From positions 1 through 33,443 of the forward strand of contig NZ_FOTI01000032.1 of assembly GCF_900114545.1 (NCBI RefSeq): 33,443 nt of DNA, read 5' to 3'. The position numbers and the translations under genes were made by a program. Positions 1-33,443 of this stretch are shown here, one piece after another (the stretch's first letter is position 1; every line of letters starts with the position of its first letter). The notes beneath the pieces are model-generated. The model saw nothing but the letters and a program-made list of their open reading frames with translations, had not been told where the DNA came from and searched no databases. This DNA is from Halanaerobium salsuginis. GTDB taxonomy: Bacteria; Bacillota; Halanaerobiia; Halanaerobiales; Halanaerobiaceae.

Positions 1-166
1 AAGATCTGCCAATATTACTTAAAAGCACTGATTGACTATCTAAAAGTCCGTAAATCATTTGAGATATGAATTTAGTTTTAGGTTTTGATAAACCTTTTGA
101 TATTTTTTTAGAGAAATTACTTACTTTTCGTTTAATTTCATAGATTAATCTGGTATAATTAGTCAC
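1..166 (-). CDS. DDE-type transposase, N-terminal part (runs off window)
   Basis: The minus strand from a GTG at 166 reads open to the window edge for 55 codons. It begins MTNYTRLIYEIKRKVSNF and is rich in Lys and Ser. An AAGGAG-like site lies about 10 bases before the GTG. The sequence resembles the start of IS4-type transposases common in Halanaerobiales and clostridia, but no catalytic residue falls inside the window, so the family is a guess. The hairpin that follows at 167-237 fits an insertion-sequence end. Confidence 0.5.
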   Translation of the reverse strand, partial: MTNYTRLIYEIKRKVSNFSKKISKGLSKPKTKFISQMIYGLLDSQSVLLSNIGRS

Positions 167-237
167 GGTGAAACAACTCCTTTTGGTGTTTTTTGTCTGC
201 AAACTAATTATACCAAAAGAAGGAGCTTGTTTCACCT
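152..237. repeat. Inverted repeats at the end of the left insertion sequence
   Basis: GGTGAAACAACTCCTTTTGG (167-186) is complementary, with small gaps, to 214-237. GGTATAATTAGT (152-163) is complementary to ACTAATTATACC (204-215). The two pairs interleave rather than nest. This is consistent with an IS terminal region or a regulatory structure in the transposase leader. Confidence 0.5.
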
Positions 238-250
238 TTTTTACGTAATC

Positions 251-312
251 TGTGGATAATCTATTTTAAGGGTTTCTAAGAGCTAATTATCCACAATTTT
301 GACTGTTGATAA
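251..312. promoter_or_regulatory. Cluster of three DnaA-box-like 9-mers
   Basis: TTATCCACA is present exactly at 287-295, and as its complement TGTGGATAA at 251-259. A one-mismatch copy, TTATCAACA on the minus strand, is at 304-312. Three boxes in 62 bases of AT-rich DNA, just upstream of a tRNA gene, could titrate DnaA. There are no dnaA/dnaN genes nearby, so this is not proposed as oriC. Confidence 0.4.
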
Positions 313-363
313 CTTTGAGTTTTTGCTATTTTAAAAAATGGGGAAACTACTTCTTATTGAGTA

Positions 364-392
364 TTGACAATATTAACTACATCTGTTAAACT
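364..392 (+). promoter_or_regulatory. Promoter of tRNA-Arg
   Basis: TTGACA (364-369), a 17-bp spacer and TAAACT (387-392) form a sigma-A-type promoter ending 12 bases before the mature tRNA 5' end. Confidence 0.7.
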
Positions 393-404
393 AATTTAGG
401 TAAT

Positions 405-479
405 GCCCCCGTAGCTCAGTGGATAGAGCAAAGGCCTCCGAAGCCTTGAGCGTAGGTTCGACTCCTACCGGGGGCACCA
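405..479 (+). tRNA. tRNA-Arg (anticodon CCG)
   Basis: This is a complete cloverleaf. The acceptor stem is GCCCCCG (405-411) with CGGGGGC (469-475). The D stem is GCTC/GAGC, the anticodon stem AAGGC/GCCTT (431-435/443-447) with loop CTCCGAA, and the T stem GTAGG/CCTAC around TTCGACT. The CCA end is encoded (477-479). The anticodon CCG (438-440) reads CGG arginine codons. The 3' half from the anticodon loop onward is the island attachment core, so that half is supplied by the integrated element and is identical to the copy left at the far end. Confidence 0.95.
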
Positions 480-484
480 TTTAT
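436..484 (+). repeat. attL core (tRNA side)
   Basis: This is the left copy of the 49-bp att core. It covers the anticodon loop to just past the CCA. Identity with the right copy stops abruptly at both ends. Confidence 0.85.
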
Positions 485-489
485 CATTC

Positions 490-523
490 CTGCTATAACA
501 GCGATTATAGCAGTTTTCTTTTT
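490..523 (+). terminator. Intrinsic terminator downstream of tRNA-Arg
   Basis: CTGCTATAA (490-498) pairs with TTATAGCAG (505-513), followed by TTTTCTTTTT. It lies inside the island, so the element provides the transcription terminator of the tRNA it occupies. The same sequence doubles as one of the end-repeat motifs (491-505). Confidence 0.75.
491..505 (+). repeat. End motif 2 (left copy)
   Basis: TGCTATAACAGCGAT recurs exactly at 6994-7008 and in degenerate form at 23595-23616 near the right end. It may be an accessory recombination site. Confidence 0.45.
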
Positions 524-548
524 GTGGGAACTATTATTATTAAGCTTC

Positions 549-567
549 CCACCGTGATTTCACCGCA
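549..567 (+). repeat. End motif 1 (left copy), candidate integrase arm site
   Basis: CCACCGTGATTTCACCGCA occurs here and, identically and in the same orientation, at 23497-23515. A 19-bp exact repeat about 65-140 bp from each att core is what arm-type binding sites of an integrase with an arm-binding N-domain would look like. Confidence 0.55.
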
Positions 568-587
568 TTACTTTCTATCCAACTCGA

Positions 588-1751
588 TCAAGCATCCAGA
601 AATTTAGAAGCTTTTTCAGCTGCTTCAGCCTGTAAAGTTGGAATTAAATGCGAGTACGTATCCATTGTTTGAGTAATTGAAGCATGACCCAATCTCTCCT
701 GAACAATCTTAGGATGTTCATTTAGCTGCAGAAGAATCGAAGCATGTGTATGGCGAAGTGTATGGAGTGTTTTTTCTTTATCTAATCCAGCTTTATCTCT
801 TAATTCAGCATATCTAACATTATATCTGTCTGGATAATATTTTTCACCATCTTCTTTGCAGAACACCAGATTATACTCATCGTGATAATTATCTCCCAGG
901 AATTCTTTAAACTCCTCTTGTTTCTCTTTTCTTTTCTTCAGTACTTCTACTATTTCGTCAGTAATATCGATATTCCTGTTACTATTTGCCGTTTTAGTAC
1001 TTTCTCTTAGAACAGAGCCATTACCCTTTTCACCTACCAGAGCCTGTCTAACCCGAATCTTCTTATTCTCAAAGTCAACATTATCCCATTCCAGGCCTAA
1101 AAGCTCACTTTTTCTCATCCCTGTATGGACTGCAAGATAGATAAAATCATGTAATAGCGGATCATCCTCTTTAGCAACATCTAACAGTTTACTTATTTCT
1201 TCTTTTGTTAAAGCAACAATGGTATTATTCCTTCTCCGATCAATTTTTGGTGCTTCAACAGGATCAGCCGGGTTAGCTGCAATATATCTGTTTCTGACTG
1301 CAAAGCTCAAAGCCTGCTTCAGCTTCTTATAGTGCTTTAATAGAGTTGCTTCTGATAACCCGCCTTCTTTACCGTCTTTTCTCCCGTCTTTCCGCTTCTT
1401 CTGCAAATATACTCGAATGTGAGCCGGACTCAGTTCTTTTAACTTAATATGTCCGAGGGCAGGAATCAGGTGAGTTTTAAGTATGATCTCATATCTATCA
1501 TGAGTAGTCTTTTCTGTCTGAACAACCGCGTACTCCTCAAACCACTTCAGTAACAAATCCTTTACTGTCATGTCCGTCTGTACTACAACTCCCTGATCAG
1601 CCTGCAATTCCATTTTTCTAGCCCATTTTTTTGCATCTCTCTTACGGGTAAATGTCTTATACTCTCTCATTGCCTTTCCTGTCTCTGGGTCCTTCCCAAT
1701 ATAAACTTGTGCTTGCCAGTTTCCTGACTTTAACTTTTTAAAACTTGGCAT
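588..1751 (-). CDS. int: Tyrosine site-specific integrase
   Basis: This 387-residue phage/ICE-type tyrosine recombinase would integrate and excise the island at tRNA-Arg. Residues 1-50 form an arm-binding domain (MPSFKKLKSGNWQAQVYIG...). Residues about 65-170 form the SAM-like core-binding domain. The C-terminal half carries the catalytic set: Arg in HTGMRKSELLGL, the HxxR box in LHTLRHTHAS, a further His in LGHAS, and the Tyr nucleophile in MDTYSHL. The start is supported by AGGAGG 7 bases upstream. The gene reads toward the tRNA and ends about 100 bp from the att core, the usual position. The length is normal and no damage is seen. It is separated by 14 bp from the repressor gene and probably shares its transcript. 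Confidence 0.95.
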   Translation of the reverse strand: MPSFKKLKSGNWQAQVYIGKDPETGKAMREYKTFTRKRDAKKWARKMELQADQGVVVQTDMTVKDLLLKWFEEYAVVQTEKTTHDRYEIILKTHLIPALGHIKLKELSPAHIRVYLQKKRKDGRKDGKEGGLSEATLLKHYKKLKQALSFAVRNRYIAANPADPVEAPKIDRRRNNTIVALTKEEISKLLDVAKEDDPLLHDFIYLAVHTGMRKSELLGLEWDNVDFENKKIRVRQALVGEKGNGSVLRESTKTANSNRNIDITDEIVEVLKKRKEKQEEFKEFLGDNYHDEYNLVFCKEDGEKYYPDRYNVRYAELRDKAGLDKEKTLHTLRHTHASILLQLNEHPKIVQERLGHASITQTMDTYSHLIPTLQAEAAEKASKFLDA

Positions 1752-1765
1752 ATTAATTCCTCCTA

Positions 1766-2506
1766 TTATTTTATATATTGTCTTCCTACAAAAACTACTA
1801 ATCCTTTAACTTCAATTTCTGTCTTATCAATTTCGCCATAGTTCTCAACATCTGGTTCTAATCTCACTTTATCTTTATTAATAATGTAGTATCTTTTAAT
1901 TGTTCTGTTGCAATCACCACCTTTTCTGATAATCACTAATATTGTAGAGCCATTCTCAGGCTCATCATTTATGGGTCTAATTAGGATGTAATCATCTCTG
2001 ATAATTCCCCAATCCTTAAATTTATTATCTGTCATCTTTAAAGCATAAGAGGAATCTGTAACATACCCTTCTGGAAAAGTGAAATAGTCTTCTTTAACAC
2101 ATTCTTGCTTCTCATCCCAAAAAGCTTCATTATTATAATTGTAACTTGTAACCATTTCTCTAGGGTTCTTCTTTTCTACCTGCTCAAGATAAGTTGAAAG
2201 TAACCCTTTTGCTCCTTGAGTATCTTTTTTTTCCTCATATTGCCCCTCGTCATCCTTATCCATAACTAAAAGATACTTCTCATCCAGATAACCTGCGGCT
2301 ACCATTAATTCAATATAACGAACTTTATCATTATTCTCGGCTATTTTTTCTAAAATATCTGGCTTTGGATCAAACTCAAGCGACCCGTTTTTGAGTTTAG
2401 ATAAATAAGATCTGTGTATGTCTGCTTCTTTAGCAAACTTCGTGACTGATTTATCACCAATTGCTCTACTTACTAAATTCATTAATTTCACTTTATCTTT
2501 TTTCAC
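1766..2506 (-). CDS. LexA/CI-like repressor with substituted cleavage serine
   Basis: This 246-residue protein is probably the master repressor of the island. It has an N-terminal helix-turn-helix (about residues 17-50, KFAKEADIHRSYLSKLKNGS) and a C-terminal S24/LexA-like fold (about 150-246). The segment ALKMTDNKFKDWGIIRDD aligns with LexA ALRVSGMSMKDIGIMDGD, and TIKRYY aligns with LexA TVKRLK. The general-base Lys is kept (K204), but the nucleophilic Ser position is Lys (K162). It therefore should not self-cleave, and release from repression must use another route. The gene is divergent from the excisionase-like gene across a 186-bp switch region, with GGAGG before its start. It lies upstream of int in the same direction, so it could co-regulate integrase. 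Confidence 0.85.
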   Translation of the reverse strand: MKKDKVKLMNLVSRAIGDKSVTKFAKEADIHRSYLSKLKNGSLEFDPKPDILEKIAENNDKVRYIELMVAAGYLDEKYLLVMDKDDEGQYEEKKDTQGAKGLLSTYLEQVEKKNPREMVTSYNYNNEAFWDEKQECVKEDYFTFPEGYVTDSSYALKMTDNKFKDWGIIRDDYILIRPINDEPENGSTILVIIRKGGDCNRTIKRYYIINKDKVRLEPDVENYGEIDKTEIEVKGLVVFVGRQYIK

Positions 2507-2526
2507 TTTCTCTCACCTCCAAATAG

Positions 2527-2555
2527 ATTGTAACATATTTTCGGGATTATTACAA
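2527..2555 (-). promoter_or_regulatory. Repressor promoter
   Basis: On the minus strand there is TTGTAA (2550-2555), a 17-bp spacer and TACAAT (2527-2532), just upstream of the repressor SD. The first operator-like repeat overlaps its spacer and -35. Confidence 0.55.
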
Positions 2556-2584
2556 ACACTTTTTTAATTATTTTAGGATTATAC
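2537..2584 (+). promoter_or_regulatory. Two direct operator-like repeats in the switch region
   Basis: ATTTTCGGGATTATTAC (2537-2553) and ATTTTAGGATTATAC (2570-2584) are near-identical and start 33 bp apart. One overlaps the leftward promoter and the other abuts the -35 of the rightward promoter. This arrangement suits a repressor that controls both its own synthesis and the excision/replication genes. Confidence 0.5.
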
Positions 2585-2613
2585 TTTACAAAAAGAAGGC
2601 TTCATGCTATAAT
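2585..2613 (+). promoter_or_regulatory. Rightward promoter for excisionase/replication genes
   Basis: TTTACA (2585-2590), a 17-bp spacer and a perfect TATAAT (2608-2613) form a strong promoter. It starts right after the second operator-like repeat. Confidence 0.75.
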
Positions 2614-2692
2614 ATTGTTGTAATAAAGCAAATAAACAGCAATTGATTGTTGTTCAATATTTGCACACACTAATATTTTAGGAGGATTTAAG

Positions 2693-2968
2693 ATGAAAGA
2701 TACTAAAACAGATCTGATAATTTATTTTAAGAATGCCGTAAAAGAACAAATCGACTTTGACTTTGAGCAGATACCTTTTTCTTTAGGTGTAAGCGACTTA
2801 AAAGAGCTTTTGCCTCTATCTGATTCTAAAATTTATATGATGCTGGAAGCAGGAGAAATTCCTGCAAGAAAGATGGGAGGTAAATGGACAGTCTCAAGAG
2901 CAGAGTTCCTTGCTTGGTTTTACGGATCTGAAGAAGATCTAGATTTGGAAGAACAGGTAATCGTTTAA
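2693..2968 (+). CDS. Excisionase/AlpA-type helix-turn-helix protein
   Basis: This 91-residue protein has an excisionase-family (HTH_17, MerR-like winged helix) domain spanning about residues 27-80. It includes the motif LLPLSDSKIYMMLEAGEIPARKMGGKW, here split as LSDSKIYMMLEAGEIPA followed by RKMGGKW, and ends in AEFLAWF. Such proteins act as recombination directionality factors or as activators in mobile elements. It is the first rightward gene after the strong promoter at 2585-2613, with AGGAGG 7 bases before ATG, opposite the repressor. That position supports an Xis-like role. A terminator follows at 3059-3092. The exact biochemical role cannot be decided from sequence. Confidence 0.75.
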   Translation: MKDTKTDLIIYFKNAVKEQIDFDFEQIPFSLGVSDLKELLPLSDSKIYMMLEAGEIPARKMGGKWTVSRAEFLAWFYGSEEDLDLEEQVIV

Positions 2969-3058
2969 TTATAATAGTAGGGGGGGAAAGAAGAGTCTCC
3001 TCTCCCCCGAAATTATCACACTCAAAATAGTGAAGTAATAATCTGAAAATCCTCCAAC

Positions 3059-3092
3059 AGATCCAGGTCTTAACGGGCCTGGGTCTTTTTTT
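3059..3092 (+). terminator. Intrinsic terminator after the excisionase-like gene
   Basis: AGATCCAGGTCT (3059-3070) pairs with GGGCCTGGGTCT (3075-3086) around TAAC, followed by seven T residues. A second G/C-rich hairpin (about 2979-3008) precedes it. Confidence 0.8.
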
Positions 3093-3244
3093 GTTTACTA
3101 ATATTTTAACTTTCATTCCAAATGAACATATGCTCTTTTAGTGAGCATGAGTAATTTTATTATTAAAATTTGAATTTCACTGTCAAAAACGGCCTTTTAA
3201 TCGGTATTATATATATAGAAGCACTTTTTTATAAATGGGGGGAC

Positions 3245-3300
3245 GCAGGTGGAGGATCCCAAGCAAGGTTCTCTGCCTGCAGCCATAAAAAAAGACCTGC
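3245..3300 (+). promoter_or_regulatory. Mutually exclusive hairpins in the rep leader (possible attenuator)
   Basis: GCAGGT at 3245-3250 can pair either with CCTGC at 3276-3280 or with ACCTGC at 3295-3300, so two alternative folds compete. An AT-rich TATATATATAG segment just before it may be a promoter. The position, about 130 bp before the first leader ORF of the initiator gene, recalls leader attenuation in rolling-circle plasmids. This is inference only. Confidence 0.35.
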
Positions 3301-3373
3301 TGTTAAGTTCTTTTAAATAACTACTTAAGTACTTACGAAATCCTGTGATTGGATTAAGGAGGCTTCTAAAACA

Positions 3374-3547
3374 GTGAAAGTAGACAAAATCTTAAAGTTA
3401 AAGAAATCTAAACTCAGTAACATTCAAATACTTAGTTTGCTTAAAGAAGATATATTCCAGAGCAGAAAGAAAGATGACACAAATAACGGAGGTAATAATA
3501 ATGACAGTGACAGCTCAAAATCTCAGAACTACCATGAAAAAGAATGA
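3374..3547 (+). CDS. Small ORF overlapping the start of the initiator gene
   Basis: A 57-codon frame starts at GTG 3374 with AAGGAGG about 10 bases upstream and ends at TGA 3547, inside the first codons of the initiator gene. The product is basic at its N-terminus (VKVDKILKLKKSKLSNIQIL) and very rich in Asn, Asp and Ser afterward. It has no recognised domain. Its good SD and its overlap with rep in another frame suggest translational coupling. It may simply be a leader peptide. Confidence 0.45.
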   Translation: MKVDKILKLKKSKLSNIQILSLLKEDIFQSRKKDDTNNGGNNNDSDSSKSQNYHEKE

Positions 3548-4925
3548 GGATAAGGCGGAAGGCAGAAATGTAGCAACATTAAACTCTATCGAAAGGGATA
3601 TTAAAGGAGTATGGTACTCGAGAAAGCTAGATCTATACGGTAATATTCTAGATGAAATAAGTTATGAAGATAAAATATATCGGGGCGGAGAAAAGGAAAA
3701 TAAATGGAAGCCTAGGACAAATAATAACAAAGCATCAAGAAGTAAAAGTACCTATACTCCAACTCCAGAAGAAAGAATAGCTTCTAATATCAATCAACTG
3801 AAAAAGAAGACCTGGAAATTGACCATTGCTAATATTGAAGACATGAATACTTTTACCACAGTAACTATGGGAGATGTAGACTTCTACAACCTCTTTTCTT
3901 CAAAAAGAAACGATAAAGATAAAAACGAACTTTACATTGCTAATCAGTTGAGTGAAAGTGAATGGCAGCTTCTTAAAGGTAAGACCAACCTAAAATATAA
4001 AAAGGAGAAAGATAGAAGATACTTAAATAACAATGAGGAAGAAAAGACTCTACGTAAAAAAATTATAAACATCTTAATCGAACAGGCTTCATCTATGATC
4101 GCCAAAATAGAAGAGTCTTTTGTAAGGGAAGAAAGAACATTTAAAAGTATCAGTGCTCATAATCAAGCTATTAAAAGAGAACTAGCTTCAAGAATCAACT
4201 CTCTTCTGTCTGGTAAGTCTCCTGATAATATTGAAAATGCCTATTCCGCTTTCAGTAAATTCATTGAGAATCTGAAAAATTTATCAGAAGCCTATGAAGG
4301 TGACTTCAAATACATAGCAGTGTTAGAATTCCAGGAAAACGGTAGACCACACTTTCACATGCTGTCTAATCTAAAGTACCTGGAGCAATCGAAACTTCAG
4401 GATAAGTGGGGTCACGGAATAGCTCATATTAGCTCTCTTAATTCGATTAGTAGACCTGGCCTACACATCAGTAAAAAAGATAATTTAAAGGCAAAAGCGA
4501 CTAAGTTGTCAAATTATCTCTGCGAAGAAATTAGTGAAACTAGAAAAGATTCTAGAACTAAAAACAGAAAAATACTTTTGAGAAGTAATGACTTACTAAA
4601 ACAGCCACTGGAGGTAATTACTCCTGAATTACAACGACAGGTGGACCAATATGTGTTTAGTAATTCTGTTGGGGTAGACTGGGAAAGTGGGTTAATCGAA
4701 GGTAAAGGAGAGTATTCAAAAAGCTCCAACATAAAAAGAAGAGTTATGGAAGATTCTAATCTCTACTCAATGATAGAACAAAGAGCAGGCCAGTTACTGG
4801 ATAAGATTCTAGAAATAGCAGAGAAACTTAATAGTGACATTATAACCAAAGATATATACTATCAGGCCAAGCATGAACTTTTCTACAATGATCAGGAATA
4901 TATGCCGGCTACTGTTGCAGCATAG
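3501..4925 (+). CDS. rep: HUH-endonuclease replication initiator (rolling-circle type)
   Basis: This 474-residue protein probably nicks DNA to start rolling-circle replication of the excised element. The HUH metal motif is GRPHFHML (H284, H286), preceded by a hydrophobic strand (YIAVLEFQ). A candidate catalytic Tyr lies in KLSNYLCEEI (Y339). An upstream motif WKLTIAN near residue 100 fits initiator motif I. The ATG at 3501 has GGAGG 8 bases upstream and is preferred over the ATG at 3474, which has none. The N-terminal 90 residues are basic and low-complexity. A nested inverted repeat right after the gene (4970-5036) is a candidate origin. A relaxase role in mobilisation is an alternative; no conjugation genes are present. 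Confidence 0.75.
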   Translation: MTVTAQNLRTTMKKNEDKAEGRNVATLNSIERDIKGVWYSRKLDLYGNILDEISYEDKIYRGGEKENKWKPRTNNNKASRSKSTYTPTPEERIASNINQLKKKTWKLTIANIEDMNTFTTVTMGDVDFYNLFSSKRNDKDKNELYIANQLSESEWQLLKGKTNLKYKKEKDRRYLNNNEEEKTLRKKIINILIEQASSMIAKIEESFVREERTFKSISAHNQAIKRELASRINSLLSGKSPDNIENAYSAFSKFIENLKNLSEAYEGDFKYIAVLEFQENGRPHFHMLSNLKYLEQSKLQDKWGHGIAHISSLNSISRPGLHISKKDNLKAKATKLSNYLCEEISETRKDSRTKNRKILLRSNDLLKQPLEVITPELQRQVDQYVFSNSVGVDWESGLIEGKGEYSKSSNIKRRVMEDSNLYSMIEQRAGQLLDKILEIAEKLNSDIITKDIYYQAKHELFYNDQEYMPATVAA

Positions 4926-4969
4926 GGTCTCTCCTGCTTGAACATTGACAACTAAATATTTTACTCTTA

Positions 4970-5036
4970 CTCCCTATTAGATAACACCTGGATGCGCGCC
5001 GCAGGACTTTAAATGCCAGGTCATAATCACAGGGAG
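4970..5036 (+). other. Nested inverted repeat next to rep, candidate replication origin
   Basis: CTCCCT (4970-4975) pairs with AGGGAG (5031-5036), and inside it ACCTGG (4986-4991) pairs with CCAGGT (5016-5021). The 24-base apex carries GCGCGCC and is GC-rich amid AT-rich DNA. It lies 45 bp after the HUH gene stop codon. Nick sites of HUH enzymes usually sit in such cruciforms, but the nick site itself cannot be assigned. Confidence 0.4.
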
Positions 5037-5114
5037 ATCTATGTCTAAAACTTATATAAAAGTGGTCCAGCCGCCCAGAGAAAGAAAAGGTCCATTTCTT
5101 GCTATACTTAACTT

Positions 5115-5417
5115 TTATTCAAATACATCAAATACCACTGATTCAGGTATCCACATGCATTCTACACCCTCATCATTTAAAGGAAACTCAAAATAGTACC
5201 AATTACCTTCCAGATCAGTCTTGTATTGATCAGTTCCCTCTAAGCCTTCCAGCCACTGTTCTTCAGCAATGACTAGTTCTTCTTCATCATTAACTGGCTT
5301 TTCAGGAAATCCTTCCTGGATAATTTTAAGGTGATACTCTCCTTTAGGAAAGTTATAGCCACTGTCTCTATAATTCTTTGCCTGGTAACTTGCGCCGACT
5401 TCAAATTGCTTTGTCAC
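5115..5417 (-). CDS. Hypothetical acidic protein
   Basis: This is a 100-residue protein with a GTG start and AGGAGC 8 bases upstream. It is strongly acidic and rich in Tyr, Trp and Glu, with no signal peptide, TM segment or recognised motif. It ends WIPESVVFDVFE. The composition resembles small plasmid or phage accessory proteins (for example DNA-mimic anti-restriction proteins), but nothing specific supports that. It converges with rep and has its own leader region. The upstream region (5418-5570) contains two AATCGATA repeats (near 5505-5530) that could be an operator. Confidence 0.6.
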   Translation of the reverse strand: MTKQFEVGASYQAKNYRDSGYNFPKGEYHLKIIQEGFPEKPVNDEEELVIAEEQWLEGLEGTDQYKTDLEGNWYYFEFPLNDEGVECMWIPESVVFDVFE

Positions 5418-5570
5418 GGTTATCAGCTCCTAATTTTAATATTTTGTCTCAAATATAATTTATAAATCTTATCATCATGCTGATTCATCTTATTATCTTT
5501 ATAGGAATCGATAATATTGTAATCGATATGCTACCCAAACTTATACCATAAGATGATGTATCTTAAAAAA

Positions 5571-5777
5571 TTAATCTCTTACTTCAACACGATCATAATA
5601 TTCATAAAATGCTTCTCTATAAATGTATGATTTACTTTGACCAGATCTCTCACTTAGTTCATTAGCTTTATCATCTTGATCCTGAGTTACATAAATACTA
5701 ACTTGTTTCATTTCACTAATTTTTTTCTTCTTTTTTAAGATGAAACGACAATCAGATTTCTTTTCCTTCTTCCCCAC
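5571..5777 (-). CDS. Ribbon-helix-helix DNA-binding protein
   Basis: This 68-residue protein has a very basic N-terminus (KKEKKSDCRFILKKKKKIS) followed by an RHH/CopG-like domain. KQVSIYVTQDQDDKANELSE is the strand plus helix 1, and SKSYIYREAFYEYYD is helix 2. A GTG start at 5777 is chosen because AAGGAGG lies 7 bases upstream; extending to the TTG at 5795 would place the SD inside the gene. Such proteins commonly control plasmid copy number, partition or toxin-antitoxin operons. It is downstream of the UPF0175 gene in the same direction, so the two may form one operon. Confidence 0.7.
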   Translation of the reverse strand: MGKKEKKSDCRFILKKKKKISEMKQVSIYVTQDQDDKANELSERSGQSKSYIYREAFYEYYDRVEVRD

Positions 5778-5828
5778 TATAATCACCTCCTTCAAGAAAT
5801 TTGCCAGTAATGAAGGAATTAATGAGTT

Positions 5829-6083
5829 TTAGGCATTCTCAACATCAGAAGCTAATTCTTCTGGATCCATGTTTATCATTTCTACACCATATCTGTGCAA
5901 CTCTAACAGAAATGCAGCTCGATCCATCCCAACCATTTCTGCAGCCATACCCGAAGATATTCGTTTAAGTTCAAATAGTTTGACCGCCATTGCCAATTTA
6001 GCTTCTCGTTCAAATTCTTCAGGACTTTCTTGAAGTAAATCAGGCAAAGTGTCAGGATATTCTATCTCCATTTTTCTAGGCAT
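5829..6083 (-). CDS. UPF0175-family antitoxin-like protein
   Basis: This 84-residue protein matches the UPF0175 pattern. An acidic N-terminus ends in FEREAKLAMAVKLFELKRISSGMAAEMVGMDRAAFLLELHRYGV, shown here by its hallmarks: AVKLFE, a G(M)AAE-type turn, DRAAFL and the ELHRYGV end. Members often precede PIN-domain (DUF3368) toxins and act as antitoxin or regulator. No PIN-domain gene is adjacent; the next gene is the RHH protein, so this is an orphan or has a non-TA role. AGGAGG lies 7 bases upstream, and TATAAT-like boxes precede it near 6105-6140. Confidence 0.75.
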   Translation of the reverse strand: MPRKMEIEYPDTLPDLLQESPEEFEREAKLAMAVKLFELKRISSGMAAEMVGMDRAAFLLELHRYGVEMINMDPEELASDVENA

Positions 6084-6332
6084 GTCATTATCCTCCTACT
6101 GGACTTATTATACTCATATGTGTATTACTAACTCTATTATAGCACATATCTGCAGTAGAAAAAAAGGCTTAACAACCAATATACTACAGGGAGCGCACAA
6201 AGGCTATTTAAAGCTGTTTCTAACCGTTCTACATAAAGAATGTCCAGCATAAACACAAGGCTCCAAACTGCTATTCTCAACCCTTCTCAGTCCTTTCTAC
6301 ATAAGAGCTTAGAGCACTATCGCTTTTCTAAC

Positions 6333-6878
6333 TTACAGTTCGAATTCTCGCATTGAATCATCCATCAAATCCTGATTTACTCCTATATAATCTAAAGTAA
6401 TACTCGGGGCAGAATGATTAAAAAGCTTCTGCAGCATTGCCACATCTTTATACTGCTGATAATGGTGGTAACCGAAGGTTTTGCGGGTAGAATGGCAGCC
6501 AATGGATTCCAGACCAACTTCTTTACCTACAGAACTTAGCACTCTATATGCCTGACTTCTAGTGATCGGTTTGTTGGTCCCGTTCCTACTCTGAAAGAGG
6601 TACTCATGATCAGCCATGTTTTTAATGTATTGATCTAAAGCATCTCTCAATGCACCATTAATAAAGAACTTCTTTGACTTTTGAGTCTTCTGTTCTTTGA
6701 TCTGGATGTGTGTCTTATTCCTCACATCAGAAACTTTTAGTCTCAGCATGTCTCCAATTCTAAGGCCAGTATTAATTCCGAGCACAAAAAGCAGATAATT
6801 TCTGTAATTATCCATCAGCAATAAACGTTTAATCTCCTCAATCAATTCCTTGTCTCTGATCGGTTCAACTTTTTTCAT
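6333..6878 (-). CDS. Minimal tyrosine recombinase (catalytic domain only)
   Basis: At 181 residues this is about half the length of a normal integrase and has no core-binding N-domain. The active-site set is complete: Arg in GLRIGDMLRL, Lys in EQKTQKSKKF, the HxxR box in CHSTRKTFGYH, His in LFNHSAPS and Tyr in LDYIGV. Such short XerC/D-like enzymes are found in Firmicutes plasmids and phages, where they may resolve multimers or invert DNA. The start has GGGG 8 bases upstream. An internal copy of the island end motif lies just upstream of the gene start (6976-7008), suggesting that it once marked the edge of a smaller element. Confidence 0.8.
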   Translation of the reverse strand: MKKVEPIRDKELIEEIKRLLLMDNYRNYLLFVLGINTGLRIGDMLRLKVSDVRNKTHIQIKEQKTQKSKKFFINGALRDALDQYIKNMADHEYLFQSRNGTNKPITRSQAYRVLSSVGKEVGLESIGCHSTRKTFGYHHYQQYKDVAMLQKLFNHSAPSITLDYIGVNQDLMDDSMREFEL

Positions 6879-6975
6879 AGTTTAATCCCCTTTCTAATTT
6901 GGTTAAGATACATAAAAGCTCATTTAACACAGTATAGACATCTATTGAAGTGAGTTCATAAGCAAAATATTGGGC

Positions 6976-7008
6976 CTTCACCGCCGCTAAGGTTGCTATA
7001 ACAGCGAT
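6976..7008 (+). repeat. Internal copy of island-end motifs
   Basis: TTCACCGCC (near 6978) followed by TGCTATAACAGCGAT (6994-7008) repeats, in the order seen at the right island end, the partial motif 1 and exact motif 2. It may be a fossil end of a smaller element. Confidence 0.45.
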
Positions 7009-7052
7009 AAAGACCACAAATTTCAACTCACCTTATTAACTATTGTGGTGAA

Positions 7053-9515
7053 TTAGTTTAGGTAATCACCCACCACATATTTCAATTTTTCTTTCTTAAT
7101 CTTTAATTGATCCTGGATCTTTTTAATTTCTTTAAAAACTTCCATAATATCTTCTACGTCTTCTTTTAGAAAGGCATCTGGAATTTGTAATTGTTTTAAA
7201 TATTTTAAACTGAAATTTTTTCTTATAGAGCCAGTAGCTAGTACATCAATATAAAGTTTATAAAATGGATGCTTAAAAATACTTAGTAAGTATTCATTAT
7301 TTAGTCCATTTTTTGTTTCAAAAACATTATATGCTGGACTTACTAAATAATCATCATATTCATCTGGAACGATTCCTATAGAGCCTACATTTATTCTATA
7401 TGGATTATAAACTATATCTCCTGCCTTCACTTTTTTATATTTTTGATTAAATTCACTACCATAAACCTCGAATTTTTTAGGATCATCTTCATCTAAAATA
7501 ACCCCATGAGAATTAGTAACACTTAGTATCGAAAATAGCTCTTCAGGTTTATCTGTAGGATCAATTCTAACAGATCTTACTTTTATATATTCTTTTAAAG
7601 GTACTCGTGAAAAATCCTTATTATTTAAAATGTCTAAAAACCAGTAATACCTTGAATCAAATCTATTACTAACCTTTGATTTATGAATCAAAAAATTATT
7701 GCTATCAAATTGATATCTAAAAACATCTTCTTCATTATCTAGATTAGGTTTGCCCTTATAGTACTTTAATATTCTATCCAAATCATTCTCACCTGGGATT
7801 GACTTACCTTTAGAGTCATAACCGATATTTTCTGCAACTCCCATGTAAATATAATAATCATTAAAATTATCTTTTAATTTTTTCAACTCGTCCTTTATCT
7901 TTTTATCTTGTACTTTTTTTAGTTCATCTTCTAATCTTTCTTTTTCCTTAAAATAATCTTCTGGTAATTTTTCAACAACCAATATACTCGAGTTTATTGT
8001 TTGAACACCACTTTGTCTGAATGTATAATTTGGTAATGAAATGATTGCCTTAATTATTGTGTTTTCCTCTATAAAATCCCTAACACCTTTTAAACTTTTA
8101 CTACCTAAAATTGAATCAGGGATTACTATTGCTAAAGTCCCTTCTGGCCTTAAATATTTTATTGACTTTTCAATAAATAAACATTCAGTTAAATTTTTAA
8201 CGTCACTTAATTCGTATTTATTCAGTATGTCATCATTTTCCTCTTTGCTGCCAAAAGGGGGATTAGCTAAAATTACATCAATTCCATTTTCTTCAAAAGG
8301 ATATTCAATATTTGATTTAGTTTTATTATCTAAACCATTACCTCTATATACTCTTTCTCCATCTCCCCACATTATCATATTCATCTTTGCGGTTTTAGCA
8401 GCTCTGGGTTCAGCATCTATTCCTAAAATATTATTTTTCTTAATTGTTTCTATATAAGCTTCCTTAGTTGTATTAAATTGACTAAAATAACTTTTAGGAG
8501 TCTTATCAATGATATCCATTATTTTATTAAATGCACCAATCAAAAATCCCCCTGTACCACAAGCAGGATCTAAAACTACATCATCAATTTTAAAATCAAC
8601 TAATTTAACCATGAAATTAACTATTTTTCTTGGAGTAAAAAATTGACCTAAACCTTTACCTCTAAACGTAGATGATAAGAATATCTCAAAAGCTTTACCT
8701 TTTATATCAAAGGGCAAATCTAAAATGTTAAATCCATCAAGACGCTTCAAAATCCGTTCGATTGCTTCAATACTTAACCCAATACTCTCATTTTGATCTT
8801 CGAAAACCTTAGGAAAAGATTCTTTCGTCTCATTAAAAGTATTTTCAATAAAGGTTTTTTCTCTATCTACCTCTTTTTGCTCCACAAATTTTTCATAACT
8901 AAATCTTACATTTCCTGTCCGCTTAGTGTACTTTTCTTCGTGAATTTTCATAAACAATAACTTACTCCATGCATCAAATGCACCTGTTGGATCAAGCTTA
9001 TCAATGTTTCTAATATCCTGATGAATTTTCTTCAATACTTTTGCAAAATCATCGCTTTGTCTATCTATCATTTTTTTTGAAATAGCTTCTTCTTCTGATT
9101 TCTCCATTTTAGAAGAATCTGTTAAAATTTCTTTTATTGAATCTATATCAATGTTTTCAACTCTATCTTTAACTAGATTGATTCTCTTATTACCAGCTAG
9201 ATAAGCCCTTAATATAAACTTCTTACCATTACTTATAAACCCATATTTTGACTTTAAACCATAAGCATATGAGTCTAGCTGTTCAATATAATCTTCAATT
9301 TTTTTTGTTGGTTTTTTAGATTCGACTACTAATACAGGCTCATTATACTCATCATATATAACCACATCTGCTTCCTTTGTAACTTTTTCATGTCCTTGGC
9401 TAAAAGTAACAGGCACTTTATATCTAAAGTAGTCAGTATCATAACCCAATTGTGTTAAAATCGGTGTAATCACTTTATATTCCACATCTGATTCTGAAAC
9501 TATCTTCTCACTCAT
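7053..9515 (-). CDS. Single-chain restriction-modification enzyme (nuclease + N6-adenine methylase + specificity domain)
   Basis: This 820-residue protein appears to combine all R-M functions (numbering below from ATG 9515). An N-terminal HsdR_N-like PD-(D/E)xK nuclease region has D50 (EADVVIY) and E65-x-K67 (VVESKK). The HsdM-like methylase has motif I DPACGTGGF at about 316-324 and motif IV NPPF at about 418-421. The C-terminal 180 residues look like one target-recognition domain plus a coiled end (IKKIQDQLKIKKEKL). No separate hsdS or helicase is present, so it resembles a type IIG-like enzyme built from type I parts. The ATG at 9515 has GGGAGGA 8 bases upstream; an earlier TTG has no SD. 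It has its own promoter at 9584-9612. A methylase-only role is possible. Confidence 0.8.
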   Translation of the reverse strand: MSEKIVSESDVEYKVITPILTQLGYDTDYFRYKVPVTFSQGHEKVTKEADVVIYDEYNEPVLVVESKKPTKKIEDYIEQLDSYAYGLKSKYGFISNGKKFILRAYLAGNKRINLVKDRVENIDIDSIKEILTDSSKMEKSEEEAISKKMIDRQSDDFAKVLKKIHQDIRNIDKLDPTGAFDAWSKLLFMKIHEEKYTKRTGNVRFSYEKFVEQKEVDREKTFIENTFNETKESFPKVFEDQNESIGLSIEAIERILKRLDGFNILDLPFDIKGKAFEIFLSSTFRGKGLGQFFTPRKIVNFMVKLVDFKIDDVVLDPACGTGGFLIGAFNKIMDIIDKTPKSYFSQFNTTKEAYIETIKKNNILGIDAEPRAAKTAKMNMIMWGDGERVYRGNGLDNKTKSNIEYPFEENGIDVILANPPFGSKEENDDILNKYELSDVKNLTECLFIEKSIKYLRPEGTLAIVIPDSILGSKSLKGVRDFIEENTIIKAIISLPNYTFRQSGVQTINSSILVVEKLPEDYFKEKERLEDELKKVQDKKIKDELKKLKDNFNDYYIYMGVAENIGYDSKGKSIPGENDLDRILKYYKGKPNLDNEEDVFRYQFDSNNFLIHKSKVSNRFDSRYYWFLDILNNKDFSRVPLKEYIKVRSVRIDPTDKPEELFSILSVTNSHGVILDEDDPKKFEVYGSEFNQKYKKVKAGDIVYNPYRINVGSIGIVPDEYDDYLVSPAYNVFETKNGLNNEYLLSIFKHPFYKLYIDVLATGSIRKNFSLKYLKQLQIPDAFLKEDVEDIMEVFKEIKKIQDQLKIKKEKLKYVVGDYLN

Positions 9516-9583
9516 CTCCAACATTCCTCCCAATATCCATAAATTATTTTCATATTCTTTTACTAAAAACTAAACTTATGTTT

Positions 9584-9612
9584 ATTATATTATATTGCTT
9601 TTAAAATCTCAA
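9584..9612 (-). promoter_or_regulatory. Promoter of the R-M gene
   Basis: On the minus strand there is TTGAGA (9607-9612), a 17-bp spacer and TATAAT (9584-9589). The gene start is about 70 bases downstream. Confidence 0.65.
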
Positions 9613-9664
9613 AGTTATTTTTTATTTTATATAATTAGAAAGTCAGACCTTTGATTTAGTGAGC

Positions 9665-9943
9665 TCATCTTCTCTTATTCCAATCAGGAATCATAATCTT
9701 CTGATTAACTCTGATCATTGTCTCAATCTCATTGACCTTTTTAATGGCTGCTACAATAAGCCGCGGGTCAAGGTCAGAGTTAATCTCTTCTGCTATCTCC
9801 CAGAGGGTATCACCTCGCTTTATCACATAAACTTCATTCCAGCTGTAACTATCAATAATATCATCTGGACCTGTCTGAGCTAGAATTGCAGCTGTCAAAA
9901 ACATTACTGCCATCAATACAGAAGCCACGGTTAGTTTATTCAC
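9665..9943 (-). CDS. Membrane-anchored LysM protein, YneA-like
   Basis: This 92-residue protein has an N-terminal TM segment (about residues 5-23, VASVLMAVMFLTAAILA) followed by one LysM peptidoglycan-binding domain (about 38-87, VYVIKRGDTLWEIAEEIN ... VNQKIMIPDW). Size and layout match YneA, the SOS-induced division inhibitor of Bacillus. It overlaps the recT stop by 4 bases (ATGA), so it is translationally coupled to recT. A LysM protein tied to a recombination gene suggests division arrest during element replication or DNA damage; that role is inferred. It could instead be a generic wall-associated protein. Confidence 0.7.
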   Translation of the reverse strand: MNKLTVASVLMAVMFLTAAILAQTGPDDIIDSYSWNEVYVIKRGDTLWEIAEEINSDLDPRLIVAAIKKVNEIETMIRVNQKIMIPDWNKRR

Positions 9944-10833
9944 GAGATTTCCTTCCTTTCCTGAGCACTTAACCTGCTGAATGTATTTAAGATGGACTTC
10001 AGCTGCTCAAACTGGTCTTTAGTCAAGCTGTTGATCGATATCTTCTTGCTGCTGTCTATACCTTTTTCTCTTTTTACATGTCTGAGGTAATTATAAAGAT
10101 CCTCTTTCAGCTTAGGATCATCACCAACTATTTCTTTGATAGCAAGCTCTCTTTCAGTCAGAGAGGTAACTTGATCGTTTTTCAAAGTTTCATCTTTCTG
10201 AGCCATACCTTTATTCTTCTTGCCCTGTACCTGGCTAAATGGAATATCATCAAAATTATAATCACTCTGCTGCTGTACAGCCATTTCTTCCCTGGAAACA
10301 AGCCCAGAAACACTAAAAGCTCTCTTTAAAGCCATTGATTCAGCTACTTTAAGAATCATAGCTGAAGGATACTGCTTCCAGACCTTAGTATCTGATCTGT
10401 ATTCTTCAAAGGTAGCAAAGACATAAACGGGATAGCTTCTGTCCTTTCTATAAACCAAAGCGTAACTACCGACAATCTGTCGGCGGTTGGTCCCATATTG
10501 ATGATTAATTCCAGTTTCTTTTCGTCTAAACTTATCATTTTCTCTAACTACATCTGAAACCAGCCCATCATACTGGGGATGCCTATCAGCTATCTTTAGA
10601 TAACCATCCCTGGAAGTCATAATTGTTGGCTTTCCATCTTTCTTCCAGAAGAATATCTCTTTATTGAAAGGATCAAGTCCATAGTTTTTAGCCAGATAGA
10701 TAAACATCTTAAACTCATCACTGCTTGCATCTCCGGCAACAGTTCGTCTGAGGGTTTCTAACTCCTCTTCAGTAAAAGTAATCAGTTCTTTTTTCTTTCT
10801 GTTAATATCAACAACTTTACTCTTTGCACTCAT
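9940..10833 (-). CDS. recT: RecT/Bet-type single-strand annealing recombinase
   Basis: This 297-residue protein matches the RecT/Bet family in its first 210 residues: FKMFIYLAKNYGLDPFNKEIFF, TSRDGYLKIADRHPQYDGLVSD, then VGSYALVYRKDRSYPVYV, and ILKVAESMALKRAF. The C-terminal tail (about 215-297) is variable and charged. RecT anneals complementary single strands in phage recombination and repair. No RecE/Exo exonuclease partner is found, so it may work with host nucleases. GGGAGG precedes ATG. A hairpin and the palindrome CCTTAAATTAAGG sit directly upstream, leaving no space for a separate promoter. It belongs to the leftward run that includes radC and the mini genes. Confidence 0.9.
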   Translation of the reverse strand: MSAKSKVVDINRKKKELITFTEEELETLRRTVAGDASSDEFKMFIYLAKNYGLDPFNKEIFFWKKDGKPTIMTSRDGYLKIADRHPQYDGLVSDVVRENDKFRRKETGINHQYGTNRRQIVGSYALVYRKDRSYPVYVFATFEEYRSDTKVWKQYPSAMILKVAESMALKRAFSVSGLVSREEMAVQQQSDYNFDDIPFSQVQGKKNKGMAQKDETLKNDQVTSLTERELAIKEIVGDDPKLKEDLYNYLRHVKREKGIDSSKKISINSLTKDQFEQLKSILNTFSRLSAQERKEIS

Positions 10834-10857
10834 TTTTATTCCTCCCCTTAATTTAAG

Positions 10858-10882
10858 GAGACCTAGATTTAATCCAGGCCTC
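10858..10882 (-). other. Hairpin between the zinc-ribbon gene and recT
   Basis: GAGACCTAGATT pairs with AATCCAGGCCTC across a one-base loop centre with two mismatches. On the minus strand it is followed by a second small palindrome (CCTTAAATTAAGG) and then the recT SD. There is no T-tract, so it is an RNA structure rather than a clear terminator. Confidence 0.5.
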
Positions 10883-10892
10883 TTATTTTAAT

Positions 10893-11021
10893 TTAGTCTT
10901 CTTTTGGACTTTGAGCTTCTTCATCACTTAGATCATGGTCACAGTGGGGACAATTCCATTCACCCTTTTCACAGGAGCTGTAGGACTTCTTCCTACACTT
11001 AGGACATTGTTTTACATACAT
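10893..11021 (-). CDS. 42-residue zinc-ribbon protein
   Basis: The frame starts at ATG 11021 with AAGGAGG 8 bases upstream and encodes 42 residues. Two CxxC knuckles, CPKC (6-9) and CPHC (about 24-27), plus an acidic tail (DLSDEEAQSPKED), form a treble-clef or zinc-ribbon-like mini domain. The protein probably binds Zn and possibly nucleic acid or a protein partner. It lies between radC and recT in the same direction. The SD, the Cys pairs and the codon-compatible length make it a real gene, though its function is unknown. Confidence 0.7.
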   Translation of the reverse strand: MYVKQCPKCRKKSYSSCEKGEWNCPHCDHDLSDEEAQSPKED

Positions 11022-11053
11022 CTTATTCACCTCCTTTCTCTGGTTTTTAAACA

Positions 11054-11075
11054 TAAAAAAAGCCCGGCGCCGGCC
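11054..11075 (-). terminator. Terminator-like hairpin after radC
   Basis: On the minus strand, GGCCGGCGCCGGGC (11062-11075) is followed by seven T residues (11054-11060). The stem is short and self-complementary but extremely GC-rich. It ends about 30 bp before the SD of the next gene. Confidence 0.55.
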
Positions 11076-11107
11076 AGGTTAATTAACTATTATTAACTTT
11101 TGCTGAT

Positions 11108-11563
11108 TCAGTCTTTCATCAGATTTTCTTCCTGCATACTGATAAAGTTATCTCTGCTGCCGATGATTATGTGGTCCACTACATTAATCCCCATTATCTT
11201 GCCAGCCTTCTGCAGCTTTTTAGTTACAGAGACATCATCACTGCTTGCATCAGCCACACCTGAAGGATGATTGTGAGCTAAAACTATACCCGCTGCATTC
11301 TGCAATATTGCCCGTTTAAAGACCTCTCTGGGAGTAACTAAGCTTGAGGTCAATGTACCTGTAGAAACCTCAAACACCCCTGTTACCTTGTTCTTAACAT
11401 CAAGGGTAGCGATAGCAAAGACTTCCTCTGCTCTCCTGTCCAGTTCAACCACCTCAACAAAGAGATCTCTTGCCTGAAATGGGTTCCTAACGTACTTATC
11501 AATGTCATACCTTCCACCTGACTCCTTAACAATTCTTAGACTAAACTTCTGAATATTTACCAT
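11108..11563 (-). CDS. radC: RadC-like JAB/MPN domain protein
   Basis: This 151-residue protein consists almost only of the RadC (UPF0758) C-terminal JAMM domain. The metal motif is AHNHPSG at about residues 98-104, with the downstream Asp in SSDDVSVTKKL. The N-terminal helix-hairpin-helix found in chromosomal RadC is missing, as is usual for mobile-element versions. RadC homologues are common on islands, but their reaction is not established. ATG 11563 has GGAG 9 bases upstream and is preferred; an ATG at 11596 directly follows the previous stop and lacks an SD. Confidence 0.85.
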   Translation of the reverse strand: MVNIQKFSLRIVKESGGRYDIDKYVRNPFQARDLFVEVVELDRRAEEVFAIATLDVKNKVTGVFEVSTGTLTSSLVTPREVFKRAILQNAAGIVLAHNHPSGVADASSDDVSVTKKLQKAGKIMGINVVDHIIIGSRDNFISMQEENLMKD

Positions 11564-11596
11564 TAATCTCATCTCCTTTATGTTTTTAGTATTCAT

Positions 11597-11770
11597 TTAA
11601 AAGGGCATCTTAAATTCCTGATCATTGCTGCTTAAAGCTGTAGCACTATTCTTCTTTTTCTGCAGCAGTCTGGCTGATCTCTCCAGCTCATCCTCATCCA
11701 TTGGCTCAGCATAGGGTCCTAAAGCTCTTTTTATTCTCCAATCATCACTCGGTACACCATTAACCGGCAT
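11597..11770 (-). CDS. 57-residue hypothetical protein
   Basis: The start at ATG 11770 is chosen because GGAGGT lies 7 bases upstream; the frame is open further back but crosses a terminator. The product begins MPVNGVPSDDWRIKRALGPY. It has an acidic stretch (EPMDEDELERSARLL) and a Lys-rich segment, with no known domain. It directly precedes radC, with the stop codon adjacent to an upstream radC ATG. It is probably a small phage/plasmid accessory protein. Confidence 0.6.
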   Translation of the reverse strand: MPVNGVPSDDWRIKRALGPYAEPMDEDELERSARLLQKKKNSATALSSNDQEFKMPF

Positions 11771-11787
11771 AATTTTCACCTCCAAAT

Positions 11788-11820
11788 AAAAAAAGAGACC
11801 ATCAGCTCTCACTGACAGTC
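11788..11820 (-). terminator. Intrinsic terminator between two mini genes
   Basis: On the minus strand GACTGTCAG and CTGATGGTC (11812-11820 and 11797-11805) form a stem with one internal mismatch block, followed by TTTTTTT. It follows the 140-residue ORF and runs almost directly into the SD of the next gene. Confidence 0.65.
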
Positions 11821-11834
11821 CCCTGAGTTTAATC

Positions 11835-12257
11835 CTAAGCATTATTCCAACCTTCCATGAACGCATCTTTCAGTCCTGAGAAAACACTCTCTGATTTAAG
11901 CCTGGTAGAATTGGCAGCGATAACCGACTTCTCAATCGCCTTAAGGGCAGCTCTATCGACCTTTGAAGCTGCCGCACCGGTAACTTTAGCAACATTCCTG
12001 GTTCCAGTAGACGCCAGTCCAGCTGCCTTTTTAACGCCATTCTCAGCTGTCTGAGCAAGCTTCTTAATGACATTGTCTCCACTATTAGAATCAATAATCT
12101 TCTCAGCATATTTGAGTTCATCTTTTTTCTTAAGCCCCAGCTCTTCCAGTTTATTCAGGACCAGCTCCTGCATTACATCATTCTCCGCCATCATTGCTCT
12201 AACCAGCATTTCTCTCAGTCTTAGAACAGTCTCAACATTATTTTCATTTTTAAACAT
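11835..12257 (-). CDS. Hypothetical helical protein
   Basis: This 140-residue protein has GGAGGT 7 bases before ATG. The first 60 residues are charged and helical (VLRLREMLVRAMMAENDVMQ). The middle is Ala/Gly/Lys-rich (VKKAAGLASTGTRNVAKV), and the end is FSGLKDAFMEGWNNA. There is no TM segment, signal peptide or catalytic motif. It is not recognised. The amphipathic Ala-rich helix suggests a structural or DNA/membrane-associated role, which is only a guess. It lies in the leftward run of small genes upstream of radC. Confidence 0.6.
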   Translation of the reverse strand: MFKNENNVETVLRLREMLVRAMMAENDVMQELVLNKLEELGLKKKDELKYAEKIIDSNSGDNVIKKLAQTAENGVKKAAGLASTGTRNVAKVTGAAASKVDRAALKAIEKSVIAANSTRLKSESVFSGLKDAFMEGWNNA

Positions 12258-12309
12258 AATTATTACCTCCGTATTTTAGTTTTATTTTGACTTTCAACTT
12301 AAGCAGAAT

Positions 12310-12432
12310 TTACTTAGAGATTAGATAAAGATCAAAAAGAATAAAAAACAAAGCCATAAGAATATTACCACTGAACAAACTCTGCCAGGCTAAAGCACCA
12401 AGCAGTAAGATAACAAGTGTCTTAGAAGCCAT
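12310..12432 (-). CDS. 40-residue membrane protein
   Basis: ATG 12432 has AAGGAGG 8 bases upstream; the longer frame to 12507 starts in the T-tract of a terminator and is rejected. The product MASKTLVILLLGALAWQSLF... is almost entirely hydrophobic, with two short TM stretches and a C-terminal Lys (YLISK). Small hydrophobic proteins of this kind are holins, toxins or membrane regulators in mobile elements. No specific family is recognised. Confidence 0.55.
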   Translation of the reverse strand: MASKTLVILLLGALAWQSLFSGNILMALFFILFDLYLISK

Positions 12433-12507
12433 CTGATTCACCTCCTTTTCATTATTTTCAACTAACCCCACTCCCTTATCTGCTCTCACCTCCTTAAATT
12501 TAGGCAT

Positions 12508-12533
12508 AAAAAAAGAGCTGCCGGGACAGCCTC
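12508..12533 (-). terminator. Terminator of the ATPase/TOPRIM operon
   Basis: On the minus strand GAGGCTG...CAGCTC (12515-12533) forms a stem with one bulge, followed by TTTTTTT (12508-12514). It is separated from the TOPRIM stop by a 160-base untranslated tail that includes an odd GC-rich stretch (12587-12645). Confidence 0.7.
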
Positions 12534-12696
12534 AGTTAAGAGACTATCCAGACAGCTCAGTGTCTTTAAGTATTTGATTCTGCTCTAGGGGGTGGGGCGT
12601 CGAACGTCGATCTGAAATTCATAATTAAGACGTGGTCCCGCTAGAAATTGTGTGCAATTTTTGAGATTACTAATAGGAAAAAACCCTTTTAAAATG
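12534..12696. other. Non-coding spacer with GC-rich stretch
   Basis: No ORF with an SD is seen. It contains GGGGGTGGGGCG, the small palindrome CGTCGAACGTCG (about 12599-12610), and a hairpin AAATTG/CAATTT followed by Ts (about 12644-12661) on the plus strand. It may be an RNA or the scar of an insertion; nothing specific is recognised. Confidence 0.3.
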
Positions 12697-13383
12697 CTAA
12701 AGATCTTCAAAAACAAGGTGTAAATTACTATATCTATTTAAGGAGTTACTTCCCTGCTTAATAAACTCCCAAGTTTCTTCATATTCACCTTCGACAGCAA
12801 AACTATCCTTTCTAATAAAATCTAAAAACTCTAATTCCCTTTCAAAATAGCTATCACTAAATTCTTCAGCTTTATCTACTTTTTGATTATCATCAACATT
12901 TGCATCATTGTGAAGTACATGCTCTAAATTACAGGATAGGTAGTAAGCATTATATGGAATCCCATTTATTTTAGAATGCCTACTCAGTCTATCCATGATG
13001 CTGCTTTTTTTATCATTTCTTTTCTTTGTGTTTTCAGGATGTCTGGTACATAACTTATCAACATAATAGTAATTCTTATCTTTATCATGTTTTTCGATCA
13101 AACCTTCACTGATATATGCTCCGTCAGTATCCAATAAATGAATAATTTCTAAAATATCCCCTTTATTATAATGTTCTTTGTCCAAAAACGATAATACTTC
13201 TTCATTGATTACTTCTATCACATTACGAGAATTAACTCCATTCCTGGTAGTTATATCTCCACGAGCAATTTGAAATTCAATCTCTTTATCCTCAAATATC
13301 TCAGAAAAAATAAGACCAAAAGATATTTCCTCCGTTATACCTTCTACTAAGAATAGAATTAATTTTCTAGTCATCAGCATCAA
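12697..13383 (-). CDS. TOPRIM-like nuclease partner of the AAA ATPase
   Basis: This 228-residue protein begins with a TOPRIM-type pattern: a strand ending in the acidic motif FLVEGITEE (E14, E18) and a second acidic motif LLDTDGAY (D85, D87). That matches the fold used by OLD-family nucleases, RloB/AbiLii and DUF4435 proteins. The rest is charged, including NTKKRNDKKSSIMDRL and CNLEHVLHND. It overlaps the ATPase stop by 17 bases, so the two are translationally coupled. Two-gene ATPase/TOPRIM modules (AbiL, RloAB, PARIS-type) are known anti-phage systems. The subtype is not resolved here. The ATG at 13374 is an alternative start. Confidence 0.65.
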   Translation of the reverse strand: MMLMTRKLILFLVEGITEEISFGLIFSEIFEDKEIEFQIARGDITTRNGVNSRNVIEVINEEVLSFLDKEHYNKGDILEIIHLLDTDGAYISEGLIEKHDKDKNYYYVDKLCTRHPENTKKRNDKKSSIMDRLSRHSKINGIPYNAYYLSCNLEHVLHNDANVDDNQKVDKAEEFSDSYFERELEFLDFIRKDSFAVEGEYEETWEFIKQGSNSLNRYSNLHLVFEDL

Positions 13384-14755
13384 CTCTACCAGCAGCCCTA
13401 AAAGCTCTGGCTATTTTGTATTCATTTGTTCTCTCATAAACTTCCTCGTCCTGTCCACCTAACTTAATTCCACGATAATAGAAACTTCTTAGATTATTGG
13501 TTTCCTTAACATTGGTGAATCTAATATATCGATTCTGAGGATTAGTAGTTGTAAAAATAAGTGACTCTTTATTAAGTTTCTCCAGTGGTCTTAGATTATG
13601 AGAAGTAAAGACCAGCTGTCCCTTGGCTCTATCCTGAATGATCTCCAGAATTTCACCTAAAAGATATTCAAATATACCAGCATCAAGCTCATCAACAGCC
13701 AGACAAATACCCGTCTTATTGTACATCGCAATCATTGCACTCAAGATAGATATGATCTTTTTAATACCATCTGATTCATATCTAAGAGGAATCTTAATCT
13801 CTCCTCTTTCTGCCAGCAGCTCTATTTTTATTACTGGATCACCGTTCTTATCCAATTCTTCTCCATACTCTTTAATTTTAATTGTTAGCTCTGGAATTAT
13901 CTCTTTTAAGACGATATTTAAGTTCTCGATAACATTTTTGACAGTAGAGAGGACCCTCTCAGGAACTGTTGTCGGCTCAGACAGAGCTATTGCCAGATCT
14001 CCACCTTCTATTCTCTCTGAATCACTGAATTGAAAACAAAAAGGTATAATTAGATTGGCATTGATCATACCTGAACGAGAATTTCTGATCACAAACAGGT
14101 TCATTCGAGCATACTGTTTGATCTCCATTATAATATCAGCAAATTCGCTAAAGGCTTTATTACCCTTATAAATATGATCCATCTCACTAGAAAAAATAAA
14201 AGAGGTTTGTTCCTTCTTCGCAAGCTCCTTGGCTACTTTAAGGTCCACTTTAGCATCTTTATTGTTTTTAGTGAGCAAATTGTAATTCTTCTGGGGACTT
14301 AACAACTGCTCCTTCTCATCAAGGTTGTGAGTTATTATCCCTCTCTTATATGTCCAGTCATCTTCTTCAAGCTTTTTATATGATAGATCTTCTTTGATAA
14401 TTACTGGAACAGCATTTTCTCTTCTTTCAATTACCATTTCATAAAAGAGTTGGTATTTGTCTTCTCCCAAAGACATAGAAAAAACAGCATCAATAGCAGC
14501 TTCTTTCTCGCCCTGGTATATATAATCTTTAATATCTCCAGGCAGAGATTCTCCAAGCAAGACCAGTTTCAGTATCCACAAAGCTTCAATAAAAGCAGTT
14601 TTACCAGAACCATTCTGGCCGTATATTCCCAGCACATCTGATGTTTCAGAAAAAAAGTCTTCGCTTTTATAACTGTTGAAATCAATCTGACCCTGCCTAA
14701 CATTCTTAAAGTTATTCAGTTGTACCTGCTGCAGACGCAGCATTCTCTCCTTCAT
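13367..14755 (-). CDS. AAA15/OLD-like ABC-type ATPase of a two-gene defence module
   Basis: This is a 462-residue ATPase. Walker A is GQNGSGKT at residues 46-53. Walker B is CLAVDELDAG at about 351-360, preceded by a signature-like ESDGIKKIISIL. The switch His lies in FTSHNLRPL. The insertion between the motifs is typical of SMC/OLD-like AAA15/AAA21 proteins. The ATG at 14755 has GGAGG 7 bases upstream; the longer frame starts in the promoter. It is the first gene of a two-gene operon with the TOPRIM-like protein, under the promoter at 14777-14805. It probably senses phage DNA or proteins and controls the nuclease partner; that is inferred from the family. Confidence 0.8.
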   Translation of the reverse strand: MKERMLRLQQVQLNNFKNVRQGQIDFNSYKSEDFFSETSDVLGIYGQNGSGKTAFIEALWILKLVLLGESLPGDIKDYIYQGEKEAAIDAVFSMSLGEDKYQLFYEMVIERRENAVPVIIKEDLSYKKLEEDDWTYKRGIITHNLDEKEQLLSPQKNYNLLTKNNKDAKVDLKVAKELAKKEQTSFIFSSEMDHIYKGNKAFSEFADIIMEIKQYARMNLFVIRNSRSGMINANLIIPFCFQFSDSERIEGGDLAIALSEPTTVPERVLSTVKNVIENLNIVLKEIIPELTIKIKEYGEELDKNGDPVIKIELLAERGEIKIPLRYESDGIKKIISILSAMIAMYNKTGICLAVDELDAGIFEYLLGEILEIIQDRAKGQLVFTSHNLRPLEKLNKESLIFTTTNPQNRYIRFTNVKETNNLRSFYYRGIKLGGQDEEVYERTNEYKIARAFRAAGRVDADD

Positions 14756-14776
14756 TTGATCACCTCCACTGATTAA

Positions 14777-14805
14777 ATTATACAACTATTAGTAGTAAAA
14801 AGCAA
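14777..14805 (-). promoter_or_regulatory. Promoter of the ATPase/TOPRIM operon
   Basis: On the minus strand there is TTGCTT (14800-14805), a 17-bp spacer and TATAAT (14777-14782), about 20 bases before ATG. Confidence 0.6.
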
Positions 14806-15026
14806 CATTTTCAGTAAAATCGATATAAAAAATATCATATTAGTTAAAAATTTTAGGTTATAGTCAAAAAAATAATCTATAAGGTGATTCTCTTAATAGT
14901 TGTTAAGACTAAACTTATATTAAATTTTACGATGTTAAACAAGGTGTACTCATTTAGATTACACCTCACATTATAATAATTTATAGTTAAGCTAAACATG
15001 TAAACTGTTCAATCCGTTAGAGTTAT

Positions 15027-15056
15027 CCGCACTTATAGATATGTGCGGAGGTTTTT
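15027..15056 (+). terminator. Plus-strand terminator-like hairpin
   Basis: CCGCAC (15027-15032) pairs with GTGCGG (15043-15048), followed by AGGTTTTT. No plus-strand gene precedes it, so it may end an unrecognised RNA or be a relic. Confidence 0.5.
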
Positions 15057-15091
15057 AACACTCATCAACTTCACCAATCAAATAGTTCAAC

Positions 15092-15123
15092 AAAAAATAC
15101 CCTGTAACTATTAGTCTACAGGG
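15092..15123 (-). terminator. Terminator after the lysine-rich mini ORF
   Basis: CCCTGTA and TACAGGG (15100-15106/15117-15123) form a 7-bp stem. On the minus strand it is followed by TATTTTTTG. Confidence 0.65.
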
Positions 15124-15161
15124 AAAAATATACATTGTTTAGTTTTGACTTATTAAAGGAA

Positions 15162-15233
15162 TTACTTCTTTATTTCCTTTTTTTCTTCTTTCTTCTCAGG
15201 TTTTTTCTTAGCTACTTTTTTCTTATCTTTCAT
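15162..15233 (-). CDS. 23-residue lysine-rich miniprotein
   Basis: ATG 15233 has GGAGG 8 bases upstream and the frame runs 23 codons to TAA. The product is almost only Lys and Glu (MKDKKKVAKKKPEKKEEKK...). It has its own terminator downstream. The ideal SD and terminator suggest expression. Short KE-rich peptides appear in Halanaerobiales genomes next to unrelated genes, but no function is known. It may be spurious in such A-rich DNA. Confidence 0.45.
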   Translation of the reverse strand: MKDKKKVAKKKPEKKEEKKEIKK

Positions 15234-15340
15234 TTTCAACACCTCCCTGATATTTCAACTTACTACTTGAGCCTAAATTTATTATATTACATAAAACTCG
15301 AAATAATATCTAATTATTAAGTCCTCCTGAAGAAAATATT

Positions 15341-15401
15341 ATACAAAATAAAAGCCCCAGAAAAGCTCCATTGTTACTGAACAAATGAAATCTCTCTGGG
15401 G
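15341..15401 (-). terminator. Terminator of the K+ operon (hairpin A)
   Basis: CCCCAG...CTGGGG (15355-15401) forms a long imperfect stem, followed on the minus strand by CTTTTATTTTG. About 80 bp here (15349-15432) is clearly similar to 23402-23496 on the other side of the operon, including the tail AGATGCTAATTTTATT. Confidence 0.7.
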
Positions 15402-15504
15402 TAATTAAGATGCTAATTTTATTTGATTTTCTATTATCAACTGCTTACGTTTAATCGTACTTAATCTAAATATTGTAATCCCTAAATTCCTATATAAAAC
15501 TACA

Positions 15505-16986
15505 TTAATGCTTAGAAATATAAACTCCGTCTTTAAATAGTTTTATCCCGGCATAAAGAATTATAAAGAATTCAAGCCTGCCTAAAAACATTCCGATCGT
15601 CTGGGTCCAGATTATACCCAGAGGTGATTCTGGTGAAAGTAAGCCAATAGAAATTCCAACTGTACCAAGAGCTGATCCAAATTCAAACATACTATCTAAA
15701 AGAGAATATCCATAGGCTGTATGGACTGCTACTCCTGCAAAAAAAGTAAACAAGTATAGTAATATATAGTTAGCTACATCTTTTACATGCTGATCTTTTA
15801 CATAAAACTTATTCTCTCCCCGCCAGAGATAATTGCTGCTGACACTTCTGCGAGGTAAAAACTGTTCTTTAATTTCCCAGTAGATTGATTTAAAAATCAA
15901 ATAGATTCTATACTGCTTAATACCACCAGCAGTTGAACCTGTTCCACCACCAACAAGCATAATTACTATAATGATAAAGTTAGCAAATATCGGCCAGCCG
16001 GCAAAAGAAATCGTCGAAAAACCGGTTGTTGATAAAGCTGTAATGATCTGGAAAAAGGTAATTCTAAAATTCTCGCTTAGCATAGGGTATAAAGAGTTTA
16101 ATGAAAAAAACATTAATATAGGAGTTAAAAATATAAATAGAGTTATCATTAAACGTATCTCAGCATTTTTAAAGAATGTTTTAACCTTACCTTTAAGCAG
16201 TGTGTAATGAGTTGCAAAGTTTATTGTACCAAGCAGCATTAAGACAATTGTCACCACTTCAATAGATAAACTGTTGTAATGGCCGATGCTGTCAGGCTGA
16301 GTGGAAAAACCTCCAGTAGAAATTGCAGCCATCGAGTGATTTATGGAATCAAAGAGCGGCATCCCTGCAAAATAATAGAGAATAATCCCTGCTGCAGTAT
16401 AGAAAGTATAGATTTTCATGATCAACATGGTAGAGCGTTTTACATGGGGTAATAATTTATCACTTCTTGCCTCAGCCATATATAATCCCATTCCATGAAC
16501 CGGAAGCAGTGAAGATAAAGCAATTACTGCCAGGCCAGCTCCACCGAAAAACTGCATAATCGAGCGCCAGATCAGGATTAATTTCGGGGCAGTAGTCACA
16601 TCCACAAGCGATAAACCGGTAGTTGTCCAACCACTTACTACTTCAAAAATAGAATGGCTCCAGCTCATATCTAAAATAGTTATAAAAGGTATTGCAGAGA
16701 AGAAGATTGCCCCAAGCCAGGAGAAGATAACAATTATACTACCTTCATTTAATGATAATTCCACATCTTCTTCCTGATGTCTGCGCCCATAAACATATAA
16801 AACTAGTCCTGCCAGGATAGATAATCCTCCCGCCAGCAAAAAATGAGGTGCCAGGCTGCTTTCTTCGGGAAAAGCAAGTAAAAATAAAAGCGGTGATAAA
16901 ATAGCAGTTCCAGCAAAGATAATTATAATCCCGGTATATTTTGAAATCAGAAAGTAACGAGAGATAAGCAGATTTTTATATTTCAT
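15505..16986 (-). CDS. trkH: TrkH-type K+ uptake channel subunit
   Basis: This 493-residue integral membrane protein is the K+-translocating subunit of a Trk system. It has four pore-loop repeats with filter Gly residues: GWTTTGLS, AISTGGFST, ALSTTGFST and ALGTVGISIG. The conserved GGGTGSTAGGIK stretch precedes the M2C-type loop. The length and many TM segments match TrkH. The ATG at 16986 lies two bases after the trkA stop, so translation is coupled. A TTG at 17004 would also be in frame but is less likely. It is the last gene of the eight-gene operon and is partnered by the RCK protein encoded immediately upstream. Confidence 0.92.
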   Translation of the reverse strand: MKYKNLLISRYFLISKYTGIIIIFAGTAILSPLLFLLAFPEESSLAPHFLLAGGLSILAGLVLYVYGRRHQEEDVELSLNEGSIIVIFSWLGAIFFSAIPFITILDMSWSHSIFEVVSGWTTTGLSLVDVTTAPKLILIWRSIMQFFGGAGLAVIALSSLLPVHGMGLYMAEARSDKLLPHVKRSTMLIMKIYTFYTAAGIILYYFAGMPLFDSINHSMAAISTGGFSTQPDSIGHYNSLSIEVVTIVLMLLGTINFATHYTLLKGKVKTFFKNAEIRLMITLFIFLTPILMFFSLNSLYPMLSENFRITFFQIITALSTTGFSTISFAGWPIFANFIIIVIMLVGGGTGSTAGGIKQYRIYLIFKSIYWEIKEQFLPRRSVSSNYLWRGENKFYVKDQHVKDVANYILLYLFTFFAGVAVHTAYGYSLLDSMFEFGSALGTVGISIGLLSPESPLGIIWTQTIGMFLGRLEFFIILYAGIKLFKDGVYISKH

Positions 16987-16987
16987 C

Positions 16988-17650
16988 TTATTCTTCACCA
17001 CCAAAGACTTTAATAGCTTCTGCCTGTTCTTCGGGCAGTGAAATTATGACAATTTTATCTCCTGCCTGAATCTTAGACCCACCTCTAGGAATTGAAATAT
17101 CTCCATTTCTAACTATACCACCTAAAACAATAGAAATAGGAAGGTCAATTTCTTTAATTTCCTTGCCAGCAGCTGCAGAGTCAGGTGCTACCTCAACCTG
17201 GAAGATACTTAGTTTCCCCTCTTCAATCATGGTTAAATTACTTACATCTTCTGAAATCACACTCTGCTCAATAATTGAACTAATCAAATCTGTAACATTA
17301 AAGATCCCCGTAATCCCCAAAATATTGAAAAGTTCTTCATTTTCTGGATTATTTACTAGAGCTGTAGTTCTCTCAACTCCAAAGTAGTCCATTGCCATTT
17401 TGCAGATAAAGAGATTACTGTGGTCCTTTTGCGTCAAAGATACAAGGTTATCAGCCTTATAGGCGCCAGCATCCTCCAGAACTTTTTTATCTGCTGCATC
17501 ACCAAAAACAACTGTAGCCTTTATTTCTCTTGCCAGATCATCAGCAAGTTTTCGATCTTTATTGATAATTGTTACAAAATGTCCTTTAGAAATTAGCTTT
17601 TTGGCAAGATGATAAATTAACTTACCTCCCCCAACAAGTATAATTTCCAT
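16988..17650 (-). CDS. trkA: TrkA-type RCK protein (N + C domains)
   Basis: This 220-residue cytoplasmic gating subunit has an RCK_N Rossmann domain (1-125, MEIILVGGGKLIYHLAKKL). The dinucleotide-binding acidic residue normally at the end of strand 2 is replaced by Asn (IINKDRKL). The RCK_C domain (about 140-220) ends ... GGSKIQAGDKIVIISL. It contains one RCK_N/RCK_C pair, whereas the classical TrkA of enterics has two. It sits directly before trkH and two bases after the RCK_N-only gene, so together the two may form the ring. GAGG precedes ATG. Confidence 0.88.
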   Translation of the reverse strand: MEIILVGGGKLIYHLAKKLISKGHFVTIINKDRKLADDLAREIKATVVFGDAADKKVLEDAGAYKADNLVSLTQKDHSNLFICKMAMDYFGVERTTALVNNPENEELFNILGITGIFNVTDLISSIIEQSVISEDVSNLTMIEEGKLSIFQVEVAPDSAAAGKEIKEIDLPISIVLGGIVRNGDISIPRGGSKIQAGDKIVIISLPEEQAEAIKVFGGEE

Positions 17651-17652
17651 AA

Positions 17653-18066
17653 TTACCTCATCCCTTCTCGCTCAATTTTATTTATCATGTTTTCAGCCAA
17701 AAGAGATATCTGAGAAAATATCTCAAAGCGTTCTTCTTTTTCATACATTTTCTCTACTGCCGGATCTATGGTTCTAACCATAATTCTTGGTACATCGAAA
17801 TTAACCCTTGCCATCTGTGATACAAGATAGTTAATCTGATCATTTCCAGTACTAACTATTAAAAGGTCAGCTGATTCTATTTTACCTTCAAGTAAAATAT
17901 CACTTTCAGCTGCATCCCCCTCTATTTCAAAACCTGAAAAGTCAACCGGCAGCAGAGCAAATGATTCTGGATTCTTTTCTATAACTACAACTTCATTACC
18001 AGAACGAGAAAGCTTTCCTGCAAGTAGTGACCCGGTGCGGCCGCAGCCAACAATAACAATAAACAT
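17653..18066 (-). CDS. RCK_N-only TrkA-like protein
   Basis: This 137-residue protein is a single nucleotide-binding RCK_N domain. It begins VIVGCGRTGSLLAGKLSRSG (GxGxxG intact), followed by VVIEKNP and the Asp in EGDAAESD. The RCK_C domain is missing; the tail is a charged helix (ENMINKIEREGMR). The start codon follows the receiver/TPR gene stop without a gap. It may assemble with the adjacent full TrkA to make a hetero-ring around TrkH, or bind NAD(H) as a sensor. The split into short and full RCK genes is unusual and may be a family feature. Confidence 0.85.
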   Translation of the reverse strand: MFIVIVGCGRTGSLLAGKLSRSGNEVVVIEKNPESFALLPVDFSGFEIEGDAAESDILLEGKIESADLLIVSTGNDQINYLVSQMARVNFDVPRIMVRTIDPAVEKMYEKEERFEIFSQISLLAENMINKIEREGMR

Positions 18067-18762
18067 CTATTCTTCCTCCTCGTCATCTCCAAAATTAACA
18101 TCATCTAAGTCAATCGAACCCATACTTTCTCCTGCTCTTTCGATATTTTCATTTGCCGGCTTATAGCCAGGATCAAGTGCCAGAGCAGCTCTGTACATCT
18201 TCATTGCTTCTCCCTGCTTATGCTGCATCTCATAAATAATACCGAGCAGGTTAAATGGTTCAGGTTTTTCAGAGTCAAGAGAAGTGGCCTGCTGCAGCAT
18301 TTCTTTTGCCTTTGAGAAGTCTCGTTTATTAATTGCGTTTTTAGCAAGCATAATATATTCTTCAAAACTTTCTACTTCTTTTTCACTATTTTCAACCTTA
18401 TAGCGTTCAAAAACATCCTGAACAATATTAATAATTTCTTCTGGCTTAAATGGTTTACGCAGATAATCAACAGCCCCTAACTTTAGAGTTTCAACTGCTG
18501 TTTCTACACTACCATATCCTGTAATCATTATTACTTTTGTCTCAATTTCTTTATTTGTTACTTCTTTTAAAAACTGGATACCATCCATTCCCGGCATTTT
18601 CATATCAAGCAGTACAACCGGGATTTCTTCTTCTTTTAATTTTGCCAGTCCATCCTCTCCATTAACAGCTGTTTCAACTTCATAGTCTGCATTCGAAAGA
18701 GCTTTCTTTAAAGTCAAACGAATATTCTTTTCATCATCAACAACCAGTACTTTATTTTTCAT
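18067..18762 (-). CDS. Response-regulator receiver with TPR tail, no DNA-binding domain
   Basis: This 231-residue protein has a REC domain (1-122): acidic pocket D9-D10, phospho-acceptor D53 (VVLLDMKMPGMDG), Thr in MITGYG and Lys in LRKPF. Residues about 130-205 form tetratricopeptide repeats (AKNAINKRDFSKAKEMLQQA; LLGIIYEMQHKQGEAMKMYR), followed by an acidic tail. Lacking an HTH, it should act by protein contact, perhaps on the K+ channel or RCK proteins. It overlaps the preceding receiver gene by 11 bases with GGAGG inside that gene. The gene pair appears bound to the kinase upstream. Confidence 0.9.
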   Translation of the reverse strand: MKNKVLVVDDEKNIRLTLKKALSNADYEVETAVNGEDGLAKLKEEEIPVVLLDMKMPGMDGIQFLKEVTNKEIETKVIMITGYGSVETAVETLKLGAVDYLRKPFKPEEIINIVQDVFERYKVENSEKEVESFEEYIMLAKNAINKRDFSKAKEMLQQATSLDSEKPEPFNLLGIIYEMQHKQGEAMKMYRAALALDPGYKPANENIERAGESMGSIDLDDVNFGDDEEEE

Positions 18763-19165
18763 TATTATCTTCCTCCTCTATTTCTTCCTGTCCTGTTCCT
18801 GCTTCCATAATACTTTCTTCTACAGCAGCCAGTAAATCACTCTGGCTGATTGGTTTGACTAAAAAGTCTTCAGCACCTGAAGAAATTGCCTTTTGCACAT
18901 CATCTTCTTCAGATAAAGCAGACAATATAATAACCGGTATTTCCTCTGTAGCTGCATCACTTTTTAAAGCTTCAAGTACTAAAAAACCATTCATCTTCGG
19001 CAGCCTTAAATCAAGTAAAATAAGATCTGGACTAATATTATTAGCTTTATCAACCGCTTCTACTCCATCTACAGCATAATCCACAGCATAACCTGCCTTT
19101 TCCAGACTTTTACCAACAACTAATCTAATATTTTTTTCATCATCTACTACTAAAATTTTACTCAT
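18752..19165 (-). CDS. Single-domain response regulator
   Basis: This is a 137-residue stand-alone receiver. D8-D9 form the acidic pocket, D52 is the phosphorylation site (LILLDLRLP), S82 is at the switch Thr position and K104 lies in FLVKP. A short acidic tail (EEIEEEDNNEK) follows and there is no output domain. The start at 19165 is set by AGGAGG 7 bases upstream; the upstream open frame lies inside the kinase gene. It overlaps the kinase stop by 8 bases. It may be a phosphate sink or relay between kinase and the TPR regulator, or act directly on transport proteins. Confidence 0.9.
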   Translation of the reverse strand: MSKILVVDDEKNIRLVVGKSLEKAGYAVDYAVDGVEAVDKANNISPDLILLDLRLPKMNGFLVLEALKSDAATEEIPVIILSALSEEDDVQKAISSGAEDFLVKPISQSDLLAAVEESIMEAGTGQEEIEEEDNNEK

Positions 19166-20984
19166 TATTTTCCTCCTGATAGCCATATCTTGGGATGTAG
19201 AATGAAAAAGTAGAGCCCTCTCCTTCTTCACTTTCAACCCAGATCCGACCATTGTGGGCTGTAATAATTTCTTTTGCAATAGCAAGGCCGAGACCGGTTC
19301 CACTCTTTTCCTCTTTATCACTGCCGGCTCTGACAAATTTCTCGAATATTTTAGACTGATATTCTTTTGGAATACCTGGTCCATTATCTGCTACTGATAC
19401 TAGAACCCTTCTACCCTTTATTTCTGCATCTACTTCTATTTTTCCTTCATCAGCATAGCGAAGTGCATTTCCAACCAGGTTAGAAATCACCCAGCTTATT
19501 TTTGAAGGATCGGCATAAGCAAAAACATTATCTTCTGACTGTTTGAATTTGAGCTCAATTTCTTTTTCCTCCGCCTGTTTATGGAAGGGGTTAAGAGTTT
19601 TTTCAATAATATCATTGACATCTACCTTATCAAATTCCATTTCAATTTTACCTGATTCAATCTTAGAGAGATCAAGCAGATCATTTACTAACTCAGTTAA
19701 TCGTTCAACATCCTCATAGGCTGCTTCCAGCAGTTCCTTCTGTTCCTCATTTAATTCTCCTGTATCCTCGTTAATTACCATGCTGAGCCCCATATTCATT
19801 GAAGTCAGCGGGGTCCTAAACTCATGTGATACAGTTGAAACAAACTCAGATTTCATATTGTCAATTTCTTTTAAGCGGGTAATATCCTCTAATAGAGTAA
19901 CTGTAAATTGATATTCTTCATCTTCATCAATTACCTGTTTGGTTGAAATCCTGTAATGTCTTTTTTTATCGTTCTTTTTTAGTAGAAAGGTTTTCTCTTC
20001 TTTAGCTTCAGGATTTTTAATGTATTCAAAAATCTCTTCTGCCTTAATAACCTCTAAAAAGTGCGTGCCAAGTACATCCTCCCTCAGTGAAAATAGTTCT
20101 TTAGCTGTTTCGTTGATTAAAACAATCTTATGATCCTTATCTGTCACTATTAAGGGACTGCTCAAATTATTTACTACAGCTTCTGACTTTTCTTTCTCCA
20201 TCAGCAGCTTTTTAACATTTAATTTTTCATATTCTTTTAGTTTGGAAATCATCTCATTAAATTCATCTGCCAGCACACCGATTTCATCTTCAGAGGCCAC
20301 TTCAACTTTACGCTGAAAATTTCTAGCAGCCACTTCTTTAATACCTTTTTCTAATTCTTTAATTGGCCTCAATATCTGTTTGGTGAGATAAAAGGCAAAA
20401 ATTAATGAAAATGCAGTAACCAGTAAAGCCAGTCCGATTGTATAGATGATTGCCTGATTGGCTCTGCTGTTTGCATCACCCTGGGCATCCACCATTGCCT
20501 GTCTATTTAGTTCTCTTAACTCCCGAATATCAGTTTTGATTTCATTAAATAAAGGCAGTAACTCCTGGTTATAAATCTCCCAGCGCTGATTTTCGTCTGC
20601 ATTATAGAATTGATCAAATTTAGATACAAAACTAAAATACTTTTCATTTATCTTCTCAAGAATTGTGCCTTCACCATCTATTGTAATATTATCTTCTGCT
20701 CTGGCCAGCCAGGTATAAAATTCTTTTTCGTTGCGTCTAAATATTTCCTGTCCCTGTTCTTCAGATGTTCTCAAAAGCAGCAGCAGAGCACTATCCTGAC
20801 GCTCTATTGATTCAACCATACTGTCACTGGCTTTAATGCTGCGGTAGTTTTCTACTAAGATATCATTGATCGCATTTGATAGAGATTCAAAGTTATAAAT
20901 ACTCCAGCCAACAACTCCAGCCAAAATTAAGATCATAACTGCAAAACCAAGGAGCATTTTACCTTTTAAAGTTTTAATCTTCAT
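19158..20984 (-). CDS. Membrane sensor histidine kinase (HAMP-PAS-HisKA-HATPase)
   Basis: This is a 608-residue kinase (numbers from the ATG at 20984). TM1 spans about 10-28. An extracytoplasmic helical region of about 150 residues resembles the four-helix-bundle sensors of chemoreceptors. TM2 is about 178-200. HAMP is about 200-253, PAS about 265-365, and HisKA has phospho-accepting H387 (STVSHEFRTPLTS). The ATPase has the N box (NLVGNALRYAD), DNGPGIP and GTGLGLAI. GGAG is 10 bases before ATG. It lies in a K+ operon with two output-less receivers, so it may sense turgor, membrane or ionic conditions. The signal is not known. Confidence 0.92.
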   Translation of the reverse strand: MKIKTLKGKMLLGFAVMILILAGVVGWSIYNFESLSNAINDILVENYRSIKASDSMVESIERQDSALLLLLRTSEEQGQEIFRRNEKEFYTWLARAEDNITIDGEGTILEKINEKYFSFVSKFDQFYNADENQRWEIYNQELLPLFNEIKTDIRELRELNRQAMVDAQGDANSRANQAIIYTIGLALLVTAFSLIFAFYLTKQILRPIKELEKGIKEVAARNFQRKVEVASEDEIGVLADEFNEMISKLKEYEKLNVKKLLMEKEKSEAVVNNLSSPLIVTDKDHKIVLINETAKELFSLREDVLGTHFLEVIKAEEIFEYIKNPEAKEEKTFLLKKNDKKRHYRISTKQVIDEDEEYQFTVTLLEDITRLKEIDNMKSEFVSTVSHEFRTPLTSMNMGLSMVINEDTGELNEEQKELLEAAYEDVERLTELVNDLLDLSKIESGKIEMEFDKVDVNDIIEKTLNPFHKQAEEKEIELKFKQSEDNVFAYADPSKISWVISNLVGNALRYADEGKIEVDAEIKGRRVLVSVADNGPGIPKEYQSKIFEKFVRAGSDKEEKSGTGLGLAIAKEIITAHNGRIWVESEEGEGSTFSFYIPRYGYQEENNE

Positions 20985-21066
20985 ATTTTTCACACTCCTG
21001 AAATTATATCTTTCATTTATTTTTGTTGTAATTCATACTTTTTAGAAGTCCATAGAAGCTAAAGGT

Positions 21067-21720
21067 TTAATTACCAAAGTCACGCATTTTATCAAGATTC
21101 TCGTTTTTACCCATTAAAACCAGCTTATCTCCACTTTCAATCTTATCCTCAGCACCAGGAGAAATATGAATATTTTCTCCCCGCTTGATTGCCATTACAT
21201 TAACATCGAAACTGGCTCTTAATTCAAGTTCTTTTAAAGACTTTCCTGTCATTTTGTCAGTTGCCAGCAGCTCTATCACTCCATATTCGGGAGCAAATTC
21301 TATATAGTCTAATACATTGGAAGAGATAAGATTCTGAGCAATTCTTGCCCCCATATCACGCTCTGGATAAACAATTCTATCTGCTCCAACTTTTGTTAAA
21401 ACTTTGCCGTGTAATTTATCAGGTGCCTTTACAATTACATACGGTAAACTTAATTCCTTTAAAATTAAAGTACACAATATATTTGCTGAAACATTATCTC
21501 CAATGCTAACAACTGCCACATCAAAGTTTCTAACTCCCAGAGTTTTTAAAGCTTCTTCATCAGTAGCATCAGCTTCTACTGCATGAGTTACATCAGCACT
21601 GATTGCCTGCACCTTTTCTGGGTCACGGTCAATCGCTAAAACATCATGTCCATTTTCAGCCAGAGTCGTTGCTACACTGGCTCCAAATCTACCCAAACCT
21701 ACTACTACAAACTGCTTCAT
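21067..21720 (-). CDS. ktrA: KtrA-type RCK K+ channel regulator
   Basis: This 217-residue RCK protein has an RCK_N domain (MKQFVVVGLGRFGASVATTL; acidic D30 in AIDRDPEK) and an RCK_C domain from about 135 (VIELLATDKMTGKSLKELEL ... GDKLVLMGKN). KtrA rings gate KtrB with ATP/ADP, and RCK_C of Firmicutes KtrA/KtrC binds cyclic di-AMP. That gives post-translational control in addition to the riboswitch. It follows ktrB by 21 bp with GGAGG before ATG. Family assignment as KtrA rather than TrkA rests on the neighbour gene and size. Confidence 0.9.
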   Translation of the reverse strand: MKQFVVVGLGRFGASVATTLAENGHDVLAIDRDPEKVQAISADVTHAVEADATDEEALKTLGVRNFDVAVVSIGDNVSANILCTLILKELSLPYVIVKAPDKLHGKVLTKVGADRIVYPERDMGARIAQNLISSNVLDYIEFAPEYGVIELLATDKMTGKSLKELELRASFDVNVMAIKRGENIHISPGAEDKIESGDKLVLMGKNENLDKMRDFGN

Positions 21721-21741
21721 TTATTTGTCCTCCTATCAAAA

Positions 21742-23064
21742 TTAACCGACCATTACTTTTTCTGCTGGATAATGATATTTTCCTTTTCTTACTCTTTCGC
21801 CAAAGGCAAGTGCCAGGGTTAGTGGACCAACTCTACCAGCAAACATAGTAATTGTAATTAAAACTCTGCTGATATCAGATAGCTGACCGGTAATTCCTGT
21901 TGAAAGTCCCACTGTACCGAAGGCGGATACTGTCTCAAACAAAACATCTATAAATTGAAAGTCTTCGATCACTAATAAAAGCGTAGTTACTAAGACAACA
22001 AGGCCGGCAGCCAGCATTGTAATAGTAAAAGCCTCATAGACAATCTTTTTTTCAAAGCGGCGGTTATATACTTCCATATCTTCTTTACCTGTTATCATGT
22101 TTTTTAAGGTAACAAGCATCACTCCAAAAGTAGTTGTCTTAATACCTCCACCGGTCGAGCCGGGTGAAGCACCAATAAACATTAAGATAATGATAATAAA
22201 GAGTGAAGACTGTTTTAAAGCTCCGGTTGCAACTGTATTAAAACCTGCTGTTCTTGGTGTTACAGATAAAAACATTGCCCCCAGTGTTTTATCGAGAAGT
22301 GGTAAACCAGCAAGAGTATTATCATACTCTAAAACAAAAAATACTATAAAACCAAAAATTAAAAGAGCTAATGTTATGACGAGAACTATTTTAGTCTGCA
22401 GAGTTGATTTTTTAAACCTGACTCTATTATAAGCTTCGACCATAACTCCAAAACCTATACCACCGAGAATAATTAAGGCCATAATCACAAAGTTAATTGT
22501 TATGTCACCAGTAAAGTTTTCCAGGCTATTTCCAAAAAGATCAAAACCAGCATTATTAAAGGCAGATACAGCGTGGAAAATAGCCAGATAAATTGCCCTC
22601 CCTGCAGGATAATCCTCAACCAGACGGAAAAATAAGATAACTGCAGCAGTTCCCTCAATTGCAAAGGTAAAGCCAAGCAGATACTGAACCAGTCTCACCA
22701 TACCTGAAATCTGATACTGATTTAAATCTTCCTGAATAATTAATCTTTCTTTTAAACTAATCTTTTTCCCAATTATAAAGGCAAATAAGGTAGACATTGA
22801 CATGATACCTAATCCACCAATTTGGATCAAAAGCATAATAACTGTTGAACCAAAATGAGTAAAGGCTTCTTTAGTATTAACAACAATTAAACCTGTCACA
22901 CAGGTGGCAGATGTGGCTGTAAATACTGCATCTACTGCATTTAAGCCCTGCCCATCTGTTGTCGCTATCGGCAGCATTAAAAGTATTGAACCCAGCATGA
23001 TAATAATAAAATAACCAAAAACTAAGTACTGTGCTGGGGTTAAATTTTTCTTGCTGATCTTCAT
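21742..23064 (-). CDS. ktrB: KtrB-type K+ transporter channel subunit
   Basis: This 440-residue membrane protein has four selectivity-filter segments: ATCVTGLIV, FNNAGFDLF, PRTAGFNTV and FGTVGLSTG. The conserved region GASPGSTGGGIKTTTFG supplies the intramembrane gate loop of Ktr/Trk proteins. The length fits KtrB. The ATG at 23064 is chosen since AGGAG lies 8 bases upstream; the TTG at 23082 overlaps the SD. It is the first gene of the riboswitch-controlled operon, followed by ktrA, so KtrAB would be the first-translated K+ system and TrkAH the last. Confidence 0.92.
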   Translation of the reverse strand: MKISKKNLTPAQYLVFGYFIIIMLGSILLMLPIATTDGQGLNAVDAVFTATSATCVTGLIVVNTKEAFTHFGSTVIMLLIQIGGLGIMSMSTLFAFIIGKKISLKERLIIQEDLNQYQISGMVRLVQYLLGFTFAIEGTAAVILFFRLVEDYPAGRAIYLAIFHAVSAFNNAGFDLFGNSLENFTGDITINFVIMALIILGGIGFGVMVEAYNRVRFKKSTLQTKIVLVITLALLIFGFIVFFVLEYDNTLAGLPLLDKTLGAMFLSVTPRTAGFNTVATGALKQSSLFIIIILMFIGASPGSTGGGIKTTTFGVMLVTLKNMITGKEDMEVYNRRFEKKIVYEAFTITMLAAGLVVLVTTLLLVIEDFQFIDVLFETVSAFGTVGLSTGITGQLSDISRVLITITMFAGRVGPLTLALAFGERVRKGKYHYPAEKVMVG

Positions 23065-23123
23065 TCTCCCTACTCCTCTCAAAACAAATCTATGTATTTA
23101 TTAAATAAATCAAAACTCTATAA

Positions 23124-23155
23124 AATCAAAAAAACACTACAGATAGACTGTAGTG
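23124..23155 (-). terminator. Riboswitch expression platform: intrinsic terminator
   Basis: On the minus strand CACTACAG/CTGTAGTG (23135-23155, 8-bp perfect stem, 5-base loop) is followed by TTTTTTTGATTTT. It lies between the riboswitch and ktrB, so it is the off-switch. Confidence 0.85.
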
Positions 23156-23170
23156 CCAATAGATAAATTT

Positions 23171-23330
23171 CACCATAATATAGAATATAATGGTGGCATC
23201 ACGTCTGTCCCTTATTTAAAGTCTACGGAGTTAGCTGTCGGGCTAGAAGTAAAGGTCTTCTTCTAATATAGATTCGCCCCAAAAATTGGGTCCCCCGCTC
23301 TCAGATGAGATTAGACAACAGAATTATTTT
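23171..23330 (-). ncRNA. ydaO-yuaA: Cyclic di-AMP riboswitch (ydaO/yuaA type)
   Basis: Read on the minus strand, the leader has the conserved ydaO blocks in order: ATTCTGTTGTC near the 5' side, GCGGGGGACCCAATTTTTGG, then GGCGAATCTAT, and GCCCGACAGCTAACTCCGTAG. These are the pieces that build the two c-di-AMP pockets. A further hairpin CACCATTATAT/ATATTATGGTG (23171-23195) and the terminator at 23124-23155 follow. The family turns genes off when c-di-AMP is high, that is, when K+ is abundant; that fits K+ uptake genes downstream. Exact edges are approximate. Confidence 0.88.
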
Positions 23331-23339
23331 CTTTCCTAT

Positions 23340-23368
23340 ATTAAAACACATTATAAATATTTTGTCAA
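23340..23368 (-). promoter_or_regulatory. Promoter of the K+ operon
   Basis: On the minus strand there is TTGACA (23363-23368), a 17-bp spacer and TTTAAT (23340-23345). This puts the transcript start a few bases before the riboswitch. Confidence 0.75.
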
Positions 23369-23401
23369 ATAAGTGATAAAAATAATTTCTTCCGAAGTAA
23401 C

Positions 23402-23496
23402 AAAAACCCCCAGAAAACTCCATCAATAACTGAACAAAATGAAGTTTCTCTGAGGGTAAATAATCTCCAATTGAGATGCTAATTTTATTCGATTTT
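23402..23496 (-). terminator. Orphan terminator hairpin B, duplicate of the operon terminator
   Basis: CCCTCAGAGAAACTTCAT and ATGGAGTTTTCTGGGGG (23407-23456) form a long stem followed on the minus strand by TTTTTG. The segment is similar over about 85 bp to hairpin A at 15349-15432. No gene precedes it on this strand, so its terminator role has no obvious client other than insulating the K+ operon from the right. Confidence 0.65.
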
Positions 23497-23515
23497 CCAC
23501 CGTGATTTCACCGCA
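23497..23515 (+). repeat. End motif 1 (right copy), candidate integrase arm site
   Basis: Identical to 549-567 (19 bp, same orientation). A degenerate further copy, CCACCGTTAAATACCGCA, follows at 23527-23544. Confidence 0.55.
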
Positions 23516-23594
23516 GTGAGCCTCAGCCACCGTTAAATACCGCAGTAAAATATACAGTATTTTACAACTATATGGGATATTTCCAACACTAGAT

Positions 23595-23616
23595 TGCTGT
23601 TATGACAGGGATTATA
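23595..23616 (+). repeat. End motif 2 (right, imperfect copy)
   Basis: TGCTGTTATGACAGGGATTA resembles TGCTATAACAGCGATTATA at the left end (491-509). Confidence 0.35.
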
Positions 23617-23652
23617 AGAAAAGATACTAATATACGGAACTTCGACAAAACT

Positions 23653-23701
23653 CTCCGAAGCCTTGAGCGTAGGTTCGACTCCTACCGGGGGCACCATTTA
23701 T
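23653..23701 (+). repeat. attR core (tRNA-Arg 3' fragment)
   Basis: This perfect 49-bp copy of the tRNA-Arg 3' half runs from the anticodon loop to just past the CCA. The preceding bases do not form a tRNA 5' half. It marks the right end of the island and is the displaced original tRNA end. Confidence 0.88.
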
Positions 23702-23896
23702 TTACATATAAACTTTACTTTATATTAACTGAATATTCTTTAATCTTCAATTTTGCTGCTTAATTTATTAATCCTAGCTTAGTTAATGTTTGAAAAGCTA
23801 AATTTTATAATATATAATTTACCTAAAATCAAAGTTAGCTCTTAAATTCAAAGCATCATTTTTCTTTATATAATATATAGTTCATTTCTATTAGAG

Positions 23897-24040
23897 GTGA
23901 TCAAAATAAACAAGCAGAGAAAGCAGGCTGGTTTTAAAAATGAAAGGTTAATTGTAATCCCCCCCAAAAAAATAAGAAAGTTTTTATCACATCCCTTATT
24001 AACCTACTTTAGAAAGGATTTGTTCTTGATTGGTTTTTGA
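23897..24040 (+). pseudogene. Fragment of an AraC-family regulator gene
   Basis: A 47-codon frame (from GTG 23897, ending at TGA 24040) reads ... GFKNERLIVIPPKKIRKFL ... HPLLTYFRKDLFLIGF. It recalls the N-terminus of AraC regulators (LIVLPP ... HPL ... LYLTDIGFFP) but stops where the domain should continue, and the HTH part is absent. The natural start may have been the ATA 9 bases downstream, which has GAGGTG before it. It lies just outside attR and next to an iron ABC operon that such regulators often control. Confidence 0.45.
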
Positions 24041-24117
24041 TAATATTATTCATAGTTCACAAGTTTTTTCAAATATAAAAAATGTACTATATTGTTAATT
24101 ATTTTAATAATACTAAT

Positions 24118-24171
24118 AAAAAAATTCTCAGTTAGCAAAAGGATAGCTTATCCTATTTCTTAACTGAGAAT
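24118..24171 (-). terminator. Terminator of the iron ABC operon
   Basis: ATTCTCAGTTA (24124-24134) pairs with TAACTGAGAAT (24161-24171), with an inner AGGATA/TATCCT stem. On the minus strand it is followed by TTTTTTTATT. Confidence 0.8.
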
Positions 24172-24199
24172 TAAAATAAAATATATTTTATTTTTTTAC

Positions 24200-25207
24200 T
24201 TAGTTAACTGTAATTAAATAAATGAAATAAGGTGCCCCAATAATTGCAACCATTATCCCAGCTGCAATTCCCTGAGGAGCAAAAATATTTTTACCAATTG
24301 TATCAGCTAGTAAAAGTAACCAGCCTCCAGTTAAGATAGCTACTGGTAAATATAATTGATTTCTTTTACCAATTAAAGACTTAGCTATATGAGGAGCCAT
24401 TAAACCAATAAAGGCTATGCCTCCTGTAATTGAAACAGCTGATGCAGCTAAAGCAACTGCAATAATTAATAAATTAATCTGTTCTTTTTTGATATTCATT
24501 CCTAAACCTACAGCTACTTCATTACCAAGTGCTAAAATATTTAAGCTATTAGATTTATATAATACCAAAGGCAGTAAAACTAAAATCCAGGGTAATATTG
24601 CCAGAACAAAACTCCAATCAGTACCCCAAATATCACCAGCTAACCAGCGTGAAATAAATTCAACTTTTGTTTTATCTGCTGATGAAATTAAGACTATCAT
24701 TGCACCTGATAATGCAGTAGAAAACCCGACTCCAATTAAAATTAACTTAATTGCCTGAAAACCATTATTTTTATTATAAGAAAAAAGATATATTAAAATT
24801 GCAGTAACTAAAGCACCAGTAAAAGCTGCTAAAGGAAGAAAATAAATGAATTTACCTGCCTGAACTGGAAAATAAAGAAAAAATAATGCAACTGCAAAAC
24901 CAGCTCCAGAATTAATCCCAATTATTCCTGGATCAGCTAAATCATTTCTGGTTAAAGACTGTAAAATAGATCCAGCAGCAGCCAGAGCCATTCCAGCTAA
25001 CAAAGTAATTATAATTCTGGGCAATCGAATAGAAAATATAACAAAATTTTCTTTAAAAGTTCCCTGTCCAAATAAAATTGGAATTATTCTCTTAATTGAT
25101 AAAGTAGAATTAGCAATTATTAAATTGAGAAGGCTAGTTATTAAAATAGTTAAAAATAAAGTCAAAATTATTAAGCGCTGTTTTTTGATAATTGCTGGAT
25201 CAATCAT
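24200..25207 (-). CDS. Iron-siderophore ABC transporter permease (second)
   Basis: This 335-residue FecCD-family membrane protein has about nine or ten TM segments. It contains the family signatures RLPRIIITLLAGMALAAAGS and GIAFIGLMAPHIAKSLIGKR; the latter is the cytoplasmic loop contacting the ATPase. NDLADPGIIGINSGAGF is also diagnostic. Its start overlaps the stop of the other permease by one base, so the two form a heterodimer. It is the last gene of the operon, with a strong terminator at 24118-24171. Confidence 0.9.
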   Translation of the reverse strand: MIDPAIIKKQRLIILTLFLTILITSLLNLIIANSTLSIKRIIPILFGQGTFKENFVIFSIRLPRIIITLLAGMALAAAGSILQSLTRNDLADPGIIGINSGAGFAVALFFLYFPVQAGKFIYFLPLAAFTGALVTAILIYLFSYNKNNGFQAIKLILIGVGFSTALSGAMIVLISSADKTKVEFISRWLAGDIWGTDWSFVLAILPWILVLLPLVLYKSNSLNILALGNEVAVGLGMNIKKEQINLLIIAVALAASAVSITGGIAFIGLMAPHIAKSLIGKRNQLYLPVAILTGGWLLLLADTIGKNIFAPQGIAAGIMVAIIGAPYFIYLITVN

Positions 25208-26211
25208 TAAAAGTATCTTCTCCTTCTATTCACAATAATTAAAAAAAACGGCAGACCAAGTAAAGCAATAATTGCTACAACGGGAGTTTCATAAGGAGCA
25301 TTTAATGTTCTGCTCAAAAGATCAGCTAACAGCATAAAAATAGAGCCAGTAAGAGCTGAAAGCGGCATTACAAATCGATAGTCTCTCCCAGCAAAAGTTC
25401 TAACTAGGTGTGGAATCATCAAACCAAGAAAAACTATATTCCCAACTACTGCAACTGCCGCTCCAGTTAAAATTATAATAATTAAAAATAGCATAATTTT
25501 AGTTCGAAAAACTTTCTGGCCCAGCCCAATTGCTATTTCTTCTTTTAAACTTAAGATTGTCAGCTGTCTTGCTAATAAAAAAGCGCCAGCAAGTCCAAAA
25601 ATTATAATAGGAATAATAAGTTTAAGCTGTGACCAGCCAACACCAACTAGTCCACCAGCTGTCCACATTGTAACATTTTTAGAAATTTTAAAATAAATAC
25701 TTATAGCTCTGGTAACTGCATAAAGAAAAGTAGAAACAGCTGAACCTGCCAGTACTATCTTTAAAGGAGAAAACCCTTTTTGATTAAAAGCTGCAATTCC
25801 AAAAACGAGTCCTGCTCCTATTGCAGCACCAATAAAACTGGCCAAAATAGTTCCCAGATAATCTATAGCTGGAAAAATAGCTAAAGTAATAGCTAAAAAA
25901 AGATTAGCTCCAGCTGTTAAACCAAATAAACCTGGATCAGCCAGTGGATTTCTGGTCATTCCCTGCATAATTGCTCCAGCAGCAGCCAGAGCAGCTCCTA
26001 CAAAAATTGCTGCTATAGCTCGCGGTATTCTGATCTCCTGTAGTATTATAATTTCCTCTATATTACCAGAGAAGCTTAAGGCCTGCCAGGTTTGTTTAAA
26101 ACTAACTTCTGCTGCTCCAAAACGAACTGCCAGAAAAAATGAAATTAGCAAAAACAGTAAAGCAATTATTAAAAGATATGAAAATGAAATTCTTTTATTG
26201 TTTTTTTGCAT
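25207..26211 (-). CDS. Iron-siderophore ABC transporter permease (first)
   Basis: This is a 334-residue FecCD-family permease. It carries EIRIPRAIAAIFVGAALAAA, NPLADPGLFGLTAGANLF and NIVFLGLMIPHLVRTFAGRD, the standard B12/siderophore permease motifs. The ATG at 26211 follows GAGGG; an in-frame ATG at 26223 lacks an SD. It is separated from the binding-protein gene by about 100 AT-rich bases containing the palindrome ATTATTAATTAATAAT (26222-26237). Confidence 0.9.
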   Translation of the reverse strand: MQKNNKRISFSYLLIIALLFLLISFFLAVRFGAAEVSFKQTWQALSFSGNIEEIIILQEIRIPRAIAAIFVGAALAAAGAIMQGMTRNPLADPGLFGLTAGANLFLAITLAIFPAIDYLGTILASFIGAAIGAGLVFGIAAFNQKGFSPLKIVLAGSAVSTFLYAVTRAISIYFKISKNVTMWTAGGLVGVGWSQLKLIIPIIIFGLAGAFLLARQLTILSLKEEIAIGLGQKVFRTKIMLFLIIIILTGAAVAVVGNIVFLGLMIPHLVRTFAGRDYRFVMPLSALTGSIFMLLADLLSRTLNAPYETPVVAIIALLGLPFFLIIVNRRRRYF

Positions 26212-26309
26212 AAAAACCCTCATTATTAATTAATAATATTTTAATTATCTAGTCTGCTAAACCAAGTTTAAGCTGTAAAATAAATAATTATTTATAAAAA
26301 ATGATAAAA

Positions 26310-27191
26310 CTAATTACTTAAAAAATTATTTTTTATAAATTGAAGCTGATATTCTAAAGTTATTGGATCATTAAAATAAAACTTATCAGCTGGTGCGGTA
26401 AAAACTTTTTCCTGTTTAACAGCCGGTATATTTTGATAAGTTGCTGTTTTCTGAAAAGCTATCTCACTACCTGATGTTTGAGAAATAATTAAATAGTCAC
26501 CAACTATTTCTGGCAGCACTTCAAAAGAAAGCGTCTGATAACCATTTTCCGAAACTAATTCTTTTACTGACTGAGGCATTTTTAAATTCATTTCTTGATA
26601 TAAGATTTCTGTACCACGACCCCAATTTTTACCAAACACATAGAGTTCTTTAGCAGAAGTTTCGATAACTGTTACTGTAGCATCTGAGCCTATTTTGTCT
26701 TTAATTGCTTTCCCAATTTTTTTAGTTCTCGCTTTAAAATCTGCTATCCACTCTTTAGCCGTTTTTTCTTTGTTAAGTAGTTTAGCAATTTCAAGATGCT
26801 GCTCCAAATAACCTAGTCTGCCATATGTAAAGGTAACTGTAGGAGCAATTTTTTTTAAACGATTAATATTTTTCAGATTAGAAAGACCAATAATCAAATC
26901 AGGATTTAAAGCTAGTATTTGCTCAAGATTATGATCACTTACTGTACTAACTCCTGCTAAATCATAATTAGAGTTATTTTTAGCCCAGCTATCAGCTCCA
27001 ACTATATTAACTCCCAGAGCAAGCACATTACCAGCAAAAGTAGAAAGCACAACAACTCTTTGAGGATTGCTAGGTACTTTAACCGGTCCATTTTCTGACT
27101 GATAAATTCTAACTCCTGAATCCGCTAAAACAGTAATTGAATTAAAAATTAGAAACAGCGTTAGTATAGTCACTATACTTTTCTTTTTCAT
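26310..27191 (-). CDS. Siderophore-type substrate-binding protein
   Basis: This 293-residue FhuD/FepB-like protein captures the ferric ligand for the ABC transporter. A signal peptide (1-23, KKKSIVTILTLFLIFNSITVLA) is cut near LADSG, and no Cys is available for lipid attachment. The body has QRVVVLSTFAGNVLALGVN, EQILALNPDLIIGLS and the end ... NDPITLEYQLQFI, typical of the periplasmic binding protein family. A soluble, lipid-free binding protein suits a cell with an outer membrane. It overlaps the ATPase gene by 50 bases with GGAG before ATG. Confidence 0.9.
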   Translation of the reverse strand: MKKKSIVTILTLFLIFNSITVLADSGVRIYQSENGPVKVPSNPQRVVVLSTFAGNVLALGVNIVGADSWAKNNSNYDLAGVSTVSDHNLEQILALNPDLIIGLSNLKNINRLKKIAPTVTFTYGRLGYLEQHLEIAKLLNKEKTAKEWIADFKARTKKIGKAIKDKIGSDATVTVIETSAKELYVFGKNWGRGTEILYQEMNLKMPQSVKELVSENGYQTLSFEVLPEIVGDYLIISQTSGSEIAFQKTATYQNIPAVKQEKVFTAPADKFYFNDPITLEYQLQFIKNNFLSN

Positions 27192-27984
27192 TTTTATCAG
27201 CTCCTTCGGCTATGTTATAACTAATACACATTGGTTTACCTGTCAGAGGATCTTGCCCAATAATGGCTTCTATATTAAAAATTTCTTTCAAAACTTCAGC
27301 AGAAATCACTGCTTCAGGTTTGCCAGCTTTAATTACTTTACCAGATTTCATAGCAATTATATAATCAGCAAACCGGGCAGCTTGGTTTAAATCATGTAAA
27401 ACCATCACAATAGTTCTGGCCTGCTTTTTATTTAAATTATCAAGTAACTTTAAAACTTCCAATTGATGAGCTAAATCTAAGTAAGTAGTTGGTTCATCAA
27501 GAAATATAGTTTCTGTTTCTTGAGCAAGAGCCATTGCAATCCAGACTCGCTGACGCTGACCACCTGAAAGAGAATCAATTAATCGATATTTAAACACATC
27601 AGTCCCAGTAACTTTGAGAGCCCAATTAATTACTTGATAATCATGTTCAGACAATCTACCTAAACTGCTCTGATAAGGAAAGCGGCCATAAGATACTAGT
27701 TCTCCAACAGTCAGCCCGTCTGCAATTTCCTGACTTTGTGGCAAAATAGATAATTTTTTAGCTAATTCTTTAGTATCAAAATTAGATATATCATTCCCAT
27801 TTAAAATTATTTTTCCTGATTGATAGGGAATTATTCTACTAATAGTTTTTAACATTGTGGATTTCCCACTCCCATTAGCTCCAATAATAATAGTAGTTTT
27901 ATGTTCAGGAATATCTATATTTAAATCTTTAACTACCAGATTGTCACCATAAGCTATATTTAAATCTTTAGTAGTTAAAATCAT
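27142..27984 (-). CDS. Iron-siderophore ABC transporter ATPase
   Basis: This 280-residue FecE/FhuC-type ATPase has Walker A GANGSGKST (about 33-41), the Q-loop in LSILPQSQE, signature LSGGQRQRV (about 137-145), Walker B ETIFLDEPTT and switch His in VMVLHDLNQA. AGGAGG is upstream of the start. It is the first gene of the operon and is controlled by the promoter at 28081-28109 and the Fur-like box at 28011-28029. The C-terminal 17 residues overlap the binding-protein gene in another frame. Confidence 0.93.
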   Translation of the reverse strand: MILTTKDLNIAYGDNLVVKDLNIDIPEHKTTIIIGANGSGKSTMLKTISRIIPYQSGKIILNGNDISNFDTKELAKKLSILPQSQEIADGLTVGELVSYGRFPYQSSLGRLSEHDYQVINWALKVTGTDVFKYRLIDSLSGGQRQRVWIAMALAQETETIFLDEPTTYLDLAHQLEVLKLLDNLNKKQARTIVMVLHDLNQAARFADYIIAMKSGKVIKAGKPEAVISAEVLKEIFNIEAIIGQDPLTGKPMCISYNIAEGADKNEKEKYSDYTNAVSNF

Positions 27985-28010
27985 TAGTATACCTCCTTAT
28001 AGGTTAAGAT

Positions 28011-28029
28011 GAAAACGAGATTCATTATC
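28011..28029 (-). promoter_or_regulatory. Fur-box-like operator
   Basis: On the minus strand GATAATGAATCTCGTTTTC matches 14 of 19 positions of the Fur consensus GATAATGATAATCATTATC. It lies in the leader of the iron ABC operon, about 50 bases after the predicted transcription start. Confidence 0.7.
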
Positions 28030-28080
28030 AATTAATTGACAAAAAAATAAGCTGCTCTTTTAAAAATGGCAACTTACTTT

Positions 28081-28109
28081 AGTATAAATTAATTAGACAA
28101 TATTTTCAA
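28081..28109 (-). promoter_or_regulatory. Promoter of the iron ABC operon
   Basis: On the minus strand there is TTGAAA (28104-28109), a 17-bp spacer and TATACT (28081-28086). Confidence 0.75.
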
Positions 28110-28232
28110 GCACAATAAACTCTGCTAATTATAAATATGAGTAAATTACTGCTATTTATTCATTTATTCTCTTACATAAGCAGAAATCTAAACTATTAAT
28201 AAAAATAAACCAGCTTTATTGTTAAGTTTTAT

Positions 28233-28763
28233 TTATTTTAAAAATTTATACATTACATAAGCATCAACAAAACCAGCTTCAGGATGATTGAATGCTTCTG
28301 GTAAACGTCCCACAATTTTATAGCCTAACTTTAGCCAGAGTCTTACTGCTGATAAATTTGTTGAAGCAACAAAGTTAAATTGCATAGCCCGATAGCCATG
28401 TTCTAAAGCTCTTTTTTGTGAATCCTGACATAGAAAACTGCCAATTCCTTGTCCACGAAAATTAGGTGCAACCATATAACCGCAATTACAAACATGATTT
28501 CCCTGACCACTATGATTGGTTTTGATATAATAAGTAGCTATAACTTCTCCCTTTCTTTCTGCCAAATAAGTATATTCAGGTTTTTCTAACCAGGCATGGA
28601 AAGCTGCTTTCTTAGTCATATCGGCTGGATATTCATAAGTAGTACCTTTTCTAATTACAGACTGCAAAATTGGCCATAATTTTTCAAAATCAGCTGCTTT
28701 AGCTAATCTAATTTTTAAATTTTGTACTGCAGTTAAATCGCCTTGCTTGATCATTGCTATCAT
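28233..28763 (-). CDS. GNAT family N-acetyltransferase
   Basis: This 176-residue acetyltransferase has the acetyl-CoA loop VAPNFRGQGIGSFLCQDS (Q/RxxGxG/A), then FNFVASTNLSAVRLWLKLGYKIVGRLP, the usual motif B. The substrate is unknown. The first strand follows an odd N-terminus (MIAMIKQGDLTAVQN). The start may be the ATG 9 bases downstream (28754), as GGAG lies too close to the first one. It is monocistronic between the iron operon and thyA. Confidence 0.85.
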   Translation of the reverse strand: MIAMIKQGDLTAVQNLKIRLAKAADFEKLWPILQSVIRKGTTYEYPADMTKKAAFHAWLEKPEYTYLAERKGEVIATYYIKTNHSGQGNHVCNCGYMVAPNFRGQGIGSFLCQDSQKRALEHGYRAMQFNFVASTNLSAVRLWLKLGYKIVGRLPEAFNHPEAGFVDAYVMYKFLK

Positions 28764-28806
28764 TTCTCCTTTTAATTTAAACTATTACATTTATAATTAT
28801 GCTAAC

Positions 28807-29601
28807 TTAGACTGATACTTTTCCTTTAATGACAGGATGAGGATCATAACCAAGCAATTTAATATCCTGATAATTAAATTTAAAAATATCTTTAATTTCA
28901 GGATTGAGTTTAACTTCAGGCAGTGGTCTCGTTTCTCTTGCTAGCTGTTTTTTTACTTGTTCAAAGTGATTATGATAAATATGAACATCACCACCAGTCC
29001 AGATAAAATCACCAACTTCAAGATCTGTTATCTGAGCTATTAAATGAGTTAAAAGACTGTAGCTTGCAATATTAAAAGGAACTCCTAAAAAGGTATCACA
29101 TGATCGTTGATATAATTGACAGGACAACTTACCATCTGCCACATAGAATTGAAAAAGCAAGTGACAGGGCGGAAGAGCCATCTCAGATAATTCTCCGACA
29201 TTCCAGGCATTTACAATTAATCTTCTCGAATAAGGATTATCTTTAATCTGTTCAATTAAATTGGCAATTTGATCAACCGTATCACCATTTTGCTTACCCC
29301 AGCTGCGCCACTGGTGTCCATAAACTTTACCTAAATTACCATTTTGATCAGCCCACTCATCCCAAATATGTACATTATTATCATTTAAATATTTAATATT
29401 CGTATCACCCTTTAAAAACCAGAGCAGTTCGTAGACAATTCCTTTCCAGTAAACTTTTTTAGTTGTCAGCAAAGGGAATCCTTCCTGTAAATTAAAACGA
29501 AGTTGATATCCAAAAACGCTTCTGGTTCCTGTCCCTGTACGATCAGAGCGATCTATTCCATTATCTAAAATATGTTGACACATCTTAAGGTATTGTTTCA
29601 T
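28807..29601 (-). CDS. thyA: Thymidylate synthase
   Basis: This 264-residue ThyA converts dUMP to dTMP with methylene-tetrahydrofolate. The nucleophile lies in [11 protein letters not shown], the dUMP-binding arginines in [10 protein letters not shown] and [20 protein letters not shown], and the Asn/His pair in HIYHNHFEQ. It is full length. It overlaps folA by 4 bases (ATGA), so the pair is coupled and the dihydrofolate made by ThyA is recycled by FolA. Confidence 0.97.
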
Positions 29602-30113
29602 TTGAGTTCACTCCCAATTGCTTTAGTTTTACGCTGATAAATATGAAAAAAATATTGATAAGGGTTTTGACTATTTTTAATCCCCTGCTCTTTACTAACT
29701 AAAGTCCAATTTTGCCAATTAATTTCGGGAAAATAAGTGTCTCCCGAAAACTTATTTTCAATAATTGTCAAATATAATTTGTCAGTTTGGGGGAGAAAGA
29801 TTCGATAAATTTCTGCTCCTCCAATAATAAAAGCTTGCTGAGCTTGATCAGTAAATCTAGTCAGTATTTCAGCAGGTGAATTAATTATTTCACATCCTTC
29901 AGCTGTATAATTTTTATCTCTAGTCAAAATGATATTTTCTCGTTCTGGAAGAGGAAACCCAATTGATTCAAAGGTTTTTCTTCCCATAATAACAGGTGAA
30001 CCAGTAGTAGTTTTTTTAAAGTATTTTAAGTCTGCTGGCAGCTGCCAGGGAATTTTATTTTTATCACCAATTAACTGATTCTGATCCATTGCTACAATAA
30101 TTGCTAAACTCAT
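29598..30113 (-). CDS. folA: Dihydrofolate reductase
   Basis: This 171-residue DHFR reduces dihydrofolate with NADPH. It has [27 protein letters not shown] (catalytic Asp in LPADLKYF), [20 protein letters not shown] and [20 protein letters not shown] precedes ATG. It is transcribed with thyA from an extended -10 promoter (TGCTATAAT on the minus strand at 30146-30154). Confidence 0.95.
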
Positions 30114-30145
30114 AATTACACCTCACTAAAAAATTCATTATTACT

Positions 30146-30154
30146 ATTATAGCA
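30146..30154 (-). promoter_or_regulatory. Extended -10 promoter of folA-thyA
   Basis: The minus-strand TGCTATAAT is an ideal extended -10 about 35 bases before the folA start. The -35 is weak. Confidence 0.55.
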
Positions 30155-30193
30155 AGAAATTTAAAGCAAAGAAAGCTAAACAGGCTATTTTAT

Positions 30194-30670
30194 CTAAACT
30201 AGTTTTTTACTTAATCTTATCATATCAAAACATTGAATTTTATTTTCGTATAGTGGCTTATTATAATGCCTTAAAAAATAATTTTTATCAATTCCTACAA
30301 TTCTAAATCCAAGTTTTTGATATAATGCTAGTTGAAACAAGCTAGAATTTGCTGTGCCAATCTCTAGTCTTTCTGCTCCAGCCAGGCGAGCTCGTTCAAT
30401 TGCATCATTAAGCAAAAATTTCCCCAGACCCTGCTGTTGATAATCTTCTCTAACGGCAATATTAACAACTTCTAAAATATTAGGTCGTGTTTTGAGCAAG
30501 ATATATTCACCAATAATATCATGCTTAAGGCTGGCAATAAAGATTAATCCCCGGGCCAGATAAGAATTAATCATTTTTGATGAAGGGTCTGCTAATAATA
30601 ATAATTCATACAAATCATCACTAATTTCAGCAGTTTTACTAATCACAACCTGTTCAATTAATTTACTCAT
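30194..30670 (-). CDS. GNAT family N-acetyltransferase
   Basis: This 158-residue protein has the acetyl-CoA site VREDYQQQGLGKFLLNDAIERA, followed by EIGTANSSLFQLALYQKLGFRIVGID. It ends with a variable basic tail. AGGAGG precedes ATG. It resembles stand-alone small-molecule acetyltransferases (YvbK-like), substrate unknown. It may share a transcript with the next upstream acetyltransferase, 35 bases away. Confidence 0.85.
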   Translation of the reverse strand: MSKLIEQVVISKTAEISDDLYELLLLADPSSKMINSYLARGLIFIASLKHDIIGEYILLKTRPNILEVVNIAVREDYQQQGLGKFLLNDAIERARLAGAERLEIGTANSSLFQLALYQKLGFRIVGIDKNYFLRHYNKPLYENKIQCFDMIRLSKKLV

Positions 30671-30705
30671 AACTAACCTCCTAGCTTGTCTTACTAATCA
30701 ATTTG

Positions 30706-31245
30706 CTAACTTTTTTTAACTTTAATTTTAGATAAATCAATCCAGTAACGATTAAACATTTTCTTGGAATCTTTATAATGTCTTGTGTCTGCCAATTTAC
30801 CATTGTTTTTTATAATAACTTTAATTGAAGCTAGATTATCGATATCAGCTGTAAGTAAAACCTTACTAATTCCTAGCTTTTTGGCTTCTTGAAGAGTTTT
30901 ATTTAATAATTCTGTTCCAATCCCTTTTCCTCTAACCGACTTTTTAATATAATAAGAAATATGACCTCCACAATTTAAAAGCTCTTTAGTAAGTTTATGT
31001 CTTAATTTACTGAGCCCAATAACATAATTATTAGGAGTAACTAGCCAGTATGTAGTCATTGCAACAAAGTCAGGTTTAAGCTGATCAGCTTTTTCCATTA
31101 AAATCAATCTATTTAGATATCTTTCAACACTAAAGTTGGGAGAGTTAAGATTTGGTCCTGATACCCCATTCTCTCCTTTATTAAAGTCATCTAAAAATTC
31201 CATTAATCCACCTGGTAATTCCCGGGAAACTTTTTTAAGCTGCAA
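30706..31245 (-). CDS. GNAT family N-acetyltransferase
   Basis: This 179-residue protein has KKSVRGKGIGTELLNKTLQEA as the acetyl-CoA loop, then LLTADIDNLASIKVIIKNNGKL, a typical GNAT end (shown by its core motifs). The N-terminus LPGGLMEFLDDFNKGENG resembles predicted acetyltransferases of the YkkB type. GGAGGT lies 7 bases before ATG. The substrate is unknown. Two GNAT genes in tandem suggest a small modification or resistance cluster. Confidence 0.85.
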   Translation of the reverse strand: MQLKKVSRELPGGLMEFLDDFNKGENGVSGPNLNSPNFSVERYLNRLILMEKADQLKPDFVAMTTYWLVTPNNYVIGLSKLRHKLTKELLNCGGHISYYIKKSVRGKGIGTELLNKTLQEAKKLGISKVLLTADIDNLASIKVIIKNNGKLADTRHYKDSKKMFNRYWIDLSKIKVKKS

Positions 31246-31417
31246 GTTAGTTACCTCCTATTGCAGAGCTTATTTTTCTTTATCAGGGCTGTTATAAATT
31301 TTTGCCTCGATTACATATAATATTATTCATATTTATAATGAATCTCTCTTCTTTTTAAAAATTATTTATGGTTTAGCATAACCTTACTGAAATTTGAGAT
31401 CGCGTCTGGTTCAGCAA

Positions 31418-32065
31418 TCAAACTGTAATATTCATCTGCTTCTTCAGGGCTATTGTAACTCCATCACCAATAGGTAGAATAGTACTTTCAATTCTATCAT
31501 CAGTCATAACCAACTTATTAAATTCTTCAATTGCTGGAATTAAGTAATGCCATTTGGGATCTAAATCTATTACAGGAAACAATGTATCATCTGCAACTAA
31601 TATTCCTCCAGGTTTTAATAACTTAATACAATCATCAAATAAAACAGGATAAAGCCTTTTGTCTACATCTTGAAATATTAAGTCATATTTTTTATTTAAA
31701 CCCGGGATAATTACTTTAGCATCACCAATTTTTATATCAATTATGTCAGCAACTCCAGATTTAATAAAATTCTCTTTAGCTTGTTTTGCTACAGCTTCAT
31801 CAAACTCGATTGTTGTTATATGACCTTTATATTTTTTTAGTATTTGAGCCATTGATGTTGCTGAATATCCAATGCTTGTCCCTATTTCTAAAATATCCCT
31901 TGAACTACTTATTGTAATTATTAATTTCAAGAAACGAGCTACATCATCATCTACTACTGGTATAAAATCTTTTAATTCTGTTTCATCTTGAAATTTTTTG
32001 CGATTTAGTTCTTCTTTATCCTTATACAAATTTTCTATATACTTGTTGATTCTTTCTAAATCCAT
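31418..32065 (-). CDS. SAM-dependent O-methyltransferase (caffeoyl-CoA/catechol type)
   Basis: This is a 215-residue class I methyltransferase. Motif I is ILEIGTSIGYSATSMA, followed by ITTIEFDEA, the IGDA box (KIGDAKVIIP), LIFQDVDKRLYP and LLKPGGILVADDTLF. The cation-dependent O-methyltransferase family fits; the usual second metal-binding Asp-Asp is kept in the VADDTLF box. ATG 32065 has GGAG 9 bases upstream and is preferred over 32095, which abuts the palindromic repeat. The substrate is unknown. Confidence 0.85.
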   Translation of the reverse strand: MDLERINKYIENLYKDKEELNRKKFQDETELKDFIPVVDDDVARFLKLIITISSSRDILEIGTSIGYSATSMAQILKKYKGHITTIEFDEAVAKQAKENFIKSGVADIIDIKIGDAKVIIPGLNKKYDLIFQDVDKRLYPVLFDDCIKLLKPGGILVADDTLFPVIDLDPKWHYLIPAIEEFNKLVMTDDRIESTILPIGDGVTIALKKQMNITV

Positions 32066-32097
32066 GTTTTTCATCTCCTTTATACTTTTAGCCATTA

Positions 32098-32263
32098 TTG
32101 CAGATAACGTCCCGAGTATTCCCGACGTGCTCGTGCCGTTAGGCCTGGCGCAAAGTTTGCTGCTTAAACACTTACCTCATTCATGGCAAGCTTTGTGACA
32201 GAGAGCATGTCTTGAAGAGTAGCCATGGTCTTTGGCGTAACGGGAATACTCTGTTATCTGAAG
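32098..32263. repeat. GC-rich MITE-like palindromic unit
   Basis: Terminal inverted repeats are CAGATAAC plus GAGTATTCCCG at 32101-32124, and CGGGAATACTC plus GTTATCTG at 32241-32260. Internally GCAAAGTTTGC (about 32150-32160) and GCAAGCTTTGT (about 32187-32197) are also complementary. The about 165 bp is much richer in G and C than its surroundings and has no coding potential. It sits directly upstream of the methyltransferase start. It looks like a non-autonomous mobile unit or a structured RNA element. Confidence 0.6.
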
Positions 32264-32271
32264 TTGCACTT

Positions 32272-33105
32272 CTATCTTTCAGAAAACCAAACATTTACAA
32301 GCGTAGTTAAATACAACCCTAAAATAAGCCATCCAAAAATTCCTTCAGCTACATATAATAATTTATAATTTTGACTGAAAAATGAAGGAAAAATTCCCAA
32401 TGTAAAAAAGGCACTAACACTTGTTAATATTGACTGACTTATACTATATAAATTTAAATAATAAATAAAAGAAAAAACAGCAATGATTAACATGCCACCT
32501 ATAAATGCTCTAAATGGTTTAACCCCGTAACCAGTTAACCATTCTATTAAAATTTTCTTATATAAATAATCTATTAATCCATCATTATTATGATTTGTTC
32601 CTGCTTGTTTAGATTTAAAAAAATATTTTCTTTTTTTATCGTAAACATTATCTGCTTTAAAAGCCTGTTGAATAGAATTATAAAAGTCACTCAAAAATGA
32701 ATAATCATACTCTGAACTCATTGATCCTTTATGAGCAACAAAAGATGTAACAGGTTCCTCAATATTTACTGTAGAATTAAATTTACAATCTAAAAACAAG
32801 TTTTTTTCTGTAAAAAAATTTTTAAAATTTGTATTAGAAAAACTACAGTTAGTAAATTTAGAGCCTTCAATAAAATCACAATTAATAAATTTACATTTCT
32901 CAAATTTTGCTCCTAACCACACATTATTATGGAAAATACAATTACGAAAAGTAACTTTATGAAATTTCGCAAAGTTAAAGGAACAGCGAAAATATCCATT
33001 TTTGAATTCACAATGATTAAAATGTGAGTAGGAAAAATCTATATTTTCAAAATTATCTTTTTTAGGGAAATCAATTTCTTCTCCATGAATCGTTATTCCC
33101 TGCAT
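32272..33105 (-). CDS. Pentapeptide-repeat protein with C-terminal two-TM channel-like domain
   Basis: This is a 277-residue protein. Residues about 20-110 are pentapeptide repeats of the A(D/N)LXX type (NIDFSYSHFNHCEFKNGYF; FRNCIFHNN; CKFINCDF; CSFSNTNF), giving a right-handed quadrilateral helix. After a soluble linker come two TM helices (about 198-220 and 252-272). Between them, SVSAFFTLGIFPSFF takes the place of an ion-channel pore loop, but the K+ filter TVGYG is degenerate (TLGIF). No SD is seen; TATACT lies about 16 bases before ATG, so the mRNA may be nearly leaderless. Confidence 0.75.
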   Translation of the reverse strand: MQGITIHGEEIDFPKKDNFENIDFSYSHFNHCEFKNGYFRCSFNFAKFHKVTFRNCIFHNNVWLGAKFEKCKFINCDFIEGSKFTNCSFSNTNFKNFFTEKNLFLDCKFNSTVNIEEPVTSFVAHKGSMSSEYDYSFLSDFYNSIQQAFKADNVYDKKRKYFFKSKQAGTNHNNDGLIDYLYKKILIEWLTGYGVKPFRAFIGGMLIIAVFSFIYYLNLYSISQSILTSVSAFFTLGIFPSFFSQNYKLLYVAEGIFGWLILGLYLTTLVNVWFSER

Positions 33106-33134
33106 ATACTAAACTAAAAGTATACCAAAATTAA

Positions 33135-33443
33135 TGGTCTGCTAAACGAAAAATGTACCATTCTATCACCGCCTCCTGTATAATTGATTTAACCACAAAT
33201 CATATTATGCGGGAGGTAAGAAAGGTGATAGAAATGGCACAATATAATTATATTAGATTTTTGTATTTTAATCAAAAGAAAAGCAAAAGAGCTATTGCTC
33301 GGGAAACTGGATTACACCGAGATACGATAACCAGAGCAATTGAGAATCCAGAGCAAAAGTACAGACTAAGTACTGAAAGACCACAGCCAGTAAATGGAGA
33401 TTTCAAAGATCGAATAAAAGAAATGGTTAAAGCTAACCATGAA
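33135..33443 (+). mobile_element. Left end of an IS21-family insertion sequence (cut by window)
   Basis: CCATTCTATCACC (33158-33170) and GGTGATAGAAATGG (33224-33237) are complementary and precede an istA start. The outer end is probably near TGGTCTGC at 33135. Only the first 0.3 kb is in the window. Confidence 0.6.
33225..33443 (+). CDS. istA: IstA-type transposase, N-terminal part (runs off window)
   Basis: 73 codons are open to the edge. GTG 33225 has GGGAGG 8 bases upstream; an ATG at 33234 is also in frame. The product begins with IRFLYFNQKKSKRAIARETG and continues LHRDTITRAIEN, the helix-turn-helix of IS21 IstA proteins. The DDE catalytic core lies beyond the window. Confidence 0.8.
   Translation, partial: MIEMAQYNYIRFLYFNQKKSKRAIARETGLHRDTITRAIENPEQKYRLSTERPQPVNGDFKDRIKEMVKANHE

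Follow-up and report, generated by a model that had tools for sequence, protein, structure and literature searches.

c-di-AMP riboswitches ahead of potassium uptake genes have been described in Bacillus. In Bacillus subtilis, an RF00379 aptamer precedes the ktrAB (yuaA) genes and switches them off by termination, and KtrA is itself a target of the same messenger (PMC5573677, PMC7288161). c-di-AMP causes termination at both the ktrAB and kimA riboswitches of this organism, and for ktrAB it is textbook knowledge that the messenger acts on both the RNA and the protein (PMC5573677). In B. thuringiensis, c-di-AMP likewise promotes termination at the riboswitch of the kdpFABC operon, which also pairs an aptamer with an intrinsic terminator in front of a K+ uptake system (PMC6488665).

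The locus described here was found in Halanaerobium salsuginis, on a stretch of 33,443 nucleotides (the window, contig NZ_FOTI01000032.1). For those halophiles of this order that balance salt with internal K+, its uptake is a central process. As in B. subtilis, an RF00379 aptamer stands before ktr genes, but here ktrB precedes ktrA, the transcription unit goes on with a histidine kinase, a pair of response regulators and the Trk genes of a second uptake system, and it lies on an island at a tRNA-Arg gene. In contrast to B. thuringiensis, the kdp riboswitch of this genus comes after trkH as an additional element (seen in the genomes G004 and G003), which is absent from the window. Carriage on mobile DNA is not unique, since RF00379 elements are also found upstream of ktr genes on three Bacillaceae plasmids (Cytobacillus solani F27, Pseudalkalibacillus hwajinpoensis and Peribacillus sp. 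R9-11 pD; 76, 105 and 101 bits). However, the plasmid loci are unrelated to ours in sequence (KtrB <60% identical), and the plasmid stretches examined have no two-component or Trk extension. The element as a whole resembles tRNA-targeted integrative elements and cis-mobilisable tandem islands in its tyrosine integrase beside a tRNA, its att repeats and the tandem att arrays of the relative G005. It differs from them in encoding a rolling-circle Rep, RecT and RadC, and no conjugation genes (relaxase or type IV secretion) were recognised among the island ORFs scanned, a set that covered part of the small ORFs. No such case turned up in the papers searched for c-di-AMP riboswitches together with mobile elements or Halanaerobium, which is weak evidence of absence.

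We consider it very probable that a canonical riboswitch controls this operon by termination, and that the unit lies between att repeats and has moved across species, with a native copy that has decayed in this genome. What distinguishes the locus is how clearly it shows a core operon being captured and passed between species whose proteins are 72% identical, with a relic remaining at the old site. It provides a traceable case of a regulatory RNA transferred together with its regulon while the native copy decays, and makes it testable whether a transferred riboswitch wires at once into the c-di-AMP level of a new host.

The riboswitch upstream of ktrB

Scanning the whole window with Rfam cmscan gave one riboswitch only, a match to RF00379 (c-di-AMP, ydaO/yuaA leader) at 23327–23205 on the minus strand, with a score of 80.2 bits against a gathering cut-off of 38 and an E-value of 2.6e-17. 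The match is complete (model positions 1–134 of 134, not truncated), and the core columns of the aptamer agree with the consensus and are invariant in an alignment of 13 leaders. The initial annotation had proposed a ydaO-type riboswitch upstream of ktrB, and the significant covariance match with the Rfam ydaO-yuaA model bears this out. Judged by its sequence, the element is a canonical member of the RF00379 class, and by analogy with that class the aptamer would bind c-di-AMP.

A promoter can be read from the sequence ahead of the aptamer (23340–23368, minus strand), consisting of TTGACA at 23368–23363, a 17-nt spacer and a TG-extended TTTAAT at 23345–23340, in the arrangement TTGACA-N17-(TGT)TTTAAT. 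It is conserved in relatives, and TTGACA was found in 12 of the 13 ktr/trk leaders from the genus and its family. The promoter scan overlooked TTTAAT because it requires an A at the second position of the −10 box. Between the aptamer and ktrB lies an intrinsic terminator (23157–23133, minus strand), predicted to form a 10-pair hairpin (−13 kcal/mol; z −5.7) followed by seven T. This is the sole terminator-like site in 23050–23500, where shuffled sequences gave 0.2 ± 0.5 such sites, and eight of its pairs are kept in all 11 leaders compared (100%), which come from the genus and a neighbouring genus. The promoter and the clean terminator that had been claimed are therefore present, and the elements do follow each other as promoter, aptamer, terminator and ktrB.

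Computational folding of the leader gave two states. In one, the terminated state, GACAG downstream of the aptamer pairs with the aptamer's 5′ end (CUGUUGUC), and the terminator is formed. In the antiterminated state, which was predicted when the 3′ arm of the terminator was unmade or withheld, ACAGAC..UGCCA (about 23209–23190, minus strand; AGAC.. and UGCCA make up the predicted antiterminator 5′ strand) pairs with UGGCA..GUCU, which corresponds to the 5′ arm and loop of the terminator. Across 11 leaders, the antiterminator was 91.7% paired, versus 29–39% when one strand was slid by 1–3 columns. It includes one compensatory pair (C-G, U-G or U-A); the covariation is modest, since it involves a single pair and shuffles often reach the same counts. 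An antiterminator made of the 3′ strand of aptamer P1 and the terminator loop was also considered and rejected, because pairing by the post-aptamer sequence scored better. Both the terminator and the competing antiterminator are conserved within the genus.

These folds are consistent with a switch of the ordinary terminating (OFF) kind, for which we take the direction of control from the family. At high c-di-AMP, in K+-replete cells, the aptamer would be stabilised with its ends paired, the terminator would form and the operon would be off. At low c-di-AMP, when K+ is poor, the post-aptamer sequence would instead pair with the 5′ arm and loop of the terminator, allowing readthrough by RNA polymerase. 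Two DAC-domain proteins (diadenylate cyclases) are encoded in this genome, as in most relatives, and from this gene content the host can make c-di-AMP. The island copy has two mismatched pairs within its antiterminator, as might be expected if the riboswitch had drifted to an altered ligand, to an inverted (ON) logic or into a non-functional relic. However, the full-length 80-bit match, the invariant aptamer core, the intact promoter and the intact, fully conserved terminator make such drift highly implausible.

The K+ operon and its products

Behind the switch, the minus strand encodes ktrB, ktrA, a histidine kinase, two response regulators, two trkA genes and trkH, in that order. KtrB (21742–23082; NCBIfam TIGR00933 above cut-off) belongs to the TrkH/KtrB superfamily, and its start is probably the ATG at 23064, which has AGGAG ahead of it, rather than the TTG at 23082. 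KtrA (21067–21720) has the RCK_N and RCK_C domains (Pfam TrkA_N and TrkA_C) and KtrA/KtrC relatives in the PDB, so that the two genes together qualify as KtrAB. The sensor histidine kinase (19158–20993) has a 4HB-HAMP-PAS-HisKA-HATPase arrangement by Pfam. It is followed by a receiver-only response regulator (18752–19384), whose true start is probably inside the ORF, as Pfam Response_reg matches residues 77–189, and by a second regulator with a receiver and TPR (18067–18762). The remaining genes, also assigned by Pfam, encode a TrkA_N-only protein (17653–18066), a TrkA-like RCK protein with TrkA_N and TrkA_C (16988–17650) and TrkH (15505–17004), the last in the operon. No DNA-binding domain was recognised by Pfam in either response regulator (18067–19384), and the kinase may thus signal to proteins rather than promoters; its target is possibly the Trk/Ktr system.

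In Staphylococcus aureus KtrA, c-di-AMP is contacted by I163, I164, D167, I168, R169, A170, N175, I176 and P191 (PMC7288161). We aligned the KtrA of the operon with 4xtt, a structure of the S. aureus domain in complex with c-di-AMP. R169, A170 and N175 are identical, four contacts are replaced conservatively (L, E, L and V), and I164 and P191 are replaced by K and A, respectively. Binding of c-di-AMP to this KtrA, and with it a second level of control at the protein, is plausible.

The tRNA-Arg island and interspecies transfer

The left end of the island is at a tRNA-Arg (CCG) gene (405–479, plus strand; ARAGORN, Rfam 72.2 bits), the target of integration, whose 3′ part forms attL. The left copy of the att direct repeat (429–484, plus strand) is 56 nt long and 95% identical to the right copy (23646–23701, plus strand), with 53 of 56 nt identical, including a perfect stretch of 49 nt. 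The right copy, which marks the end of the island, is located beyond the riboswitch. A repeat search also found a 19-nt sequence (CCACCGTGATTTCACCGCA) just inside the left end (549–567, plus strand) and again at the right end (23497–23515, plus strand), and these copies may be arm sites for the integrase. The tyrosine integrase itself (588–1751, minus strand) has arm-binding, SAM-like and catalytic domains (PF00589, PF14659, PF14657; PHROG integrase), and four other genomes have it at the same tRNA with 97–99% identity. Other island genes encode an HTH_17 protein that is probably an excisionase (2693–2968, plus strand; weak match to phrog_66 excisionase), a rolling-circle type replication initiator (3474–4925, plus strand; Pfam REP_ORF2-G2P and PHROGs) and a RecT/Bet-type single-strand annealing protein (9940–10833, minus strand; Pfam RecT, NCBIfam bet_lambda above cut-off). 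RadC, an AAA ATPase pair and a type I-like methylase are also found between the att copies, and the K+ operon adjoins the right end.

A second tyrosine recombinase (6333–6878; 181 aa) has a catalytic domain only and is conserved in the islands of G005 and G010. At 7053–9533, an 826-aa fusion combines HSDR_N, N6 methylase and specificity-like parts, and no restriction gene was seen apart from it; the fusion is absent from the relatives' islands compared. At 12697–14785, an AAA ATPase (AbiLi/AriA-like by PADLOC) and its 228-aa partner, which has no family match, are a candidate two-gene defence system. Window positions 1–352 match DNA close to the K+ operon of G008 with 97% identity, compared to 74% for core DNA, and are probably a mobile repeat, given that the contig ends there.

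The same gene order stands behind the same riboswitch in most genomes of the genus, and related matches are annotated as H. kushneri, H. saccharolyticum, H. congolense and other Halanaerobium. The operon follows CopA and CsoR in G001 and G004, and kdpABC-type genes come after it in G001, G004 and G013, with no integrase nearby; in G001, the island integrase coexists with a native operon at another locus. In G007, G011 and G012, the operon lacks ktrBA, and the switch leads directly into the kinase. Since the riboswitch and its K+ operon are a core feature of the genus at non-island loci, a core operon was captured by the island.

A genus-core operon could be taken as not mobile, a reading ruled out by the identity and tree data. 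Operon DNA is 92.7–94.2% identical to that of G005, G009 and G010, versus 74% in a core region of about 35–36 kb around the topoisomerase gene, and the operon proteins are 98.0–99.0% identical to those of the same three genomes, versus 71–72% for the core over 21 families. In the operon tree, this genome and the three others form one clade with support of 100/100, and the core data reject that clade (p-AU 4.2e-8). A control pair, G001 and G004, showed 88.6% identity in the core and 88.3% in the operon, as expected for vertical descent. On these data, the conclusion holds that the operon has passed from one species of the genus to another as cargo of the island. The transfer bears on the earlier proposal that the island brings its own second-messenger control: the island does carry such control, as the operon's interspecies transfer is real, but the switch is not an island novelty, being core in the genus.

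With the integrase adjoining the tRNA-Arg, the 3′ part of the tRNA repeated at the far end and a distribution that conflicts with the core genes, the stretch has the features of a tRNA-targeted integrative element, in agreement with the mobile island initially proposed. The operon might instead be merely chromosomal, the second att copy being an old relic or a chance repeat and the riboswitch lying off the island. The operon is indeed core in the genus, and in several genomes it is tens of kb or less away from tRNA-Arg. However, chance or age fits poorly with 49 identical nt, and the sequence of the island end (23402–23704) recurs at islands without the operon (G005 at 31.1 kb, G001 on contig C51 and G009 at 401.6 kb). 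The strong conflict of the operon phylogeny with the core and the relic operon at a different locus also argue against a chromosomal location, which we regard as most improbable. The genes on the right flank (ThyA and neighbours) are located elsewhere in relatives, and in G007 the tRNA-Arg is present and a second att copy was not found. A phage origin is not supported, as six viral-contig pattern matches were not RF00379 and no relatives of the integrase were found in viral contigs.

The cargo slot, its hairpins and the relic locus

The operon fills 15410–23398, between two similar terminator-like hairpin repeats. One ends the operon (15350–15435, minus strand; fold z −4.2), and the other (23403–23500, minus strand; fold z −3.6; 76% identical to the first) forms the upstream edge of the slot. 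In the same slot, unit 1 of G005 has a heavy-metal ATPase, as does G001, along with ArsR, BacA, an M23/LysM protein and others. Of 12 genomes, 8 contain the hairpin pattern, for the most part on contigs with tRNA-Arg islands, and none its backwards control, with a mismatch limit that the window's own diverged copies exceed.

On island contig C21 of G005, three att copies (13933, 31119 and 66133) form a tandem array, with the K+ operon in the distal unit. That unit has no integrase of the same family. Copies of the ~60–95-nt hairpin repeat separate the modules in G005, with six pattern matches, five of them on C21.

The island backbone is 94–98% identical to those of G005, G010 and G001. Against G005, the operon is 93.7% and the backbone 95.8% identical, as expected if they arrived together, and we infer that the operon travels in one piece by means of the integrase. 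Only this genome and G005 show the co-mobilisation directly, since the operon of G009 lies outside the att pair found and that of G010 is on a separate contig without att. The placement in G009, together with an operon copy near the same tRNA without att in G011, would also suit ordinary homologous recombination at resident islands or in the DNA beside them, with the integrase moving only the backbone and the operon as a passenger. The slot contents vary between genomes, the similar hairpins could serve as recombination tracts, and the element encodes a RecT/Bet protein. We nevertheless consider this unlikely, because here the operon is inside the att ends with an intact integrase, and the identities of operon and backbone to G005 are similarly high.

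Beyond transfer as island cargo, modules might be exchanged through the hairpin repeats, perhaps by the island's own RecT, although this is conjecture. A broader reading, to which we give slightly less than even weight, is that the riboswitch and K+ operon are one of several modules, each ending in the same hairpin, that are exchanged at a fixed slot in a genus-wide family of tRNA-Arg islands, and that salt-in halophiles trade whole K+ uptake cassettes, self-regulated through c-di-AMP, that replace the native operon.

A second RF00379 match in this genome (contig C97; 71.2 bits) is followed directly by ktrA, with ktrB cleanly absent. It has CsoR and CopA as neighbours, like the full operon of G001 and G004. 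The relic KtrA falls outside the cluster of other riboswitch-linked copies, and the island KtrA nests inside it with those of G009 and G005. Most simply, the native operon would have been reduced to the riboswitch and ktrA once the island copy had arrived, the order of events being the part that we infer.

Two further arrangements were seen in relatives. The second c-di-AMP riboswitch between trkH and kdpA, at 19516–19645 of contig C22 in G004 and on contig C55 in G003 (locus 205–333), has a different terminator/antiterminator sequence. In G011, a divergent K+ operon without ktrBA (contig C2, about 90459–96317) separates two genes that lie side by side in G007; it is some 3.4 kb away from the same tRNA-Arg, has no att repeat and apparently got there by an independent relocation.
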